Assembly: GCF_900099825.1 (NCBI RefSeq)
Contig: NZ_LT629693.1
Coordinates: 5,901,001-5,965,000, forward strand
From: Bradyrhizobium ottawaense
Lineage (GTDB): Bacteria; Pseudomonadota; Alphaproteobacteria; Rhizobiales; Xanthobacteraceae
Length of the DNA stretch: 64,000 bases
Direction of reading: 5' to 3'
Shown one piece after another: positions 1 to 64,000 of this stretch. Under the pieces are notes generated by a model. It had not been told where the DNA came from. It saw only the letters and a list, made by a program, of their open reading frames with translations, and did no database searches. Position 1 is the stretch's first letter, and each line of letters begins with the position of its first letter. The translations under genes and the position numbers were made by a program.

Positions 1-1
1 G

Positions 2-538
2 CTCCGCCTGCAGGGCCGCAACGCCCAGTCGGAGGAAGTCCAGAACGCCCTCAAGGACGCCGCCTCGCGCATCACCACGATAGCCCAGGTCCACGACCAT
101 TTATGGCGTAGCACCAGGATCGGGTTTGTCGACATCGCCGACTTCGCGGGCGAGCTTTGTAGGAAGCTACAGGAAACCGTTGCGCATAAGGTAAGCTGCA
201 CCTTTGGTCATCTGATGATTTCTGCCGACAAGGCGATTCCGCTGGGCCTTCTGGTCAACGAGATTGTGACGAATTCCGCCAAGCATGCATACCCCGACGG
301 ATCCGGAGAAATCCAGGTATCGGGCGAACGGCGCGGTGCGGACTTGCATGTGGAGGTGTCGGATCAAGGAATCGGTCTTCCGAATGATTTCGATATCGAC
401 CAACCACGGGCGAGCCTGGGCTTCAAGGTGATCAAGAGCCTGCTCGCACAACTCGACGGCCGCATTGCGGTGGCCTCCAACACGCCAAAAGGCGTAACCA
501 TCCAACTTGATGTACCATTGGAAGCCAGCGCCGATTGA
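2..538 (+). CDS. Sensor histidine kinase, C-terminal part (HisKA_2/HWE type), cut by window start
   Basis: The open frame enters from the left edge and ends at TGA 536-538, giving 178 visible residues. The visible part starts inside a HisKA_2-type dimerisation domain (SRITTIAQVHDHLW) and continues into a complete HATPase domain. The N-box is LVNEIVTNSAKHAYP, the G1 box is VSDQGIGLP, and the glycine-rich end is LGFKVI. The phosphoacceptor histidine and any sensor domains lie upstream of the window. Such kinases are usually cytoplasmic or membrane sensors that phosphorylate a receiver protein. No partner is adjacent here; the next gene is another kinase with its own receiver. Family is confident; the signal is unknown. 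Confidence 0.85.
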   Translation, partial: LRLQGRNAQSEEVQNALKDAASRITTIAQVHDHLWRSTRIGFVDIADFAGELCRKLQETVAHKVSCTFGHLMISADKAIPLGLLVNEIVTNSAKHAYPDGSGEIQVSGERRGADLHVEVSDQGIGLPNDFDIDQPRASLGFKVIKSLLAQLDGRIAVASNTPKGVTIQLDVPLEASAD

Positions 539-877
539 GCCGCTGAAGCGCAGTGAAGGTTCAAGGCTTAAGCCGGCGTTACGGCGCTGGACATCCTTCA
601 ACGTAAACCCAGTATTGCTCTGCTGTTCACTGATCTCGGCCTACCGCGCGAATGGACGGAAAACTGGGAGCGAAGACCAGGGGGCAGGGCCGTCTGCGGG
701 CGTCTTTGCACTGCAGCTAATGTACGGGGATCGCCTTGGAACTTTTCCTGCGTATCTGCGTTGGGAAATGTTTTAGCTATACGCCGGCATAGCGGGATCT
801 TGGCGGAATACGCGAAGTTTCCGTATACTGCGGATGGCAATCACGGTGTCGGGTTCGATGCAACGAAAGAGCAGTGG

Positions 878-3226
878 ATGAACGTACAGCAGCCCTTTCC
901 AAGGTCGAGTGTATTGAACTCCTTGGAGCGTACGAATGGCGAGCCCCTTGTCACGCCTCCTACGAGTCCTAATGATTGGATTCAAACGCGAGATTCGAGG
1001 CTCGCGGCAACCTACGAACACGTAGGAGCCGGCATCGTCGAGGTCGACGAAGACGGGCGAATGTTGCGTGTCAATCAGCGACTCTGTTTGCTTACCGGTT
1101 ATTCGGCGCCCGAACTTCTAGGTCGAATAATTTTTCAGGAGACGCTGCCCGAGGATGCCGATGCCGACCGGGAGCAGTTTCGGCGGCAGTTAGCAGGGGA
1201 AATCGATCGCTATACGATTGAGAAGCGAATCTATCGCAAGAACGGCGAACACTTCTGGGCGGAAGTCGCTTCTTCCAGCGTTCGAGACGCCGCGGGCAAA
1301 TTTCTGTACGCCGTGCGTGTTCAGCACGACATCACGGCCCGGAAGCGCGCCGAACACGAACTCGCACGCCGGACGGATGAGCAGGCCGCGCTCTTTCAAT
1401 TCTCGGAGCGGCTTCAACGCGTAGCTGATCGCCGGGAGATCCATGAATTAGCCTTGGTTGCCATCATGCGCGCGCTCGCATGCGAACGGGCTTCGATCCT
1501 TCTTTTTGATTCTGGCGGCGTGATGCGTTTTGTGGCATGGCGAGGCCTTTCGGACGCCTATCGTATGGCTGTGGAAGGGCACTCACCGTGGACAAAGGAA
1601 GAAAAAGATCCTCAGCCGGTCTATTTCGAAGACATCGCCGCGTCTGATTTGTCCGTTGAACTGAAGGAAACGATCGCGGTAGAAGGAATTTGCGCCGTCG
1701 CTTTCATTCCCATCGTTGAAAATGGTCAGCTCGTGGGTAAGTTCATGGCTTACTACGATAGGCCGCATCAGTTTTCTGATCCTGAGCTGGAGGTCGCTCT
1801 CACGCTCGCGCGCCTCGTGAGCTTCGCCAGTTCCCGTCTCAAAGCGAGGGAAGCGCGAATTGCGACAGAGCGAGACCTCCTCCAGTTAGCGTCGATCGTG
1901 GAATCTTCGGATGACGCTATCATCAGTAAGGACCTCAGCGGCATCATTCAGACATGGAACGCATCGGCCGAGCGGCTCTTTGGTTACACGGCAGAAGAGG
2001 CCATAGGCTGGCCGGTGACGATGCTCATCCCCGCCGATCGCCAAGACGAAGAGCCAGGAATTTTAGCGCGCATTCGTGCCGGGGAACGCATTCATCACTA
2101 TGAGACGGTTCGCCAACGAAAAGATGGCGGCCTCATCAATATTTCGCTTACGGTTTCGCCCATGCGCAACGGAGAAGGCCGGATCGTCGGCGCTTCGAAG
2201 ATCGCTCGGGATATAAGCGAACGTATACACGCGGAGCGGAAGCTTCGGGCAAGCGAACGGCATCTTCAGGAGCTGCTTGAGGCGATCCCTGCGGCGATCT
2301 ACACCACGGATGCCGACGGCAAGATCACTTACTTCAACCAAGCCGCCGTTGATCTTGCGGGCCGCACGCCGACCCTCGGCAGCGACGAATGGTGTGTGAC
2401 GTGGAAGCTCTATTGGCCGGACGGAACTCCATTGCCACATGATCAATGTCCCATGGCGGTGGCGCTCAAGGAAGGGCGACCGATCCGCAATGCCGAAGCC
2501 ATCGCAGAGCGGCCTGATGGTTCGCGGATTCCCTTTATTCCCTTTCCAACGCCGCTGCGCGACGCCGCCGGAAAGGTCGTTGGCGCCATCAATATGTTAG
2601 TCGATATCAGCGAACGGCGTCAGGCTGAGACTCAACAGCGGCTCCTCCTCAACGAACTCAATCACCGCACAAAGAATAATATGCAGATGCTGCAGTCGTT
2701 GCTGTTCACAGCAGCGAAAAAAGCCACGAGCGACGAGGCGCGTCACGTTCTCAATGAAGCAAGCGGGCGCATTGCTGCGATGGCGGCAGCCCAGCGCGTT
2801 CTCTATGGAACGTCGGACACGACCCGCTTTGCGGCGGACGAATTCCTGCGGTCGGTGTGCGAGACGGTACGACAGACGTTACCCGCCAGTGTCACTCTAA
2901 CGTGCCAGCCGGCAAGTGGGGTCTTATCGACAGATGCCGCAATGCCACTCTCCCTTATTCTCAATGAACTCATCACGAACGCAGTGAAGCACGGTGCCAA
3001 AAATCAAAGACCCGCTGGCATTCGCGTCGAGATGATGAAGCGGGGTGTAGAAGTCGAATTATCGGTCGAAGACAGCGGCGAAGGATTTGAGCTTGCGACA
3101 GTGCGCAAAACATCGTCGGGTTTGCAACTTGTTCTTGGGCTCGCGCGCCAGATTCACGGAACAATCGAAGTAACGCGCGATCCATCTCGTGTTACGCTAC
3201 GTTTTTCCGCGGAACGCGCATCATGA
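878..3226 (+). CDS. Multi-PAS/GAF sensor histidine kinase (HWE/HisKA_2)
   Basis: This is a soluble-looking kinase of 782 residues from ATG 878. A TTG at 761 would add 39 residues that do not resemble protein, so I prefer 878. Domains in order are PAS at about 38-155, GAF at about 170-320, PAS at about 330-450, PAS at about 460-585, a HisKA_2/HWE H-box with the likely phosphoacceptor His596 (NELNHRTKNN), and HATPase with N-box near 695-706 (LILNELITNAVKHG) and G1 VEDSGEGFE. No transmembrane segment is evident, so it probably senses an intracellular cue such as light, redox or a ligand in PAS/GAF. The stop overlaps the start of the receiver gene by ATGA, indicating translational coupling and a kinase-regulator pair. 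Confidence 0.9.
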   Translation: MNVQQPFPRSSVLNSLERTNGEPLVTPPTSPNDWIQTRDSRLAATYEHVGAGIVEVDEDGRMLRVNQRLCLLTGYSAPELLGRIIFQETLPEDADADREQFRRQLAGEIDRYTIEKRIYRKNGEHFWAEVASSSVRDAAGKFLYAVRVQHDITARKRAEHELARRTDEQAALFQFSERLQRVADRREIHELALVAIMRALACERASILLFDSGGVMRFVAWRGLSDAYRMAVEGHSPWTKEEKDPQPVYFEDIAASDLSVELKETIAVEGICAVAFIPIVENGQLVGKFMAYYDRPHQFSDPELEVALTLARLVSFASSRLKAREARIATERDLLQLASIVESSDDAIISKDLSGIIQTWNASAERLFGYTAEEAIGWPVTMLIPADRQDEEPGILARIRAGERIHHYETVRQRKDGGLINISLTVSPMRNGEGRIVGASKIARDISERIHAERKLRASERHLQELLEAIPAAIYTTDADGKITYFNQAAVDLAGRTPTLGSDEWCVTWKLYWPDGTPLPHDQCPMAVALKEGRPIRNAEAIAERPDGSRIPFIPFPTPLRDAAGKVVGAINMLVDISERRQAETQQRLLLNELNHRTKNNMQMLQSLLFTAAKKATSDEARHVLNEASGRIAAMAAAQRVLYGTSDTTRFAADEFLRSVCETVRQTLPASVTLTCQPASGVLSTDAAMPLSLILNELITNAVKHGAKNQRPAGIRVEMMKRGVEVELSVEDSGEGFELATVRKTSSGLQLVLGLARQIHGTIEVTRDPSRVTLRFSAERAS

Positions 3227-3699
3227 CGTCACAGCCCGATACACCCACGCGGTTGGCCTTTCCGCAGCGATCGCCCGGGACGGGCGCGCCGCTTTCCGAC
3301 GACGCGCGATCGGCGGACGCGAAAGTAGAGCCGGCCCGGATTTTGATCGTCGAGGACGATTATCTCATCGCGATGCAAACCGAGGCGGCATTGACGGCGG
3401 CGGGATTCAATGTGGTCGGAACGGCGACGACAGCCGAGGAAGCCGTGGCACTTGCCAGCGACGAACGTCCATTCCTCGTAGTCATGGATATTCGTCTCGC
3501 CAGCAGAAGGGATGGGATCGATGCCGCGCGCGAACTGTTTCACAACCTAGGCATCCGTTGTATTTTCGCCACTGCTCATGACGACCCAATCACACGGGGT
3601 CGCGCGGAGCCTTACGCCCCACTTGGGTGGCTTGCCAAACCTTATACGATGGGCTCTCTCGTGGCATTGGTCACCGAAGCCTTGGCGAAGCTAGATTGA
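3223..3699 (+). CDS. Single-domain response regulator (CheY-like receiver)
   Basis: The protein has 158 residues: about 35 poorly conserved residues, then one receiver domain. The acidic triad is ILIVEDD (E44, D45, D46), the phosphoacceptor is Asp89 in VVMDIRL, the switch Thr/Ser region is IFATAHDD, and the conserved lysine is in LAKPYT. There is no output domain, so it probably relays phosphate or signals by protein contact, as do many partners of HWE kinases. It overlaps the upstream kinase by 4 bp and is followed by a terminator at 3724-3760. Confidence 0.92.
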   Translation: MTSQPDTPTRLAFPQRSPGTGAPLSDDARSADAKVEPARILIVEDDYLIAMQTEAALTAAGFNVVGTATTAEEAVALASDERPFLVVMDIRLASRRDGIDAARELFHNLGIRCIFATAHDDPITRGRAEPYAPLGWLAKPYTMGSLVALVTEALAKLD

Positions 3700-3723
3700 G
3701 GCGGGCAAGCGGGCCTTTCGTAT

Positions 3724-3760
3724 AAAAAGGGCCCCGGAGCTATTGCCCCGAAGCCTTTTT
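3724..3760. terminator. Bidirectional intrinsic terminator between convergent genes
   Basis: An A5GG...CCT5 outer stem with an imperfect GC-rich inner stem and a TATT loop lies between the plus-strand receiver gene (ends 3699) and the minus-strand ferritin-like gene (ends 3783). A-tracts and T-tracts on both sides make it usable from either direction. Confidence 0.7.
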
Positions 3761-3782
3761 GCAAAGGGTACATCCGCCCTCG

Positions 3783-4298
3783 TTATGCGGCGTTGGACGC
3801 TTTCGTATTTACGCCCTTGCGCAAAGCGACGGTATTCAGCTTGGTGTTAGCGGCATGCTCCTCGTTAAGATTGGTGGTGAGAAAGCGTACGATCTCATCG
3901 TGTCCAAGGGACTCTGCCCATGCGATCAGCGTGCCATACCGACAGATCTCATAATGCTCGACAGCCTGCGCGTTCGCGACAATCGCCGCATCAAGCACGG
4001 ATTTATCCTCGATCTCGCCGGCGGTTTCGTCGGCTTCCTTGATCAAGCCATCAATCGCGGGGCACTGCGTGCCGCTCGGTTGCTTTCCAAGCTTGGCGAA
4101 GACGTTTTCCAGACGTTCGATTTGCTTTTTGGTCTCTTCGAGATGATTCTTGAGGCTGGTCGAAAGGTCACGGTTCGTCGCCGTATCGATCATCTTCGGC
4201 AACGCCTTGGTAATCTGCTGTTCGGCGTAATAGATGTCCTGCAGGCCGTGAAGCAACAGGTCGTCCATCGTTTTAATATCTTTGGTGAATAGTCCCAT
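3783..4298 (-). CDS. YciE/DUF892 ferritin-like protein
   Basis: The 171-residue protein matches the DUF892 (YciE/YciF) four-helix ferritin-like family. It opens with LLLHGLQDIYYAEQQITKALPKM and carries repeated Glu/His pairs (HLEET, AVEHYEICRYGT, NLNEEHAAN) in helix positions expected for a di-metal site. ATG 4298 is chosen because AGGAGAG sits just upstream; a TTG five codons earlier overlaps that ribosome site. YciE-like proteins are stress-induced and structurally characterised, but their reaction is unclear. It lies near other stress and envelope genes. Confidence 0.9.
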   Translation of the reverse strand: MGLFTKDIKTMDDLLLHGLQDIYYAEQQITKALPKMIDTATNRDLSTSLKNHLEETKKQIERLENVFAKLGKQPSGTQCPAIDGLIKEADETAGEIEDKSVLDAAIVANAQAVEHYEICRYGTLIAWAESLGHDEIVRFLTTNLNEEHAANTKLNTVALRKGVNTKASNAA

Positions 4299-4382
4299 GG
4301 TCTCTCTCCTCAAGTGCGGGAACTATGAGGCCTTAACTGAGCGAAAGCGTCTTTGTTCCTGGACCGTTCAATGACAACTTGC

Positions 4383-4946
4383 TCACTCTACCTCTGGATG
4401 TCCGTATCCCGTCACGACTCGCAAGGTTCGTTCAAGGCCAATGCCCACCGCGAAGCCGACGGCGACGTCACTGACCCAGTGGGCCAGCAAGACCACGCGC
4501 GTGAGCACCAGCGCCCCGCTTAGCGCCCAAACAGCGTTCCGCTCGCACGGCGGAAGCTCCGTCGCGGCAGAGGCAAGCGCACCCATATGAACCGCATGGC
4601 CTGAGGGAAACGCGTCATATGTTTTTCCGGAGAAGGGTATGCCGCGGAAATGCCCAAACACGGTCTCCCTGTCGGGCCGTTCTTGGTCAAATATCCGCTT
4701 CAGGAGGTGCGGCAGGAGCGAGGACGCGATCGTCGTTGCGAGAACATGGGTGCTAGCGCGCTTGAGATCAGGGCTTCTGTTTCGGCAATACAGCCACCAG
4801 GCGGCGGCCAATACGCCGAGCACGTGCTCGTCAGCGCCCCAAGTTAGGGCTTGTGCGGCTCGTTCCGTGCCCCCGCTCGTGTGCTTGGCAAGGACTTTTG
4901 CAACCTGTCGATCGGATTTCGTGGGTGGCACCGTGATCCAAGCCAT
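4383..4946 (-). CDS. PAP2-family membrane phosphatase
   Basis: The 187-residue protein has the three phosphatidic acid phosphatase type 2 motifs: KRIFDQERPD (KX6RP), FPSGHAVHMGA (PSGH), and TRVVLLAHWVSDV, which corresponds to the SRX5HX3D motif with Thr replacing Ser. Hydrophobic segments between motifs fit an integral membrane enzyme that hydrolyses lipid or pyrophosphate phosphomonoesters at the periplasmic face. Family assignment is firm; the substrate (PA, undecaprenyl pyrophosphate or other) cannot be read from sequence. Confidence 0.88.
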   Translation of the reverse strand: MAWITVPPTKSDRQVAKVLAKHTSGGTERAAQALTWGADEHVLGVLAAAWWLYCRNRSPDLKRASTHVLATTIASSLLPHLLKRIFDQERPDRETVFGHFRGIPFSGKTYDAFPSGHAVHMGALASAATELPPCERNAVWALSGALVLTRVVLLAHWVSDVAVGFAVGIGLERTLRVVTGYGHPEVE

Positions 4947-4975
4947 ATAGCTAGACTCCTTCTATCCAGTGCAGA

Positions 4976-5923
4976 TCATCGTGACCTGGTGGAGGCCTTG
5001 AGCTTTCTGCCGCCCACCGGGCTGCGGTTTCGCGAAACCCGCAAAACGATCGGAAGCGCGTACCAGCAGAGCGCAATAGCAAGGAACGTCGCGCAGGCAC
5101 CCCCGGCGCTCCACCTGGCGTCCTCGATGACTTTTTGAAGCACGACATACGCCTCGGTCGCGATGCCGCCCGCGAGGAAGATGGGCGCTGCGATGACGAG
5201 GGCCGAACCGATGCGCAGGAATTCCCCGGACTCGCCACCACCATAAGACAACCGGTGCAAAGCCGCCGGCATCATGAGAAGGACGATATTTATGGCGATA
5301 AGGCCAAGCGCGAGCGCATGCATGACTTTTGACGCTTGGGGCAGGCGATCGAAGCCAGCGGTCAGCATCGCGACGAATTGAAACCCAAAAAGCGCTTGAG
5401 CGCCGGGGATGATGACCCGTGCTTCGGTAAGCAACTGTTCGATTTTGGTTCCAAGCGGGGTTTCCGTCGTGTCCATGATTTGGTTCTCCGGTGCTAGCCC
5501 AATCAGATATTCCAAACCGAACCAGGCTATGGCGGACAAGATGCCAAGGCCGAGGCCACCGATTAGTCCGGCCGCAACGCCGAAATGTCGACCGATGACA
5601 ACGTAGGTCGAAAGGGTGAGGCTCAGGGCCAAGGGCGCGAGACCAAGTCCCGCGTAGAAACTCGTGGCTCCGATAAGCCGTGTTGAAGAGCGTCCTTGTT
5701 CTACCAGCCGATGTTGCATCGATGGGACAAACAGGAAGGTAACCGCAAGGACGATGGATACGAGGCCGAAAAGGCTGAGATATCTGGAGTGCTGGCTTAG
5801 CTCTGAGAATCCGTCCTGAAAGAATGCCTGAAACTGGAAGCCCAGGAGCACCTGCGCACCTAGAATCAGAAGCCGCGTTTCGTTCAGGGCTGTCTTTAGT
5901 TTTTTGTCCAACTCTCTCGACAT
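4976..5923 (-). CDS. DUF6328-family membrane protein, two tandem repeats
   Basis: The 315-residue integral membrane protein is built from two related halves. Residues about 10-145 start with NETRLLILGAQVLLGFQFQ, and residues about 165-285 start with TEARVIIPGAQALFGFQFV. Each half has about four hydrophobic helices. A single half resembles the usual length of DUF6328 proteins, so this looks like an internal duplication. ATG 5923 is used because the upstream extension in this frame is not protein-like. Function of the family is unknown. Confidence 0.75.
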   Translation of the reverse strand: MSRELDKKLKTALNETRLLILGAQVLLGFQFQAFFQDGFSELSQHSRYLSLFGLVSIVLAVTFLFVPSMQHRLVEQGRSSTRLIGATSFYAGLGLAPLALSLTLSTYVVIGRHFGVAAGLIGGLGLGILSAIAWFGLEYLIGLAPENQIMDTTETPLGTKIEQLLTEARVIIPGAQALFGFQFVAMLTAGFDRLPQASKVMHALALGLIAINIVLLMMPAALHRLSYGGGESGEFLRIGSALVIAAPIFLAGGIATEAYVVLQKVIEDARWSAGGACATFLAIALCWYALPIVLRVSRNRSPVGGRKLKASTRSR

Positions 5924-6241
5924 GTTGTCGGTACTCGCGCGCACAACGATAGACTTGTGAACCCAGTGTCCCGCCCTCGAGTTCCCTGGAAAACACGTAT
6001 CCGCGGCCCGGCGCTGAAGCTTCGTGCAGTAGAAAATACGGGAAGCCCCATGCTCCCTTTCGCCGCGATGCACGGCTCAGGAACCCTTCGCGTCCATACA
6101 CGTTAAGCGACATGACAAGCCCGCGGAAATGGCCCGGCATCCTTCCACCGGTGTCGGGCGTTTTCTCTACGGGCCCGCCTGTCTATTTGCATCACGTAGA
6201 ATTTGATCAACGGTGATCCTAGTCGACGAGGACCCCCTGGG

Positions 6242-6916
6242 ATGACCACTCCGAGCCCCAACCAAACAGTAGAACGAGACGGGGATATGAGGCCGGCCAA
6301 GGCGCAGATTGAGCCGATTTCAAGCGCGGTCCATGTTTGCATCGATATGCAAAACATTTTTTCCAAAGGAGGGCTTTGGGAAACGCCATGGATGGAACGT
6401 GTGCTGCCGACGATCGTAACTCTGACGGCTTGGCAAGCGGAACGAACGATTTTTACGCGGTTTATCCCGCCTGAAACGCCTGACCAGCGGCCCGGTCGAT
6501 GGCAGAAATACTTCCGCCGCTGGGCCCAAGCCACCCGGGCCCATCTTCCCCTTTGCCAGCTTGAACTGGTTTCCGAGCTTGCCCGGTTTGCCCCGCCGGC
6601 CCTGGTCGTCGACAAACCTGGTTACTCGGCATTCTCCGCGCCTCAGCTTTATTCGCTGCTGACCGAGAGACATATCGGAACGGTCGTTCTTTCCGGGGCG
6701 GAGACAGATGTTTGCGTGTTAGCGACCGTGTTAAGCGCGGTCGATTTCGGCTTTCGTGTGGTGATCGTCGAAGACGCCCTATGCAGTTCGCTCGATGTGG
6801 GCCACGACGCGCTGATGACGCTCTACCGCAATCGGTTCAGCGAGCAAATTGACTTGGTGACACTCGATGAGTTGAATTCTCTTTGGCAGTGCGAAGAGCA
6901 CACCTCTGTCGCGTAG
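6242..6916 (+). CDS. Isochorismatase-family cysteine hydrolase
   Basis: The 224-residue cytoplasmic hydrolase has the family's catalytic triad: Asp35 (VCIDMQN), Lys125 (VVDKPGYSAF) and Cys158 (GAETDVCVLAT). Family members cleave isochorismate, nicotinamide, N-carbamoylsarcosine, ureidoacrylate and related amides. Nothing in the context identifies the substrate. ATG 6242 is preferred to an in-frame TTG at 6203; GAGGA precedes it by about 13 bases. The gene is divergent from the DUF6328 gene. Confidence 0.88.
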   Translation: MTTPSPNQTVERDGDMRPAKAQIEPISSAVHVCIDMQNIFSKGGLWETPWMERVLPTIVTLTAWQAERTIFTRFIPPETPDQRPGRWQKYFRRWAQATRAHLPLCQLELVSELARFAPPALVVDKPGYSAFSAPQLYSLLTERHIGTVVLSGAETDVCVLATVLSAVDFGFRVVIVEDALCSSLDVGHDALMTLYRNRFSEQIDLVTLDELNSLWQCEEHTSVA

Positions 6917-7267
6917 CAATAAATCCGACCCCCCCTATCACGTCGAGCGACGCCTATTTATTTCGGAGGCTGGAGCCCGGGCGAATTGACCCATTCGCTG
7001 ACATGGGCGGTCGTGTCAGTTTGACTCGCCCTTTTCACGAACGCATCGCGCTCCTTGCCGGGCGGCACGATAAGCGTGGGCGCTTTTCAGATGCGATACG
7101 ACGCCATCCTGGAACCTTTGGTCACACTGCACATTATTGCGCCGCTTGTTGCGCTATTTCATTTCGCCATTTTTGAGGAGACCATTTCTTGATGGACACT
7201 GTGTCGTCGCGCCGACCGCTCAGACGTCGCGCGGGGCGGGCGCGCGGTATATACGAGGGGTAACAGC
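6917..7267. other. Intergenic region, no supported gene
   Basis: I see no convincing coding sequence or RNA gene in these 350 bases. The short open frames here lack family features. A GAGGGG ribosome site near 7252-7258 serves the next gene. Confidence 0.5.
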
Positions 7268-7435
7268 ATGTCCAGCGATCTTGACGATCGTATTCGCAAC
7301 CGCGCGCATCAGCTCTGGGAAGAGAGCGGCCAACCCGAAGGGCGCGAAATGGATTTCTGCCTTCAGGCCGAGAAAGAAATTAGGGAGACCGATCCCCCGC
7401 CAACCAATGCCTCCATGCCTCTCGCCCCTGATTAG
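7268..7435 (+). CDS. DUF2934 small protein
   Basis: The 55-residue protein carries the DUF2934 signature: DRIRNRAHQLWEESGQPEGRE followed by an AEKEI helix (the family pattern is I-R-x-RAxxLWExxGxPEGRDxxxWxxAExE). It starts at ATG 7268 with GAGGGGT 8 bases upstream and ends at TAG 7433-7435. Function is unknown. The family is common in rhizobia, often next to stress genes, and here it precedes a DUF3606 gene in the same direction. Confidence 0.85.
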   Translation: MSSDLDDRIRNRAHQLWEESGQPEGREMDFCLQAEKEIRETDPPPTNASMPLAPD

Positions 7436-7470
7436 AAAGAAACAGGCTCATTTTTCAATTGGAGCTTCTA

Positions 7471-7677
7471 ATGGACCATAAAAAGGAGACGCCGGATCGC
7501 AGCAAGATCAATATGAGCGATCCTCGCGAGCTGAAGTACTGGTGCAAGGCGCTAGAGGCGTCGGAGGAGCAACTTGCGAAGGCAGTCGATAAGGTGGGAA
7601 ATTCGGCTGCGACGGTGCGAAAGGAATTGGCTATGTCCACCAAGCAGGCCGACACCGCCGAAAATGGACGGACGTAG
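7471..7677 (+). CDS. DUF3606 small protein
   Basis: The 68-residue protein has the DUF3606 core: DRSKINMSDPRELKYWCKALEASEEQL, then AVDKVGNSAATVRK. ATG 7471 follows GGAG and is preferred over a TTG four codons earlier. It lies 35 bases after the DUF2934 gene, probably in one transcript. The family is small, predicted helical, of unknown function and frequent in Bradyrhizobium and relatives. Confidence 0.85.
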   Translation: MDHKKETPDRSKINMSDPRELKYWCKALEASEEQLAKAVDKVGNSAATVRKELAMSTKQADTAENGRT

Positions 7678-8559
7678 TCCTGAACTGCAAAGGCGCACTA
7701 CATGCGCTTCCCGCACTTCGAAAATGCCGTTGTTCAGGCGGACCAATCAGTTGGCAGACCGGTCTAAGGTCGCGCCCCGTGTAGGTCCCAGCATCGGGGC
7801 CGAAAGTCGCAGGCACTCGCGCCCCGTGCTGACCAGAATGCTGCTCGGCTGGCGCGAATTGCTGCGGGTCAGCTGGAGCGCGTCCTCGTTAGGTGGCGTC
7901 CAAACGCCAACCAACCCTGATGTCCACCGGCGACCGAAATTGAAGGTTGGCCAGTACTTGGATGAGCCACGATGGATTTCATGAAAGGGATTGGAGGCGA
8001 AACGCCAGTCTTTGGCCGTAGCCCAAATGGTGGGTTTTGGCCTAAGAAGGTCGAAAATGCTTGATCTTTCAATGGGGATTGACTGACACTCTCTCCGCCG
8101 CTGTCCTCATCGCCTTTGTATCCGATCGTTCGAACCGACAACAAAATAACGAGTAGCGCGACAAAGGTTTTGCGGTTAGTTCCGCGATGTTACCCCTGTC
8201 ACCGCGCTAACCGCAGCTTCTGAGCGTGGGGTCGGAGGACGGATTTCGCGAGTGGGGTCAAAGCTCAAGCCGCTCGACGTCGAACGCCGAAATTCGGGAC
8301 GATCTCTACCTCATCGTCTTCAGCGCCCACATCGACTGGAGCTACCGGTACTGGAAGCACGGCAGGCAGTGCTGGCTATGCTTAGGCTCCCACTTGGCTC
8401 CCCTCGAAAGCGCGAGCGCGAAACGAGGAGCATTCGATTTTCTCCGCGCATTCGATCTCGCGCCCTACGAATGACAGCACGCCCTCGACCAGGCAAAGGG
8501 CAACAATCCGTATGTCGGAAGCGGTATCGACGAGGTGATGGATCGGGCGTGGCCGTGGT
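7678..8559. other. Gene-poor stretch, probably decayed
   Basis: Several overlapping short frames occur on both strands but none has recognisable motifs or a persistent coding pattern. The segment ends in the TIR-like pseudogene and is followed by tandem duplications, so it reads as decayed accessory DNA. I see no RNA gene here. Confidence 0.4.
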
Positions 8560-8735
8560 CGTCAAGTTTTATCCCGACGACCTTTTGCAGTTGAAGGAGC
8601 AGTTGCTGAAGCCCGACGATGGCCCGAACGAGCGCGAGCCCTCAGGGCAGGCCGGTCGAACGTGCTGTTCGAGGCTGGGCTGGCGATGGGGCGGCGTCCC
8701 GCCAAGACGGTAATGGTCAGGCCTGTCGGCCATAT
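8560..8735 (+). pseudogene. Remnant of TIR-like (CAP12/PF10137-type) nucleotide-binding protein
   Basis: In one frame the translation reads FYPDDLLQLKEQLLKPDDGPNE. After a one-base shift near 8655 it continues as GRSNVLFEAGLAMGRRPAKTVMV. Both pieces match successive parts of the predicted nucleotide-binding TIR-like domain, whose hallmark is QARxNVLFEAGMAxGRxPxRTxLV. The downstream GRH-containing part is degraded, and no start or stop brackets an intact domain. Known family members act in antiphage signalling, so this is probably a dead defence gene fragment. Assignment rests on short motif recall. Confidence 0.5.
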
Positions 8736-8888
8736 CTCTCGGTTACCGCCGCCGCGACGAACTCTCTGCGTCCGGCGCTGCCCGGGCTTGTGCCATGGGC
8801 GAACAGACAGCAGAGAACGACGGCCCAAACAATGGGGCGTCGCCAGTTGGCTATTGAAAACATGCATCTCGATATTGACTTTCTGCCG

Positions 8889-8963
8889 AACCCCTTCCGG
8901 ACTACTTCCCCACTAGTGGAGGAGTGGTTCCGGACTACTTCCCCACTCCGTGGAAGGAATGGT
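8889..8963. repeat. 33-bp tandem duplication, imperfect
   Basis: A unit starting TTCCGGACTACTTCCCCACT appears twice head to tail (about 8897 and 8930). The copies share the first 20 bases and then diverge slightly. No gene spans it. Confidence 0.6.
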
Positions 8964-9031
8964 TCCGAACCAATGGAGTGCCCGGTTGATGGCCCGTAAG
9001 GCCTCGCAGGCGTTATTCAGTAGGTGCGGCC

Positions 9032-9083
9032 GTCTGGTTGTTTTTCAGCCCCTGTCCGTCTGGTTGTTTTTCAGCCCCTGTCC
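9032..9083. repeat. Perfect 26-bp tandem duplication
   Basis: Two perfect adjacent copies, 9032-9057 and 9058-9083, begin GTCTGGTTGTTTTTCAGCCC. The second copy runs into the last codons of the minus-strand alpha-CTD-like gene (stop at 9071), so the duplication has probably set that protein's C-terminus. Confidence 0.75.
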
Positions 9084-9496
9084 GGCCGCACGCCGTCAGT
9101 CGAGGGCAGGCCCAGCGTCTCTCTCAGGTGGGACACGGACCCCTTTCCGAGATCCTGTAGGCCCAACAGCGTCTCGTCGGAAGCCTCACGGATTTCGCCG
9201 ACGGTTTTCCAGCCCGCGGCCGTCAGCGCGTTGCGGATCCGGGTAGAAAATCGGACCTTTTCAATTGGCGTGTCATCCGGCAATTCGGGCGCGGGGTAAA
9301 GCATTGGTCCTTCTACCGCCTCCCGCGCCAGGCGTTCTGCCTTCAGCCGTTCGCGGTTGTTAGAAAAAGCTTCCTCCGCAGTCTCGTGCTCGGTCATTGC
9401 CGCCTTAGCATCTCCTTCGCGAAATGCCTTTCGCGCTTCGCGCTCTGCTTTGGTGACCAATTTCGGCTGTTCGAAGTTGCCCGGAGGCTTAGTCAT
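9071..9496 (-). CDS. Small protein with RNA polymerase alpha-CTD-like helix-hairpin-helix domain
   Basis: The 141-residue protein has a charged, helical N-terminal half (residues 15-60, rich in Lys/Glu/Ala). Residues about 80-132 (TPIEKVRFSTRIRNALTAAG, then KTVGEIREASDETLLGLQDLGKGSV) match the alpha-subunit C-terminal domain fold that binds UP-element DNA and activators. It lacks the alpha N-terminal domain, so it is not a polymerase subunit. It may bind DNA or contact sigma/activators; this is inference. Start ATG 9496 follows AGGTGA. It heads a run of small minus-strand genes. Confidence 0.7.
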   Translation of the reverse strand: MTKPPGNFEQPKLVTKAEREARKAFREGDAKAAMTEHETAEEAFSNNRERLKAERLAREAVEGPMLYPAPELPDDTPIEKVRFSTRIRNALTAAGWKTVGEIREASDETLLGLQDLGKGSVSHLRETLGLPSTDGVRPDRG

Positions 9497-9527
9497 CTTT
9501 TCACCTGTATGCGGCAAAGCCGACCAC

Positions 9528-9771
9528 TTAGTCGCCGACCTCAATCAGTTTCGTTTCCTTTTGCTGACCACGAAGCTTTTTGCCCCCCGTTTTCTTGGAT
9601 TTCTTTTTCGCGTTCGCAATGAGCCGGTCAGGTTTCCGCTCAACCTCAGCGATGAGCTTTTTCATAACTTCGTCGCGAGCTTTTTTGCTCAGTGCATACC
9701 CGCTGATTGTTATCTTCAGCTTGTCTTTGCCGGCATGATACTCGTGCTCGATCTTCGGCTTTTTTTGACAT
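9528..9771 (-). pseudogene. Small basic protein, frame broken at an A7 run (or frameshifted)
   Basis: A well-formed frame ends at TAA 9530-9528 and encodes KPKIEHEYHAGKDKLKITIS followed by a lysine-rich tail (about 80 residues). It has no start codon of its own, because a stop lies just upstream. ATG 9771 is followed by TCA and a run of seven A on the coding strand (9766-9760); six A would join the ATG directly to the frame. It is therefore a one-base insertion, a sequencing error in the homopolymer, or +1 slippage. I do not recognise the family. Confidence 0.5.
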
Positions 9772-9800
9772 TTCGATTCCCCGCGGCGCCAGGCGACCTA

Positions 9801-9989
9801 TTAGCGTTTCACCTTCGACTTGGTAACGCGAGCCGGTCCGGTCTTTGGCAGCACAATGTCGGATTTAACGGCCATCTTGCGAATGCCCTTCGGTGTCCTA
9901 CCGGTACGATCAACAATCTCCTCAAACGACTTCGACGTCATGGCAATTTCCAAGAAGCGGCGCTGTTCCGCAAAGGACCATCGGGCCAT
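9801..9989 (-). CDS. Small helix-turn-helix-like protein
   Basis: The 62-residue basic protein starts MARWSFAEQRRFLEIAMTSKS, then FEEIVDRTGRTPKGIRKMAV. This pattern resembles the Myb/SANT-like or GcrA-like small HTH proteins common in Bradyrhizobium, in which a tryptophan-led first helix is followed by a recognition helix after RTP. It is probably a DNA-binding protein; target unknown. It lies between two other small genes on the same strand. Confidence 0.6.
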   Translation of the reverse strand: MARWSFAEQRRFLEIAMTSKSFEEIVDRTGRTPKGIRKMAVKSDIVLPKTGPARVTKSKVKR

Positions 9990-10024
9990 CCTTCAGCCCG
10001 AGCTCGACCAGCGGGAGGCATTCG

Positions 10025-10195
10025 CTAATATGTCAGCGGCAGCACTCGTTGCACAATCGCACCGAGGCAAACGAGCACCACGAGCAACTTGAGCAGATTT
10101 GCTAGTCGACCGTCGGTGGCGAACTTGTCGATGGCCCAAAAGCAGATTGCGCCGACGACGACGATAATTAAAACCCCTATCAGAACTGAAATCAT
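10025..10195 (-). CDS. Small two-helix membrane protein
   Basis: The 56-residue protein starts at ATG 10195 and ends at TAG 10027-10025. Residues 2-20 (ISVLIGVLIIVVVGAICFWA) form one hydrophobic helix and residues 32-52 another, joined by a short polar loop. This layout resembles the Thivi_2564-type small membrane proteins. Function is unknown. It is too short to have been found by length-limited gene calling. Confidence 0.6.
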   Translation of the reverse strand: MISVLIGVLIIVVVGAICFWAIDKFATDGRLANLLKLLVVLVCLGAIVQRVLPLTY

Positions 10196-10220
10196 GGTGC
10201 CCTCGTTATGCTGTCAAACT

Positions 10221-10610
10221 TTATTTCGTCTTCACCTTCGGCTGATCCACGCGAGCCTCGCGAAACTCTGTCGGCCCCTTGGTGAGCCGTCGCCGGCGTA
10301 GGGCTCGTTCTTCCGGCGGCGCGGCGGGATCGATAATCTTTTCGATGGCCTTTGTGGCGAGCTCCTGAGCGCGCAATCTCCGACCGGGCTTGCCGATGGG
10401 CTGTCCTGACGTCTTGACCGTGAGCCCGAGCTCGACCAGCCGGCGGATGGCTTCGGGGCGCGAAAGATCTGGCTCTTTCTGTTTGTCTATCCAGAAATCC
10501 AATGCAGCCAAAGGCGCGTCGAGCATCCGCACGCCGATCGTTGTGCCCGTCCCAGTGGTAACGGGGCGGCCTTTTCTTTTCGCGCTAGCGCTAATTGACT
10601 TTGCCATCAT
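10221..10610 (-). CDS. Ribbon-helix-helix protein
   Basis: The 129-residue protein has a basic N-terminus (KSISASAKRKGRP), then a ribbon-helix-helix-like core at about 22-68: TIGVRMLDAPLAALDFWIDK, then DLSRPEAIRRLVELGL. A long basic C-terminal tail (KPGRRLRAQELATKAIEKII) follows. Such proteins bind operator DNA as dimers. Two adjacent ATG codons (10610 and 10607) have no Shine-Dalgarno sequence. Both lie in the loop of an 11-bp inverted repeat, which suggests autoregulation. Confidence 0.75.
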   Translation of the reverse strand: MMAKSISASAKRKGRPVTTGTGTTIGVRMLDAPLAALDFWIDKQKEPDLSRPEAIRRLVELGLTVKTSGQPIGKPGRRLRAQELATKAIEKIIDPAAPPEERALRRRRLTKGPTEFREARVDQPKVKTK

Positions 10611-10621
10611 TTAGCGCTAGC
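10584..10621. promoter_or_regulatory. 11-bp perfect inverted repeat straddling the RHH start codon
   Basis: GCTAGCGCTAA (10584-10594) and TTAGCGCTAGC (10611-10621) are perfect inverted repeats separated by 16 bases containing both candidate ATG codons. Each arm holds smaller palindromes (AGCGCT, GCTAGC). It could be the operator of the RHH protein, an mRNA hairpin presenting the start in its loop, or both. Confidence 0.6.
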
Positions 10622-10681
10622 ACAAAATCAAGCCGAGGGGAAGCAGCGAACGTCCGCCCCGGCTCGGCGGCTCGGCCTGTG

Positions 10682-11527
10682 TCAGCGTGATGCGGTCGAG
10701 CGGCTCATGACTTGCTGGATCGTCTTTGTGGCGACGCGGGTATAGAGCGCCGTGGTGTCGAGCTTGGCATGGCCGAGCAGGACCTGGATCACCCGGATAT
10801 CGATGTTCTGCTCGAGCAAGTGAGTGGCGAAGCTGTGCCGCAAGGTGTGGAGCGATACGCGCTTGTCGATCTCGGCTCTATCGGCGGCGGCATGGCATGC
10901 GCGGTTGAGTTGGCGCATCGTCAGTGGGTTCAGCCGGTTCTGTCCCGGAAACAGCCAGCCTTGTGGCCGCGCCAGCTTCCACCAGGCCCGCAGCAGAGCG
11001 AGCAGATGCGGGGACAGCATGACATAGCGATCCTTGCGGCCTTTGCCTTGCTCGACCCGGATCACCATGCGCTGGCTGTCGATGTCGGATACCTTCAGTG
11101 CCACCACTTCAGAAGCACGTAATCCTGCTCCGTAAGCCACGCTCAACGCCGTCTTGTATTTGAGCGATGGTGCCGCATCGAGCAGGCGCGCCACTTCCTC
11201 CGGACTCAGCACCACCGGCAGCTTGCTGGGTTCATGGACGAATGCCGTGCGCTCCACGATATCCGGCCGCCCGAGCGTGACCTTGAAGAAAAACTGCAGC
11301 GTCGAGATGGTCTGGTTGAGAGTAGGAACACCGGCGCCGCTCCCCGCCAAATGGAGCTGGTAGCGACGGAGGTCTTCGAAGTTCGCCGTATCGGGCGAGC
11401 GGCCGAGATAGGCGGCGAAGTTCTTGACCCTTTGAAGGTAGTCATGTTGGGTCTTCGGCGCGAACTTCCGGATCGTCATGTCTTCGATCATGCGCCGGCG
11501 TAACGGGCTCATTGCCTGGTCGGTCAT
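10682..11527 (-). CDS. Tyrosine recombinase of the IS91-associated type
   Basis: The 281-residue integrase has an N-terminal SAM-like core-binding domain (residues about 10-95, MTIRKFAPKTQHDYLQRVKNF). The catalytic domain retains the pentad: Arg in AYGAGLRASE, His/Arg in HTLRHSFAT, His in LLGHAKL, and Tyr in TTALYTRV. This subfamily normally precedes an IS91-type rolling-circle transposase, but none is present here. The gene is therefore solitary or a remnant of an IS91-like unit. All catalytic residues are intact, so it may still be active. Confidence 0.85.
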   Translation of the reverse strand: MTDQAMSPLRRRMIEDMTIRKFAPKTQHDYLQRVKNFAAYLGRSPDTANFEDLRRYQLHLAGSGAGVPTLNQTISTLQFFFKVTLGRPDIVERTAFVHEPSKLPVVLSPEEVARLLDAAPSLKYKTALSVAYGAGLRASEVVALKVSDIDSQRMVIRVEQGKGRKDRYVMLSPHLLALLRAWWKLARPQGWLFPGQNRLNPLTMRQLNRACHAAADRAEIDKRVSLHTLRHSFATHLLEQNIDIRVIQVLLGHAKLDTTALYTRVATKTIQQVMSRSTASR

Positions 11528-11671
11528 GGGGAGGCTCCTGTCTGGAGTGAGGGTTGCAACTCCTCATCTTCAGACAGGACGCGCCTCTTATCTCTCCCCA
11601 CCCCGCGCGGTTGGCTGCGGAGCGCTACCGCGCGAGCGGTTTAGACCGTATGTCCCTTTCCATGTGAAGGC

Positions 11672-11743
11672 GACTCGCCCTCGATGTGATGACGAGGGTT
11701 GCCCGGATAGGCCGGGTAGAGCCTCACACAAGGAGGGCGAGTC
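11672..11743 (+). promoter_or_regulatory. Structured leader of IS110 transposase sequestering its ribosome site
   Basis: GACTCGCCCTC (11672-11682) and GAGGGCGAGTC (11733-11743) form a perfect 11-bp inverted repeat whose second arm contains the AAGGAGG ribosome site and abuts the ATG at 11744. Inside are two alternative hairpins, CCCTCG/CGAGGG and CCCGG/CCGGG. It may restrain transposase translation or be part of a bridge RNA; IS110-group elements encode guide RNAs in their left ends. Confidence 0.55.
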
Positions 11744-12871
11744 ATGGAGCATCATAGCGAAGCGTTCGTGGCGTTGGACACTGCGAAATTGCGCAATGCG
11801 GTGGCGATTGCCGATGCCGGTCGAAACGGTGAGATTCGCTATCTCGGCGAGATCGACAATACTGAAGCCGAGACACGTAAGCTCGTGGCAAAACTCGCGA
11901 GCAAACATGCTCGATTGACGTTCTGCTACGAGGCTGGCCCGACAGGTTACGGTCTCTACCGCTTGATCAAGAGCATCGGCCATGACTGCATTGTGGTGGC
12001 ACCGTCGCTGATCCCATCCAAGCCAGGTGATCGGGTCAAAACCAATCGGCGCGACGCCGTCAATCTCGTGAAGCTGCTCAGGGCCGGTGAGCTGACGGCG
12101 GTCTGGGTGCCTGATGAGCGTCACGAGGCGATGCGGGACCTCGTGCGGGCTCGCGATGCCGCGGTTAAGGACTACAGAATCAAGCGCCAGAACGTCTCCT
12201 CGCTTCTGCTTCGTCTCGGCCGTCACTATCCGGGCAAGAAAACCTGGGGGCGGACGCACATCAACTGGCTCACCGGCCTCAAGCTTGAGCATCGCGAGCA
12301 GCGCATCGCCTTCGAAGAAATGCTGTTGGCTGTACGACAGGTCCGGGAACGGATCGAGCGGTTGGAACAGGCCATGCGCGAGGCCGTGGCGGACTGGACT
12401 CTGGCACCAGTCATCGAGGCAGTGCAGGCGATGCGTGGCATCGACATGGTCGGGGCGATCGCGTTCTTGGCCGAGCTTGGCGATCTGTCGCGCTTCGAGA
12501 ACCCCCGTCAGTTGATGGCCTATCTTGGCCTTACCCCGTCAGAGAGATCGACCGGGGAGAGCGTCAAACGCGGTGGCATCACCAAGGCCGGCAACACGCG
12601 TGCACGACGGCTGCTCATCGAGGCTGCGTGGAGCTACCGATTCCCGCCACGCGTCAGCAAGGACATGCAGACCAGGATCGGGGCCGCGCCACGGACGGCC
12701 CGCGAGATTGCCTGGAAGGCGCAGATGCGGCTTTGTGGCCGCTTCAGGACACTGACGCGGAAGGGCAAGCGGCCGACGATCGTGGTGACTGCGATCGCCC
12801 GCGAGCTGTCAGCCTTCATCTGGGCGATCAACCGTGAGTTCGTAGGATCTCATGCGACGGCGAACCGGTAG
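11744..12871 (+). CDS. IS110-family transposase (DEDD)
   Basis: The 375-residue RNA-guided recombinase has an N-terminal RuvC-like DEDD domain: Asp in ALDTAKLR, Glu in CYEAGPTG, and two Asp in RRDAVNLVKLL and after. The C-terminal Transposase_20 domain starts near 235 (AMRGIDMVGAIAFLAELGD) and contains the LGLTPSERSTGES segment with the candidate catalytic serine. It is full length and apparently intact. It is distinct in sequence from the two IS110-family proteins at 24.6 and 25.9 kb. Confidence 0.92.
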   Translation: MEHHSEAFVALDTAKLRNAVAIADAGRNGEIRYLGEIDNTEAETRKLVAKLASKHARLTFCYEAGPTGYGLYRLIKSIGHDCIVVAPSLIPSKPGDRVKTNRRDAVNLVKLLRAGELTAVWVPDERHEAMRDLVRARDAAVKDYRIKRQNVSSLLLRLGRHYPGKKTWGRTHINWLTGLKLEHREQRIAFEEMLLAVRQVRERIERLEQAMREAVADWTLAPVIEAVQAMRGIDMVGAIAFLAELGDLSRFENPRQLMAYLGLTPSERSTGESVKRGGITKAGNTRARRLLIEAAWSYRFPPRVSKDMQTRIGAAPRTAREIAWKAQMRLCGRFRTLTRKGKRPTIVVTAIARELSAFIWAINREFVGSHATANR

Positions 12872-13492
12872 ACCGGGGTCATGGACCGCTCGAGCTATGA
12901 AGGGCTCGACCGGCCCACAACCCCTCCCGTCCTCACACGTAGCAACAGGCTAATATCAGCGGAGCATCATCGAACATCAATCGTGCAGCAGCGAGGGCGG
13001 GGCCACGGCAGGGGAACTCCCGCTTGGACTATGTGGCCGATCGCAAGATCGATGCCCGCGTTTAGACAGGGACAGCCCCGGACGAACAAACGGAAATGCG
13101 GTACCCAACCCGCGAATCAGAGTTTGATCACCGACGTCTTCAGGTCCCGCCCTCACCCCTGCACGATCTATCGCCCAGACCCTCAAGCCAGAATGGCAGT
13201 AAGAGGGCGATCAATCGCGCGTTCGGCGCTTGACGAGGGACATCAGAGTCTTTTGACCCCAAGCCGACATCGGCGCGGACAAGGAAATCCGTCCTGCTCC
13301 GCTACCACGCTGTTGGTGCTCTCTCTAAACCAAGTTCCCAAGTTCCCGAAGGCTCGTCACCGTAAGGGACCTCATACTTTCCATCGAGCAGCCTTGCTTT
13401 GGTCAAACCGGCATGGAGTGTAACAGAACGTCGTCCGACCTAGCGTAAATCCGCCGGCCACCTCATGGCGGTGACATTGAACTGGGTACCGA
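12872..13492. other. Noncoding right flank of IS110 and unassigned spacer
   Basis: I see no convincing gene. The first 390 bases probably belong to the insertion sequence; the remainder (about 13263-13492) holds no recognised feature. Confidence 0.4.
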
Positions 13493-14281
13493 ATGGATAC
13501 CACGCTGAACCCGAAGCAAACCGATATGCGCCATGGCCTGGTCGCTGACGCGGATCAAGAGCTCGCGCGGGCTTATGAACAGATCACGCGTGCGGATGAA
13601 CAGCTCGTGCGCGCGGAGGAACAGCTTTCCAAACTAGAACACGATGCCGCGCCTCGACATCGGCTGGCCCGCATGAATCGCCGTGGGCGGGCGGTACGCG
13701 GCTTCACTGGCTTGCTGTTGGCAGCCTTCATCGGTATCGCTGCCATGGTTTCGCAATCTTCCTATGGCGATACAGCTAGGCCGATTATCGCGAGGTGGGT
13801 GCCGCAATACGTCCCGAGTTCATCGCTGGCGCTCGAAAGCCGGGCGCTGCCCGCGCAGCCAGGCCTAGCTACCGTTCAGGCGGCGGCCGTGGACACAGCA
13901 TCTCCACAGCCAGCGGCTCTGGCTCAGAGCGCACCGGAAGGCGCGGCGCCGACCACCGCCGGCCTGTCGCCCGAGTTGACGCAGCTGCTTCAGTCGATGA
14001 CGCGCGATCTCGCAACCGTGGGGCAAGGAATCGAGCAGCTCAAGGCCGGCCAGGAACAGATGGCCCGCGAAAATGCGAACGCCGCCGAGCAGCTCAAGGC
14101 CATCCAGGAAAAAATGGCCCGCGTCGTTGCCAAGGCTTCCGAGCAGAATCTACGGCCCACATCGGCGCCTCCACTGCGGCCGATTGCCACCCCGACGCGT
14201 AAGCCTGTGCTGACGCAACAGTCGCCGCAAGCCAGGGCGCGGCCGCAGGCCCCAACGCAGTTGCAGCCGGACGACCAGTAG
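13493..14281 (+). CDS. Membrane-anchored coiled-coil protein, unknown function
   Basis: The 262-residue protein has three parts. A heptad-rich N-terminus repeats EQITRADEQLVRAEEQLSKLE (residues about 25-50). A single transmembrane helix spans about 68-88 (AVRGFTGLLLAAFIGIAAMV). A large Ala/Pro/Gln-rich periplasmic part contains a second repeated coil (IEQLKAGQEQMARENANAAEQ, then LKAIQEKMARV) and a proline-rich basic tail. Similar proteins are widespread in Bradyrhizobium without assigned function. No partner gene is adjacent. Confidence 0.7.
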   Translation: MDTTLNPKQTDMRHGLVADADQELARAYEQITRADEQLVRAEEQLSKLEHDAAPRHRLARMNRRGRAVRGFTGLLLAAFIGIAAMVSQSSYGDTARPIIARWVPQYVPSSSLALESRALPAQPGLATVQAAAVDTASPQPAALAQSAPEGAAPTTAGLSPELTQLLQSMTRDLATVGQGIEQLKAGQEQMARENANAAEQLKAIQEKMARVVAKASEQNLRPTSAPPLRPIATPTRKPVLTQQSPQARARPQAPTQLQPDDQ

Positions 14282-14421
14282 TAGTTGTCCTTCGGCGCTG
14301 CGACGGAACCGGGTCGGATCAAGACAAAGACGAAACTTCAGAAGCCGTGAAGCTTCTCTGACCAGTATGGCGTGAATCACCAATCAGTCTGGCAAGGGCT
14401 GTTACGTGCAAGTCCGTTCCT

Positions 14422-14647
14422 GGCAGATACTGTTGAAAAAGTCGAAAATCGAACGACCCCAAAAATCTCGCAAATGCTGATTTTTGGACAACTCTATCGT
14501 TAAGATGCGCCGTAGCGCCGATACGAAAGGCCGCGGTCGTTTTTCAGAGATGCGACGAGGCCCCTCACATCGTCGCGCACGAAGCGCATCAGCGGCTCTA
14601 GAAAATTTCGTCCGCCGCCCCCAAAAGACTTTTTCAACAGTATCCGC
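14422..14647. mobile_element. MITE-like element with 21-bp inverted ends
   Basis: A left end GGCAGATACTGTTGAAAAAG (14422, continuing GTC to 14443) is matched by an inverted right end (14627-14647, GACTTTTTCAACAGTATCCGC) differing at one position. The 180 bases between are noncoding. A third related end lies at 18396-18417, so the family is dispersed. Confidence 0.55.
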
Positions 14648-15056
14648 ACGAAGCTGCCGAACCGGGATGTCCGCAGTTCGGTCGCTACCGAGAGGAAAGC
14701 GGACGTTTCCCTGATGGCCCAATTTGGTCGAGAATGACCCAAGGCAGACCTCCGCGAGTCTTTTGTCGCCGGCTCATGGACCCGCTTAATCAGTCGCCGG
14801 CGTCGACCACATCAGCCTGGTTGCGTAACGCTGCGAGCGGGTTCCAGCATTGCTGCCGAAATCGGGCGCGTACAGCAATCCCACCGTTCTCTTCATGCCA
14901 TGCCCTGCTTGGTACGGGTACTGATCACCACCTTGGCAAAAATCGAGGGGCCAGCCGCAGCCGAATTGCCGCAAACAAGACGTAATATTGCGACAACGTT
15001 TCTATTGCTGTGGTCCAAAATTCGGCTAGCCGCTAACCAGACAGTCGGTGGAGCCA
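14648..15056. other. Intergenic region upstream of cyclase
   Basis: About 400 bases without a supported gene. The first 100 bases contain TGTCCGC-like and GCGGACG segments of the kind that recur between genes in Bradyrhizobium. No clear promoter hexamers were found. Confidence 0.35.
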
Positions 15057-18000
15057 ATGCAGCAGATTGCGGACTGGCTCGAGAAGCTTGGGCTTGGGCA
15101 ATACGCGCTGCGTTTTGCCCAGAACGGGATTGATCTGAGTGTCCTTCCCGAACTAACGGACCAGGACTTCGATAGGCTCGGGGTCCTGCTCGGCCATCGT
15201 CGTAAAATGCTGCGCGTGATCGCCGAACTCAATCAAGCCGAATTGGTCGCCGAGCCGGCGCGTCGGCACGATGCCGAGCGACGCCACCTCACCGTAATGT
15301 TCTGCGATCTGGTAGGCTCGACTGCACTCTCGGCGCGCCTCGATCCCGAGGACATGTGGGAGGTGATCCGTGCCTATCGGGCCGCTTGCGCGAGGGTCAT
15401 TGCCACTTATGACGGCATTATCGCCAGGTTTGCGGGCGACGGAATACTCGCCTATTTCGGCTATCCCCGCGCACACGAGGATGACGCGGAGCGCGCAGTG
15501 CGAGCGGGGCTCGACATCATCGCCGCGATAGGTCCGCTCGAAACGCGCGCGGAAGAACGGGTTGAGGTGCGGATCGCCATTGCGACCGGGCTTGTGGTGG
15601 TAGGCGACCTCATCAGCGGAGGCGCGTCAGAGGAGCAGGCAATGGTCGGCGATACACCGAACGTCGCTGCCCGGCTCCAGAGCTTGGCGGAGCCGGGGGC
15701 GGTTGTCGTTGCTGATTCGACGCGCCAGCTGCTTGGCGATTTATTCACTTTTCACAACCTCGGCCGCCGCGAGGTCAAGGGCATCTCCCAACCCATCGCG
15801 GTCTGGGCGGTCGAAGGTGCAGCCGCATCGGAGAGCCGCTTCGAGGCGGTGCGCACCGCGCGCTCGATGGGCTTTGTCGGCCGCAAGGCAGAGATCGCGT
15901 TCGCGCTCTCGCGCCAGCGGCTGGCGTGGCAGGGCCAAGGCCAAGTGGTGTTGATTTCTGGCGAGGCAGGGATCGGCAAATCGCGCATCGTGGCAACGCT
16001 CTCCGAGAGCCTCGCGTTGGGGTCGCACCGCCGGGTGCGCTATCAGTGCTCGCCCTACCACACGAACAGTGCGCTTCATCCCTTCATCGCTCAGTTCGAG
16101 CGCGCTGCCGGCATTAGGTCACAGGACACGCCCGGGCAAAAGCTCGACAAAGTTGAAGCAACGCTGGCGCTTGGTACGCAGCAGGTGGCTACAGCGACGC
16201 CGCTCATTGCCGCGCTTCTTTCGATTACAACCGGCGAGCGCTATCCGCCGCTCGGCTTGAGTCCAGCGCAGCAGCGGCGACAGACATTCGCCACCCTTCT
16301 CGACCAGCTTGAGGGCTTGGCACGGCAGCAACCGCTGCTGATTGTCTGCGAGGATATGCATTGGGCTGATGCTACGACGCTCGAGCTGTTCGACCTCTCG
16401 GTCGATCGGATCAGGGGACTGCCGATCCTCGTGCTCATGACATTCCGGCCCGAGTTCGAGCCGCCTTGGACCGGCCTTGCCAACGTCAGCCTGCTGCGGC
16501 TCGATCGGCTCGACCGGCAGGACACGCGCGCTCTGGTCGAGCAGGTGACCGTCGGTCGGCAGCTGCCAGGCGAAATGATGACGCAGATCATCGACAGGAC
16601 AGATGGTATCCCACTGTTCGTCGAGGAGTTGACCAAGATGGTGCTGGAGTCCGGACTGCTCGTGGAAGATACCGGACGCTATCGCCTCGATAGTCCGCTA
16701 CCACCGCTCGCCATTCCCGCGACGCTGCAGGACTCGCTTATGGCGCGGCTCGACCGGTTGGCGCCGGTCAAGGAGGTGGCACAGATAGGCGCTGCCATTG
16801 GCCGCGACTTCTCATACACACTGCTGCGATGTGTGGCGGGGCGCGATGATCTGGCGCTGAGCGCCGCACTGGGGCAGCTCGAAGAGGCCGAACTGCTATT
16901 GCGCCGCGGAACGCCGCCGGAAGCGAGCTATAGCTTCAAGCATGCGTTGGTTCAGGAAGCGGCTTACGAGAGCCTGCTCAAGAGCCGCCGGCACCTGCTT
17001 CATAAACACATTGGCGATGTCCTGCGCGATCGGTTTCCAGTCATCGCCGAGACCGAGCCGGAAGTCGTGGCATACCACTTCACCGAAGCGGGGCTGAGCG
17101 AGGTAGCCTTCGAGTGGTGGCGCAAGGCGGGCCAGCAGGCGTTGAAGCGCTCGGCATATTCTGAGGCAATCGCACATCTCGCTAAGGCGGTTGCCATCGC
17201 CGATGAGTTGCCTGATGAGCCGGGCGGGCCCATGAACCGGCTCCATCTTCAAATCGCATATGGCCGCGCGCTGCGGGGCAGCCTTGGGTACAGCGCCCCC
17301 GAAACGGTGGCCGCATGGACGCGCGCCCGACAGTTCGCAGCTGACATCAATGATCCGGTTGAACTGGCGCCGATCAATTCGGGCCTATTCAATGCCAGTT
17401 TGAATCACGGCGAGATCGCACCGATGCGGGAGTTGGCGGAGGCAATAATGAGCGCCGCCAACCGGCGACCGGAATCGCCGGTGGCCGCAGTCGTCGCACA
17501 CTGGACAAGCGGGGTGACCTGCTGGTTCGGGGGCGATTACTTGAACGCGAGAGTGCATCTTGAGCAAGCACTCGCGATCTATGGTGCCGAGCCGAATCCC
17601 GCGACCTTCAAGGCGTCGACGCTGGACCTGCCGTCCGTTATCATCCGGTTTCTTGCTCTGGTGCTTTGGCCGCTCGGGAAGATTGATCGATCGCGCCGGC
17701 TCGCCGAGGAAGCGGTGAGTGCTCCGGGAGAAAAGCGCGCGCTTGCTCAAGCCAATGCGCTCGTTCATAAGGCCGTTTTCGACGGACTATGCGGGGTGCA
17801 TCCTCGCATGTTGCAACAAACAGAGACGATCCTTTCCCTCGCCCGCGAGCACGCGATGCCGCTGTATGTGGCCGCTGGCACGCACCTAAGCGGCTTGGCA
17901 AAGTGGCGTGCCGGCGACCGAATGGGTGGACTCGCGGAAATGCGCCGAGGCTGGACATTACTTCACGAAAATGACTGCTACCTTTGTGAACCATTTTGGG

Positions 18001-18404
18001 GGATGCAGGTTGCCGTGGCGAACACAGAGGCAGGGCAACTCGAGGCTGGGCTGCAAATTTTAAGAGACTTGATCGGCTGGGCGGAACAAACCGGCCAGCA
18101 TTGGCTGGATGCCGAACTGCATCGTGTTCGTGGTGAGCTTTTGTTGCGTAGTGACCAGCCGAACGTTTCCGCCGCCGAAGCTGCCTTCAATAGAGCCTTG
18201 GAAATCGCTCGAAGCCAACAGACGAAGACTTTCGAGCTGCGCGGCGCACTTGGACTTGCGCGCCTTTACATCACAGATGGCCGAGCGGCGGCTGTATCCG
18301 AGGTGCTCGCGCCAGCCCTCGTCGATTTCGATACGGGGCAAGATCTCCCCGAAATCGAAGAAGCGGAGAAGCTGCTCAAGCAAATGTCCGGTATTGGCAG
18401 ATAG
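15057..18404 (+). CDS. SAM-domain class III adenylate/guanylate cyclase with AAA ATPase and TPR-like region
   Basis: The 1115-residue signalling protein has an N-terminal SAM domain (1-62, MQQIADWLEKLGLGQYALRF). The class III cyclase domain (about 75-255) has metal-binding Asp84 in FCDLVGST and Asp128 in AGDGILAYFG. An AAA_16/STAND ATPase follows, with Walker A GEAGIGKS at 302-309 and Walker B-like LLIVCEDMHWAD. A long helical TPR-like C-terminus runs from about 600. ATG 15057 is used; GTG 15048 is possible. Such large cyclases probably make cAMP under control of ligand or protein sensing by the STAND/TPR part. The stop codon lies within an IS-like repeat (18396-18417). Confidence 0.9.
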   Translation: MQQIADWLEKLGLGQYALRFAQNGIDLSVLPELTDQDFDRLGVLLGHRRKMLRVIAELNQAELVAEPARRHDAERRHLTVMFCDLVGSTALSARLDPEDMWEVIRAYRAACARVIATYDGIIARFAGDGILAYFGYPRAHEDDAERAVRAGLDIIAAIGPLETRAEERVEVRIAIATGLVVVGDLISGGASEEQAMVGDTPNVAARLQSLAEPGAVVVADSTRQLLGDLFTFHNLGRREVKGISQPIAVWAVEGAAASESRFEAVRTARSMGFVGRKAEIAFALSRQRLAWQGQGQVVLISGEAGIGKSRIVATLSESLALGSHRRVRYQCSPYHTNSALHPFIAQFERAAGIRSQDTPGQKLDKVEATLALGTQQVATATPLIAALLSITTGERYPPLGLSPAQQRRQTFATLLDQLEGLARQQPLLIVCEDMHWADATTLELFDLSVDRIRGLPILVLMTFRPEFEPPWTGLANVSLLRLDRLDRQDTRALVEQVTVGRQLPGEMMTQIIDRTDGIPLFVEELTKMVLESGLLVEDTGRYRLDSPLPPLAIPATLQDSLMARLDRLAPVKEVAQIGAAIGRDFSYTLLRCVAGRDDLALSAALGQLEEAELLLRRGTPPEASYSFKHALVQEAAYESLLKSRRHLLHKHIGDVLRDRFPVIAETEPEVVAYHFTEAGLSEVAFEWWRKAGQQALKRSAYSEAIAHLAKAVAIADELPDEPGGPMNRLHLQIAYGRALRGSLGYSAPETVAAWTRARQFAADINDPVELAPINSGLFNASLNHGEIAPMRELAEAIMSAANRRPESPVAAVVAHWTSGVTCWFGGDYLNARVHLEQALAIYGAEPNPATFKASTLDLPSVIIRFLALVLWPLGKIDRSRRLAEEAVSAPGEKRALAQANALVHKAVFDGLCGVHPRMLQQTETILSLAREHAMPLYVAAGTHLSGLAKWRAGDRMGGLAEMRRGWTLLHENDCYLCEPFWGMQVAVANTEAGQLEAGLQILRDLIGWAEQTGQHWLDAELHRVRGELLLRSDQPNVSAAEAAFNRALEIARSQQTKTFELRGALGLARLYITDGRAAAVSEVLAPALVDFDTGQDLPEIEEAEKLLKQMSGIGR

Positions 18405-18417
18405 TGTTGAAAAAGTC
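18396..18417. repeat. Third copy of the 21-bp repeat, overlapping the cyclase stop
   Basis: GGCAGATAGTGTTGAAAAAG plus TC is the same repeat as at 14422 (one change) and the inverse of 14627-14647. The last codons and stop of the cyclase (TAG 18402-18404) lie inside it. With 14627-14647 it forms inverted repeats bracketing the whole cyclase gene. Confidence 0.7.
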
Positions 18418-18637
18418 TTTTTGGTGCCCACGAAGTGATCTAATGATTTCGACGACTTCCGAAATTGGCGTGCGCCGTGACAAGGCGGGCGCTTTCCAGT
18501 GGGTGCAAGCCCCACCCGGCAACCGCTCCAGCCGGAAGCAATCGGAGCAGGCATGGAGGTAACGAAGTGGCTGAAGCCTTCGATTAGCGTGTCACGAATT
18601 GGTGACAGCGCGAGTGTGCAGGCCGCAACGCGAGTGA

Positions 18638-20552
18638 GTGCGCCGGGAGACTGGCAAGGAGTATGTGGTGAAAGTCCACTGCGATGAAGGAGTAGCAACC
18701 CACGTCGCCCCCGATCCGTGCGCAGGCGTCCGCGAGGACGTCGGCGAAGCGTCGGTAGGGGAGCGTATAGGCCAGCCATTGAGCCGCGAAACCGTTATCA
18801 ACCCGGTTGCCGACGTTGTTCACTTGACGGAAGGCAAAACCGGCAGGCGCGTTATTGCGAGCGCCTGTCGGATCCGGCGTGGTCTGAGACCCTGGCATGT
18901 ACGGACGCTCCTTGTTGCGGGAACCGGGAGATCTCTGGATCGGCCGTAGGCCCTGTTGGGGTCGGATGGTCCGTAGCGGGAAGGTGAGGAGCCGTAGCCG
19001 TTGATGCACGATTCAGAGAAGTCTGACTCCGGCATAGTAGTGACGAAGCCGACGAACAAAGCCGGGCGACCGGTGGCGGAGCCGGTGGAGCCAAGGCCGG
19101 GGACCAAGGGGAACGCGGATCAGCAAAGCACGCACCGGGCGCAGAGCCGGGCTCGCGTGACCCAGGCGCTGGGCCGTGTACGGCAAGCCGCAAGGCAGAG
19201 GAAGAAGGAGAAGTTCACCGCGCTCCTCCACCATATCAGTGTCGATACGCTCCGGACGGCGTTCTACGCGCTTAAGCGCAAAGCCGCCCCCGGTGTGGAT
19301 GGTATGACGTGGCAGGACTACGAGGCGGACCTCGAACTCAGGATCGAGGATCTGCATGGACGGGTCCACCGAGGAGCCTATCGGCCGCAACCATCCCGCC
19401 GGGCCTACATAGACAAGGCGGATGGAAAACAACGGCCGTTAGCGATCGCCGCGCTTGAGGATAAGATCGTCCAGGGCGCGACCGTCATGGTGCTCAATGC
19501 TATCTACGAAGGCGACTTCGTCGGCTTCTCTTATGGGTTCCGACCCGGACGAGGACCGCATGATGCGTTGGACGCACTTTCGACCGCGATCAAAACAAGA
19601 AAGGTGAACTGGATACTTGACGCCGACATCCGGAACTTCTTTGGGGCTGTTAGCCAAGATTGGCTAGTTCGCTTCGTTGAACATCGGATCGGTGACAAGC
19701 GCATCATCCGCCTGATCCAGAAATGGCTGAGAGCGGGTATACTCGAAGATGGGGTCGTAACAGTTGATGACCGGGGAACTGGCCAAGGCTCGGTGGTCTC
19801 GCCGATCCTAGCCAATATCTACCTGCATTACTGCTTCGACCTCTGGGTTGAGCGCTGGAGACGGCAGGAGGCCCTGGGCGATATGATCGTCGTGCGATAT
19901 GCCGACGATCTGGTTGTCGGCTTCGAGCATGAGGGCGACGCCCGTCGCTTCCTTGATGCGATGCATGACAGGCTCGGGGAATTTGCACTGTCGCTTCATC
20001 CGGACAAGACACGCTTGATTGAGTTCGGCCGCTTTGCTGCGAACGATCGCAAGCTGCGCGGGCTTGGAAAACCGGAAACCTTCGCGTTCCTGGGCTTCAC
20101 CTTCATTTGTGGTCGATCTCGCCGCGGCAACTTCCAGCTTCAACGGAAGACCCGACGCGACCGCATGCGGCGGAAGCTTGGGGACATCAAGGCGGAGCTA
20201 CTGCGCAGGATGCATCAGCCAATTCCAGAGCAAGGGAAATGGCTGAGGCAGGTCGTAGCTGGCCACTTCGCCTACTACGCGGTTCCGACAAACAGTCGGG
20301 CGCTCTCGGCGTTCCGGCATTATGTGACCGATCTCTGGCGACGAACGCTTCGGCGGCGCTGTCAGAAAGATGGGTTCACATGGGAACGCATGACGAAGTT
20401 GGTCGCTCACTGGCTCCCCCCGCCGCGTATCCTTCATCCCTGGCCTGACGACCGCTTTGACGTCAGACACCCAAGGTAGGAGCCGGATGCCTTAGTCGGG
20501 CGAGTCCGGATCTGTGCGGGGGGCGGCCAGCAATGGCCGTCCCTACCGCGAT
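18638..20552 (+). mobile_element. Inner group II intron (1915 bp)
   Basis: It begins GTGCGCCGGGAGACTGGCAA at 18638, has domain V at 20480-20513 (GAGCCGG...), and a domain VI with a bulged A eight bases before the 3' end (CCCTACCGCGAT, ending 20552). The intron at 27308-29222 shares the 5' end, layout and length. Both splice boundaries fall inside the outer intron. Confidence 0.8.
19001..20479 (+). CDS. ltrA: Group II intron reverse transcriptase/maturase (inner intron)
   Basis: The protein has up to 492 residues. RT motifs are complete: KRKAAPGVDGMTW, PLAIAALEDKIVQ, GFSYGFRPGRGPHDAL, the first catalytic Asp in ILDADIRNFF, GTGQGSVVSPILANIYLHY, the YADD box in VVRYADDLVVGFE, and FLGFTF. The maturase X domain follows (WLRQVVAGHFAYYAVPTN, then a LWRRTLRRR helix). 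No HNH endonuclease motif is visible. It splices and mobilises the inner intron by reverse transcription into DNA. About 75 percent similar by eye to the protein at 27.7 kb. Confidence 0.92.
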   Translation: MMHDSEKSDSGIVVTKPTNKAGRPVAEPVEPRPGTKGNADQQSTHRAQSRARVTQALGRVRQAARQRKKEKFTALLHHISVDTLRTAFYALKRKAAPGVDGMTWQDYEADLELRIEDLHGRVHRGAYRPQPSRRAYIDKADGKQRPLAIAALEDKIVQGATVMVLNAIYEGDFVGFSYGFRPGRGPHDALDALSTAIKTRKVNWILDADIRNFFGAVSQDWLVRFVEHRIGDKRIIRLIQKWLRAGILEDGVVTVDDRGTGQGSVVSPILANIYLHYCFDLWVERWRRQEALGDMIVVRYADDLVVGFEHEGDARRFLDAMHDRLGEFALSLHPDKTRLIEFGRFAANDRKLRGLGKPETFAFLGFTFICGRSRRGNFQLQRKTRRDRMRRKLGDIKAELLRRMHQPIPEQGKWLRQVVAGHFAYYAVPTNSRALSAFRHYVTDLWRRTLRRRCQKDGFTWERMTKLVAHWLPPPRILHPWPDDRFDVRHPR

Positions 20553-20878
20553 ACGTCGAGCAAGCCTCGAAAAGGAAGATGTGTAGGCCGATCCGACTGC
20601 CATATCGGGGAAGGCTGAAACAGCTGGACGAGTTGAGCGAAGAGTACGGCCAGTTGCTACACCGGGGTATTGGCGGCGGCATGTACACAAGGAAAGCGTA
20701 CGCAACACGGGAAGCCCCAAGGCGAGGTCAGCGATAACCAACCGAACGCCCGCGAGGGACAGGTCGGTCGCCATGGGGTGGCGGAGAGGTTCGTATTACC
20801 GCTGAGACCGGGTAACTCCGGTGGAGGGAAGGGACCTCAGTTCAAGACAGACGCAACAAGTGGTGAGGGATTTGGAGA
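20553..20878 (+). other. Outer intron domains I-IV, second part
   Basis: Noncoding ribozyme sequence between the inner intron and the second reverse transcriptase. It continues the domain I sequence broken at 18637 and leads to a TTG start with GGAG upstream. Confidence 0.6.
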
Positions 20879-22027
20879 TTGGGCAACCTATCAACTCCGA
20901 AAACTGTTCAGAAACTGCAGAAGGCGTTGCACGCGAAAGCGAAGGCAGAAGCCGGCTATCGCTTCTACGCGCTGTACGACAAGATCAGCCGTGAGGACAT
21001 TCTGGCCCATGCGTTTGCCCAGTGCCGTTCCAACAAGGGCGCACCGGGGGTCGACGGTCAGGACTTCACGGACATTGAGACGTATGGCGTAGGGCGATGG
21101 CTTGGCGAACTGGCGCTTGCGCTCCGGGAGGAGCGCTACCAACCGGATCCTATCAGAAGAGTGTTCATCCCGAAGGCCAACGGCAAGCTCAGGCCGCTGG
21201 GCATCTCGACCGTGCGGGATTTTCCGCATACCGAACTTCTAAAGTCGGTAGCGCGCCGGATTGTTGATCGGCGCGTGCTGCATCTGATCAAGATGTGGCT
21301 GGAATGCCCCGTGGAAGAAACCGATGATCGAGGAAGGAAGACACGCACGACCGAAGCCCGGGACAACCGGCGCGGCATTCCGCAAGGCTCACCCATCTCA
21401 CCGTTGCTGGCGAATATATACATGCGCCGGTTCGTACTGGGATGGAGGAAGCTCGGACTGGAGCAACGCCTCGGCAGTCGTATCGTAACCTACGCCGATG
21501 ATCTTGTGATCCTGTGCAAGAAGGGCAATGCCGACCAGGCACTGCAGCAATTGCGCAAGATCATGAGCAAGCTGAAGCTCACGGTCAACGAGGAGAAGAC
21601 ACGAATCTGCAGGGTCCCGGAAGGGGAGTTCGACTTCCTGGGTTACACGTTCGGACGGATGTTCTCAGAGAGAACCTGCCAGGCGCGCCTGGGTTACCGG
21701 CCATCGAAGAAGAGCATCAAGCGCATGGTTGAGAAAATCCACGCACTGACGGACCGAACGGGGACATGGCAAGAAACCACAAAGCTGGTGGGCAAGGTGA
21801 ACCGCACGCTGCGCGGATGGGCGAACTACTTCCAAGTAGGCACCGTCAGCAAGGCGTATCGGGCACTCGACAGCTACGCAGCGATGCGGTTGCGCCGGTG
21901 GTTGCAGTTCAAGCACAAAACCAGGCGTCGCAAGGGCGGGACCTATCCACTCCCGCATCTTTACGGGCACTTTGGGCTCGTACGCCTGACCAGGCTTGGG
22001 CACGACGTGCCGTGGGTGAAGGCGTGA
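20879..22027 (+). pseudogene. ltrA: Group II intron reverse transcriptase with internal deletion (outer intron)
   Basis: The 382-residue frame starts at TTG. It has N-terminal RT motifs ([28 protein letters not shown]), then jumps at residue 114/115 (nt about 21221) from TVRD to [16 protein letters not shown]. Relatives have about 60-65 residues between these points, including the YRPGRNA box and the first catalytic Asp motif (VVDADLADYFG). The deletion is in frame and leaves [13 protein letters not shown], the YADD box and the maturase/X region intact. The enzyme cannot reverse transcribe as it stands; maturase function might survive. The size of the missing part is from memory of homologues. 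Confidence 0.75.
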
Positions 22028-22187
22028 AGTTTTGTCCGAGAGCTGGATGCGGGAAATCTGCCTGTCCAGTTCGATGAGCGGGGTGTGAAAACGGGGCCAT
22101 GGTGGAACCAGTGAGGCACCGCCAAACGAAAAGGGCGGAAACAGATATGTTCGAACCTAAAGCTACCGCGTCACACCTCGACTCTAC

Positions 22188-22412
22188 ACGATACGGACCA
22201 ACCGAGTCGGTCGGATAATGTCCGGTTGTTGGGTGCCGGGCAAGACCGGAAGCAGCCGACGCATGGTCAAAACGGCGCTTTTGACCGAAAGTCGGCCTCT
22301 GGGCAATGGTCACAGCGGCGCCGATGTCCCGCCGCTCTTTGAGCCGAACCTTTTTGGAGCCCCGCACGACGCATGTTTGAGGTCCCCCCATAACCTCACA
22401 AGCCCATCGACA
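22188..22412. other. Spacer after the intron
   Basis: About 220 bases with no supported gene, again carrying TGTCCGG-type repeats common in this genome type. Confidence 0.35.
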
Positions 22413-22444
22413 GAAGGCCCCGCTTTGGCGGGGCTTTCGCTTTT
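22413..22444 (+). terminator. Intrinsic terminator
   Basis: GCCCCGC (22417-22423), loop TTTG, GCGGGGC (22428-22434), followed by TTTCGCTTTT. A second hairpin, GCCCGGC/GCCGGGC, follows at about 22462-22480. Together they could end transcription from either side. Confidence 0.7.
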
Positions 22445-22642
22445 GCTCCCGGCAACGAAAAGCCCGGCAAACCGGCCGGGCGATCGCAGTAAAACCCGGT
22501 AATCGCAACGCGGATATTCAAACGTCCGCGACTCGATTCCGTCCGTTCCCTTTTTAACGACGAACCAACATTGCCTTAAAATTGCTAGGTTGACTCCGCC
22601 CGGGCCGGCGCCAATCGCAGTGACACGTTTCACATGGCTGCG

Positions 22643-24070
22643 TCATCGTCGAGACGTGAGGCTGTGGCCTACCGCCGCGCCGCGAGTCGGTTCGAGGGTG
22701 CCCGCTTGCAATGCCGCGCGCCTCTCGACGATGGCGTGATTGAACAGTTCGAGCACCAGGCCAAAGGCCGCCAGTTCCTCTTCCTCGATGGCGCCGTCAT
22801 CGTAGCATTCGAGCGCTTCACCGATGATGGCGTCGACCTCGCGCTGCATCGCCAGCAGTTCCTGGTTGGATTCCGCGGTGCGCACCCTGGAAACTATGGC
22901 CAGGATTCTGTTGCGATGGCTGGTGTTTTCCTCCCTTTCGTCCCGATTCAAATAGTGGCGCAACCAGGCGCCGGCCGAACCGATCCCGGAGAGAAGCAGG
23001 AGCGCAAACCAGAAGTAATCGCCGTACCTGTCGAGAAAGGTGCGTTCGGTGCCGTCGATGACGGCCGCCGCTCCCCGATGTACCGGCAGCTCGGCGTCTT
23101 TCTCGGTGTCCGGCTTGGTGATGTGCGCAGCGCTAGGCGCTTGCCTGGCAATCGCCTGACGGAGGGCGAATAGTTGCCGGAAAAATGCCGCCACCGTCGT
23201 TTCAGACAAAGCCTTCCGCGCCACGATCAGGTGGCTGACGCTGACCGTCTCGACCTTGTCATCCGGCCAGGCCGGATTCGCATTGAAGACGCTGGGTGGA
23301 ATTTCCTCGGATTCATAACGCGGGTGCTTCAGGGCGATGGCTTCCGATGCCTCAATCGCGAGAAACTTCGGCTCGCCTCGCGCCCGAGCCGTCGCGGCGA
23401 TGGCGTCGGAGGTGATTTTGCTGTCGAGTGGACCGACCGCCATGAATGCATCGAGGGTCGGGTCGCGCGCCAGCTCCTCGATTTGGTCCGTTCCAAATTG
23501 CGTAACCGCGACCTTGTCCGCCTCCACGCCGGAGGCGCTCAGGATGACCCGCAGCAACGCGGCGTTCGCCGGCGTCCGGCCGATCACGCCGACGGTGTGC
23601 CCTGCGAGATCGGCGATCTCCTTGATTTTCGGCGCGGGCTTTCTTTTGGAATTCTTGCCCGCAAGTCCGGAAGGCGACCACAGCACAAGGAAGTTCTTGC
23701 GCACGATGGCGACGGTCTGCGCGTCGGCCGGCATCTCCAGATCGCCACGACCGACTGCAAGGTCGGCCTTGCCAGCACCAAGCAGGGCGAGGGCTTCGAC
23801 CGCTCCGTCGGACGTGATCAGAGACAGCCTGACGGTCCTGCTTTCGCTGGCGAAGGCCTCGGCCATCGCCTGAATCACTTTGTGATCGTCGCTTCCCGGC
23901 GGTCCGACGGCAATCCGGAGAGTTACCGGCCGCAACGCATAATACAGTGCGCCCGCGGCGGCGCCAAAAACAAGAAATCCAACGGCCAAGACCAGCAGTA
24001 AGGAATTGCTCCTTTTCCGCCGTCGGCGGGCTGCGTCACTGGTTTCATTTGTACCATCGGACGAGGACAT
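22643..24070 (-). CDS. TAXI-family TRAP-type solute-binding protein, membrane anchored
   Basis: The 475-residue protein has an N-terminal transmembrane helix at about 24-46 (LLLVLAVGFLVFGAAAGALYY) after an arginine/lysine-rich stretch. A TAXI-type solute-binding domain (about 50-330) starts LRIAVGPPGSDDHKVIQAMA and contains GKADLAVGRGDLEMP and LAGHTVGVIGRTPANAAL. A second membrane helix lies near 355-378, with a cytoplasmic helical tail. Classical TAXI proteins deliver substrates to TRAP permeases; no permease gene is adjacent. This two-helix form may be an orphan sensor or receptor. Confidence 0.82.
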   Translation of the reverse strand: MSSSDGTNETSDAARRRRKRSNSLLLVLAVGFLVFGAAAGALYYALRPVTLRIAVGPPGSDDHKVIQAMAEAFASESRTVRLSLITSDGAVEALALLGAGKADLAVGRGDLEMPADAQTVAIVRKNFLVLWSPSGLAGKNSKRKPAPKIKEIADLAGHTVGVIGRTPANAALLRVILSASGVEADKVAVTQFGTDQIEELARDPTLDAFMAVGPLDSKITSDAIAATARARGEPKFLAIEASEAIALKHPRYESEEIPPSVFNANPAWPDDKVETVSVSHLIVARKALSETTVAAFFRQLFALRQAIARQAPSAAHITKPDTEKDAELPVHRGAAAVIDGTERTFLDRYGDYFWFALLLLSGIGSAGAWLRHYLNRDEREENTSHRNRILAIVSRVRTAESNQELLAMQREVDAIIGEALECYDDGAIEEEELAAFGLVLELFNHAIVERRAALQAGTLEPTRGAAVGHSLTSRR

Positions 24071-24565
24071 TGCTGCTGCCAGTCGGAGATCAAAAGCGCT
24101 TCCTGCTTTGCAGGAATACCACGTTTTTCCAAGGGTAACGTCGGAGCAGCGGCCCTGGTTTCAAGAGCGGAATACCACCTGGCAGCCTGAAAAATGCGAT
24201 CAAGGTGCCAGCTCTCTTGGTGAACGGCACATTAGCCGCGCGTGGATGGCCAACGTGAGCCAGTTTTACTGTGGTCGCTTTAACGGCTCAGATGGCTTTG
24301 CTGATTGAATAGCTTTAAAACTATACGCATGTAGGTATCCAACCTCAGCGGCGCGGCCATCCGCTCTTCAACAGCATTCTCCACTGGTGGGGAACTGGTT
24401 CGCTCCAGGTGCGGAACGGGTTCGCACGCGACAAGCCGTTCGGAATGCGACAGCCAAACGGAAATGGCGCTTCCGTTGTTGATGCTGTGGACGGCTCCTC
24501 CACCGGCACGAGAGTGCCACGGATGTGGGGGCTGTTAAGGCTCCCACGATTCAGAGGAGCGAGCC
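24071..24565. other. Intergenic region and left flank of IS110 element
   Basis: No gene is supported. The last 50-200 bases probably belong to the left end of the insertion sequence; GAGGAGC just before 24566 is the transposase ribosome site. Confidence 0.4.
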
Positions 24566-25865
24566 ATGCAGACGGTTACGACAATCGGTTTAGACATCGC
24601 CAAGTCGGTTTTCCAGGTTCACGGCGTTGACGCTGGCGGCCAAGTAATTGTTCGCCAGCAATTGAAGCGTCGCTATGTCTTGACGTTCTTCCGGAAGCTG
24701 TCGCCGTGTCTGGTCGGTATTGAAGCCTGCGGCTCGGCGCACCATTGGTCACGCGAACTCCAGGCACTTGGTCACACCGTCCGGCTAATGCCGCCGGCCT
24801 ACGTGAAACCCTACGTCAAGCGGCAGAAGAATGACGCGACTGACGCAGAGGCTATTTGTGAGGCAGTCACCAGGGCCAACATGCGGTTCGTGCCGACCAA
24901 GACTCCCGAGCAGCAAAGCGGCTTGGTATTGCACCGCACGCGTCATCTGTTCATCCGTCAGCAGACCTCCGTAATCAATGCGATCCGGGCTCATCTTGCC
25001 GAGTACGGGATAGTTGCGCCGGTCGGGCGTCAAGGTGTCGTAGAACTGCTCACTGTCGTCGCCGATCCGAACGACAGAAGGGTTCCGGAGATCGCTCGTG
25101 CGTGTCTTGCGGCACTCGGGGCTCAACTGCGCAGGATGAAGGAGCAGATCCTGGAGTTCGACCGGTTGATCAGGGCATGGCATCGGTCCAACGAAATGAG
25201 CATGCGGCTCGAAGAAGCCCCCGGCGTCGGTCCAGTGCTGGCCACTGCTTTGGTCGCTGCCGTTGCTGATCCAAAGTCCTTCCGATCAGGGCGCAACTTC
25301 TCGGCCTGGATAGGTATGGTACCGAAACAGCACTCCAGTGGAGGCAAGAACAGGCTCGGCAATATAAGCAAGCAAGGTGACCGCTATTTGCGCGGCCTGT
25401 TTGTGGCCGGCGCGCTTTCTGTCATCCGTTACGCCAAGATCCACGGCGCCAAACACCGGCCCTGGCTCACGGCCTTGCTGGCCAGGCGGCCGACCAAGGT
25501 TGCGGCTATCGCGCTCGCCAACAAGATCGCGCGGATGGTCTGGGTCATGATGGCCAGGGGCGAGCGATACAACGAACCCGTCGCGCTTGCGCGATGAACG
25601 AGATCGCGCCGGGCAACTGGCGTGATGTGAAGGTTGGGAGGGCGAACAGCACGTAATGCAGAGCCGGTCGATCCGGCGATCAGGACAACCCACATGTGCC
25701 AAGGCATTCTTGAATGCGAGTTGTTGGTCGGGACCTGATCCGCGGAGGGCATTATGGCCAGCGGTCATGTGAACCGCGTCTAAAGGCCGAACACATGGCT
25801 GCACCGACCAATGCTGCAAAACGTGAAAAATCTCTTGCCAACACGGAGCCAATGGTATGGACCCC
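24520..25865 (+). mobile_element. IS110-family (probably IS1111-group) element A, ends approximate
   Basis: An intact transposase is followed by about 260 noncoding bases rich in short inverted repeats (25598-25865), directly abutting element B. IS1111-type elements encode a targeting RNA downstream of the transposase, which fits this layout. Ends were not resolved. Confidence 0.45.
24566..25597 (+). CDS. IS110-family transposase, element A
   Basis: The 343-residue DEDD transposase starts MQTVTTIGLDIAKSVFQVHG. Acidic residues are at Asp9 (GLDIAK), Glu in VGIEACGSAHHW, and Asp/Asp in KNDATDAEAICEA. The C-terminal Transposase_20 domain contains EEAPGVGPVLATALVAAV and a serine in PKQHSSGGKNRLG. 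It is full length. GAGGAGC precedes the ATG. Confidence 0.92.
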   Translation: MQTVTTIGLDIAKSVFQVHGVDAGGQVIVRQQLKRRYVLTFFRKLSPCLVGIEACGSAHHWSRELQALGHTVRLMPPAYVKPYVKRQKNDATDAEAICEAVTRANMRFVPTKTPEQQSGLVLHRTRHLFIRQQTSVINAIRAHLAEYGIVAPVGRQGVVELLTVVADPNDRRVPEIARACLAALGAQLRRMKEQILEFDRLIRAWHRSNEMSMRLEEAPGVGPVLATALVAAVADPKSFRSGRNFSAWIGMVPKQHSSGGKNRLGNISKQGDRYLRGLFVAGALSVIRYAKIHGAKHRPWLTALLARRPTKVAAIALANKIARMVWVMMARGERYNEPVALAR

Positions 25866-25917
25866 GCCCTCCAGGCGAGTGAAATCTCGAACGCCAACTG
25901 CAACGAAGGAGGATATC
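25598..25917 (+). ncRNA. Candidate targeting (bridge/seek) RNA region of element A plus left end of B
   Basis: Noncoding sequence between two adjacent IS110-type transposase genes. It shows a layout parallel to the segment after element B: a hydrophobic-codon-free, hairpin-rich stretch with CCGGTCGATCCGGCG and GGCATTATGGCC-type stems. The RNA assignment is inferred from known IS1111 biology, not from a covariance match. Confidence 0.35.
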
Positions 25918-27240
25918 ATGCAGATCGTTCGAATAGGTCTGGATCTTGCGAAGTATGTGTTCGAGGTTCATGGCGTCGACAGTCTCGGAAAAGCCGTGGT
26001 GCGAAAGACGTTGCGTCGCGATGCGGTAGCCCATTTTTTCGCCAATCTGCCGCGATGTCTGGTTGGCATGGAGGCCTCGAACGGAGCGCATTACTGGGCA
26101 AGGGTGCTTTCCGATCTCGGCCATGAGGTTCGGCTGATCAGCCCTCAGTTCGTGACACCATATGTCAAGTCGAACAAGAACGACCGGAACGATGCGGAAG
26201 CTATCTGCGAAGCGGTCGGCCGGCCATCAATGCGTTTTGTGCCGCCGAAGTCGACTGATCAACTGGCGGTTCAGGCAGTTCATCGAATTCGTCGGCGTCT
26301 GGTCGCCGACCGTGTCAGACTCGTCAATCAGATTCGTGGCCTCCTTTCCGAGCATGGGATTGTCATTGCGCGTGACATCTCGCAGCTGCGACGCAACCTT
26401 GCGGTAATCGTCGGGAATGGCGATGACGGCCTCAGCGGCATGGTCCGCTCGCTCATGAAAGAGTTGCAGGCGGAAATGGCCGAAATTGATGATCGCATTG
26501 CAACCTATGACCGGCGGATACGTGAAATCTTCCGGACCAGCGAGCAGTGCCAGCGGCTTGGAAAGATCGAAGGCATCGGCCCTGTGACGGCAACCGCCTT
26601 GATTGCTGCCGTGGGCGATAGAACCTGCTTCAAGAACGGCCGTCAGTTCGCGGCTTGGCTCGGCTTGGTGCCGAAACAACGATCCAGTGGGGGGCGAGCC
26701 CGCCTGTTCGGTATCAGCAAACGTGGCGATCGCTATCTGCGCACATTGATGATCCATGGCGCTCGCGCTGTGCTCGGCAAAGCAGCCGGCAAGCAGGATC
26801 CCCGAAGCCTCTGGCTTGGGAAGTTGCGGCAAAGGCGGCATCCCAATGTCGCGGCTGTCGCGCTCGCCAACAAGAATGCGAGGATCGTGTGGGCCATGCT
26901 CTCGGGCGGCACATTCTACGAGCACGCACCGTCGGTGAAAGCAGCTTGAGGTGAAACAGCAAACGAAAGAATAACAGAAGGAGGTCTCGCCCGGCAATTG
27001 CAGCAAAATGGCAGGAGATGATGAAACGGTCATTCCGTCGCTTCCCGAACCTGGTGTGTGGACCGGCATGGCTTCGGCCAATGTCTCGGGGCCGATGAGG
27101 TGGAAGCGCGCGAAAATCCATCGGGGCTCGCGGCGAAGACGTTGTCCAGCCGCATAAAGAAGCCGGATATACGTCAGCAGTTGTGACCGAGGATCTTGAT
27201 CCAGCCGACCTGTTGCAATCGGGCGGGGTCCATATACGTC
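25861..27240 (+). mobile_element. IS110-family (probably IS1111-group) element B, ends approximate
   Basis: It lies head to tail with element A and has the same architecture: short left end, transposase, and about 290 noncoding bases on the right. The intron at 27308 begins shortly after it. Confidence 0.45.
25918..26949 (+). CDS. IS110-family transposase, element B
   Basis: The 343-residue protein starts MQIVRIGLDLAKYVFEVHGV. DEDD residues are in GLDLAK, VGMEASNGAHYW and KNDRNDAEAICEA, and the Transposase_20 region contains KIEGIGPVTATALIAAV and PKQRSSGGRARLFG. The ATG at 25918 is 5 bases after AGGAGG; an earlier in-frame start is ignored. It is related to, but clearly not a copy of, the element A protein, so the two arose from separate insertions. 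Confidence 0.92.
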   Translation: MQIVRIGLDLAKYVFEVHGVDSLGKAVVRKTLRRDAVAHFFANLPRCLVGMEASNGAHYWARVLSDLGHEVRLISPQFVTPYVKSNKNDRNDAEAICEAVGRPSMRFVPPKSTDQLAVQAVHRIRRRLVADRVRLVNQIRGLLSEHGIVIARDISQLRRNLAVIVGNGDDGLSGMVRSLMKELQAEMAEIDDRIATYDRRIREIFRTSEQCQRLGKIEGIGPVTATALIAAVGDRTCFKNGRQFAAWLGLVPKQRSSGGRARLFGISKRGDRYLRTLMIHGARAVLGKAAGKQDPRSLWLGKLRQRRHPNVAAVALANKNARIVWAMLSGGTFYEHAPSVKAA

Positions 27241-27307
27241 CACACATGGCACCAACCGGACCAACCAGGCGCGTCTGGCGATGTCCGTTCATAGGGGGTA
27301 ACTCGGA
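26950..27307 (+). ncRNA. Noncoding right end of IS110 element B, candidate targeting RNA
   Basis: About 290 noncoding bases after the transposase resemble in arrangement the segment after element A (GAACCTG, GGCATGGCTTCGGCCAA, GGGGCCGATGAGGTGG-like elements). The final 60 bases are ordinary spacer and the 5' exon of the next intron. RNA identity is inferred. Confidence 0.35.
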
Positions 27308-29222
27308 GTGCGCCGGGAGACCGGCAAGGAGTAGATGGTGGAAGTCCATCACGATGAAGGAGTAGCGAACCGCATCGACCCCGAGTCATGCGCAGATGCC
27401 CGCGAGGGCCTCGGCGAAGCGTTGACAGGGAAGCGCATAGGCCAGCCATTGAGCCGCGAAAGTACCCTCATTCTGGGTGCCGACGTCGTTCCGGTGACGG
27501 AAGGCAACACGGATGGGCGCGATAACGCGAGCGCCCAGACGGCCCGGCGTGGTCTTAGACACTGGCATGTGCGCACGCTCTTTGCTTGGGAACCGGGAGA
27601 TCTCATGGTCGGCCAGCACCAGTATGCGTGCTGCACTGGCCCGCGTCGGGAAGGCGAGGAGCCGTAGCCGATGATGTACGATCATGAGAAGTCTGACCCC
27701 GCCATAGTAGCTGTGAAGCCAACGAACAAAGCCGGGCAACCGGCTGTGGAGTTGGTGGAGCCAAGGGCGGGGGCCGAGGGGAATGTGCGTCAGCAAAGCA
27801 CGGGCCGGGCACAGTACCGGGGAACCGTGTCACAGGCGCTGGAGCGCATACGGCAAGCCGCAAGGCAAAGGAAGAAGGAGAAGTTCACCGCGCTCTTCCA
27901 TCACGTCAGTATTGACCATCTCGCAGAGGCATTCTCTGAACTCAAGGGGAATGCTGCAGCTGGAGTGGATGGGCTGACATGTCGGGATTACGAGCAGCAC
28001 CTTGAGCGCAATCTTGAGGACCTGCATGCTCGCGTCCATCGGGGAGCGTATCGGGCACTACCGTCGCGGCGGGTTTACATACCCAAACCGGATGGTCGGC
28101 AACGCCCGATCGCGGTCGCCGCCCTTGAGGACAAGATCGTCCAGAGGGCCACGGCTGCGGTGCTGAGCGCGATCTACGAGGAGGATTTCCTCGGGTTCTC
28201 GTATGGGTTCCGACCCGAACGCAGCACGCACGATGCGATGGATGCGCTCATGGTCGGGATCACCAGCACAAAGGTGAACTGGATACTGGACGCTGACATC
28301 CGCTCGTTCTTCGACACGGTGAGCCAGGAGTGGCTCATCAGGTTTGTAGAACATCGCGTCGGCGACCGACGTATCATCCGCCTGATCCAGAAATGGCTCA
28401 AGGCAGGCGTCCTGGAAGACGGAATCGTGACGGTCAGTGACAAGGGGACCGGGCAGGGATCGGTGATCTCACCGCTTCTGGCCAATCTCTACTTACACTA
28501 CGTTTTCGATCTCTGGGCCGAGCGCTGGCGACGGCGTGAGGCAGCGGGCAATATGATCATCGTGCGCTACGCCGACGACCTCATTGTTGGCTTCGAGCAC
28601 GAGACCGACGCCCGTCGCTTCCTCGACGAGATGCGTAAGCGGTTACAGGAGTTTGCACTGTCGCTTCATTCGGAAAAGACCCGGCTGATCGAGTTTGGAC
28701 GCTTCGCGGTGGAAAACCGCAAGCGGCGCGGGCTCGGCAAACCGGAGACCTTCACCTTCCTGGGCTTCACCTTTATCTGCAGCAAAACTCGTCGGGGCAA
28801 ATTCCAAATCAAACGAAAGTCCCGGCGCGATCGCATGCAGGCAAAGTTGCAAGCCATCAAACAGGAACTGCGACGGAGCATGCATCAGCCGATTCCCCAG
28901 CAGGGAAGATGGTTGCAGCAGGTCGTCACCGGTTACTTCAACTACCACGCGGTGCCGACAAACAGTTCGTCACTGTCCGCGTTCCTATTCCACGTTACCA
29001 ATCTCTGGCGGCGAACGCTGCAGTGGCGGAGCCAAAAAGATGGGATGACCTGGGAGCGGATCAAGCGGTTGGCCGACCACTGGCTCCCGAAACCGCGAAT
29101 CCTTCATCCGTGGCCAGAGAGTCGCTTCGCCGTCAGACACCCAAGGTGGGAGCCGTATGCCCGAATTGGGCCCGTACGGATCTGTGCGGGGGGCGCGAGG
29201 TAACTCGCGTCCCTACCGCGGA
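27308..29222 (+). mobile_element. Third group II intron (1915 bp)
   Basis: It starts GTGCGCCGGGAGACCGGCAA at 27308, with domain V at 29150-29183 (GAGCCGTATGC...), and a domain VI ending CCCTACCGCGGA at about 29222. It has the same length as the inner intron at 18638-20552 if this end is right. Flanking exon sequence joins as TAACTCGGA/AGTCGCG, an intergenic repeat upstream of the cyclase gene. Confidence 0.78.
27671..29203 (+). CDS. ltrA: Group II intron reverse transcriptase/maturase (third intron)
   Basis: The protein has up to 510 residues. RT motifs are complete: GNAAAGVDGLTC, IAVAALEDKIVQR, GFSYGFRPERSTHDA, first catalytic Asp in WILDADIRSFFD, GTGQGSVISPLLANLYLHY, YADD in VRYADDLIVGFE, and FLGFTFICS. 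The maturase domain follows. The reading frame runs on through domain V to 29203, so the last 20 or so residues may be incidental. No HNH motif is visible. Close relative of the inner-intron protein at 19.0 kb. Confidence 0.92.
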   Translation: MMYDHEKSDPAIVAVKPTNKAGQPAVELVEPRAGAEGNVRQQSTGRAQYRGTVSQALERIRQAARQRKKEKFTALFHHVSIDHLAEAFSELKGNAAAGVDGLTCRDYEQHLERNLEDLHARVHRGAYRALPSRRVYIPKPDGRQRPIAVAALEDKIVQRATAAVLSAIYEEDFLGFSYGFRPERSTHDAMDALMVGITSTKVNWILDADIRSFFDTVSQEWLIRFVEHRVGDRRIIRLIQKWLKAGVLEDGIVTVSDKGTGQGSVISPLLANLYLHYVFDLWAERWRRREAAGNMIIVRYADDLIVGFEHETDARRFLDEMRKRLQEFALSLHSEKTRLIEFGRFAVENRKRRGLGKPETFTFLGFTFICSKTRRGKFQIKRKSRRDRMQAKLQAIKQELRRSMHQPIPQQGRWLQQVVTGYFNYHAVPTNSSSLSAFLFHVTNLWRRTLQWRSQKDGMTWERIKRLADHWLPKPRILHPWPESRFAVRHPRWEPYARIGPVRICAGGAR

Positions 29223-29332
29223 AGTCGCGTTTGGAGGCCGTCAGGACCGCCTTTGACCCAACTAGGACATCGATGTCATAGGAAGGCCCACTCGTTTCGT
29301 TCCACTTGCGGCCGACGTAGGCGAACTCACGG

Positions 29333-31093
29333 TCAGTCCGGAAGGCCTGCATTTCGGAGACCCTTGGCGAACGTTGCGAGGTCCTCTGCTCGGCGAAATG
29401 GTGTTGAATTTATCAGGTTCGAGGCGCGCAAATCGGGACTACGTTCGAGTACCCGTACCATGGCTTTCTGTGCTGGCTCAAGCCGCCCGGCGAGCGCATT
29501 GCTGGCTGCGGAAATGCACATCGCCAGAACGAAAGTCGGATTGTCGCGCGTCGCCTTCTCGGCGCATGACGACGCCATGTCATAACGGCCCGCGAGAAAA
29601 TGCGCATACGCCATGGCTCCGTGCATGCTGAAGATGGACGGATCGAGTGGGCTCAGGCGCATGGCATGCGCAACGTGATCGAGTGCGACGTCGGGCTCAC
29701 CTCTCCAAACTCTCAGCCAGGCACTAAGATTCCAAGCTTGAGCTAAGTTCGGATTGACCGTCAGTCCCCGATCCATGAAAGCCACAGCGTCGTTGAACTC
29801 ATGGGCTACAAAGGCGAGTGAATATCCGCCCATACACAGCGCTACCGGGTCATCTCCACCGAGATGAACTGCTTTCCGGGCCAGCCGCGTAGCTTCGGCG
29901 CTCTCCTGCACATCCTCGATCATCCAGCCGCGCGCCTTGCGCTGCATGTAGCACCAAGCGGCCATGCCGTAGGCGCAGGCTAGATGAGGGTCAAGCTCGA
30001 TCGCCTTGCAAAAGAGCTGGAGCGCCTCGCTGTTCGCGTCCCTGTTCCAATAACGAGCTTTCGCCAGCCCACGCAGGTAATAGTCGTATGCGTCCAGATT
30101 CTCGGTTGGTTTGCGAGTGGCCCGCTTGATATCCTCACTCTGCAGCTTCGGGGCGATTGCACCCACGACGCTGGAAGTCACATGGTCCTGTAGATCGAAC
30201 ATATCTTCGAGCGCACCATCAAACCGGTCCGCCCAGAGATGCGCTCCGGTTTCGGCATCGATAAGCTGCCCTGCGATTCGAATACGGTTTCCGGCCTTGC
30301 GCACGCTGCCTTCGAGTACGTAGCGCACACCAAGCTCGCGGCCAATCTGCTTCACGTCCACGGCACGGCCTTTGTAGGTGAAACTCGAATTACGTGCGAT
30401 CACAAACAGCCAACGAAAGAGCGACAGCGCCATCGTGATATCCTCCACGACACCATCTGCGAAATACTCCTGCTCCGGATCGGCACTAAGGTTCTGGAAA
30501 GGTAGCACGGCAATCGAGGGTTTGTCCGGGAGCACCAACGTGGGTCTTTGTTCTGCTGCCGCAACACGATCCTTCACTCTGAAAACCCGGACTGGTCGCT
30601 CAATGTTCTTGAGCTTCTGCTCGCCGGCATCATCAAAGACAATATCGATTTTGTCGCGGAGTTGCCGGTAGGCATCATCCGAGACACAGATGCCGCCCGG
30701 CTCCGCCAGTCCTTCCAGCCGTGCCGCCACGTTCACGCCGTCGCCGAAGATGTCGCTACGATCAATGATGATGTCGCCGACATTGATCCCAACGCGAAAC
30801 TCGATCCGCTTCCCCTGCGGCACGTTTACGTTGCGCTCCACCATGCCACGCTGAACATCAAGAGCACAGCGCATGGCGTCGACCACGCTGCTGAACTCGG
30901 CCAGCATTCCATCACCGGTGTTCTTGACAACACGGCCGCGGTGTTCGGTAATCTTGGGATCGATGAGGGTGCGTAGATGATCCTGGAGCTGGACGTGCGT
31001 GCCCTCTTCATCCAGGCCAGTTAACCGACTGTAGCCAGCCACATCGGCTGCCAAGATCGCAGTGAGTCGACGCTCGACGCGCTCGCTGGCCAA
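29333..31093 (-). CDS. Class III adenylate cyclase with TolB/FlgO-like domain and TPRs
   Basis: The 586-residue protein starts at TTG 31093, supported by GGAGG six bases upstream. The cyclase domain (about 8-180) has Asp17 in ILAADVAGYS and Asp61 in NTGDGMLAEF. A TolB-N/FlgO-like segment (about 200-310: SIAVLPFQNLSADPEQEYFA, then YVLEGSVRKAGNRIRI) and TPR repeats (about 340-570, e.g. AIELDPHLACAYGMA, LTVNPNLAQAWNLSA) follow. This architecture is strongly expanded in Bradyrhizobium. It probably makes cAMP under TPR-mediated control. The third intron lies 110 bases downstream. Confidence 0.9.
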   Translation of the reverse strand: MASERVERRLTAILAADVAGYSRLTGLDEEGTHVQLQDHLRTLIDPKITEHRGRVVKNTGDGMLAEFSSVVDAMRCALDVQRGMVERNVNVPQGKRIEFRVGINVGDIIIDRSDIFGDGVNVAARLEGLAEPGGICVSDDAYRQLRDKIDIVFDDAGEQKLKNIERPVRVFRVKDRVAAAEQRPTLVLPDKPSIAVLPFQNLSADPEQEYFADGVVEDITMALSLFRWLFVIARNSSFTYKGRAVDVKQIGRELGVRYVLEGSVRKAGNRIRIAGQLIDAETGAHLWADRFDGALEDMFDLQDHVTSSVVGAIAPKLQSEDIKRATRKPTENLDAYDYYLRGLAKARYWNRDANSEALQLFCKAIELDPHLACAYGMAAWCYMQRKARGWMIEDVQESAEATRLARKAVHLGGDDPVALCMGGYSLAFVAHEFNDAVAFMDRGLTVNPNLAQAWNLSAWLRVWRGEPDVALDHVAHAMRLSPLDPSIFSMHGAMAYAHFLAGRYDMASSCAEKATRDNPTFVLAMCISAASNALAGRLEPAQKAMVRVLERSPDLRASNLINSTPFRRAEDLATFAKGLRNAGLPD

Positions 31094-31311
31094 GGCACGC
31101 CTCCGAGATAGGTGGGATACAGTTTACGCCTTCCAGTTCCGAGAGCCAAGTAATGAGAGACAGTGTTTGGCATCCACTGAGCCCAGCGCCCTGAGGGTCC
31201 GTCCGTGGCTGATCATGTCCGGCGTTGGCACTAACAGACATGAAAGCCGATCCGATTGATGTCTGCTTTCGCGGACCGTACCCACCAACCGGATTTACAA
31301 GCCGACGCGCC

Positions 31312-31608
31312 CTAGCCCTTCGGGAAATCCTTGCGCATCGCGATTTCGGCGGCGACGCCGGGCGACAGTACGTTGCCGTCGAATGCCGGCTGGCGTTCGG
31401 TGACGATGTCGTAGAGCGAAATCTGCTTGATCGGCTTGGCCAGCAATTCCCGGATGCAGTCCGCCAAGGTGCCGTTGTAAACCATATACGGCGTCTTGCT
31501 GGTGACCCGCTGGTTGTTCAGCGACGGCCACTTCTTCAGGTCGGCAGGTGCGTCATAGGCAATCGCGATGTTTTCCGCGAACGTGCCCGGTTCCGGTATC
31601 TCGAACAT
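31312..31608 (-). CDS. Conserved-looking small protein, unknown
   Basis: The 98-residue protein starts MFEIPEPGTFAENIAIAYDA and contains VTSKTPYMVYNGTLADCIRE and a C-terminal LSPGVAAEIAMRKDFPKG. ATG 31608 follows a G-rich stretch. I do not recognise the family. It lies 57 bases downstream of the DsbA-like isomerase gene on the same strand and probably shares its transcript. Confidence 0.55.
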   Translation of the reverse strand: MFEIPEPGTFAENIAIAYDAPADLKKWPSLNNQRVTSKTPYMVYNGTLADCIRELLAKPIKQISLYDIVTERQPAFDGNVLSPGVAAEIAMRKDFPKG

Positions 31609-31665
31609 CCCCCCGAGGCTACCAACGGAATAGTAAACAGATCCCAAACCGGAGGGGCCGTGGCC

Positions 31666-32295
31666 TTACTTCCGGTGCCGGCTGCCCAGCGCTTTTGCGA
31701 TCGATTCCGGGTTTTCGATGCGTTCGATCAGGAGGTCGATCCGGTCGCCGCCCCAGAACAGTTCGCCGTTGAAGACCATGGTCGGCACGCCGAACACGCC
31801 GAGCGCTTCCGCCTCGTCGATGATGCGGTCATGCTCCGCGCGGGCAGGTCCCCGAACATAGGTTTCGAAGTCCCTTGCCGAACCTCCGACCGACGCAATC
31901 ACGCCCGCAATCTCCGACAGTTCGTCGATTTCGAGGTCGTGGCTCCAGAACCGCCGGAACACCGTATCATGATAGGGGCGGAACAGGCCGTGCGCCTGTG
32001 CGAACAGCATGCCGGCGCTGGAATAGAAGGCGTCATAGATGCGCCGCGGGCCTTTCATGGTGAGGCCCTGTGCGTTGGCATAGCGCCGGGCGTCCATATA
32101 GGCGTAGCGCACCTTGCGCCAGAAATGCGGCGTGCGCTCTTCCACCGTTCCCATGAACTCGGCAACGCGCAGCGTGTAGGGCAGCCATTCCAGCTCGACG
32201 CCGTACTGTTCCTCGAGTTCGAACAGCCGCTTGTTGGCAACGAAGGCGTAGGGGCTCTTGTAGTCGGTGTAGACGCGTACGCGCGGCTTTTCCAT
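31666..32295 (-). CDS. 2-Hydroxychromene-2-carboxylate isomerase-like DsbA-family protein
   Basis: The 209-residue thioredoxin-fold protein is of the HCCA isomerase/GST-kappa/FrnE group. It starts VRVYTDYKSPYAF (the Ser-Pro in place of a CxxC is typical of HCCA isomerases), has a helical insert (about 60-150), and ends with GVFGVPTMVFNGELFWGGDRIDLLIERI, the cis-Pro loop of the family. True HCCA isomerases act in naphthalene degradation with glutathione. Relatives in CoA-ligase and monooxygenase clusters have unknown substrates. Probably linked to the catabolic locus upstream on the same strand. Confidence 0.82.
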   Translation of the reverse strand: MEKPRVRVYTDYKSPYAFVANKRLFELEEQYGVELEWLPYTLRVAEFMGTVEERTPHFWRKVRYAYMDARRYANAQGLTMKGPRRIYDAFYSSAGMLFAQAHGLFRPYHDTVFRRFWSHDLEIDELSEIAGVIASVGGSARDFETYVRGPARAEHDRIIDEAEALGVFGVPTMVFNGELFWGGDRIDLLIERIENPESIAKALGSRHRK

Positions 32296-32921
32296 TGCGG
32301 GTCCTTGTTCGGGCCATTGTTCTTGGCATTCTTCTTGGCCGAATAAAGCACGGAAACATGCATTGGGTCACGTGCCCAAACCGGCAACGCCAGTCGCACG
32401 ATCGAAATCCTGACGACTGAATTTGGTGACTCAAAATTTGGTGATTAAAACGAGTGGGCCCCGGTGCATCTAAGGCATCGCGGGGCCCTGCTTCTTCGTT
32501 TTAGCGAAGGATGGCTGGTAAAAACCAGTGAGACCCAAGGATCCGGAAAGCGCGTGGCCTTTGCGCTCCAGTCCCGCCTGTATGTTTGAATTTTAGACGG
32601 TGCAACGAGGTCAGCAGCTGCCGTTCACCTCATCCGCGCCGGAACCTTGCGTTGAGCAAGGTCACCAACTGATCCGGTGGCGTCATGCTCCTCTCCAAGA
32701 GTTGACCGACGGACATGCGTCCGTTGCCGCTGCGTGCCGTCACGACCACATGATCGAACGTCAATTCCTGTGAAGCTCGGAGCCCGCGCGCTCCGTGACT
32801 TCGAAGGGTGCAGCGAGGAAATGCTGCGGCAGATGTCGGCGAGTGTCAAGCGGAGTCGCTGCCGGTTCCGCTATGGCTTTTGGCCAAATGCTGCAGGGGT
32901 CCTGACCCAATGCAGCGGCGA
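32296..32921. other. Gap in the minus-strand operon with strong hairpin
   Basis: About 600 bases without a supported gene. GGGCCCCGGTGC (from 32456) pairs with GCATCGCGGGGCCC (to 32489) and is flanked by T-rich DNA on both sides; it may terminate the monooxygenase transcript or separate it from the isomerase gene. Confidence 0.5.
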
Positions 32922-34835
32922 TCAGATTTTGGTTTGCCGGTATTGAGTGAAATCCGGATCGTGCGTCATCGACCAGTAATCGACGAAGCGCCACGGCATC
33001 GCCGAGAACACCCGGCCTTGTCCGTTGCGGTAGTAGGTGGTCATGCCGGGATGGGTCCAGATCAACTGCTCATGTTCGGCATCGACTTTTCGGATGTACT
33101 GATCGTGCGCGGCGGGATCGACATCGATCGCGGCGACGCCTTGCTCGATCATCGCGACGAGACATGACGAGATGTAACGGCTCTGGCACTCGGACTGGAA
33201 GATCACACTGCCGCCATGCGCCGGGCCGGAATTCGGTCCGAGCATGACGAAGAAGTTTGGAAAGTCCGGTACGGTCAGGCCGAGATAGGCGGTCGGATTG
33301 TCGTTGGCCCAGGCCACTTTCAGATTCTTGCCGCCACGTCCGCTGATGTTGAGGCGCGCCGCCATCTCCGTGACCTTGAAGCCGGTCGAGATGACGATGA
33401 TGTCGGCGGGCCGCAATTTTCCGTCTGACGTGACGATGCCGTCGGGCACAAAGCGATCGATGCCGTCGGTGACCAGTTCGACATTCGGCCTGGTCAGCGT
33501 GCTGAACCAGCCATTGTCGAGCAGGATGCGCTTGCCGTAGGGCGGATAGGTCGGCACGCATTTCTCGATGAGGTCGGGACGGTCTTTCAGTTCGGAATGG
33601 ATGAAGTTCGTCAATTCCTCGCGATGGCGGTCATTGCCCTTGTTGACGGCACGATCGGGATGCGGCCAGTCCGGATCCTTGCGCAGGAATGGCAGCAGGC
33701 CGTCGCCATAGCGCCAGAACATGTTGAAGCGGTACCACTGCACATAGAACGGCAGATGCGCGAGCAGCCATTGCGCGCCGTCGGAGATGGGGTCGTTCAG
33801 TCCTTCGACCGGCCGGGCCCATTGCGCGGTGCGTTGATAGACGGTGACCGATGCGACACGGTCGGCAATCGCCGGCACCAGTTGCATCGCGGTCGCGCCG
33901 GTGCCGATCACGGCGACGTGCTTGCCGTCGAACTCGATGTCGTCGGACCACAAGGCCGAGTGCAGCGTCTCTCCCTCAAAGGTTTCTTCGCCCTTGAAAT
34001 GCGCGGGCGAGGGGTCGTTGAGCTGGCCGATCGCACTGACGAGCGTGGTCGATTCGAAGATCTCCTCGCCGCCCGCTGTCTTCAATATCGAAATCCAGCG
34101 GCGCTTGTTCTCGTCCCAGCGTGACGACGTCAGTTCGGTATTGAGGCGAAGATGCTTTCGGATGTCGTATTCGAGCGCGACCTTCTTGAGGTAGTCGAGC
34201 AGCTCCTGCCGCTTGGCGAAATATCGGGTCCATGGATTTCGCGCGCCGAACGAGAACGAATAGGAATGGTTCGGCGTATCGACGCCGCAGCCGGGGTAGC
34301 GGTTGACATACCAGGTGCCGCCGAGTTCGGCGTTCTTCTCGACAATGGTATAGGGGATGCCGAGCCGGCCGAGCGCTACGCCGAGCGCAATCGCGCAGAC
34401 GCCGGCACCGACGATCAATACGTGTTGTCCGGCCAGCTTTTCGCTTTCCGGAGGTTTGCTCCACCGTGCCTCGCGCGGAACAAATCCCATTTCCTCGCGC
34501 ATCAGCGGCGCGTATTCGGGCGCTACATTCTCGCCGCCGAGCGTCGCGCACATCATGCGCAGCATCAATTTGTTGCCGGGGTCCGTCATCACCGGTTGGG
34601 GCGCGCCGTTCTCGAACAGCTTCAAAACAGCGGCGCGGATTTCCGCCTGGATTTCCGGCGGGACGCCGGCTTGCGGATCGGGGATCAGGCGAACGTCACG
34701 CTTCGGCTTGTACGGCGGCTCCAGCCAGCGCTCGTCGCCGGTCATGTGCACCAGCACCATCAAGAGCACGCGGATATCGCCTTCGGCGATGGCCGATGCG
34801 AGATCGAGCTTCTTGCGCGGCAATTCCACGTTCAT
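32922..34835 (-). CDS. Baeyer-Villiger-type flavin monooxygenase with N-terminal extension
   Basis: The 637-residue protein starts at ATG 34835, overlapping the SDR stop by ATGA. Residues 1-130 form a helical extension seen in some long BVMOs. FAD-binding GAGVCA is at 143-148, the BVMO fingerprint is F286-x-G-x3-H292-x3-W296, and a second dinucleotide fold GTGATA is at 311-316. The fingerprint ends WS rather than WP/WD. Expected reaction: NADPH- and O2-dependent insertion of oxygen next to a carbonyl, giving an ester or lactone. The SDR next door could supply a ketone from an alcohol. Substrate unknown. Confidence 0.88.
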   Translation of the reverse strand: MNVELPRKKLDLASAIAEGDIRVLLMVLVHMTGDERWLEPPYKPKRDVRLIPDPQAGVPPEIQAEIRAAVLKLFENGAPQPVMTDPGNKLMLRMMCATLGGENVAPEYAPLMREEMGFVPREARWSKPPESEKLAGQHVLIVGAGVCAIALGVALGRLGIPYTIVEKNAELGGTWYVNRYPGCGVDTPNHSYSFSFGARNPWTRYFAKRQELLDYLKKVALEYDIRKHLRLNTELTSSRWDENKRRWISILKTAGGEEIFESTTLVSAIGQLNDPSPAHFKGEETFEGETLHSALWSDDIEFDGKHVAVIGTGATAMQLVPAIADRVASVTVYQRTAQWARPVEGLNDPISDGAQWLLAHLPFYVQWYRFNMFWRYGDGLLPFLRKDPDWPHPDRAVNKGNDRHREELTNFIHSELKDRPDLIEKCVPTYPPYGKRILLDNGWFSTLTRPNVELVTDGIDRFVPDGIVTSDGKLRPADIIVISTGFKVTEMAARLNISGRGGKNLKVAWANDNPTAYLGLTVPDFPNFFVMLGPNSGPAHGGSVIFQSECQSRYISSCLVAMIEQGVAAIDVDPAAHDQYIRKVDAEHEQLIWTHPGMTTYYRNGQGRVFSAMPWRFVDYWSMTHDPDFTQYRQTKI

Positions 34836-35611
34836 GCTGACGCTCCCGGTGCTTTCGGCAGGCCGCCATAGGCGGCCCAGGTCGTGCCTGCGATATAGCC
34901 GGCATCGACCGGTAGGTTTACCCCGGTGACGCCGCTGCTCATCGGCGACAACAGCCACACGATCGCCTGCGCGACCTCTGACGGTTCGACCAGCCGGTTC
35001 ATCGCCGTCGGGCTTTCGAGCAGTTGCCTGTTCAGCGCACCTGAGGCGATGCCGGCTTCGAGGGCGGCGGTGCGGGTGAAACCCGGCGACACCGCATTGA
35101 CGCGCACGCCGGCGCGGCCCCATTCGGCGGCGAGCGTCTGCGTGATCTGGATGACGCCGGCTTTCGCGGCGGTATAGGCGTGGATCGGGCCGGAGCTCAT
35201 GCCGGCCACGGAGGCGACATTGACGATGGCGCCATGGCGGCGTTCGGCCATTTTTACGCCGACGCTGCGGGCGACCAGAAAGGTGCCGCGCAGGTCGATA
35301 TTGACCTCGCGGTCCCATTGATCCATCCGCACCCGTTCGATCGGGTGCATCTTGCCGAACACGCCGGCGGCATTGACGAGGCCGCTGATCGGGCCGTGCG
35401 CGGCCTCGATATCGGCGATCCCGTTCACGACGGCGCTTTCGCTGGCGACATCGAACGGCGCGGGCCACAGGATTGTGTCCGTCCCCGCAAGCGTTTCCGG
35501 CTTGATATCCGTGATCACGACGCGGCGGCCTTGCTCGGCCAGCAGCACCGCGGTCGCAGCGCCAATGCCGCGGCTGCCGCCGGTGACGAGAACGATACCG
35601 TCAGCGGTCAT
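34832..35611 (-). CDS. Short-chain dehydrogenase/reductase (SDR A)
   Basis: The 259-residue classical SDR has a cofactor loop TGGSRGIG (10-17), GLVNAAG, catalytic Ser in NVASVAGM, and YTAAK (Tyr-x3-Lys). A C-terminal motif DAGYIAGTTWAAYGGL is shared with the SDR at 41.3 kb. Aspartate at the end of beta-2 (VVITDIKPE) points to NAD(H). It overlaps the TetR gene by 11 bp and is coupled to the monooxygenase by ATGA. It probably oxidises an alcohol to the ketone used by the monooxygenase; this is inference. Confidence 0.88.
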   Translation of the reverse strand: MTADGIVLVTGGSRGIGAATAVLLAEQGRRVVITDIKPETLAGTDTILWPAPFDVASESAVVNGIADIEAAHGPISGLVNAAGVFGKMHPIERVRMDQWDREVNIDLRGTFLVARSVGVKMAERRHGAIVNVASVAGMSSGPIHAYTAAKAGVIQITQTLAAEWGRAGVRVNAVSPGFTRTAALEAGIASGALNRQLLESPTAMNRLVEPSEVAQAIVWLLSPMSSGVTGVNLPVDAGYIAGTTWAAYGGLPKAPGASA

Positions 35612-36260
35612 GGCGGTTGCCTTTGTCGGATGTCGTGAAGAGCCCGCGTGTCATCAGCTTTTGATAGGCCGAGATGACATGGTCGGGGACGGCGGTGACG
35701 GCGCCGCCGGAATAGGAATAACGTTGGCTGAGATAGCCGCGCGCACCCATCAGCATATAAACGACGGCCTCGAATTCCTGGTCGCTGAAATCCTCGATCG
35801 CGCCGGCGTCGCGCGCCCGCTGCAGAATTCGGACGTAGGCGGTGACGATATTGTCAAGGTGTTTCTGGTAGCCGGTTGGCGCAAAGAATTCGGCCTCGTT
35901 GAGGATGCGCAAAAATTCCGGCACCTCGCGAATGAAGTCGAAGAACGCGCCGAACCGTTCGATCTCCTGCCGCGCCGCCTGCGCGGTGCCGGTGCGCTCG
36001 CGGATGAAGCGCACCATGTCGATGCCGATCTTCGGCAGCAACTGATCGAGCAGTTCCTGGCGGTTTTCGAAATGATTGTAGAACGTGCCCTGGGCGACGC
36101 CGGCTTGCTCGGTGATGCGGGCCACGGAGGCTTCGGCGTAGCCGTGCTTGCCGACGATCTTGGTGGCGGCGTCGAATATCTTGCGCTTGGTCCAGGCGTT
36201 GCGCTCGACCCGGTTGAGCTTTGCCACCTTGCCCGATACGGCTTGCGAAGTTGGCGTCAT
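35601..36260 (-). CDS. TetR-family transcriptional regulator
   Basis: The 219-residue protein has an N-terminal TetR HTH at about 24-70: RKIFDAATKIVGKHGYAEAS, then VARITEQAGVAQGTFYNHFENR. The C-terminal ligand domain is helical (FFDFIREVPEFLRILNEAEF...). ATG 36260 overlaps the ligase stop by ATGA. It probably represses the divergent catabolic and transport units, with the 25-bp palindrome at 37881-37905 as operator and a CoA thioester or the substrate as inducer. Regulatory role inferred from position. Confidence 0.9.
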   Translation of the reverse strand: MTPTSQAVSGKVAKLNRVERNAWTKRKIFDAATKIVGKHGYAEASVARITEQAGVAQGTFYNHFENRQELLDQLLPKIGIDMVRFIRERTGTAQAARQEIERFGAFFDFIREVPEFLRILNEAEFFAPTGYQKHLDNIVTAYVRILQRARDAGAIEDFSDQEFEAVVYMLMGARGYLSQRYSYSGGAVTAVPDHVISAYQKLMTRGLFTTSDKGNRHDR

Positions 36261-37753
36261 GCGTGGGCCTCCAGTTCGGCGCGCAGCACGCGCTTGAGCA
36301 CCTTGCCGGACGGATTGCGCGGCAGGCTGTCGCGGATGATCAGGTGTTTCGGCACCTTGAAGCCGGCGAGGCGCGCGCGGCAGTGGTCGGCGAGGGCGGT
36401 CAGATCCAGCGCGGCACCGTCGCCGAGCACCACGATTGCGACCGGCTTCTCGCCCCAGCGCGGGTCGGGCATGCCGATGACGGCGACTTCGCGCACCTGC
36501 GGCAATTCGTAGATCACGCGTTCCACTTCCGAGGACGCGATATTCTCGCCGCCGGAAATGATCATGTCCTTCTTGCGGTCGGTCAGATAGAGAAAGCCGT
36601 CGTCGTCGAGATAGCCGACATCGCCGGTGCGAAACCAGTCGCCGAAGAACGCGGCCGCGGTCTTTTCCGGATCCTTCCAGTAGCCCTGCGTGACCTTCGG
36701 CCCGCGCAGGCAGATCTCGCCGTTCTCGCCCGCGGCCAAACGATGGCCGGCATCGTCGCGGATCTCGATCTCGACATGGGCAATGGCGCGTCCGGTCGAC
36801 CCGATCTTCTCGATCTCGCGGCCGGCGTCCATGAAAGTGTCGCCGCCGCAGCTTTCCGTCAGCCCGTAGGCGTCGATGTAGCGGGCATTCGTAAAATACT
36901 CCGAGAAGGCGCGGATGCGCACTTCGGGCGTCTTCTCGCCGCCGCCGATGGCCCAGCGCAGGCTCGAGACGTCGTAGTTGTCGCGGGCAGGGCAGGTGAG
37001 GATCGCGGTGGTCATGACAGGCGCGAACCACGCCGCGTTGAGTTTCTCGGCTTCGATCGCCGCCAGTGCTGCCTCCGGTTCAAAATTGCGATGAATCGAA
37101 AGCATGCCGCCATGCCAGAGCACGGCGATTCCCGGCAGATCCAGCGCGCCAACGTGATAGAGCGGGCCGACCACCAGCAACCGCGTGTCCGCGTTCAGTC
37201 CTAGCACCAGCGTCTGGTCGGCTGATTTCCAGTAGATGTTCTCGTAAGTGAGCATTACGCCCTTGGGCCGGTCCGTGGTCCCTGACGTGTACATCAGCCG
37301 CATCAGGTCACGCGGTTGGCGGACGTGCATCGGGGCAGGCGCGATATCCGGCGCCAGCCGCGTGGCGGTCGATTGCGCTGATACATCGAGCAGCACCACC
37401 GGTGCGCCGCCGGCCGCAATATCGGCGAGTTCTTCATCCGCCATCAGAAGGCGCGCGCCGGAATTGCCGACGATGTAGCCGACCTCGTCGGCCGAGAGGC
37501 GGTAGTTGATCGGCAGAAACACTGCGCCGATATGGCTCGCGGCAAACACCAGTTCGAGAAATGCCGCGCTGTTCTTCATCAGCACCGCGACGACGTCGCC
37601 GGGACCGATGCCGCGCGAGATCAACCAGCCGCCGACGTTCCGGATGCGGGCATCGAACGCGGCATAGGAGATGTCTTCGCCGCGGTATTTCAGCGCGGCG
37701 CGATCCGGCGTCCGCCGGGCGTGAAAGGCAATGAAGCTGGATAGGTTGATCAT
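36257..37753 (-). CDS. Acyl-CoA synthetase (AMP-dependent ligase)
   Basis: The 498-residue ANL-superfamily enzyme has an AMP-binding P-loop MYTSGTTDRPKG (about 163-174), the DAYGLTESCGG motif, the hinge/ATP motif WFRTGDVGYLDDDGF...TDRKKDMIISGGENI, and the catalytic lysine near the C-terminus in NPSGKVLKR. It activates a carboxylic acid to its CoA thioester using ATP. It is first gene of the minus unit and overlaps the TetR gene. ATG 37753 is used; an upstream in-frame extension is not protein-like. Substrate class (medium-chain, aromatic or alicyclic) not determined. Confidence 0.9.
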   Translation of the reverse strand: MINLSSFIAFHARRTPDRAALKYRGEDISYAAFDARIRNVGGWLISRGIGPGDVVAVLMKNSAAFLELVFAASHIGAVFLPINYRLSADEVGYIVGNSGARLLMADEELADIAAGGAPVVLLDVSAQSTATRLAPDIAPAPMHVRQPRDLMRLMYTSGTTDRPKGVMLTYENIYWKSADQTLVLGLNADTRLLVVGPLYHVGALDLPGIAVLWHGGMLSIHRNFEPEAALAAIEAEKLNAAWFAPVMTTAILTCPARDNYDVSSLRWAIGGGEKTPEVRIRAFSEYFTNARYIDAYGLTESCGGDTFMDAGREIEKIGSTGRAIAHVEIEIRDDAGHRLAAGENGEICLRGPKVTQGYWKDPEKTAAAFFGDWFRTGDVGYLDDDGFLYLTDRKKDMIISGGENIASSEVERVIYELPQVREVAVIGMPDPRWGEKPVAIVVLGDGAALDLTALADHCRARLAGFKVPKHLIIRDSLPRNPSGKVLKRVLRAELEAHA

Positions 37754-37880
37754 TATCCCACGCAAAGGGCCGGTTTCCGGCTCATTCCTCCCTGAAGTCC
37801 GGTCCTGACCGGGCTTCCATTTTTGTTTTGACGCGTTTTCCTGGGGTGAACCGGTACCCACTTCGCTTGAAAACGCTTCC

Positions 37881-37905
37881 GATGAATTATGAGTCGTAAT
37901 TCATC
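37881..37905. promoter_or_regulatory. Perfect 9+7+9 palindrome, likely TetR operator
   Basis: GATGAATTA (37881-37889), 7-base centre, TAATTCATC (37897-37905). It lies in the 253-bp divergent region between the ligase and the substrate-binding protein genes. A TTGACG hexamer follows at 37912, a possible -35 for the rightward operon. The size and symmetry fit a TetR dimer site. Confidence 0.7.
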
Positions 37906-38006
37906 TTTGTCTTGACGTCACCCCCCTTGCTCTGAAATCTTGTGCGCACGGAGGCAACACGATCTCCGGCAGGATTTGGGACCAGAAACCCGACAGGGAG
38001 GAAACA

Positions 38007-39266
38007 ATGACGAGAACCCGCAAGCCGGGCGTCAGCCGTCGCGCGACGCTCGCGATGATGGGCGCCGGTGCCATGACCTTTGCTGCGCCATGGGTGGCGC
38101 GCGCGCAGGCCAAGACCATCAAGATCGGCATGCCGACCATTCTGTCCGGGCGCGTCGCGCAGCTCGGCACGTCTTCGCGCAACGCCGTGATGATGGAAGT
38201 CGAGAAGGTCAACGCCGCGGGCGGTCTCGCCGGCCGGCAGATCGAAATGGTGATCCGCGATTCCAAGGGACAGCCGCAGGAAGCCGCCCGCATCGCGCGC
38301 GAACTGGTCAACACCGACGGCTGCGAACTGCTGTTCGACGGCGAGGCCTCGTCCGGATCGTTCGCGGTCCATGAGGTGGCGCGCGATCTCGGCGTGCTCT
38401 GCATCCATACCTGTTCGGAAGCCTCGTCGCTGACCGCCGATCCCAAGCAGCACATTCCGAACGCGTTCCGCTCGGTGCGGCAGGGCATTCACGATTCCAT
38501 CGTCGGCGGCAGCTATGCGGCGGCGATTGCCAAGGCCAAGGGCCTGAAGAAGTGGGCGACCTGCGCGCCCGACTACGCCTATGGCCGCGACACCACGGGC
38601 GAGTTCACGCTGTACCTGAAGCGGTTTGCGCCCGACGTCGAGATCATCAGCGAGTCCTGGCCAAAACTGTTCCAGCCCGACTACACCGAAGTCGTCACCA
38701 AGATCCTGCAGGCGAAGCCGCAGGCGCTGTATTCCTGCCTGTGGGGCGGCGATCTCACCTCCTACATCGATCAGGCCAACATCTATGCGATGTTCAGCGC
38801 GATGGAAGTGTTCGCAGTCAACATGGCCGATTACACCGCGCTCACGGTGGTGAAGAATCTGCCGAAGGGCATCCATTCCGGTAACCGCTACATCAAGACC
38901 TATCCGGCGACGGCGGAGAACGCCGCCTGGGGCGATGCCTACAAGGCCAAGTACAACGAATATCCGACCAACTGGTCGTGGCAGAACGCCACCGCAGTCA
39001 TGCTGTTGTCGGAGGCGGTGAAGAAGGCCAACTCCACCGACGGCAAGAAGATCGCCGACGCGCTGCGCGGCCTGACCATCAAGTGCCCGTTCGGCGCCGA
39101 CGGCACCGTCACCATGCGCGCCGAAGACCAGACCCTGGTCGGCTACGCCATCGGCTGGGGCACCACGATCCCGCAGGAACCCTATGTGCCGGAGGTCAAG
39201 CCCGGCGACTGGAAGACCATCTTCGAACTCGAAGCCGAGTGGAAGAAGAGCAAGGGCTACACCTGA
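38007..39266 (+). CDS. Branched-chain amino acid-type ABC transporter substrate-binding protein
   Basis: The 419-residue periplasmic protein has a Tat-like signal (SRRATLAMMGAGAMTFAAPW, cleavage after about 33, ARAQA). The Peripla_BP_6 fold follows: IKIGMPTILSGRVAQLG, VNAAGGLAGRQIEMVIRDS, CIHTCSEASSL. ATG 38007 has GGGAGG upstream. Proteins of this family in catabolic loci often bind aromatic or other organic acids rather than amino acids, and that fits here. A terminator at 39280-39310 separates it from the permease genes and would let it be made in excess. Confidence 0.9.
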   Translation: MTRTRKPGVSRRATLAMMGAGAMTFAAPWVARAQAKTIKIGMPTILSGRVAQLGTSSRNAVMMEVEKVNAAGGLAGRQIEMVIRDSKGQPQEAARIARELVNTDGCELLFDGEASSGSFAVHEVARDLGVLCIHTCSEASSLTADPKQHIPNAFRSVRQGIHDSIVGGSYAAAIAKAKGLKKWATCAPDYAYGRDTTGEFTLYLKRFAPDVEIISESWPKLFQPDYTEVVTKILQAKPQALYSCLWGGDLTSYIDQANIYAMFSAMEVFAVNMADYTALTVVKNLPKGIHSGNRYIKTYPATAENAAWGDAYKAKYNEYPTNWSWQNATAVMLLSEAVKKANSTDGKKIADALRGLTIKCPFGADGTVTMRAEDQTLVGYAIGWGTTIPQEPYVPEVKPGDWKTIFELEAEWKKSKGYT

Positions 39267-39279
39267 TCGATCGACAAGC

Positions 39280-39310
39280 GCGGAGGCGGCATCGGCCGCC
39301 TCCGCCTTTT
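39280..39310 (+). terminator. Perfect 11-bp terminator hairpin inside the transport operon
   Basis: GCGGAGGCGGC (39280-39290), loop ATCG, GCCGCCTCCGC (39295-39305), then CTTTT. It is placed between the binding protein and permease genes, so it probably attenuates rather than ends the operon. Confidence 0.8.
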
Positions 39311-39366
39311 ACTAGTTGGCTTTTCGCGCGCGGAAAATTCCGGCGCGCCGTAACGGATATCACCCC

Positions 39367-40269
39367 TTGGATCTCGACGCGCTCACCGGCTGTCTCGCCA
39401 GTTCCGCCTGCCTGGTGACGCAAACCACCAGTGGCTTCATCATCGGCATGCTGCTGTTTCTCGTCGCCGTCGGGCTGACGCTGATTTTCGGCGTGCTCAA
39501 GGTGGTGAACTTCAGCCACGGCGCCTTCTATATGTTCGGCGCCTATTTCGCGATGACCGCCTATCAGTTCACCGGCAGCTTCGCGCTGGCGATGCTGTGC
39601 GGCGCCGCCGGCACCGCGCTGCTCGGCCTTGTCTTCGAGCGCGTGTTCATGAGCCGGGTCTATGGCGGCGACGTGCTGATGCAGCTCCTGGTCTGCTACG
39701 CCTTCGTGCTGATCTTCGACGACGTCGTGCGCATGGTCTGGGGCCCGGAATTCAGATCGATGGGCATGCCGGCGGCGTTCCAGGTGATGCCGCTGTTCAT
39801 CGCCGGCGGCGTGGTGCCGCCATATTATCTGCTGCTGATCGGCGTCGCACTGGCGATGGCCCTGATCCTCGGGCTCGGCCTTGCCCGCACCCGGCTCGGC
39901 AAGGTGATCCGGGCCGCGGCGCATAATCCCGGCATGGTGTCGGCGCTCGGCATCAACACCGGGCTGATCTATGGCGGTGTGTTCGCGCTGGGCGGCATGC
40001 TGGCGGGCCTTGCCGGCGCGCTCGCGGCCCCGGTGCGTTCGCTGACCCCCGGCATGGGATTTTCGGTCCTGATCGAATCCTTCATCGTCACCGTGATCGG
40101 CGGCATGGGCTCCATCTTGGGCGCACTGATCGGTGCGCTGTTGATTGGCATGATCCGCTCGTTTGGATCGCTCGGCTTTCCGCTGTTCACCGAAGGCCTG
40201 ATGTACCTGTTCATGGTGATCGTATTGGTCGCGCGGCCCACCGGCCTGTTCGGCAAGGAGGTCGCATGA
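39367..40269 (+). CDS. livH: ABC transporter permease, LivH type
   Basis: The 300-residue inner-membrane permease has about eight helices and the family signature regions LIFGVLKVVNFSHGAFYMFGAY and VIGGMGSILGALIGALLIGMI. The TTG at 39367 gives the N-terminus LDLDALTGCLASSACLVTQ expected for relatives; an earlier TTG at 39316 is possible. It pairs with the LivM gene, which it overlaps by ATGA. Together they form the translocation pore for the substrate captured by the 38.0-kb protein. Confidence 0.9.
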   Translation: MDLDALTGCLASSACLVTQTTSGFIIGMLLFLVAVGLTLIFGVLKVVNFSHGAFYMFGAYFAMTAYQFTGSFALAMLCGAAGTALLGLVFERVFMSRVYGGDVLMQLLVCYAFVLIFDDVVRMVWGPEFRSMGMPAAFQVMPLFIAGGVVPPYYLLLIGVALAMALILGLGLARTRLGKVIRAAAHNPGMVSALGINTGLIYGGVFALGGMLAGLAGALAAPVRSLTPGMGFSVLIESFIVTVIGGMGSILGALIGALLIGMIRSFGSLGFPLFTEGLMYLFMVIVLVARPTGLFGKEVA

Positions 40270-41291
40270 CCGAATTGCAGGCGGGGCAGGCGGCCGCGGT
40301 TCCGCGCATCGAGGTCAAGGCGCGGCGCCTGCGCTATCGCGATGTGCTCATCGCGCTGATCGCTTTTGCCGTGCTGGCCAGCCTTCCGATGTTCTTCGGC
40401 AGCAAGGCGCTGCTCGATTTCGTGATTCGCTGCTCGGCCTTCGGGTTATTTGCGACCTCGCTCAACCTCTTGGTCGGCTATACCGGCATGATCTCGTTCG
40501 GCCATGGCATGTTCTTCGGCCTCGGCGCCTACGGTTTCGGTCTGATCATGCAGCGCACCGGCGTGCCGGTTCCGGTCGCCTTTGTCGCGACGCTGATCCT
40601 GACGACCATCATTGCGGCCGTAATCGGCGCGATCTGCGTGCGGCTGAAGGAAATCTATTTCGCGTTCGTGACGCTGGCGTTCCAGATGCTGATCCACTCT
40701 ACCATCCTGTCCTGGGCCTCGCTGACCGGCGGCGACCAGGGCCTGCGCGGCGGCATTCCCCGGCCGGTGTTTCTCGGCATCGATCTGTCGAACCACGTCC
40801 ATCTCTATGTCACGAGCTGCGCGCTGCTGGTGATCGGACTGCTAGCCATGCGCCAGATCGCGCAATCGCCATTCGGCTATACCTTGCGCATGATCCGCGA
40901 CAACGCCAACCGCGCCAGTTTTATCGGCATCGATGTCTGGCGCGCCAAGCTGACGATCTTCGTGCTGGCGGCGCTGTTCGCGTCCACCGGCGGCATCATC
41001 ATGGCGCTATTCGTCTCGGGCGCCTATCCCGAATTCGCCTACTGGACGATTTCGGGCGAGGGCATCTTCATCAACATGCTCGGCGGCGTCACCACCTTCT
41101 TGGGGCCGATGGTCGGCACGGTCTTGCTGTTGATCCTCAACGATACAGTGACCCGGCTGACCGAATATTACGGCATCGTGCTCGGGATCGTGATCCTGTT
41201 CTTCGCCATCGGACTTCGAAAAGGCCTGATGGATTTTGTGGTCGAATGGTACGCGCAGCGCCGTGTTGAGCCTGGGGAGCGCACGCCATGA
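40266..41291 (+). CDS. livM: ABC transporter permease, LivM type
   Basis: The 341-residue inner-membrane permease has signature segments LNLLVGYTGMISFGHGMFFG and FVTLAFQMLIHSTI, the EAA-like loop RMIRDNANRASFIGIDV, and MLGGVTTFLGPMVGT. It overlaps both neighbours by ATGA, so stoichiometric translation is likely. Confidence 0.92.
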   Translation: MTELQAGQAAAVPRIEVKARRLRYRDVLIALIAFAVLASLPMFFGSKALLDFVIRCSAFGLFATSLNLLVGYTGMISFGHGMFFGLGAYGFGLIMQRTGVPVPVAFVATLILTTIIAAVIGAICVRLKEIYFAFVTLAFQMLIHSTILSWASLTGGDQGLRGGIPRPVFLGIDLSNHVHLYVTSCALLVIGLLAMRQIAQSPFGYTLRMIRDNANRASFIGIDVWRAKLTIFVLAALFASTGGIIMALFVSGAYPEFAYWTISGEGIFINMLGGVTTFLGPMVGTVLLLILNDTVTRLTEYYGIVLGIVILFFAIGLRKGLMDFVVEWYAQRRVEPGERTP

Positions 41292-42067
41292 ACTCAAAGC
41301 AGCGGATCAGCGTCGTCACCGGCGGCGCCAGCGGCATCGGCGAAGCCTGTGCGCGTGAACTCGCAAGCCAGGGCGATCTCGTCGTCGTTGTCGACCGCGA
41401 TCTTTCGAAAGCGGAAGCCGTTACCGCCTCCATCGGCGGCCGGGCTTATGTGGCCGATGTCGGCGACGAACTCGGCGTCGAGGCCTGCGCCGGCGTGATC
41501 GAACGCGAATGCGGTCCGGTCGAGGTGCTCGTCAACTCTGCCGGCATTATTCAAGTGCCGGTGCGGCCGCACGACTTGCCGATGCGGACCTGGGACGACG
41601 TCGTTCGCGTCGACCAGCGCGGCACTTACGTGGCTTGCCTTGCGTTTGCTCGGGCCATGATCGCGCGCGGGCGCGGCAGCATCGTCAATATTGCTTCAAT
41701 CGCCGGCATGCGCTCGATGCCGTTGCACGCCTATGGGCCGGCGAAGGCCGCGGTGATCGCCATCACCGAATGCCTCGCCGCCGAATGGGGACCCTCTGGC
41801 ATTCGCATCAATGCGGTATCGCCGGGCTACACCCTGACCCCGGCGCTGAAGAACGCCATCGATAAAGGCGAGCGGGACACCTCTGCGCTAACAGCCAACG
41901 CCGCGCTGCGCCGGCTGGTTGATCCTGCGGAAATCGCGCGCGTGGTGGCGTTCCTGGCCTCCGATGCGGCCTCCGCCATGACGGGAGCCAACGTGCCCGT
42001 CGATTGCGGCTGGCTCGCCGGCACGTCGTGGAGCACCTATGGCGGCCTCCGGGAGGCGGGTAACTAG
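41288..42067 (+). CDS. Short-chain dehydrogenase/reductase (SDR B), inside the transporter operon
   Basis: The 259-residue classical SDR has TGGASGIG (11-18), LVNSAG, NIASIAGM, YGPAK (Tyr-x3-Lys), and VVVDRD after beta-2 (NAD preference). It is related to SDR A at 34.8 kb and has the same length. It ends with DCGWLAGTSWSTYGGL, like SDR A's DAGYIAGTTWAAYGGL. It sits between permease and ATPase genes and is coupled by ATGA to livM. It probably acts on the imported substrate or its alcohol intermediate. Confidence 0.9.
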   Translation: MNSKQRISVVTGGASGIGEACARELASQGDLVVVVDRDLSKAEAVTASIGGRAYVADVGDELGVEACAGVIERECGPVEVLVNSAGIIQVPVRPHDLPMRTWDDVVRVDQRGTYVACLAFARAMIARGRGSIVNIASIAGMRSMPLHAYGPAKAAVIAITECLAAEWGPSGIRINAVSPGYTLTPALKNAIDKGERDTSALTANAALRRLVDPAEIARVVAFLASDAASAMTGANVPVDCGWLAGTSWSTYGGLREAGN

Positions 42068-42069
42068 CC

Positions 42070-42828
42070 ATGCTGGAGATTCGCGGGCTTTCCAAATCAT
42101 TCGGCGGCGTCAAGGCGACGGATAACGTGTCGCTCGACTTTGCGGACGGGTCGCTGACAGCCGTGATCGGCCCGAACGGCGCCGGCAAGAGCACGTTCTT
42201 CAACCTGATCACCGGCGCGCTGAAGCCGGACTCCGGGCAGATACTGCTTGATGGCGTCGACATGGCCGGCCGCACGCCGCCCGATATCGTACGCCATGGC
42301 ATCGGCCGGGCGTTTCAGGTCGCCAGCATCTTTCCGTCGCTCACGGTGCACGAGACCATGCTGGCCGCGGTCTGTGCCGATCAGCGCCGCGCCGGCGTGC
42401 TGCACCGGCGTTTTCCATTGGCCGAAACCCGCGACCGCGCCGAGCACGCCATGGAATTGCTGGGGTTGGCTTCTAAGCGCGACCGCACCGCCGCGACGCT
42501 GTCGCATGGCGACCAGAAATTGCTCGATATCGCGCTGGCGCTGGTGCTCGAACCCAAGGTGCTACTGCTCGACGAACCCACCGCCGGGATGGGCACCGAA
42601 GAGCGCTGGCGTATGATCGACAAGGTCCACGAGCTCTGGCAGAAGCAGAAGATCACGGTGGTGTTCATCGAGCACGACATGGATATCGTGTTCAAGATTG
42701 CACCTGAGATCGTCGTGCTCTGTTACGGCCGCATTCTTGCCACCGGCACGCCGGATGCGATCCGACGTGATCCAGCGGTCATCGAGGCCTATCTCGGTAC
42801 CGAGCATCAAGCCGAGGCCGCGCTATGA
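42070..42828 (+). CDS. livG: ABC transporter ATPase, LivG type
   Basis: The 252-residue ATPase has Walker A GPNGAGKST (about 34-42), signature motif TLSHGDQKLLDIAL (SHGDQ in place of SGGQ, usual for LivG), Walker B VLLLDEPTAGM, and the H-loop FIEHDMD. It powers import together with LivF. It starts two bases after the SDR B stop. Confidence 0.92.
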   Translation: MLEIRGLSKSFGGVKATDNVSLDFADGSLTAVIGPNGAGKSTFFNLITGALKPDSGQILLDGVDMAGRTPPDIVRHGIGRAFQVASIFPSLTVHETMLAAVCADQRRAGVLHRRFPLAETRDRAEHAMELLGLASKRDRTAATLSHGDQKLLDIALALVLEPKVLLLDEPTAGMGTEERWRMIDKVHELWQKQKITVVFIEHDMDIVFKIAPEIVVLCYGRILATGTPDAIRRDPAVIEAYLGTEHQAEAAL

Positions 42829-43541
42829 GCGCGCCGGCGATCGTCCAGGTCGAGGATCTCGACGTCTATTACGGCACCAGCCAGATCCTGTTCGGTGTCG
42901 GCCTGTCGGTACGGCAGGGCGAGACCATGGCGCTGCTCGGCCGCAACGGCGCCGGCAAGTCGACCACTATGAAGGCGATCATGGGGCTGGCGCCGGCCCG
43001 CCGCGGCAAGGTCACCCTGAGCGGCAGGGTCGTGTCCGGGCTGAAGCCGCACCACATCGCCCGCGCCGGCCTCGGCTTCGTGCCGGAGGACCGCCAGATT
43101 TTCCCCGAACATACGGTCGAGGATAATCTGGTCATCGGTGCCAAGAAGGGGCCCAATGGCGAGGACGAATGGTCGATCCGGCGTATCTATGACGTGTTTC
43201 CGCTGCTTGAGCCGCTGCGATACCGCATTGCGGGACGGCTGTCGGGCGGCGAACAGCAGATGCTGGCGATTGCACGGACATTGATGGGCAATCCGGCGTT
43301 GCTTTTGCTGGACGAGCCGAGTGAGGGGCTGGCGCCGATCATCGTGCAGCGGATCGGCGAATTGCTGCGCCAGCTCCGCGGCACCGGTGCCACGGTGTTG
43401 ATCGCCGAGCAGAACATGCATTTTTGCCTTGGCCTTGCGAGCCACGCGACGGTTATCGACAAGGGCCAGATCGTCTACACATCCGGGATCGAAGAGCTGA
43501 AAGCCAACGATAACATTCGTCAGCGCTACCTCGCGCTGTAG
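42825..43541 (+). CDS. livF: ABC transporter ATPase, LivF type
   Basis: The 238-residue ATPase has Walker A GRNGAGKST, signature RLSGGEQQMLAIART, Walker B LLLLDEPSEGL, and H-loop LIAEQNMHF. It overlaps livG by ATGA. The EDRQIFPEHTVEDNL segment is typical of LivF. Confidence 0.92.
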   Translation: MSAPAIVQVEDLDVYYGTSQILFGVGLSVRQGETMALLGRNGAGKSTTMKAIMGLAPARRGKVTLSGRVVSGLKPHHIARAGLGFVPEDRQIFPEHTVEDNLVIGAKKGPNGEDEWSIRRIYDVFPLLEPLRYRIAGRLSGGEQQMLAIARTLMGNPALLLLDEPSEGLAPIIVQRIGELLRQLRGTGATVLIAEQNMHFCLGLASHATVIDKGQIVYTSGIEELKANDNIRQRYLAL

Positions 43542-43565
43542 CTTTCAGCCCGCCCGGGAGAAGAA

Positions 43566-44780
43566 ATGGTCAAGGAAAACAAGCTATCGCCGACGCATGA
43601 GGCGCCGTATCGCGGGCTCCGCGTGCTGGATTTCGGCCAGGGGATAGCCTCGCCCTATTGCGCGATGCTGCTCGCCGTCTACGGCGCCGACGTCATCAAG
43701 GTCGAGCCGCCGGAGGGCGACTGGTCGCGTTTCCTCGGCACCACCTATGGCAGCCATACGACGCTTTCGGCGGTCTATAATCGCGGCAAGCGCAGCCTCT
43801 GCCTCGATATGAAGCACAAGGACGGCATCGCCATCGCACAGCGGCTGGCAAAGGACTGCGACGTCCTGATCGAGGGCTTTCGGCCCGGCGTCGCCGCGCG
43901 GCTCGGGATCGGCTACGAGGAACTGGCGCGCGACAATCCCGGCCTGGTCTATCTCTCGGTCAGTGCCTTCGGCCAGAGCGGCCCTTACTCGAAGCGGCCG
44001 GGCTCGGATTCGGTGGCGCAGGCATTTTCCGGCCTGGTGTCGATCAATGTCGGCAACGACGGCACCCCGCACCGGGTCGGCACCACGATCTCCGACGTGG
44101 TCACCGGCGTCTATGCTTTTCAAGCCATTGCGACCACGCTGTTCGCGCGTGCCACTGTCGGCACCGGGCGCTGGATCGACGTCAATCTCTGCGCGTCGAC
44201 CTCGGCCCTGCTCGGCCACAAGGTCGCCGAACATATTCTGGAAGGCGGCGCGCCGCGCGCGCTCAACGTGCCCGCGGGCTCCTACCAGACCAGTGACGGC
44301 TGGATGATGGTCACGCTGGTGAACGAGCCGCAATACAAGCGGCTGTGCGCGGCCATCGAGCGCGACGATCTCGCCAGCGATCCGCGCTTTGTCGATTTCG
44401 CCAGCCGAGCGGATTCCGCCGATACATTGATCTCGCAGCTCCGCGAGGTGTTCCTGACCCAGCCGACGGATATCTGGCTGTCGCGACTGCATGCGGCCGA
44501 TCTCATCGCCGAGCGAATCCTCAATCCCGGCGAATGGCTGCGCAACGCCCATGTCGAGGCGACCAGGGCCGCGGTATGCCAGGACACGCCGGGTATGGGC
44601 CCGGTCTATACGCCGCGCACGCCGGGTATCGCTAGTCTTTCGGAGGACCATCTGCGGCCGTCGCCGGATATCGGCCAGGACAGCTACGAGGTGCTGCTGC
44701 AGGCTGGCTTCGAGCAAAGCGCCATTGACGATTGGGTCAAGGCCGGCGCGGTACGTCAGGCAAAAGGAGCCGGGGCATGA
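43566..44780 (+). CDS. CaiB/BaiF-type (class III) CoA transferase
   Basis: The 404-residue CoA transferase starts YRGLRVLDFGQGIASPYCAM. It contains DVIKVEPPEGDWSR, NRGKRSLCLDMKHKDG, and a candidate catalytic aspartate at 177 in TTISDVVTGVYA. GGGAGAAG precedes the ATG. It moves CoA between carboxylic acids without ATP. With the MaoC hydratase and HpcH lyase downstream it recalls the itaconate and mesaconyl-C1/C4 modules, but it might equally act on a different diacid. Confidence 0.9.
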   Translation: MVKENKLSPTHEAPYRGLRVLDFGQGIASPYCAMLLAVYGADVIKVEPPEGDWSRFLGTTYGSHTTLSAVYNRGKRSLCLDMKHKDGIAIAQRLAKDCDVLIEGFRPGVAARLGIGYEELARDNPGLVYLSVSAFGQSGPYSKRPGSDSVAQAFSGLVSINVGNDGTPHRVGTTISDVVTGVYAFQAIATTLFARATVGTGRWIDVNLCASTSALLGHKVAEHILEGGAPRALNVPAGSYQTSDGWMMVTLVNEPQYKRLCAAIERDDLASDPRFVDFASRADSADTLISQLREVFLTQPTDIWLSRLHAADLIAERILNPGEWLRNAHVEATRAAVCQDTPGMGPVYTPRTPGIASLSEDHLRPSPDIGQDSYEVLLQAGFEQSAIDDWVKAGAVRQAKGAGA

Positions 44781-45553
44781 GTGCGGATCTCGTTCGTTAT
44801 TCGGTATCGGGCAATATCGCTGATATCATGCTGGACCGGCCGCCGGTCAATGCGCTGAGCATGGAGCTGATCGATGCGCTGCTGGCGGCGCTGGCCAGGG
44901 CGAGGGACGACGACGCGGTGCGCGCCATCGTCATCGGCAGCACGCACAAGGTATTTTGCGCCGGGCTCGATCTCGACATCGTCAGGGGCAGGCCCGGCAT
45001 CGAGACCAAGAAATTCCTCGAGCGATTGTATTTCGCGCTCAACGACACCCAGTACCGCATGGGCAAGCCGACCATTGCCGCCATCGACGGCGCGGTGCGG
45101 GCCGGCGGCATGACGATTGCGATCTCCTGCGACATGATCATCGCCGGCGACGGCTCGACCTTCGGCTATCCCGAAATCGACGTCGGCCTGATTCCGGCGA
45201 TCCATTTCGTGCAACTGCCGCGGCTGGTCGGCAAGCATCAGGCGTTCGGGCCATTATTCCTCGGTGAACCCTTCGATGCCGCGACCGCATTCCGCATGGG
45301 GCTATTGAGTGAAGTCGTGCCCAAGGGCACCGCGCTGGAGCGCGCCCGCGAGATTGCGCGAAAACTTGCCGCCAAGTCGCCGATCGTGATGAAGATCGGC
45401 CGCGACGCTTTTATGCGCGCGATGGATGCGGATTTTCGCCGATCGGTCGAGAACGCCGCCGAGAGTTTTGCGCTGGTGGCGACCACGGAAGATTGTCAGG
45501 AAGGCCTCAACGCGTTCGTCGAAAAGCGAACGCCCAACTACAAGGGACGGTGA
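44777..45553 (+). CDS. Enoyl-CoA hydratase/isomerase family protein
   Basis: The 258-residue crotonase-fold protein has an oxyanion-hole region STHKVFCAGLDLDIV and a second motif AIDGAVRAGGMTIAISCDM. The usual catalytic Glu positions are partly replaced (GYPEIDVGLIPA carries one Glu). Members hydrate, isomerise or cleave C-C bonds of CoA esters. It overlaps the CoA transferase by ATGA and the MaoC gene by TGATG. Exact reaction unknown. Confidence 0.88.
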   Translation: MSADLVRYSVSGNIADIMLDRPPVNALSMELIDALLAALARARDDDAVRAIVIGSTHKVFCAGLDLDIVRGRPGIETKKFLERLYFALNDTQYRMGKPTIAAIDGAVRAGGMTIAISCDMIIAGDGSTFGYPEIDVGLIPAIHFVQLPRLVGKHQAFGPLFLGEPFDAATAFRMGLLSEVVPKGTALERAREIARKLAAKSPIVMKIGRDAFMRAMDADFRRSVENAAESFALVATTEDCQEGLNAFVEKRTPNYKGR

Positions 45554-46008
45554 TGGCGGGATTATATTTCGAAGAGTTCGAGATCGGCCGGGAGTTTCAT
45601 CATGAATTCTCCCGGACGGTCACGGAGATGGACAACACGATGTTCAGTCTGCTGACGATGAATCCGCAGCCGCTGCACATCGACGCGCATTTTTCCGAGA
45701 AGACCGAGTTCGGCCAGCGGCTGTTCAACAGCCTCTATACGCTCGGCATCATGATCGGCATGAGCGTCTACGACACCACGCTGGGCACCACCATCGGCAA
45801 TCTCGGCATGACCGACGTCAAATTCCCAAAGCCGGTGTTTCACGGTGACACGTTGAAGGCGCATACCAAGATCATCTCCAAGCGCGCCAGCAAGTCGCGG
45901 CCGACACAGGGCATCGTCGAGTTCGAGCACACCATGACCAATCAGCGCGGCGAGGTGGTGGCAAGCTGCCGCCGCACCGGGCTGATGCATTGCAAGCCGA
46001 AGGCTTGA
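45553..46008 (+). CDS. MaoC-family enoyl-CoA hydratase
   Basis: The 151-residue single hot-dog domain contains the (R)-hydratase motif with catalytic Asp/His: MNPQPLHIDAHFSEKTEFG (pattern N-x2-x-H-x-D). It then has GNLGMTDVKFPKPVFHGDTL, as in mesaconyl/itaconyl-CoA hydratase-like MaoC proteins. Start ATG 45553 shares one base with the preceding stop. It probably hydrates a branched enoyl-CoA to the 3-hydroxyacyl-CoA cleaved by the next gene's product. Confidence 0.9.
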   Translation: MAGLYFEEFEIGREFHHEFSRTVTEMDNTMFSLLTMNPQPLHIDAHFSEKTEFGQRLFNSLYTLGIMIGMSVYDTTLGTTIGNLGMTDVKFPKPVFHGDTLKAHTKIISKRASKSRPTQGIVEFEHTMTNQRGEVVASCRRTGLMHCKPKA

Positions 46009-46012
46009 GCTG

Positions 46013-46870
46013 ATGAGATCGTTCCTGTTCGTTCCCGGCGACAGCCTGCGCAAGTTCGAGAATGCCAAGAAGACCGCGGCTGATGCGCTGATCCTCGACC
46101 TCGAGGATTCGATTGCGCCGGACGAGAAGATCGGCGCGCGGAGCACGGTGCGCGAGATGCTCGCCGCGCGGAACCCGAGCCAGAAGATCTATATCCGCAT
46201 CAACGCGCTCGATACCGGCATGACGCTCGGCGACCTCGCCGCCGTGATTCCCGGCCGGCCCGACGGCGTGGTCTTGCCGAAATGCGCAGGTGCTGCCGAC
46301 GTCAACAAGCTGTCGCTGTATCTGGATGCGTTCGAGGCCGCTTCAGGTATCGAGAACGGCGCCACGCGCATCGTCACCGTCGCGACCGAAACGGCGCGGG
46401 CGGTGCTCAAGCTGATGGATTTTGAGAACATGAGCCCGCGGCTGTGGGGCATGATGTGGGGTGCGGAAGATCTCGCGGCGTCGCTTGGCGCCTCCAAGAA
46501 CCGCACCGGCCGCCGCTACCACGGGCCGTTCCTGCTGGCGCGCGATCTCTGCCTGATCGCTGCGGCGGCCGCAGGCGTCGTCGCCATCGATACCATTGCC
46601 ACCGACATCAACGATCTCGATGCGTTGCGCGAGGAGGCGATTGCTGCGCGGCAGGACGGTTTCCTGGCGAAAGCCGTGATCCATCCCAAGCATGTCGACG
46701 TCGTCAACGCCGCCTTCCTGCCGACCGACGAGGAAATCGCCTGGTCGGAGCAGGTGGTCAAGGCCTTCAACGACAATCCGGCCTCGGGGGTCGTGAAGAT
46801 CGACGGCAAGATGATCGACAAACCGCATCTGCGTGCGGCCGAGAAGATTCTGGCGCTGCGCGCAAAGTAG
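46013..46870 (+). CDS. HpcH/CitE-family CoA-ester lyase
   Basis: The 285-residue TIM-barrel lyase starts MRSFLFVPGDSLRKFENAKK. It contains LILDLEDSIAPDEK (Mg-binding Asp/Glu), IYIRINALDTG (Arg), and WGAEDLAASLGA (metal-binding Glu/Asp). Relatives cleave malyl-, citramalyl- or beta-hydroxyacyl-CoA to a CoA ester and an oxoacid. Directly follows the MaoC gene, which supports a hydrate-then-cleave sequence. Confidence 0.9.
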   Translation: MRSFLFVPGDSLRKFENAKKTAADALILDLEDSIAPDEKIGARSTVREMLAARNPSQKIYIRINALDTGMTLGDLAAVIPGRPDGVVLPKCAGAADVNKLSLYLDAFEAASGIENGATRIVTVATETARAVLKLMDFENMSPRLWGMMWGAEDLAASLGASKNRTGRRYHGPFLLARDLCLIAAAAAGVVAIDTIATDINDLDALREEAIAARQDGFLAKAVIHPKHVDVVNAAFLPTDEEIAWSEQVVKAFNDNPASGVVKIDGKMIDKPHLRAAEKILALRAK

Positions 46871-46875
46871 GACAC

Positions 46876-46965
46876 GTAGGGTGGGCAAAGGCGCCCTTGC
46901 GCCGTGCCCACCATCTATCCCCCGCGACGGTTTGAAGGGTGGGCACGCTTCACTTTGCCCACCCT
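46876..46965. repeat. REP/BIME-like nested inverted repeat
   Basis: GGGTGGGCAAAG (46879-46890) pairs perfectly with CTTTGCCCACCC (46953-46964), and inside it CGTGCCCACC pairs with GGTGGGCACG. This GGGTGGGCA family is frequent in Bradyrhizobium intergenic DNA. It lies between two genes of the operon and could act on mRNA stability. Confidence 0.7.
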
Positions 46966-46996
46966 AAGAAACAAGACTCACCAGGAAACAATCACC

Positions 46997-47566
46997 ATGC
47001 GACTGACCACCCCACGGATACACCCCGTTACCGCCGAAAAATGGACCGAGGAACAGCGCGAGATCGTAGCGCCGATGCAGGCGCGCGGACGGATCATCAA
47101 CATCTTCCGCACCATGCTCACCCATCCCGCCGCGGCGAAAGCCTTCCTGACCTGGGGCGGCTATATCCTCAGCCGCAAGTCGACGCTGCCGCCGCGCGAG
47201 CGCGAGATCGTCATTCTGCGCACCGGGTTCCTGTGCAAGTCGGGCTACGAATGGACCCAGCATGTGCCGATCGGGCAGAAGGCTGGCCTGACCGATGCGG
47301 AGATCGCCCGAATCAAATTGGGCGCCGATGCGCCCGGGTGGAGTGCGGCCGACACATCATTGCTGCGTGCCGCCGACGATCTGCATCGCGAGTACTTCGT
47401 CACCGAACCGGTCTGGGCAGAACTGACAAAGCATTTCAACGAGCAGCAGCGCATGGATATCGTGTTCGCGGTGGGCCAGTACACCCAGGTTTCGATGCTG
47501 CTGAACACATTTGGCGTCCAGCTCGACGAAGGCCAGACGCTGGATCCGGACTTGAAGGGATTTTGA
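46997..47566 (+). CDS. Carboxymuconolactone decarboxylase/AhpD-like protein
   Basis: The 189-residue helical protein has the CMD motif: LPPREREIVILRTGFLCKSG, then YEWTQHVPIGQKAGLTDAEI. The AhpD CxxC is absent, so a peroxidase-partner role is unlikely; the YEWxxH pattern is common in CMD-like hydrolases/decarboxylases. ATG 46997 is chosen because the upstream extension translates REP sequence. Last gene of the plus unit. Confidence 0.85.
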   Translation: MRLTTPRIHPVTAEKWTEEQREIVAPMQARGRIINIFRTMLTHPAAAKAFLTWGGYILSRKSTLPPREREIVILRTGFLCKSGYEWTQHVPIGQKAGLTDAEIARIKLGADAPGWSAADTSLLRAADDLHREYFVTEPVWAELTKHFNEQQRMDIVFAVGQYTQVSMLLNTFGVQLDEGQTLDPDLKGF

Positions 47567-47577
47567 GCGCCGACCTA

Positions 47578-47672
47578 ATCCCGAGGAGCGGCGCAAGCGG
47601 CGTCTCGAGGGGTGGGCCGGCGGCCAGCCACATGGTTCGAAACGCGCGGAAGATGCGCTCCTCACCTTGAGA
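47578..47672. repeat. Bradyrhizobium-type intergenic palindromic repeat
   Basis: GAGGAGCGGCGCAAGCGGCG...CGCGCGGAAGATGCGCTCCTC forms a long imperfect palindrome with GTCTCGA/TTCGAAAC inside. It may also serve as terminator for the operon ending at 47566. Confidence 0.6.
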
Positions 47673-47979
47673 CATCGAGATTGAGTTTCCTAAAGATGGA
47701 TGTTGATAGCGACCGGTTTTTCTGTCGGCCCGTAGGCATCTGATAGACCGGTGTTTGCTGCGCATTACTTTGGCGCTGGGCCTCTAGGAAAGCGCCGACC
47801 GCGGCGCGCTGATTAGCGGCCCGCTGATTATCTAGGTTCATCCGGCATTGGACGTAGGCGTCCCAACCAGGTTTTGCTCCGTATGAAGCGCAGCGAGCGT
47901 CGTCGGAAGCAGATATTTGAGCAGCTTGTTCTGCCTGATACTCGGCGCAGCCTACCAGAGACAAGCCAGCAACCAACAC
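47662..47979 (-). CDS. Small lipoprotein, start uncertain
   Basis: From GTG 47979 the protein has 105 residues. It has a lipobox LSLVGC with Cys11, then EYQAEQAAQISASDDARCAS and DAYVQCRMNLDNQRAANQRA. The mature part resembles short cysteine-paired lipoproteins common in Bradyrhizobium. The N-region lacks the expected basic residues, so the signal may be truncated or the start lies further upstream. GGAG lies about 14 bases before the GTG. Confidence 0.5.
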   Translation of the reverse strand: MLVAGLSLVGCAEYQAEQAAQISASDDARCASYGAKPGWDAYVQCRMNLDNQRAANQRAAVGAFLEAQRQSNAQQTPVYQMPTGRQKNRSLSTSIFRKLNLDVSR

Positions 47980-48627
47980 AATCGAAATTCCACTCCGTGA
48001 GTTAGGACACGCCCGTTTCGGGAACGGATTGTGAATGTCTAGGAACTCCCGCACTGCGGGATGCAATTTACGAGTGTCTACCGTGATTGGAACACTGGCG
48101 ACAGGGAATCCCAGTCGTGCAGACGCACGCGAAGGCACAAGATGCAGGCGGGGCCGCATTTCCGAAACAAAGCCGCCGCAGGCTGCTCTGGCCACACGGC
48201 GGCTCGTCGGAATCACTCCAATCAGAGCGATTTCGGGATGCTGTAACTTAGACGCCCGACGCTCCGGGTCAGGGACCGGGGAGCCTTAGCGATCAATCGC
48301 AGACGAGTACCCGCCGCGGCCCGAAGTCGGTCCAAACGGTGTGCCTGCAAAGATTCTGCCTACAACGATGACGCCGCCCCGGGCCCATCTACACTCACTT
48401 GGCGAGTGGCCTCGCTACTAGCTTCACATCTAAGGCCAGCAGAACTTCCATCACCCTGTCGACTCCCGCAGACTAGGAGACCTCCGGTCTACCCTCGACA
48501 GACTGACATGGTCGGGCTAACGCTGAGGTCCGCTTGGTGCCAACTTGCAACGTCGACGAGGGCGCAATCGTTCACTCGAAATAAGCCGCCCGAAGGTGGC
48601 TTCGATTTAAAATCCCATGATCGTAAA
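47980..48627. other. Gene-poor stretch
   Basis: No supported coding sequence or RNA gene. Frames here lack recognisable motifs; base composition is more even than in the operon to the left. Confidence 0.4.
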
Positions 48628-49005
48628 TCAGGCAGCCATCAACGCCGGTTTCAACTTCCGGTGACTTCGCATGCGCGATTTTCCGATGAGACGCTTAGGT
48701 CGAATCTGGAAGTCCTCGAGCGTTTTCCCGGATCTGAGTTGAGCAGTTACCCACCGCGGCTGCTTACCACGGCCCGCCCAAGTCTCCGACGGTTTGTCGG
48801 GGTTTCGGTACTTAGGCAGGACTCGCGGATAGGGACGCCGTTTTCGCCCAATTTTTGCTTCAGATGCACCTGACTCTAGTAGTCGCAGTCGCTGGTCAAG
48901 TTGATTTGTTTTCGCAGGTATCTTGCGTGTCAGAACCGCATCAATTTCGAGGTGAAGAGCCCAAAGCTCGTCGATAGACATCAATTCGAAATTGGTGAGT
49001 TTCAT
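48628..49005 (-). CDS. H-NS-family nucleoid protein
   Basis: The 125-residue protein has an N-terminal oligomerisation helix (LMSIDELWALHLEIDAVLTR) and a C-terminal H-NS DNA-binding motif, KYRNPDKPSETWAGRGKQPRW. The AGRG loop is the usual minor-groove hook. A basic tail follows. ATG 49005 or GTG 49011 could be used. H-NS proteins silence AT-rich, horizontally acquired DNA, and this gene lies next to such a region. Confidence 0.85.
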   Translation of the reverse strand: MKLTNFELMSIDELWALHLEIDAVLTRKIPAKTNQLDQRLRLLESGASEAKIGRKRRPYPRVLPKYRNPDKPSETWAGRGKQPRWVTAQLRSGKTLEDFQIRPKRLIGKSRMRSHRKLKPALMAA

Positions 49006-49728
49006 GTTCACACCAAAAATAACGGGTCAAGCAAAGTGGCTCGGATTTATCTGTCTAGCCGAATACAACAGCTTCGGAGCACGGCTCGGTCAATAGCTCA
49101 ATTGAGTTAGACTATTAGCCAAATGAACTACCCCCAACGGATGAATCGCCAACGAAAGCGCGAAAATCCGTTCGTTAGACGATGGTCAACCAAGCCGACC
49201 TCTCGATTGTTAGTTATGGTTCGCCAACTTTGACCAGCTCATTTCCGCTAAGGGTTCAAAAGCTGCCCTGACCGTCCCGAACTGCGGCTTCCGGTTTCCC
49301 CAGGAACGGACATCTTCAGACGGACGCGACATGTCCGGTTGGTGCTGGCATTCAGCGCCTTCCAACGATCTATTCAAGTGTCTGGCGACAGTATTAGCGC
49401 TCCGCCGCGCGTAATACGGGCTGGGCAGCGCGCGAAGGCAACCGGCTAGAAGAATTTGGAGGCGCGCATGCGTGGGAATGGCCGGGCGGCGGCTTGCCCA
49501 ACTATAATGCGCTCATTGCGGAATGAAGCATTGCAATTTCGAGGTCGCATTGCGGAGTGTCCAGCCGTAGATCGAAACGATGGGACTGTCCGACCAGAAT
49601 AGTTGATTGGTTTTCCACTCGGAATCAGAAACTCGTGCTCCGAGTTGGAAATCAGCGGGGCCTCGGACGACCCGACAGATCCGCGCATCGTTATCGAGCC
49701 AAAAAAAAGACCGCTGCGAAAGCAGTCT
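49006..49728. other. AT-richer intergenic stretch
   Basis: No gene is supported. It includes an A8 tract near 49690 and a TGTCCGG repeat-like segment at about 49331. Confidence 0.4.
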
Positions 49729-49929
49729 CTATAATCGCGCGTTCGCGCTCAAGGCAGATTGCGGTTCAAGGCGCGTGACGAAGCGCGCACCGCTCCACAA
49801 TTCAACAGGAGCGTCGTCGAGCAATTGTTTGGCCCATACAATTGCATCATCATCATTCTCGCTTACGAAGGCTCGGTGCCGGCCTAAGTTGCCGGCTTGA
49901 TCAACAGTTACTATGCGATAATTGGGCAT
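49729..49929 (-). CDS. Small conserved protein, unknown
   Basis: The 66-residue protein is MPNYRIVTVDQAGNLGRHRA, then FVSENDDDAIVWAKQLLDDA and VELWSGARFVTRLEP. The pattern (YR...D..G...A..E......A...A..L.....ELW...R.VARL) is that of a short beta-alpha-beta protein frequent in Bradyrhizobium with no known function. An upstream in-frame extension is not protein-like. Confidence 0.6.
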   Translation of the reverse strand: MPNYRIVTVDQAGNLGRHRAFVSENDDDAIVWAKQLLDDAPVELWSGARFVTRLEPQSALSANARL

Positions 49930-50163
49930 TGCGCGCGCTTTAAACAAAGCCGCCAGGCGGAGTATGATCGCCTGACGGCTTCGCTGGTGTGGGCCCGGAC
50001 GCTTGGGGAAAATGTCCGGTACATTGATCTTAGAGGGTTTGGCAAAGTCCGCCACCGAACTCGCGTGTTAAGCTGAATGTCGAGCGCGCGAGTTAATTCT
50101 GGAACCGAAACAAGAGAACCGCCCGAAGGCGGTCTCCGTGCAGCTGCTGATCGGGGCTGGTGA

Positions 50164-50889
50164 TCAGGCTGCGGGAAGTGCGGGGCTCTGATTGCGACGA
50201 CGGTAGGCTGCAAAACCGACGCCAGCGAAGCCGAGGATCATCATGGCCCAAGTGGAGGGTTCTGGGACTGCCGGTGCAAGATTGCCTACCGCAGGACTGG
50301 TCTCAACAAAAAATCCATCTGGGACGCTGAAAAACGGATCGACTGAGGCTGACCCGTGCTGATTTTGCATCGATACAACAAAGGCCTGCATTGCGATAAA
50401 GTAATTAACATTGGTAAGAACCGAAAAAGTCTGATCTACCGAAAATGTCGTACCACCAGAAGTGCAGGAGCTGCACGCAACATAGTTTGAACCAAATAAA
50501 AAAAGTGAACTAGAAGCGGCGCCATTGATACCCGGTGTTGAAGTACTCGCGCTTCCGGCAGCTTGAACATGCACGGACACATTAGCGCTCGGGCCCGAGA
50601 AGCGAACGTAATAATCCAGTTCAGTTTCAGCGGTTGCCTCGATCATACTAGAGCTGGATGCAAAAGTTGAAACAGACGGTGTGGCGAAGTTGTTGCTGAT
50701 GCTTGCTGTCGCCCCGGAATTACTTACCGTCAGATTTGTAAGCGGCGTATATACGTCGTTGCCGACCGAGTTAATTTCCGCGAGGTTAAAGTAGGATGCT
50801 GGCGGAGGTAAAAGTACAGGAGTTGCCTTGGCGTTTCCGGCAAAGATCTGTGCGGCTAAAACCGCGGATACGAATAAAATAGGCTTCAT
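50164..50889 (-). CDS. PEPxxWA-CTERM exported protein
   Basis: The 241-residue protein has a Sec signal ([20 protein letters not shown]). The mature domain is Ser/Thr/Asn-rich with only two adjacent cysteines ([11 protein letters not shown]). A C-terminal sorting tail is complete: [20 protein letters not shown] followed by AYRRR. Such tails are recognised by exosortase/PEP-CTERM systems that route proteins to the envelope or extracellular matrix. No exosortase is in the window. ATG 50889 follows a GGGGGG run. Confidence 0.85.
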
Positions 50890-51100
50890 AGCGCCCCCCA
50901 AAAAAAGAAAAATGTTTCATTTTAACGCTGCGCTGTCAAATGGTTTGCAGCGCGAAACGCAAAATCAGCAAATCGCTAGATTTAATTGTTTCGATTTAAA
51001 AGAACTGCGTGCTCTCGATAAGGCACCAAGCGCTCCCCGGGCGATCTGCCCATAGATCACCCCCTCGGGTCATGGCTCGCCCGCCGAGGTTTCGCGTCAT

Positions 51101-51175
51101 TTAGCGCTGATAACCGGCCGTGCTTGCCAGCAAAAGTGCCGAGAGACCACTCAGAGCAAGTGCTTTCTTGTCCAT
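51101..51175 (-). CDS. 24-residue signal-like peptide ORF
   Basis: MDKKALALSGLSALLLASTA then GYQR and stop. The sequence looks like an intact Sec signal with almost no mature part. It may be a tiny secreted peptide or the remnant of an exported protein whose body has been lost. Confidence 0.35.
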   Translation of the reverse strand: MDKKALALSGLSALLLASTAGYQR

Positions 51176-51328
51176 CGATTCTTCCCAATTGATTTCAGCT
51201 ATTCAGATGGTTTCGAGTAATCTTGACGCCCGCTAAGCACTTTAGTTCTAAAACAGTCCATCCGGTCCAACGGCAGCGAGATTCAAAAGAGGAGCACTGA
51301 GGTAGCGCATTGTCGCGAGGTCGTCGGT

Positions 51329-51706
51329 TTATTTCGTTCGGGTGACCGTCGCTTTAAAATTGGCGTCAACTGTTATCGTAGTAACTGTTGGCAGCCCGAA
51401 TAGCAGGGGGTCATCCCGGAAAAGCCGCTCGAACCGAATAAATTCTCCGCCCACCGTGCCGGCAGGCGTACCGAAATAGGATACGCGCTGCGAAGAAAGA
51501 ATCATTGCGCGCCTTCGGGCAATCTCGACTACTGCACCGTTAGCGCATGTTCCATCTAGTGCTCTTAATCCAGGGCATCGTTGGGTTTGAGCCGAGACGA
51601 CAGAAGACGCGGCGACCCACAACACGGTGGTCAGGACGAGACATTCAAGCAATCGCCGTGCCCGCTGCATGCGCGAGGCCCCTTCCATCTTTTTAGAATT
51701 GACCAT
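51329..51706 (-). CDS. Small exported protein, unknown
   Basis: The 125-residue protein has a basic N-terminus and hydrophobic segment LLECLVLTTVLWVAASSVVS cleaved near AQTQ. The mature part starts RCPGLRALDGTCANGAVVEI and ends with a TVTTITVDANFKATVTRTK strand pair. Starts at 51706, 51688 or 51670 are possible. It overlaps the end of the broken outer-membrane gene by 14 bases, suggesting a former operon. Confidence 0.5.
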   Translation of the reverse strand: MVNSKKMEGASRMQRARRLLECLVLTTVLWVAASSVVSAQTQRCPGLRALDGTCANGAVVEIARRRAMILSSQRVSYFGTPAGTVGGEFIRFERLFRDDPLLFGLPTVTTITVDANFKATVTRTK

Positions 51707-52480
51707 GAGCAGCTAATCCTCCTGACCAACCGGTATAATGAAGGCCTGGCGGCTCCAGCATTCGTTCGCTCACGAACTGTGCGGGAAAGCCAAATTTCTG
51801 AAATTCGACAGGCAGAAACGGACCATCTTGCTGCACCACCCAAAAATGAGCCAGTCGAAAATCAAACTTCAATTTATCGGTGGCTGCGTATGCGAGCGCG
51901 ATACCCGCGGACTGCTTGAGCTTGGCGGGTACAAACTGCTCTTGCACAGCATCGTAAGAATTGGCGTTTCTATATAGCAAGCTATAGTTTACTCCCACTT
52001 TGAAACGGTTTGTCACCATGTAATTGGGCTGCGCGGATAGGATGAATACATTGCTGTTGGAGTTTTTGAGTTCGTCGACGAGCGAACCGAGTACCGGATC
52101 TGCCACTTTATCGCGCCCGAGATAGCTCCACGACAGGTTGCCTTCAAAGTTCCAGCGGTCGTTGATCCCGTAAACGGCCACGGCGTTGGCGACGAACCGA
52201 TTGCCCTTCCGGCCCACTGGGGCTCCATTCTGCAACAGGTCGGTCTGCCATGTATGCAAAGGATCCGGCAATCGTGAGGTTTTGTATTGCTGTTGTGATC
52301 GTGCCGTTAGCGGTGAATGTATCGCCGGGCTTGACGCGCTCCATCGCGTCGAAGATCCCTGTCGTAAGATCGACTGCCTCTCGCGTGCCGGACTTGAGCC
52401 CCATGACATGGGGCACGCTCCGTTCCCACATCAGGAGGTTGCCGTCGAAACCTAGACCGTAGCTTACCCCGACGGGCGAA
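51693..52480 (-). pseudogene. Broken outer-membrane beta-barrel protein (SphA/phenol-MetA-like)
   Basis: Two frames carry consecutive parts of one barrel protein. Frame 1 reads VGVSYGLGFDGNLLMWERS...VKPGDTFTANGTITTAIQNLTIAGSFAYM. After about 52245 the sequence continues one frame over as TDLLQNGAPVGRKGNRFVAN through alternating hydrophobic strands to a terminal phenylalanine (HGQF). The N-terminal half of the gene is missing: the frame runs into the tRNA-like end and the island repeat at 52547. Family assignment is by barrel pattern and modest motif recall. It was probably a hydrophobic-compound porin. Confidence 0.6.
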
Positions 52481-52526
52481 CGCGCGGCAAGCCGCGCAGG
52501 GGATGCACCAGCACCCGCAGGCTTTC

Positions 52527-52555
52527 CGCAGGTTCGAATCGTATCGGGCGCGCCA
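52527..52555 (+). other. tRNA-like 3' end (T-loop and acceptor/CCA)
   Basis: GGTTCGAATC followed by a CGGGCGCGCCA terminus matches the T-loop plus acceptor-CCA end of tRNA-Arg-like genes (expected 5' partner GCGCCCG is absent). The T-stem is imperfect. It is probably the tRNA fragment carried by an integrating element rather than a working tRNA. Confidence 0.45.
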
Positions 52556-52585
52556 AATTGCCACCATTCAGAATAAAACCGCGAA
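52547..52585. repeat. Left 39-bp direct repeat of the Wadjet island (att-like)
   Basis: It starts GGCGCGCCAAATTGCCACCA at 52547 and differs from the copy at 61890-61928 by one base (52580). It overlaps the CCA end of the tRNA-like sequence and stops 9 bases short of the jetD stop codon. Confidence 0.85.
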
Positions 52586-52593
52586 CCCGGTTA

Positions 52594-53871
52594 CTATGCG
52601 GCCCTGAGATCCTTCAACAATGAAGCGGCTAGAGCTTCTTCAGCTATGGAGAGTTCATGTCGCTGCATGGCCGTCATCAACCCTTCGTCCCAAAGGGCGC
52701 GGGCAGCCTTTCCCGTGAGAGCCTGTCCAAGACCTGAGGCCCCTTCGACGGCGGCCTCGTAGTCGCTCGCCCCAAAGCGCCAGGGTTGGGCGCCGTGCTC
52801 GCACATGACGTGGTTGCCGATCCGCACTCCCGGCCAATCGAAATCGCCATGATAGAAAAGCTGCGCCCGCGCTTTAGCCAGTTGCGACAGCAGGCATCGC
52901 TGTGCTGCGGCGGGCATGCCGTCAGTGCAGACTAGCGGCGCGCAATCGGAGCCCCAGTGATCCGCGGCGATCGCGACCAGGTTGGGATTCTCACAGACAT
53001 AGACCCTGCAATCCGCCACGTCCCACGACGGTGGAGAGCGCAACAGCGACCGCAGCGAAGCGTAAACTGGTTCTCCCGGCGACTGGTAATTTCCCGCGTC
53101 GCGCACGGGAAGGTTCAGGAACAGCACCGGGCGCGCCAATTCATTGACCAGCACGCCGGCCTTGGCCCAGACGTCGCGATCGCGCTCAGCACCACCGCCC
53201 AGCTCCAGTTCGCCGTCTCCCGTCGGCTCGCTATCGACGTCATCATTGCTGTAATCAGTCCGAGCGATTACCTGACGCCAGACCGTCAGTGCCAAGGTTG
53301 CCGTGGGCTGTCCGCTGTCGAGCGCGTGGGCGTCGCCCAGCACGTCGGCTGCCAATTGCGAACGTGTGATGCCGCTCGCGGGCAGGCGCTGCAATACTGC
53401 TTCGACACGGCGACAGAGTTGGAGCGCCGCCGGTGGGCTCTGTCGTGCAAGGCGCTTGAGAAGCCCGATGCCCGCCGGGGCCTGGAGCAGTCCGATCAGT
53501 TCGCGGTGAGTGCAGCCGCCCAGCACATCCGACCACATCGTTTGCAGCTCAAGGCGCGTCGTGGCGAGATTCGCAATCGGGCCATCGAGTTGTTCAAGTG
53601 CGTCGCGCAGCGAAGCGGCGATGCCGGCATTCTGGAAGGCGGTATCGATGAGGCGAACGTCGACCTGTAAAGAATTGGTGTAACGGAGCGGACGACCGAG
53701 TAGAGAAGCCAGTGCGGCATGTTCCTCCGCGGTGAGCTTGCCGATGCGAAAGTTTTCAACCGTGGCGTCGAGCGGTGCCCGTTCGAAACGCTGACGCAGG
53801 CGCTTGCGCAGCAAGGCGTAACGGTCACCGCCAAGCAGGCGTTGCAGGCGTGGGTCGGTCGAAGAAATCAT
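52594..53871 (-). CDS. jetD: Wadjet JetD, TOPRIM-like nuclease subunit (type III)
   Basis: The 425-residue protein starts at ATG 53871, overlapping the jetC stop by ATGA; a longer in-frame start is ignored. The C-terminal region has the topoisomerase VI/TOPRIM-like DUF2399 signature FYHGDFDWPGVRI (Asp343, Asp345) and WRFGASDYEAA. The N-terminal part is the DUF3323-type (TIGR02679) region. In characterised Wadjet systems JetD cleaves circular DNA once JetABC has extruded it. It is the last gene of the operon. Confidence 0.9.
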   Translation of the reverse strand: MISSTDPRLQRLLGGDRYALLRKRLRQRFERAPLDATVENFRIGKLTAEEHAALASLLGRPLRYTNSLQVDVRLIDTAFQNAGIAASLRDALEQLDGPIANLATTRLELQTMWSDVLGGCTHRELIGLLQAPAGIGLLKRLARQSPPAALQLCRRVEAVLQRLPASGITRSQLAADVLGDAHALDSGQPTATLALTVWRQVIARTDYSNDDVDSEPTGDGELELGGGAERDRDVWAKAGVLVNELARPVLFLNLPVRDAGNYQSPGEPVYASLRSLLRSPPSWDVADCRVYVCENPNLVAIAADHWGSDCAPLVCTDGMPAAAQRCLLSQLAKARAQLFYHGDFDWPGVRIGNHVMCEHGAQPWRFGASDYEAAVEGASGLGQALTGKAARALWDEGLMTAMQRHELSIAEEALAASLLKDLRAA

Positions 53872-56800
53872 GTCGGCGCAAACCTGCGATCTGGATCGTC
53901 TTCGCGTGTCTTGGCGCGACCGTCCCAGCTCCAACGCGACACGAACACCGCGTCGATGCCTTCACGCCGCTGCAACTGGCAAATGGCGACGCCGGGCAGT
54001 TCGGCATAGCAGGCCCACTCACGCTCACTGGTGATGACGAAGTCGAGATCGAACTCGCGGATCAGCCCCATGCAATGGGCGCGTGCGGTATCATCGATGC
54101 CGGCGAACGCTTCATCGAGTAGCATCAGGCGCGGCGCCAGCGCGTAACTGCCCTGACTGTAGAAACTGGCGACCGCGGCGAACAGCGGCACGGTGAGGCC
54201 GAGCGCCCGCTCTCCGCTGGAGGCCGGACCGGAGAGTTTGCGCCAGTGCCCGTCCTGCCAGCGCTCGACGCGAAAGCGGTGCCAGCGGCGATAGTCCAGC
54301 GCGCGGGCGAGTTGCTCGATCAGGCTGCCGCCCACATCCTTTCCGGTGCCCGAATCGGCGCGCTCGCGCTCGGCGGCGATGCGCTGCTGCAACATCGCGC
54401 CGACCACTCTCCGGTCGTCAGCGGACCAAAGGTCTGCACTGGTGTTGAGTAGGCGTTTGCGCGCTGCTTCGAGGCCGACCGGAGCACCTTCTTCTTCCGC
54501 CAGCGGCTGCCAAAGCAGACGATAGCGTACCCCGGTGGATGTCGGGCGATCGTGCAATTCTCTATTGATCGCATCGCGCTGAGTTTCGGCCGCCTGCAGC
54601 AGGCGCTGCACTTCGGAGGCGATTTCGGCCTGCAGATGGTTCTCCAGCACCGCGCGCTCGTTCGCCGTCAGCAGTTCACTGCGCTGGGCAATCTCTTCGG
54701 CGAGGCGCGCGGCAAGGCGGTCCGGCGGTTCGGGTCGGTTCTGATAGACGACGCGGACGATAAGCCCCCAATCGCTCTGTTCTGCGTGCGCCTGGTGGCC
54801 GAGTGCGCTGAGGGCGCGTTGCAGCTCCGTCAGGTCTTCGCCGATCTGCCGTTGCAGGCGTGTCCAGGCGTCGTCGTCGTCCTTGAGTTCGGATAAGGCC
54901 TGTTCCGCGCGGCGAGCCAGAGTAAGCGCGGGGTCGATCGTCCACGGGCCGCCCATGTCAGGCAGGTCGGCTTGGGGTAGCGCAGCCGCGAGCAGGCCGG
55001 TGGCCGAAAAGTGCTGGAACTTCGCGATCGCTTCGGCGCGCGCGTCGCTGCGTTGTCCGAACACAGTGCTCGCAGTCGCTGCCTGTTCGTGCGCGACCGC
55101 GCGCACCTCGCCGGATTTGCTTAGGACGTCGCGCGCGAGCGTTAGTGCGGAATTGCTGGCCTCGACGGCGGTGCCGGCATCGGCCAGCCGCCGTTGCAGC
55201 GCCTCGACCCTGGTGCCGACGGATCCGCGCAACACCTCGAACCGGACGGCGGCTTCTCCCGCCTCAATGCGGGCAGCCGCAAATTGTTCATCCTGCTTCT
55301 TCAGATCGTCGCGGGTTTCGTTCTCGCGGTTGCGTTGCCGCTGCAACTCGGGCAGCGCCAGACGCACCTCGTGAACAGCCTGGGTGAGGCGGAGTTGGGC
55401 ATCGTGATAGTGGTTCAACGCCATCTCGACCGCCGGCAATTCGGCTGATAATGCGGGAAGGCGCAGATCGACGGCGTCGGCGGCGAGTCGTTGCCGCACC
55501 GTCTGCAGGGCTTGTGCGGCCTCTTGGTATCGAAGATCGGCCTCGCTCAATTGCTGGCGGGCGGTCCGGGCCTCGCGCGCACTGGCGGCCGCAGCAAGAT
55601 GGGCGTTGCGCAACGCCTCTTCGAAGGGAACCAGACGCCATTCATCGGCGGCTTGGTCCTGATCGCGCGTGAGTTGCGCGTCCATCGCCTGGATCGCAAT
55701 GAGTTCATCGGCGATTTGTATTAGGCGGCCGGCCACGTCGGCCAGTCGCTGCTTGCGGGCCGCGGCGCGGGCCGCACGGCCGATATAGACCGCCGCCGGT
55801 TTGGCCCAGGCTCCGACCAGCGCGGCAAGCCGAAAGCGACCGTCGGGGGCGACCCAAGCTTCGCTGTCCGCGGGATCGTCGTCGGTGCAGGCGATGCCGG
55901 ACAGCAGGCGTTCGACGAGCGCGGCCGGTACGGCGCTATCGGCGGGCGTGTCAGCGTGCAGCCAACCAACGAGCGAGAGCTCATGCGACCGTCGCTGCAG
56001 CATCTGGGTGTCGTGCAACAACTCCACTCCGTCGCCGGCCTGCAGGTGGCCGTCGGGCGAGACCCATGCGTCGAGCAGGCCGGCGGCTTCAAGCGCGGCC
56101 TCGAGGCCGGCGCGCTGAGCGGCCGTGACCTCTTCGCGAAAATCGACCAATTGCCAGAGCGGCGCACCCTCGCGTGCACCTCTGGCATCGGCGCTACGCG
56201 TATGCGGGTGGGGCGGCGTCGCATCGACGCCGGCTTCGAGACGGCGGCGTTCGTCTTCGAGGGTGTTGAGCTCTGTCTCCAGCGTCTGGCGTTGGCCGTC
56301 GAGCAACACGCGACGCTGCGCCAGACGCAGGCTGGCGTGCTGCTGCGCCGTTTGCACGCAATGTCGCGCCGGATTGTCGCCATCCAGCCCAGCAACCCAG
56401 TCGGCGAGGGCCGTGAGCGCTGCGCGGCTGTCGTCGTGGCTGACCTGCAGTTGCTTCAGGCTGGCGAAGTAGCGCTCCCATGCCTGAATCAGGTTGCTGC
56501 CCTCGTGATCGACTTCCGTATCGGCTTGCTCGCGTCGTTTTGCCGTGGCCTCTACGGTGCCCTGTCTTTCTTCACGCGTGTTCTGGCATCGTGTATGCAG
56601 GGCTTCGGCCTCCGTCACCTCGGCATGTCGTCGCCGCAACAATGCGATCTGTTCGCGTCGATCAACGATCAAGGTACGAAGGTCGCCGCATGCATTGTCG
56701 AAGGCTTGTGGCGTCAATGCGACCAGATCGGCGGCGGCGAGCGTTGCGAGCGGGCTACCGGCGTGCAGGCCGGCGATACCTGCCGCCTCGGCATGCGTCG

Positions 56801-58046
56801 CGCTGTTCTGACGCAACTTCGTCATCACACGTTCGGCTTGCGTCATGCGCTGGACGGCGTGCCCGGTCTCCTCAGTGCTGCGCTTTAATCGCCGTCGCAC
56901 CTCATCGACCGCCGCGGTGGCGACTTGCAGCGCATGCTGCCGCGCCAAAGCGTCCCGCTCGGCGGATTCGAGACGGTTCGCGTCCTGCATGGTCGGGTCG
57001 GCGCGCAGTATATCAAGCCGAGCCTGCTCGCGCTTGAGCGCAAGTTCCGCGTCGTCGTGAGTTATCCGGGCGAGCGCTTCCGCGGTCTCGGCCGTCTCGA
57101 GCCGTGCCTGCGCATCGGCGCGCGCCCGGCTTGCGCTGTCGAACTCGGTCTGGGCCTGGCGCAGCGCGCGGGCCTGCCGCCGGCTCTGGGTGCCGGCGTA
57201 GATCCGGTAGCGCTGGTCGAAGCGCTCGACGGCTCTTGCCAGCGCCTGGTATTCTTCGAGTTGGCGGCGATCTTCCTCCAACTGGCCCAGAGCCTCGGCG
57301 ACGTCCCCAAGCAGTTCGGGTGCGAGCGGCGGCAAGGCCTCGGTGAGTGCGTCCGAGAGCGCGGTTTCGTCGGGCTTTTTCGACAATTGCGGCTGACGCA
57401 ACTGAATCAGCGTATCCATCAAGGCGTCGTAACGCCTGGTGCCGAGGTGGAACAATCGCTCATCGACCGCGCGCCGGTAGCTGACGGCGGTATCGAACAC
57501 CTGGCCGCGGCCGTGCAGCGCGTCGCGCAGGCGTTCCCGGGTCAGGACCACGCGCTGATCGCTCATCAGCCAGATATCCTGATTGATGCGCGGAGCGCCA
57601 ATGGAATCCTCCAGCACGAAGAACCAGCTGTCCACCTGGGGACGCGCAGCGACCGCGGCAAGCCCGGCGCCGAGTGTGAGGTAATGCGGCGTTCCGTCGT
57701 CGGCGAGGCGGCCGAATTCGATCCAGGCGTAGCCGATGCGCCGGTCATAGCTGCCCATCAACAGATTCCAGGACATCTTCTTGCCGCTGTCGCCGTCAGG
57801 TTCGATGCGCGAGGACTTGAGCTGTGCATCGAGCAAGAAGGGCAGCGTCAGCGACAGCACCTTGGATTTGCCGGTGCCGTTGTTGCCCCGCAGCAGCAGA
57901 TGCCCGTCGCGAAACCAGAACTCCTCGCTGTCGTAGTGAAACAGCTCCACCAGTCCAAGGCGCAAAGGCTGCCAGCGTTGCCGCGTCGGGATCGGCAGCG
58001 CGGGTCTCTCGGAGAGTGCAGCAAATGAAGCCGGCCGGTCGTTCAT
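53868..58046 (-). CDS. jetC: Wadjet JetC, SMC/MukB-like ATPase (type III)
   Basis: The 1392-residue protein belongs to the TIGR02680 group. Walker A RGNNGTGKSK is at 53-62. Long coiled coils fill about 280-480 and 780-1080, with a hinge-like segment between (PHPHTRSADARGAREGAPLWQ...). ABC signature is LSGPASSGERALGL and Walker B LMLLDEAFAGIDD (1307 on). It forms the loop-extruding motor with JetA and JetB. It overlaps jetB and jetD by ATGA. All ATPase motifs look intact. Confidence 0.93.
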   Translation of the reverse strand: MNDRPASFAALSERPALPIPTRQRWQPLRLGLVELFHYDSEEFWFRDGHLLLRGNNGTGKSKVLSLTLPFLLDAQLKSSRIEPDGDSGKKMSWNLLMGSYDRRIGYAWIEFGRLADDGTPHYLTLGAGLAAVAARPQVDSWFFVLEDSIGAPRINQDIWLMSDQRVVLTRERLRDALHGRGQVFDTAVSYRRAVDERLFHLGTRRYDALMDTLIQLRQPQLSKKPDETALSDALTEALPPLAPELLGDVAEALGQLEEDRRQLEEYQALARAVERFDQRYRIYAGTQSRRQARALRQAQTEFDSASRARADAQARLETAETAEALARITHDDAELALKREQARLDILRADPTMQDANRLESAERDALARQHALQVATAAVDEVRRRLKRSTEETGHAVQRMTQAERVMTKLRQNSATHAEAAGIAGLHAGSPLATLAAADLVALTPQAFDNACGDLRTLIVDRREQIALLRRRHAEVTEAEALHTRCQNTREERQGTVEATAKRREQADTEVDHEGSNLIQAWERYFASLKQLQVSHDDSRAALTALADWVAGLDGDNPARHCVQTAQQHASLRLAQRRVLLDGQRQTLETELNTLEDERRRLEAGVDATPPHPHTRSADARGAREGAPLWQLVDFREEVTAAQRAGLEAALEAAGLLDAWVSPDGHLQAGDGVELLHDTQMLQRRSHELSLVGWLHADTPADSAVPAALVERLLSGIACTDDDPADSEAWVAPDGRFRLAALVGAWAKPAAVYIGRAARAAARKQRLADVAGRLIQIADELIAIQAMDAQLTRDQDQAADEWRLVPFEEALRNAHLAAAASAREARTARQQLSEADLRYQEAAQALQTVRQRLAADAVDLRLPALSAELPAVEMALNHYHDAQLRLTQAVHEVRLALPELQRQRNRENETRDDLKKQDEQFAAARIEAGEAAVRFEVLRGSVGTRVEALQRRLADAGTAVEASNSALTLARDVLSKSGEVRAVAHEQAATASTVFGQRSDARAEAIAKFQHFSATGLLAAALPQADLPDMGGPWTIDPALTLARRAEQALSELKDDDDAWTRLQRQIGEDLTELQRALSALGHQAHAEQSDWGLIVRVVYQNRPEPPDRLAARLAEEIAQRSELLTANERAVLENHLQAEIASEVQRLLQAAETQRDAINRELHDRPTSTGVRYRLLWQPLAEEEGAPVGLEAARKRLLNTSADLWSADDRRVVGAMLQQRIAAERERADSGTGKDVGGSLIEQLARALDYRRWHRFRVERWQDGHWRKLSGPASSGERALGLTVPLFAAVASFYSQGSYALAPRLMLLDEAFAGIDDTARAHCMGLIREFDLDFVITSEREWACYAELPGVAICQLQRREGIDAVFVSRWSWDGRAKTREDDPDRRFAPT

Positions 58047-59359
58047 GTCGGACCGACCAGGGCATTGTCAACCGCGGTCGGTACGCCGCGTGTTTCACGA
58101 AAGTTGCGGACTTCGGCATCGCCGAGCGCGAAACGGGCGAGCGCCGGGCGCGGGTAGACCGTCTCGGCATCTCGCACTATCAGTTGAAGCTTTTCCAGCC
58201 GATCAAGGGCGATCTCGGCAAGCTCGCGTTCGGCGCCGGGTTCACGCGCAGATTTGCGCCAATATTTGCCATAGCGGGGCTTGCTCTCGCGCAGGTAATC
58301 GACGACGTCTTGTTCCCTGATCACACCAGAGAATGGTTGGGTCGCGCCAGCGGGATCCGTCTGCCGCTGCCTGTAAACGGTGGCCAGGAACTCCGCGACC
58401 AGCAGCGTGACATGGGCATCGGTGCCTTCGGCGGGCATCGCCACATCTGTCAGCGAGCCAGCCTCATCGACCAGCGCCAGACCTTCGGCGCGTTGCTCCG
58501 CGACCAGGCCGGTTGCGTCGGACAGGCGGGCCGCCATGGCGCCACGCTGGTTGACAAAATAGGCCCGGGACTCCGCGTCTAGTGTGTCGGTATAGACTAC
58601 CGGATCGTCGAGCAGCCGCCGTGCCAGTTGGCGGCGCAGAACAGTGCGTCGGCCCTCATCGCTGTCAGCCACATGCTCGTCGGCCAAGGCATGTAGTCGC
58701 TGGTCGAGCGTGACCGGCGCATCCTCCGGCCGGAAAGTCGACGGCCCGCGCACGGCGGCCAGCATACCGGCGAGCGCGCGGCGCTGCACGTCGTAGAGCG
58801 CATCGGCCTGATCGCCCCCGGCATGCACGAAGGCGTCTTCGTCGCCGGCGATACGCTGCAGCACGCCCAATTCGAGCAAGGTGCGGCAGACCGCCACCAG
58901 TTCACGCCGCTCGTGAGGAGCGCCGAGCGTGAAGCCGAAGCCGGAAGCCGTCAGCGTCGGTTCGGCGGCGAATTGCAGCAGCCGCTCACCCAGCAGTCGC
59001 AACGTGATCTGCGGGTCGGCGCGTTCGAGCACCGCGCAAGCCAAGCACAGCAGCACGTAACGGCGGCGATCATAAAATGGCAAGCCGCGCATCGTGCTGG
59101 CGAGGTCCGCCGGCCGCTTATAAAGTCGAGCACCCTCTTGTTCGACGTGCAGCGCCCAGCCGGTTTCGCGCCCAAACCAGTCGCGCAGTGCGTCGGCCTG
59201 ACGGCGGATCGCCGGAAAATCGTCGTGGTCCGGACTCATCAGCGGTGTCATCAGCAGGGCGCGCACGGCGCTGCGAAATTCCTCGTTCTGGAACCGACGC
59301 TGTTGCTGGTCGATGCTGCGGCTGTCCCTACCAACGCTGGCGGCCATCGGCTGTCTCAT
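58043..59359 (-). CDS. jetB: Wadjet JetB, MukE-like subunit (type III)
   Basis: The 438-residue protein is of the DUF2398/TIGR02678 group: QQQRRFQNEEFRSAVRALLM at the start, PLMSPDHDDFPAIRRQADAL, RRRYVLLCLACAVLERADPQ, and HVTLLVAEFLATVYRQR later. It corresponds to MukE-like kite proteins and, with JetA, clamps JetC heads. Overlaps jetA and jetC by ATGA, indicating translational coupling of all four subunits. Confidence 0.9.
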   Translation of the reverse strand: MRQPMAASVGRDSRSIDQQQRRFQNEEFRSAVRALLMTPLMSPDHDDFPAIRRQADALRDWFGRETGWALHVEQEGARLYKRPADLASTMRGLPFYDRRRYVLLCLACAVLERADPQITLRLLGERLLQFAAEPTLTASGFGFTLGAPHERRELVAVCRTLLELGVLQRIAGDEDAFVHAGGDQADALYDVQRRALAGMLAAVRGPSTFRPEDAPVTLDQRLHALADEHVADSDEGRRTVLRRQLARRLLDDPVVYTDTLDAESRAYFVNQRGAMAARLSDATGLVAEQRAEGLALVDEAGSLTDVAMPAEGTDAHVTLLVAEFLATVYRQRQTDPAGATQPFSGVIREQDVVDYLRESKPRYGKYWRKSAREPGAERELAEIALDRLEKLQLIVRDAETVYPRPALARFALGDAEVRNFRETRGVPTAVDNALVGPT

Positions 59360-60864
59360 GTCGGCGTGATAGTGATCAAATGGTCGCGCCCTGCAAATAC
59401 GCCCCGCGGCGTACTGATCACAGCGCGGCTATCGACTGCGAGTGGCGTGAGGTTGATATGCAATAATCCGTCGCCGGTTCGCCGTTCGGCGCTAGTGTTC
59501 GGACCGGCCTGTTCGGTCAGCACCTCACCGAGCAATCCCAGGAACAGACCGAAGGCATGGATGTCCAGCTCGTCGAGATCTGAAAGGCGTGTGGGCTTAC
59601 CGGTGGCGAGGTGCTTGCGCGCCGCCTCGACCTGCAGCGACTCCTCGGCGAGTTCGCGCGCCAGATGTGCGCGGGCCTCACCGCGATCACGCACCCGGGG
59701 CATCGCGCCGCGCGGCGCGGCCTCACCGTATTCGCGTAGCCGCGGGTGAATCGTCAGCGGTGGCGCGTCGGCCCAGCGTGTCGAGGCCGGTAGATCGGCG
59801 TCGGCGTCGGGATTCAGCGAGAAATGTCGTGCCGGGTTGAGCGCGAAGGCTGCGCGCGCCAACCGGTGCGCCTCGCCGTCGTTGCCGCAGGCAGCGAACC
59901 AGCCGGCGAGCATGCGGAAATCCGCGGAACGGTCGCTGCGCCCGCTGCGGCGCTCGTTGAGCGCGGCGATCGCTCCCAGCAATTGCGGAATTGCCGACCG
60001 TGCCCTCGCCCGCAACAGTTCGGCTTGCGAGGGTTCGTGGCCGGTACGGAAGAACCAGCCGCGCAGACCTCTCCAGCGTTCGCGCCAAGCATTCAAGTGA
60101 AGGGTCCGCGCGTCGGCCCGATCCTCCGCATCGCCGGGGGCTGCATCGCGTGCATCGCGCGCGGCGACCTGCTGCAGTAATGCGTCAATGCTCGGTTCCA
60201 GGGCGAGGATATGTCTGGCGATGGTGTCGGAGCGGCGCACCAGATCGCCCATGAACCGCTCCAAATAGTCGATCAGCTGGCGTTTGTAATTCGCCACCGC
60301 AATCGCCTCGGCATGCTGCAACTCGATGCTGCGCGCGACGCCCGCCATGAAAGCCTGCGCATTTTCAGCAAGACCCTCGAAAACGCGGACCAAATCCCGC
60401 AGTGTTTCGTGGATCTTCGCGACGTCGGCTTCGGTTTCGTCAGCCAGCGTTTGAAGCGCCTGCAACCGGTTCGCTATGTCTTCAAGCGCGACCGTTTGCA
60501 GTTCGGCGCGCCGTTGCAGTGTTTGCACGAAAAGCACCAGCGCCGCTTCGACAGCCTCCCCGCCCTGCGAGAGACGATACAGGAAGCGTGCGCGGTAGAA
60601 ATCGCTGAGGCTGGAAACCCGCGCCGTGTCAGGATGCGACTCAAGATTGCCCCAGGCGGCAAGCTGGGCGAGCGCGGTGTTGACGTCTTCGATGCGGGGC
60701 GGAGTGTCAGGCCAACGGGCTTCGGCAAGCACCTCGTCGGGTCGGAGCTGCAGGCGATATTGCCGTTTGGCCGCGGCGAAGACATCCATGATGCAGCGGT
60801 AGAAAGCGGCTTTCTCGGCACTCACATGCCTGAACAGCTCGGCTGAATCGCTCACGGCTCGCAT
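59356..60864 (-). CDS. jetA: Wadjet JetA, kleisin/MukF-like subunit (type III)
   Basis: The 502-residue protein is of the DUF2397/TIGR02677 group. It starts MRAVSDSAELFRHVSAEKAA at 60864, contains FYRCIMDVFAAAKRQYRLQL and SDFYRARFLYRLSQGGEAVEA, has long helices in the middle, and ends ITITPT. A 32-residue upstream extension in the frame is dropped because it is not conserved-looking. First gene of the jet operon, 137 bases after vapC. A GGGAAA stretch serves as a weak ribosome site. Confidence 0.9.
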   Translation of the reverse strand: MRAVSDSAELFRHVSAEKAAFYRCIMDVFAAAKRQYRLQLRPDEVLAEARWPDTPPRIEDVNTALAQLAAWGNLESHPDTARVSSLSDFYRARFLYRLSQGGEAVEAALVLFVQTLQRRAELQTVALEDIANRLQALQTLADETEADVAKIHETLRDLVRVFEGLAENAQAFMAGVARSIELQHAEAIAVANYKRQLIDYLERFMGDLVRRSDTIARHILALEPSIDALLQQVAARDARDAAPGDAEDRADARTLHLNAWRERWRGLRGWFFRTGHEPSQAELLRARARSAIPQLLGAIAALNERRSGRSDRSADFRMLAGWFAACGNDGEAHRLARAAFALNPARHFSLNPDADADLPASTRWADAPPLTIHPRLREYGEAAPRGAMPRVRDRGEARAHLARELAEESLQVEAARKHLATGKPTRLSDLDELDIHAFGLFLGLLGEVLTEQAGPNTSAERRTGDGLLHINLTPLAVDSRAVISTPRGVFAGRDHLITITPT

Positions 60865-61001
60865 GGGCTTTTTCCCAAGGGTCTGCCACTGGAATTGCCA
60901 GTTCGCACGATATGTTAATGCATTTGCCCGTTCGCTGCAGCCATATTGGATTACGTCCACGGTTCCGGGGGTGTGCGCGGCCGAGATGCACTTTGCTTCG
61001 G

Positions 61002-61400
61002 TCAGACCCAGTTCTCAGCCCTGATCCCTGGCATGCGCACAAACTCGCGCATGTTGTTGGTGACGATGATCAACCCTTCGCTGCGTGCGTGACCGCCGAT
61101 CTGCATGTCGTGCGGGCCGCAGGGCGTTCCCGCACGTTCCAGCTCCGCTCGAATCTGGCCGTAGTGCGCCGCCGCTTTGGCCTCGAACGACAACACTTCG
61201 AGACGCGCCATGAAATGTTCAATGGCCGTCAGGTTCTCGATGCGACTTGCTGATTTCTCCGCACCATAGTGCAACTCGCCGAGTGTGATGCTCGAGATGC
61301 AGAGTTGCTCGGCCAGTGAATTGAATTTCTCCCGTAGGTTCAACGGATAATTCTTCATCACATATATACAGATATTGGTGTCGAGCATGTAGGTGAGCAT
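61002..61400 (-). CDS. vapC: VapC PIN-domain toxin
   Basis: The 132-residue PIN ribonuclease has the acidic residues in MLDTNICIYVM (Asp7), SITLGELHYGAEKS (Glu42), GPHDMQIGGHARSEG (Asp) and a TNN motif (IIVTNNMREFVRMPG). It starts at ATG 61400, overlapping the vapB stop by one base (TGATG). It cleaves RNA when free; VapB neutralises it. Transcribed toward jetA and lying inside the repeat-bounded island, it may stabilise the island. Confidence 0.92.
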   Translation of the reverse strand: MLTYMLDTNICIYVMKNYPLNLREKFNSLAEQLCISSITLGELHYGAEKSASRIENLTAIEHFMARLEVLSFEAKAAAHYGQIRAELERAGTPCGPHDMQIGGHARSEGLIIVTNNMREFVRMPGIRAENWV

Positions 61401-61633
61401 CAGAGCGGCTCGCGCTCCTCGGCCGGTGGCTGCTCGCGCTCGGCCATGAAATCCTCACTCGCGCGTGGACCGTTCTGAAACAGATCGTCCCACCGTTTGC
61501 CCTGCGGCACAATCACTCGGCTGCGACCGATCTTCAAAATATCGACCTGATGCACGTCCTCCGGAAAGGCGACGGCCTTGGGCAGTCGCACGGCCTGGCT
61601 GCGATTGCTGGTAAACACCGTGGAGCTTGTCAT
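61400..61633 (-). CDS. vapB: VapB antitoxin (AbrB/MazE-type)
   Basis: The 77-residue antitoxin has a swapped-hairpin AbrB-like DNA-binding N-terminus (STVFTSNRSQAVRLPKAVAF, then VDILKIGRSRVIVPQG) and an acidic C-terminal tail (ASEDFMAEREQPPAEEREPL) for VapC binding. The operator is probably the palindrome at 61646-61672, just upstream. Confidence 0.92.
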   Translation of the reverse strand: MTSSTVFTSNRSQAVRLPKAVAFPEDVHQVDILKIGRSRVIVPQGKRWDDLFQNGPRASEDFMAEREQPPAEEREPL

Positions 61634-61645
61634 GGTGTCCTCCCC

Positions 61646-61672
61646 TATGTATATCCAATTGGGATATACATA
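61646..61672. promoter_or_regulatory. Perfect 11-bp inverted repeat, likely VapBC operator
   Basis: TATGTATATCC (61646-61656), AATTG, GGATATACATA (61662-61672), 13 bases upstream of the vapB ATG. Position and symmetry fit a VapB-VapC autorepression site. Confidence 0.75.
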
Positions 61673-61875
61673 TATGAGCTGTTGTATTTTGCAAGGGGCG
61701 CTTAAGGGTCGGGTTGTTGGGCCTGCAATGGCTCTCAGGCGATTTGTTGTGAGATATCGGGTCCGTGCGATTTGTTATTCGGTGAGGTTAGTCACTTCGA
61801 ACGCCCCCTCAAGCGCTGCACGATAATCAGGGCGTCATTAATTACAATGTAATTTCAATGACATAAGGGTTCGCT

Positions 61876-61922
61876 GTTTTATTCTGAATGGCGCGCCAAA
61901 TTGCCACCATTCAGAATAAAAC
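61876..61922. repeat. 16-bp perfect inverted repeat at the right island boundary
   Basis: GTTTTATTCTGAATGG (61876-61891) and CCATTCAGAATAAAAC (61907-61922) flank a 15-base centre. The right arm is part of the 39-bp island repeat; the left arm is its inverse copy and is absent at the left boundary. Confidence 0.7.
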
Positions 61923-61928
61923 TGCGAA
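61890..61928. repeat. Right 39-bp direct repeat of the Wadjet island (att-like)
   Basis: Matches 52547-52585 in the same orientation with a single difference (61923). Together they bound a 9.3-kb unit holding only vapBC and jetABCD. Confidence 0.85.
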
Positions 61929-62094
61929 TCCTGCGCGGATGTGGTTCGCGGTTTAGCCCGATGCGGCGAAGGTCGCGTCGCTGAAAGCATTCGCGGCGGG
62001 AGGATATCTCGCCGTCTAAACCAGGCTTTGGATGTCGCATCGGGTATCAAGCTATAGGCTGCAAGATACCCGGTACGCGCGATTTGCGTCGCTC
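61929..62094. other. Spacer between island and HigBA
   Basis: No supported gene; possible downstream region of the higBA transcript. Confidence 0.35.
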
Positions 62095-62391
62095 TCACGC
62101 CGCCTCGTAAGACGCAATCTTCCTGATCTGCGGCGCGAGCACCTCTTCGGCCGTTTCGAGATCGAAGCGCGCCTGAATGTTCATCCAGAACGCAGCGCCG
62201 GTCTTGAAGTACTTGCCGAGCCGCAGCGCGGTGTCGGCCGTAACGGGCTTTTCTTCGCGCGCGATGCGTTCGATCCGGGTGCGCGGCACGTTTAGCGCGG
62301 CCGCGACCGCGTAGGGTGTCAGCTTGAGCGGAACGAGAAATTCTTCCCGCAGGATTTCGCCGGGATGAATCGGCGGAAGTTTCTTTGCCAT
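62095..62391 (-). CDS. higA: HigA-type antitoxin (Xre family)
   Basis: The 98-residue antitoxin is IHPGEILREEFLVPLKLTPYAV followed by an HTH (AAALNVPRTRIERIAREEKP, VTADTALRLGKYFKTGAAFW) and MNIQARFDLETAEE, all canonical HigA. An ATG at 62391 marks the usual start, but the frame is open upstream into HigB without a stop, so HigA may also be made as the C-terminal half of a fusion. Confidence 0.9.
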   Translation of the reverse strand: MAKKLPPIHPGEILREEFLVPLKLTPYAVAAALNVPRTRIERIAREEKPVTADTALRLGKYFKTGAAFWMNIQARFDLETAEEVLAPQIRKIASYEAA

Positions 62392-62715
62392 GCGATTTCC
62401 TATTCGGCGGCCACATTCGGCCGGGTCTGGCGAGTGATAGTCGATTATCTCCACGTCTTCGGGACCCGCATCGGTCCACTTGAATACGACCCGCCATTGA
62501 TCGTTGATGCGGATAGAGTGCCTACCGGCCAAATCGCCCTTAAGAGCTTCAAGGTGGTTGCCGGGTGGCGAGTTCAAGGCCTCAAGAAAGGCGGCGGCGT
62601 CCACCATAATCAGTTTCCGGCGCGCTACCCTGGCGAGATTTGCCGGGAAACCCTTCGGGACCATGCGGCCCTGAAGGATCGGCTCGGCAAATTTCCCCTT
62701 GAAGCTCCTGATCAT
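62095..62715 (-). CDS. higB: HigB toxin fused in frame to HigA
   Basis: From ATG 62715 residues 1-94 form a RelE/HigB-type mRNA interferase (MIRSFKGKFAEPILQGRMVP, LEALNSPPGNHLEALKGDLA, HSIRINDQWRVVFKW, VEIIDYH). HigB proteins normally end just after the VEIVDYH strand. Here the frame continues through a 14-residue linker (SPDPAECGRRIGNR) into the HigA start methionine, giving a 206-residue toxin-antitoxin fusion. The catalytic-region residues of HigB look intact. Confidence 0.75.
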   Translation of the reverse strand: MIRSFKGKFAEPILQGRMVPKGFPANLARVARRKLIMVDAAAFLEALNSPPGNHLEALKGDLAGRHSIRINDQWRVVFKWTDAGPEDVEIIDYHSPDPAECGRRIGNRMAKKLPPIHPGEILREEFLVPLKLTPYAVAAALNVPRTRIERIAREEKPVTADTALRLGKYFKTGAAFWMNIQARFDLETAEEVLAPQIRKIASYEAA

Positions 62716-62881
62716 GGGCGCAACGTATCCCATCAGGATACTCATTGCAAGACCTTCGTATCTCGATGAGATACCACTGGCGACGCCAAGGGCGCCGATT
62801 TTGTGAGTGGATATCGCCGGCTCTGAAAGGAACGAGGCCAACTCCCGGCTATCATTGCAAATGATTCGCGGAGGCGCCTCG
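62716..62881. other. Divergent intergenic region
   Basis: Promoter region between higBA (minus) and the HEAT-like gene (plus). ATCTCGATGAGAT near 62759-62771 is a short palindrome that could bind HigA. Confidence 0.4.
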
Positions 62882-64000
62882 ATGAGCCGAGCCCAGACAA
62901 AATCCTCGCCGACGGATGAGCATGCGAGACGGATCGCGCAGGCGATCGCCAAGGGGCGGCCGCCCCCATTCAATGATGCCCTCGAGCGGTACTGCGAAAG
63001 CTCCCCACGCGAAATTTTTGCCGCTTTCACGGGCGCGGCTCGCCACATGCCTCCGGCCGGTGACGATGAGCCGCTTGCGATCGGTTATCTGTTTCTGCTG
63101 CAGCGGCTGCTGGAGCATCTACGTTATCGCACCGATCGGGGCTACGCGGACGCAAGCCAGCTGATCGCGGATTTTCAGGCGGACGTCGTCGCGCAAGTCG
63201 AGGCAGGAAACGTCGATGGGCGCATGCTCGATTTCGTGGGAGGAGCCCTGCATCAGTCGAAAATCCCCACATCGCCGGAGTTTGCCGCGGCGTTGGCAAA
63301 GCAGCCCGTCGATCGGGACGAGGACGGACCGCTTCCGGCCGACGTCCACGGCGCTCTCGCCGGCATCCTGGATGCCTGCGACGGCGATCCGTTCATGACC
63401 GTCGGAGCGCTAACGGAAAGCGGTCATTCCATGCCGGAGGACGCCCGCGGCGCTCTGGCCGGCGCCTTGGCGCTTGCTGGTATCCCCAAAGCGCGCAGCG
63501 CCGCGGTTCTGTTCCTGCTCGATCCAAATTCGACGGTGCGTCGCGCGGTTGCCGGAGCGCTTGCGCAGGTCGGCGCCTCGCTGACGCCGACAGAGGTTCG
63601 GCGGTTGATCGCGATGCGCAACTGGCGACCCGAGAACGAGCGAACCGAAGTCGACGCGATCATCCGCAAGGCGCGGGCGGCTGGGATCGATTGCGCGCCA
63701 TGGGAGGCGGGCAGCGTCGAGGCAATCGTCGCTACGACCGTCGATGGCGCCGCAACGCAGGGATTCCTGCTGATATCCCCGGTCGGACGGAAAAAGCGGA
63801 TCTCGTCGGTCCTGACCAAAGGCGGGATTGCGGATGCCTGGAGCGGCGAGCCGGAATCGCGCCGCCAGATCGAGATGAGCCTCGCCGCCGCCGGGATGGA
63901 AGCCCCTACGCTTGCCGTATCCCGTTCCTATCTCGACCGTTCCGTGGCGCACCATCTGGCGCTCAGCATCGAGAAACGGGAAGCGCCGCCGTTCGGCCTG
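62882..64000 (+). CDS. HEAT-repeat-like protein, cut by window end
   Basis: The open frame runs from ATG 62882 (GGAGG seven bases upstream) to the right edge without a stop: 373 visible residues. An N-terminal segment ARRIAQAIAKGRPPPFNDAL is followed by helical pairs. DPNSTVRRAVAGALAQVGAS matches a HEAT-type repeat, and LTPTEVRRLIAMRNWRPENE follows. A further domain begins near TTVDGAATQGFLLISPVGRK. I do not recognise the full family; it is probably a soluble scaffold. Confidence 0.6.
   Translation, partial: MSRAQTKSSPTDEHARRIAQAIAKGRPPPFNDALERYCESSPREIFAAFTGAARHMPPAGDDEPLAIGYLFLLQRLLEHLRYRTDRGYADASQLIADFQADVVAQVEAGNVDGRMLDFVGGALHQSKIPTSPEFAAALAKQPVDRDEDGPLPADVHGALAGILDACDGDPFMTVGALTESGHSMPEDARGALAGALALAGIPKARSAAVLFLLDPNSTVRRAVAGALAQVGASLTPTEVRRLIAMRNWRPENERTEVDAIIRKARAAGIDCAPWEAGSVEAIVATTVDGAATQGFLLISPVGRKKRISSVLTKGGIADAWSGEPESRRQIEMSLAAAGMEAPTLAVSRSYLDRSVAHHLALSIEKREAPPFGL

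Follow-up and report, generated by a model that had tools for sequence, protein, structure and literature searches.

Organization of the Wadjet locus

The window, a stretch of 64,000 nucleotides from the genome of Bradyrhizobium ottawaense, contains a jetABCD operon and a vapBC-like toxin-antitoxin pair between two direct copies of a 39-bp repeat (Table 1). As the initial annotation had stated, nothing else lies between the copies; Pfam recognized a PIN toxin, a MazE-type antitoxin and the four jet genes. All four Jet proteins matched the type II models of PADLOC. Judged by these matches the system would be an ordinary type II Wadjet, and the point of interest is its vehicle.

Table 1. Features of the Wadjet cassette (cassette 1) and its neighbor (cassette 2). 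Gene calls within the cassettes are mechanical open reading frames.
Feature	Position	Strand	Evidence
27-nt tRNA-Arg(CCG) 3'-end remnant, putative target	52529..52555	+	3'-end matches; no full tRNA
L site of cassette 1 (repeat copy 1)	52547..52585	+	repeat comparison, shuffles, site models
jetD	52594..53934	-	DUF3323 + DUF2399 (Pfam); JetD2 model (PADLOC)
jetC	53868..58046	-	SbcC Walker B (Pfam); JetC2 model (PADLOC)
jetB	58043..59359	-	DUF2398 (Pfam); JetB2 model (PADLOC)
jetA	59356..60960	-	DUF2397 (Pfam); JetA2 model (PADLOC)
vapC-like PIN toxin, variable module	61002..61400	-	Pfam; absent from near-identical cassettes
vapB-like antitoxin (MazE family), variable module	61400..61633	-	Pfam; absent from near-identical cassettes
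R site, true right end of cassette 1	61843..61898	-	R-site model
R-core-L palindrome, cassette 1/2 junction	61866..61932	.	26-nt arms, 92% complementary, 15 nt spacing
L site of cassette 2 (repeat copy 2)	61890..61928	+	repeat comparison, site models
Cassette 2 cargo, single open frame: HigB-like toxin + HigA-like HTH region	62095..63048	-	HTH below Pfam cut-off
Cassette 2 cargo, 557-aa open frame (window holds its start)	62807..64000	+	weak HEAT match below cut-off
R site of cassette 2	64572..64627 (beyond window)		R-site model

The Wadjet cassette recurred with 94–96% identity in six other genomes, where it was co-terminal and located at two further loci. All six copies lack vapBC, which is a variable module of the cassette. 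Among less similar Wadjet relatives, no sites were found in 8 of the 10 genomes fetched, so Wadjet does not depend on the cassette vehicle. A JetB relative of 48% identity was present in 22 genomes, five of which were viewed only as loci of ~4.3 kb, and the JetA relatives on plasmids (17 records) were all below 60% identity.

Site types and target

The two copies of the direct repeat are real and identical at 38 of 39 positions, as first annotated. Their initial 33 bases agree exactly, which was seen in none of 100 shuffles. The left copy stops 9 bases short of the jetD stop. A tRNA-Arg-like end had been proposed here, and the match to a tRNA 3' end was confirmed, with 27 nt agreeing at up to 26 of 27 positions with the 3' termini of tRNA-Arg(CCG) genes or their remnants, but ARAGORN and Rfam found no full tRNA at the left end. 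The target appears to be a 27-nt leftover of a tRNA-Arg(CCG) 3' end, whose last bases, GGCGCGCCA, constitute the core.

The interpretation of the direct copies as the two ends of one island had to be abandoned: both are L sites, i.e., the tRNA-side left ends of two neighboring cassettes in tandem. On its right, the Wadjet cassette is closed by an inverted R site of 56 bp, which includes an inverted copy of the repeat (61866–61891) and overlaps the next L site within a palindrome. L and R are asymmetric and do not form symmetric inverted ends, their targets are tRNA 3' ends, and the R arm is conserved across genera. Genome-wide, the site pattern yielded 14 matches and the reversed pattern none; besides the window's three sites there are 11 more, three of them just outside the window. 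A scatter of the 39-mer unrelated to cargo had been named as an argument against an island; the site is indeed scattered, yet it is found at cargo ends.

Survey of the cassette family

Among 60 genomes drawn from the genus, 38 contained matches to the R model. R sites closed 32 delimited cassettes of 1.1–14.6 kb, none of which contained an intact integrase according to a local profile built from 16 domains of this genome, which distant types may escape; two contained an integrase fragment. Only 12 of the 32 start with a recognizable L arm, and L may be dispensable or decayed. Of 28 tRNA loci examined, 14 combine an intact target tRNA with an R-type site located 3' of it, and the orientation relative to the tRNA was constant at 13 of these. 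As exceptions, an R-like arm directly follows the tRNA in L045, and one R has the opposite sense in L023.

Cargo beyond defense includes toxin-antitoxin pairs, transporters, NAD-glutamate dehydrogenase (GDH) and UPF0182. The cassettes encode 102 proteins of at least 170 aa; 40 were run through Pfam (9 without a match), among which no transfer genes were recognized, and four more were added separately. Three exact-pattern scans of viral_contigs, which divergent sites would escape, detected no stretch carrying the site family and so gave no sign of a prophage or phage satellite. Neither the site sequence nor arrays of such cassettes were described in the literature searched, outside of which most subscription papers lay.

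Comparison of loci

Other cargo between the same sites, as well as loci with and without a cassette, had been anticipated, and both were found in related genomes. A transporter cassette found here at tRNA-Arg(ACG) is located in G023 at tRNA-Glu(CTC), with 92% identity over 7475 bp and no similarity between the flanks. A TOTE cassette shared by Bradyrhizobium and Tardiphaga is 90% identical along all of its 4.6 kb, and the GDH block is co-terminal at the core behind different tRNAs. At the tRNA-Glu locus, comparison of G114 with G007 revealed presence and absence of a 3.1-kb UPF0182 cassette before GDH, and also two cassettes in swapped order. No empty version of the window's own locus was seen, its left flank matching 12 of 235 other genomes over merely 27–41 bp. 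Likewise, no clean unoccupied site was found among the matches listed for the Wadjet locus of five genomes, or among those listed when the right flank of L116 was compared with 30 fetched tRNA-Glu loci.

Candidate recombinases

The absence of an integrase from the Wadjet block, also part of the initial annotation, held up: the whole genome contains 24 tyrosine-recombinase matches, with none between the repeat copies and none inside the genome's two arrays. Lacking its own integrase, the Wadjet cassette does not qualify as an autonomous tRNA island (ICE, IME, prophage). Several recombinases were considered as candidates, and none could be tied to the R and L arms. These were a DUF6538 fragment just past the window (L016, 3713–4675), the integrases of L044 (behind tRNA-Leu) and L060, and an Arm-DNA-bind_3 integrase present in two Afipia genomes and frameshifted here. 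The latter adjoins a tRNA-Arg(CCG) 3' fragment at three places, which align over the integrase stretch only; both Afipia copies have no adjoining R or L sites, and the copy in this genome lies ~8 kb from one R. Also considered were the L042-type integrase, which adjoins tRNA-Glu(CTC) in L315 and, in broken form, in L313, and a multi-copy recombinase of this genome with nine copies (L073–L078 and L081–L083), beside none of which an R-model match was found. The L315 element has a length of ~12.5 kb, an 18-bp repeat and a far arm of another kind.

Proposed mechanism and alternative explanations

We consider it likely (probability roughly 0.75) that the Wadjet block is one of a family of mobile cassettes that have no integrase and insert site-specifically at tRNA 3' ends. 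The sequences themselves show two site types in fixed orientation to the tRNA and cassettes that are co-terminal across loci and tRNAs, with a locus seen with and without a cassette and in swapped order. A cassette circle would carry a joined site of R arm, core and L start, and a recombinase encoded elsewhere would cross it with the core found at the 3' terminus of tRNA genes, or of tRNA remnants, that end in G-C-G-C-C-A. Insertion would produce the order tRNA, core, L, cargo, R, core and old flank. Since the core would be restored beside the tRNA, later cassettes could enter ahead of earlier ones and thereby build an array of one orientation, with the R-core-L palindrome as the scar between two cassettes. 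Of the initially proposed compact defense passenger mobilized in trans, the idea of a passenger that lacks an integrase and sits at a tRNA 3' end is retained; what we infer are the circle, the enzyme and its provision in trans, and the route between cells, the trans part because no recombinase was tied to the sites.

A less likely explanation, but one with some merit, is that the cassettes are decayed ordinary (cis-mobilizable) islands, which lost their own integrase and now move only with an integrase-bearing island at the same core. Integrases or their fragments are located just past the R core of L042, L060, L021 and, outside the window, L016; a 7.7-kb tRNA-to-R stretch in G037 opens with a broken integrase, and the fragments in 2 of the 32 cassettes fit a decay of autonomous parents. 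However, the adjoining integrases belong to several unrelated types, and the only boundable element of such an integrase type (L315) has a different far arm. The cross-genus conservation of the R arm and the recurrence of single cassettes, not just pairs, at new tRNAs also argue against decay as the origin.

Ordinary homologous recombination between repeated sites could exchange cassettes by itself, with no site-specific enzyme. Cassette 2 has only its R-side half (1.85 kb, 90–91% identity) in common with the cassettes of L062 and L102, so recombination within cassettes does happen. Exchange by this route is nevertheless improbable as the explanation, because one cassette occurs at both tRNA-Arg(ACG) and tRNA-Glu(CTC), whose 3' ends share only ~6–9 junction bases, and the flanks of these copies do not align. 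It is hardly credible that the repeats are transposon ends or miniature palindromic elements touching tRNAs by accident. The inverted arms, the palindromes and the many copies in the genome resemble such elements, but a transposon, MITE or REP was rejected on the strength of the tRNA 3'-end targets, the difference between L and R, and co-terminal cargo that stops at the core in unrelated loci; a transposase was not noticed between the sites either.

Comparison with known systems

Integron cassettes are small, have a conserved site at one end and form tandem arrays of one orientation at one anchor, with changes in order. The cassettes described here resemble them in their compactness, the end site, the tandem one-orientation array and the changing order, but their anchor is a tRNA 3' end and they are multi-gene units of up to 14.6 kb. 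For this comparison recombinases were sought by PF00589 only, with 0 tyrosine recombinases in this genome's arrays.

The nearest known kinds seem to be cis-mobilizable elements (CIMEs) and the tandem ssrA islands of Dehalococcoides. A review describes CIMEs as elements that retain attL and attR but have no integration genes, that can stand one behind another at a shared target, for example the 3' end of a tRNA gene, and that are decayed ICEs or IMEs (PMC5704250). The Wadjet cassette, with L and R kept and no integrase between them, corresponds to the first part of this description, and the cassettes share with CIMEs as portrayed there the missing integration genes, both attachment ends and the tandem arrangement at tRNA 3' ends. 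In contrast to that portrayal, most of the delimited cassettes look small and self-contained, with one R site across genera and varied cargo. In Dehalococcoides, according to the accessible text, island arrays lie 3' of one RNA gene and are split by repeats of its 3' end, with a conserved motif upstream of the repeats; 15 islands have no integration module, and the module of 16 others includes a serine recombinase beside attL (PMC3146451). On that account, a tandem array behind one RNA gene and module-less members are common to both, but here no resident recombinase was found, three tRNA genes plus remnants are targeted, and the inverted arms are long. Islands with duplicated 3' ends also occur at tRNA genes of Bradyrhizobium japonicum USDA110 and USDA6, including a 2.9-kb island at trnR-ACG recorded without integrase (PMC3927601). 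These are similar in location and duplication, but, in the part of that report at hand, sequence similarity among them is limited to one pair, and a shared end site is not mentioned (PMC3927601).

Implications

It is possible, at somewhat less than even odds in our judgment, that a separate integron-like system exists in Bradyrhizobium, Afipia and Tardiphaga, in which a dedicated, unlinked recombinase acts on the R site and on tRNA-Arg and tRNA-Glu 3' ends and circulates single cassettes in ordered arrays. If so, its cargo would comprise defense (Wadjet, TOTE), toxin-antitoxin systems, transporters and core enzymes (GDH, UPF0182). Independently of that possibility, the cassette boundaries place Wadjet in a precisely delimited vehicle that has no integrase of its own. 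They also show how defense systems, and core metabolism too, may each be passed on as one unit within a large group of bacteria from soil and plants. Programs that detect islands by an integrase or an intact tRNA would tend to miss such cassettes, because they contain no integrase and often adjoin no intact tRNA gene. The R site offers a simple sequence probe for cassette boundaries, for array histories and for the missing recombinase.

Tandem cassettes behind a tRNA remnant

The initial annotation regarded two copies of a 39-mer as direct repeats bounding a single 9.3-kb island, possibly mobilised in trans. Bases 1-33 of the repeat match exactly between the copies and occur in 0 of 100 shuffles, and vapBC and four jet genes, which fit type II Wadjet models, do lie between them. 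The two copies are, however, not the ends of one island but belong to two cassettes in tandem (Table). The tRNA-like end noted at the left copy proved to be not a whole tRNA but the 3'-terminal 27 nt of a tRNA-Arg(CCG) gene (26/27 identity to the closest matches, which come from other genomes). To the left of this remnant, overlapping open frames resemble pieces of one frameshift-cut outer-membrane-type gene, and in cassette 2 one open frame joins a HigB-like toxin with a HigA-like HTH region.

The arm sequence has 14 copies in the 8.34-Mb chromosome, of which the window covers positions 5901001-5965000; they lie in clusters of seven and six plus one single copy (reversed pattern, 0 matches in the same chromosome). 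Some are solitary, others form facing pairs around a 15-bp centre, and alignment of the arm stretches resolved two site types: L at the tRNA-side cassette end and R, inverted, at the far end. The 3' ends of tRNA-Arg(ACG), tRNA-Arg(CCG) and tRNA-Glu(CTC) share the ending G-N-G-C-[G/A]-C-C-A and form the core. Arrays read tRNA, L, cargo, R, core, optionally followed by further L, cargo and R, and the junction between two cassettes is an R-core-L palindrome. An R-type site lay 3' of the tRNA in 14 of the 28 tRNA loci compared (some places fetched twice), 13 of them in array orientation; one of the 13 (L023) has also a second site in the opposite sense. The sole exception, L045, carries an R-like arm immediately after the tRNA.

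Table. Sites, cassettes and recombinase genes (G000, this genome; L numbers, individual loci)
Feature	Location	Description
39-mer copies	window 52547-52585; 61890-61928	38/39 identity
Cassette 1 (Wadjet, vapBC)	window 52547-61898	complete inside window
Cassette 2 (HigB-like toxin frame, 557-aa frame)	window 61890-64627	mostly inside window, R site just beyond it
HigB-like/HigA-like frame	window 62095-63048	317 aa
Apparent pieces of a frameshift-cut gene	window 51693-52567	
R site		56 bp; model from 40 sequences; core TGGCGCGCC, directly then ATTCAGAATAAAACTGCGAACTC, then second conserved block
L site		about 39 bp; model from 25 sequences; core, ~8-bp spacer, arm same as R
R-core-R junctions	L021 871-972; L114 7971-8072	two back-to-back R sites on one common core
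GDH block	G000:C1:4424221-4429826	5.6 kb, core to R site
GDH block, different preceding tRNA genes	L296; L297; L301; L306; L308	
UPF0182 membrane protein cassette	L100 11662-14766; L104 11643-14763; L117 near 5570-8847; L302 13731-16847; L296 8172-9200	recurrent in several genomes, 3.1 kb
TOTE-type primase-helicase and 557-aa genes	L062 2391-4874; L102 6620-9103	carried together as a cassette
Subtilase and AAA ATPase genes only	L105 3715-7453	cassette at tRNA-Arg(ACG)
Arm-DNA-bind_3 integrase	L284 5402-6990; L285 6473-8062; L286 9284-10880	
Nine-copy tyrosine recombinase	G000:C1 2421727; 3676870; 5794740; 6363941; 7109268; 5911727 (window 10727-11212); 5982148; 6003719; 7856905	76-100% identity in compared pairs

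Distribution and cargo

When one genome per species was scanned for the exact pattern, 53 stretches were returned, of which 50 were alphaproteobacterial by record title, mostly from Bradyrhizobium, Afipia and Tardiphaga; the remaining three, which have no core, look like chance matches. Viral contigs, scanned three times for exact patterns, gave 0 matches. R-model matches occur in 38 of the 60 genus genomes scanned, among them this genome, and number at most 15 per genome (L arms counted), and five of the six genomes holding the chosen loci have full R sites, G061 the arm only.

In 22 loci, 32 cassettes of 1.1-14.6 kb could be delimited; their open frames extend close to the sites, and 12 begin with a recognisable L arm. 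Pfam matches were obtained for 31 of 40 proteins sampled from the 102 cassette proteins of at least 170 aa, and included EAL/GGDEF proteins, UPF0182 (three cassettes), MipZ, proline racemase, a molybdopterin-binding enzyme, ethylbenzene-dehydrogenase-like proteins, transporters, an amidase, a subtilase with an AAA ATPase, LTXXQ and a TOTE protein. The subtilase/AAA ATPase pair is possibly an unstudied conflict module.

The same cassettes at different loci

JetB at least 96% identical was found in six other genomes among 242, and in all six the Wadjet cassette is 94-96% identical across 8.4 kb. It occupies three loci, one beside a decayed tRNA-Arg fragment in five genomes, another in G207 and the third in this genome, and the 1.5-kb flanks do not align between them. 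The L arm is not recognisable in G207, and one base is lost from the R site in G028. Relatives at 75-77% likewise lie between L and R at further, different loci in G088 and G077. Since eight relatives (G042, G203, G228, G161, G221, G155, G010 and G024) showed no sites within the 18-20 kb fetched, Wadjet also exists outside such cassettes. Tardiphaga G060 keeps a 0.8-kb remnant between L and R, whose left neighbour has 276 bp in common with cassette 2 of this genome, the sole inter-locus flank match found. vapBC is present in this genome and G088 and absent from the other full-length Wadjet cassettes compared.

A 7.6-kb acyl-CoA synthetase/ABC-transporter cassette follows an intact tRNA-Arg(ACG) here and an intact tRNA-Glu(CTC) in G023 (92% identity over 7475 bp), with no detectable similarity in the upstream and downstream flanks. 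In G015, whose tRNA-Arg(ACG) locus is homologous in its upstream flank (84% across 1178 bp), a different cassette of 4.1 kb is present. Between a Tardiphaga genome and a genome of the genus, the TOTE primase-helicase cassette shows 90% identity along all 4.6 kb. The 557-aa gene carried with the TOTE gene also closes cassette 2, which shares the R-side half alone with these cassettes (L062, L102); exchange therefore occurs inside cassettes too.

An NAD-glutamate dehydrogenase (GDH) block with GDH_C and Bac_GDH_CD domains lies beside the tRNA-Arg(ACG) array. In G139, G100, G144 and G010 the alignment begins no more than 25 bp from the core and runs as far as the R core; in further genomes most of its length aligns, some having no recognised R site. 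The block comes straight after intact tRNA-Arg(CCG) in two genomes (G139, G049), after intact tRNA-Glu(CTC) in G007, after tRNA remnants in several other genomes, and after R sites in this genome, G004, G114 and G203. At the tRNA-Glu(CTC) locus, GDH follows the tRNA at once in G007, whereas a UPF0182 cassette with its R site intervenes in G114; since a UPF0182 gene comes after the GDH cassette in G007, the two cassettes are in swapped order.

Recombinases and probable mode of action

This genome has 24 tyrosine-recombinase matches, all of them outside its two arrays; a local profile detected no intact integrase in the 32 delimited cassettes, and the 40 Pfam-searched proteins included no integrase. 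An integrase fragment was found in L101 and a DUF6538 fragment in the block right of cassette 2. Integrases close to the arrays are of several types, and the single boundable element with an array-adjacent type has a different arm. The R sites may thus be acted on by a recombinase encoded elsewhere; the main rival reading is that the cassettes derive by decay from autonomous parents. One tyrosine recombinase family has nine copies in this genome. Three places that are otherwise unrelated share an Arm-DNA-bind_3 integrase together with some 230 bp of preceding sequence, in which a tRNA-Arg(CCG) 3' fragment lies; in this genome the integrase copy is frameshifted.

The nearest in kind are CIMEs with accretion (PMC5704250) and the ssrA islands that Dehalococcoides carries in tandem (PMC3146451), and the tRNA islands listed for Bradyrhizobium japonicum include a 2.9-kb one at trnR-ACG without integrase (PMC3927601). 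The literature listings and excerpts consulted contain no description of such a cassette family.

The arms, inverted near a nearly palindromic core, suggest an attachment site for a site-specific recombinase, and the R-core-R junctions suggest that the core sometimes recombined the wrong way round. By crossing with a tRNA 3' end, the R-core-L of a circle would restore the tRNA and keep the core available to the next cassette.
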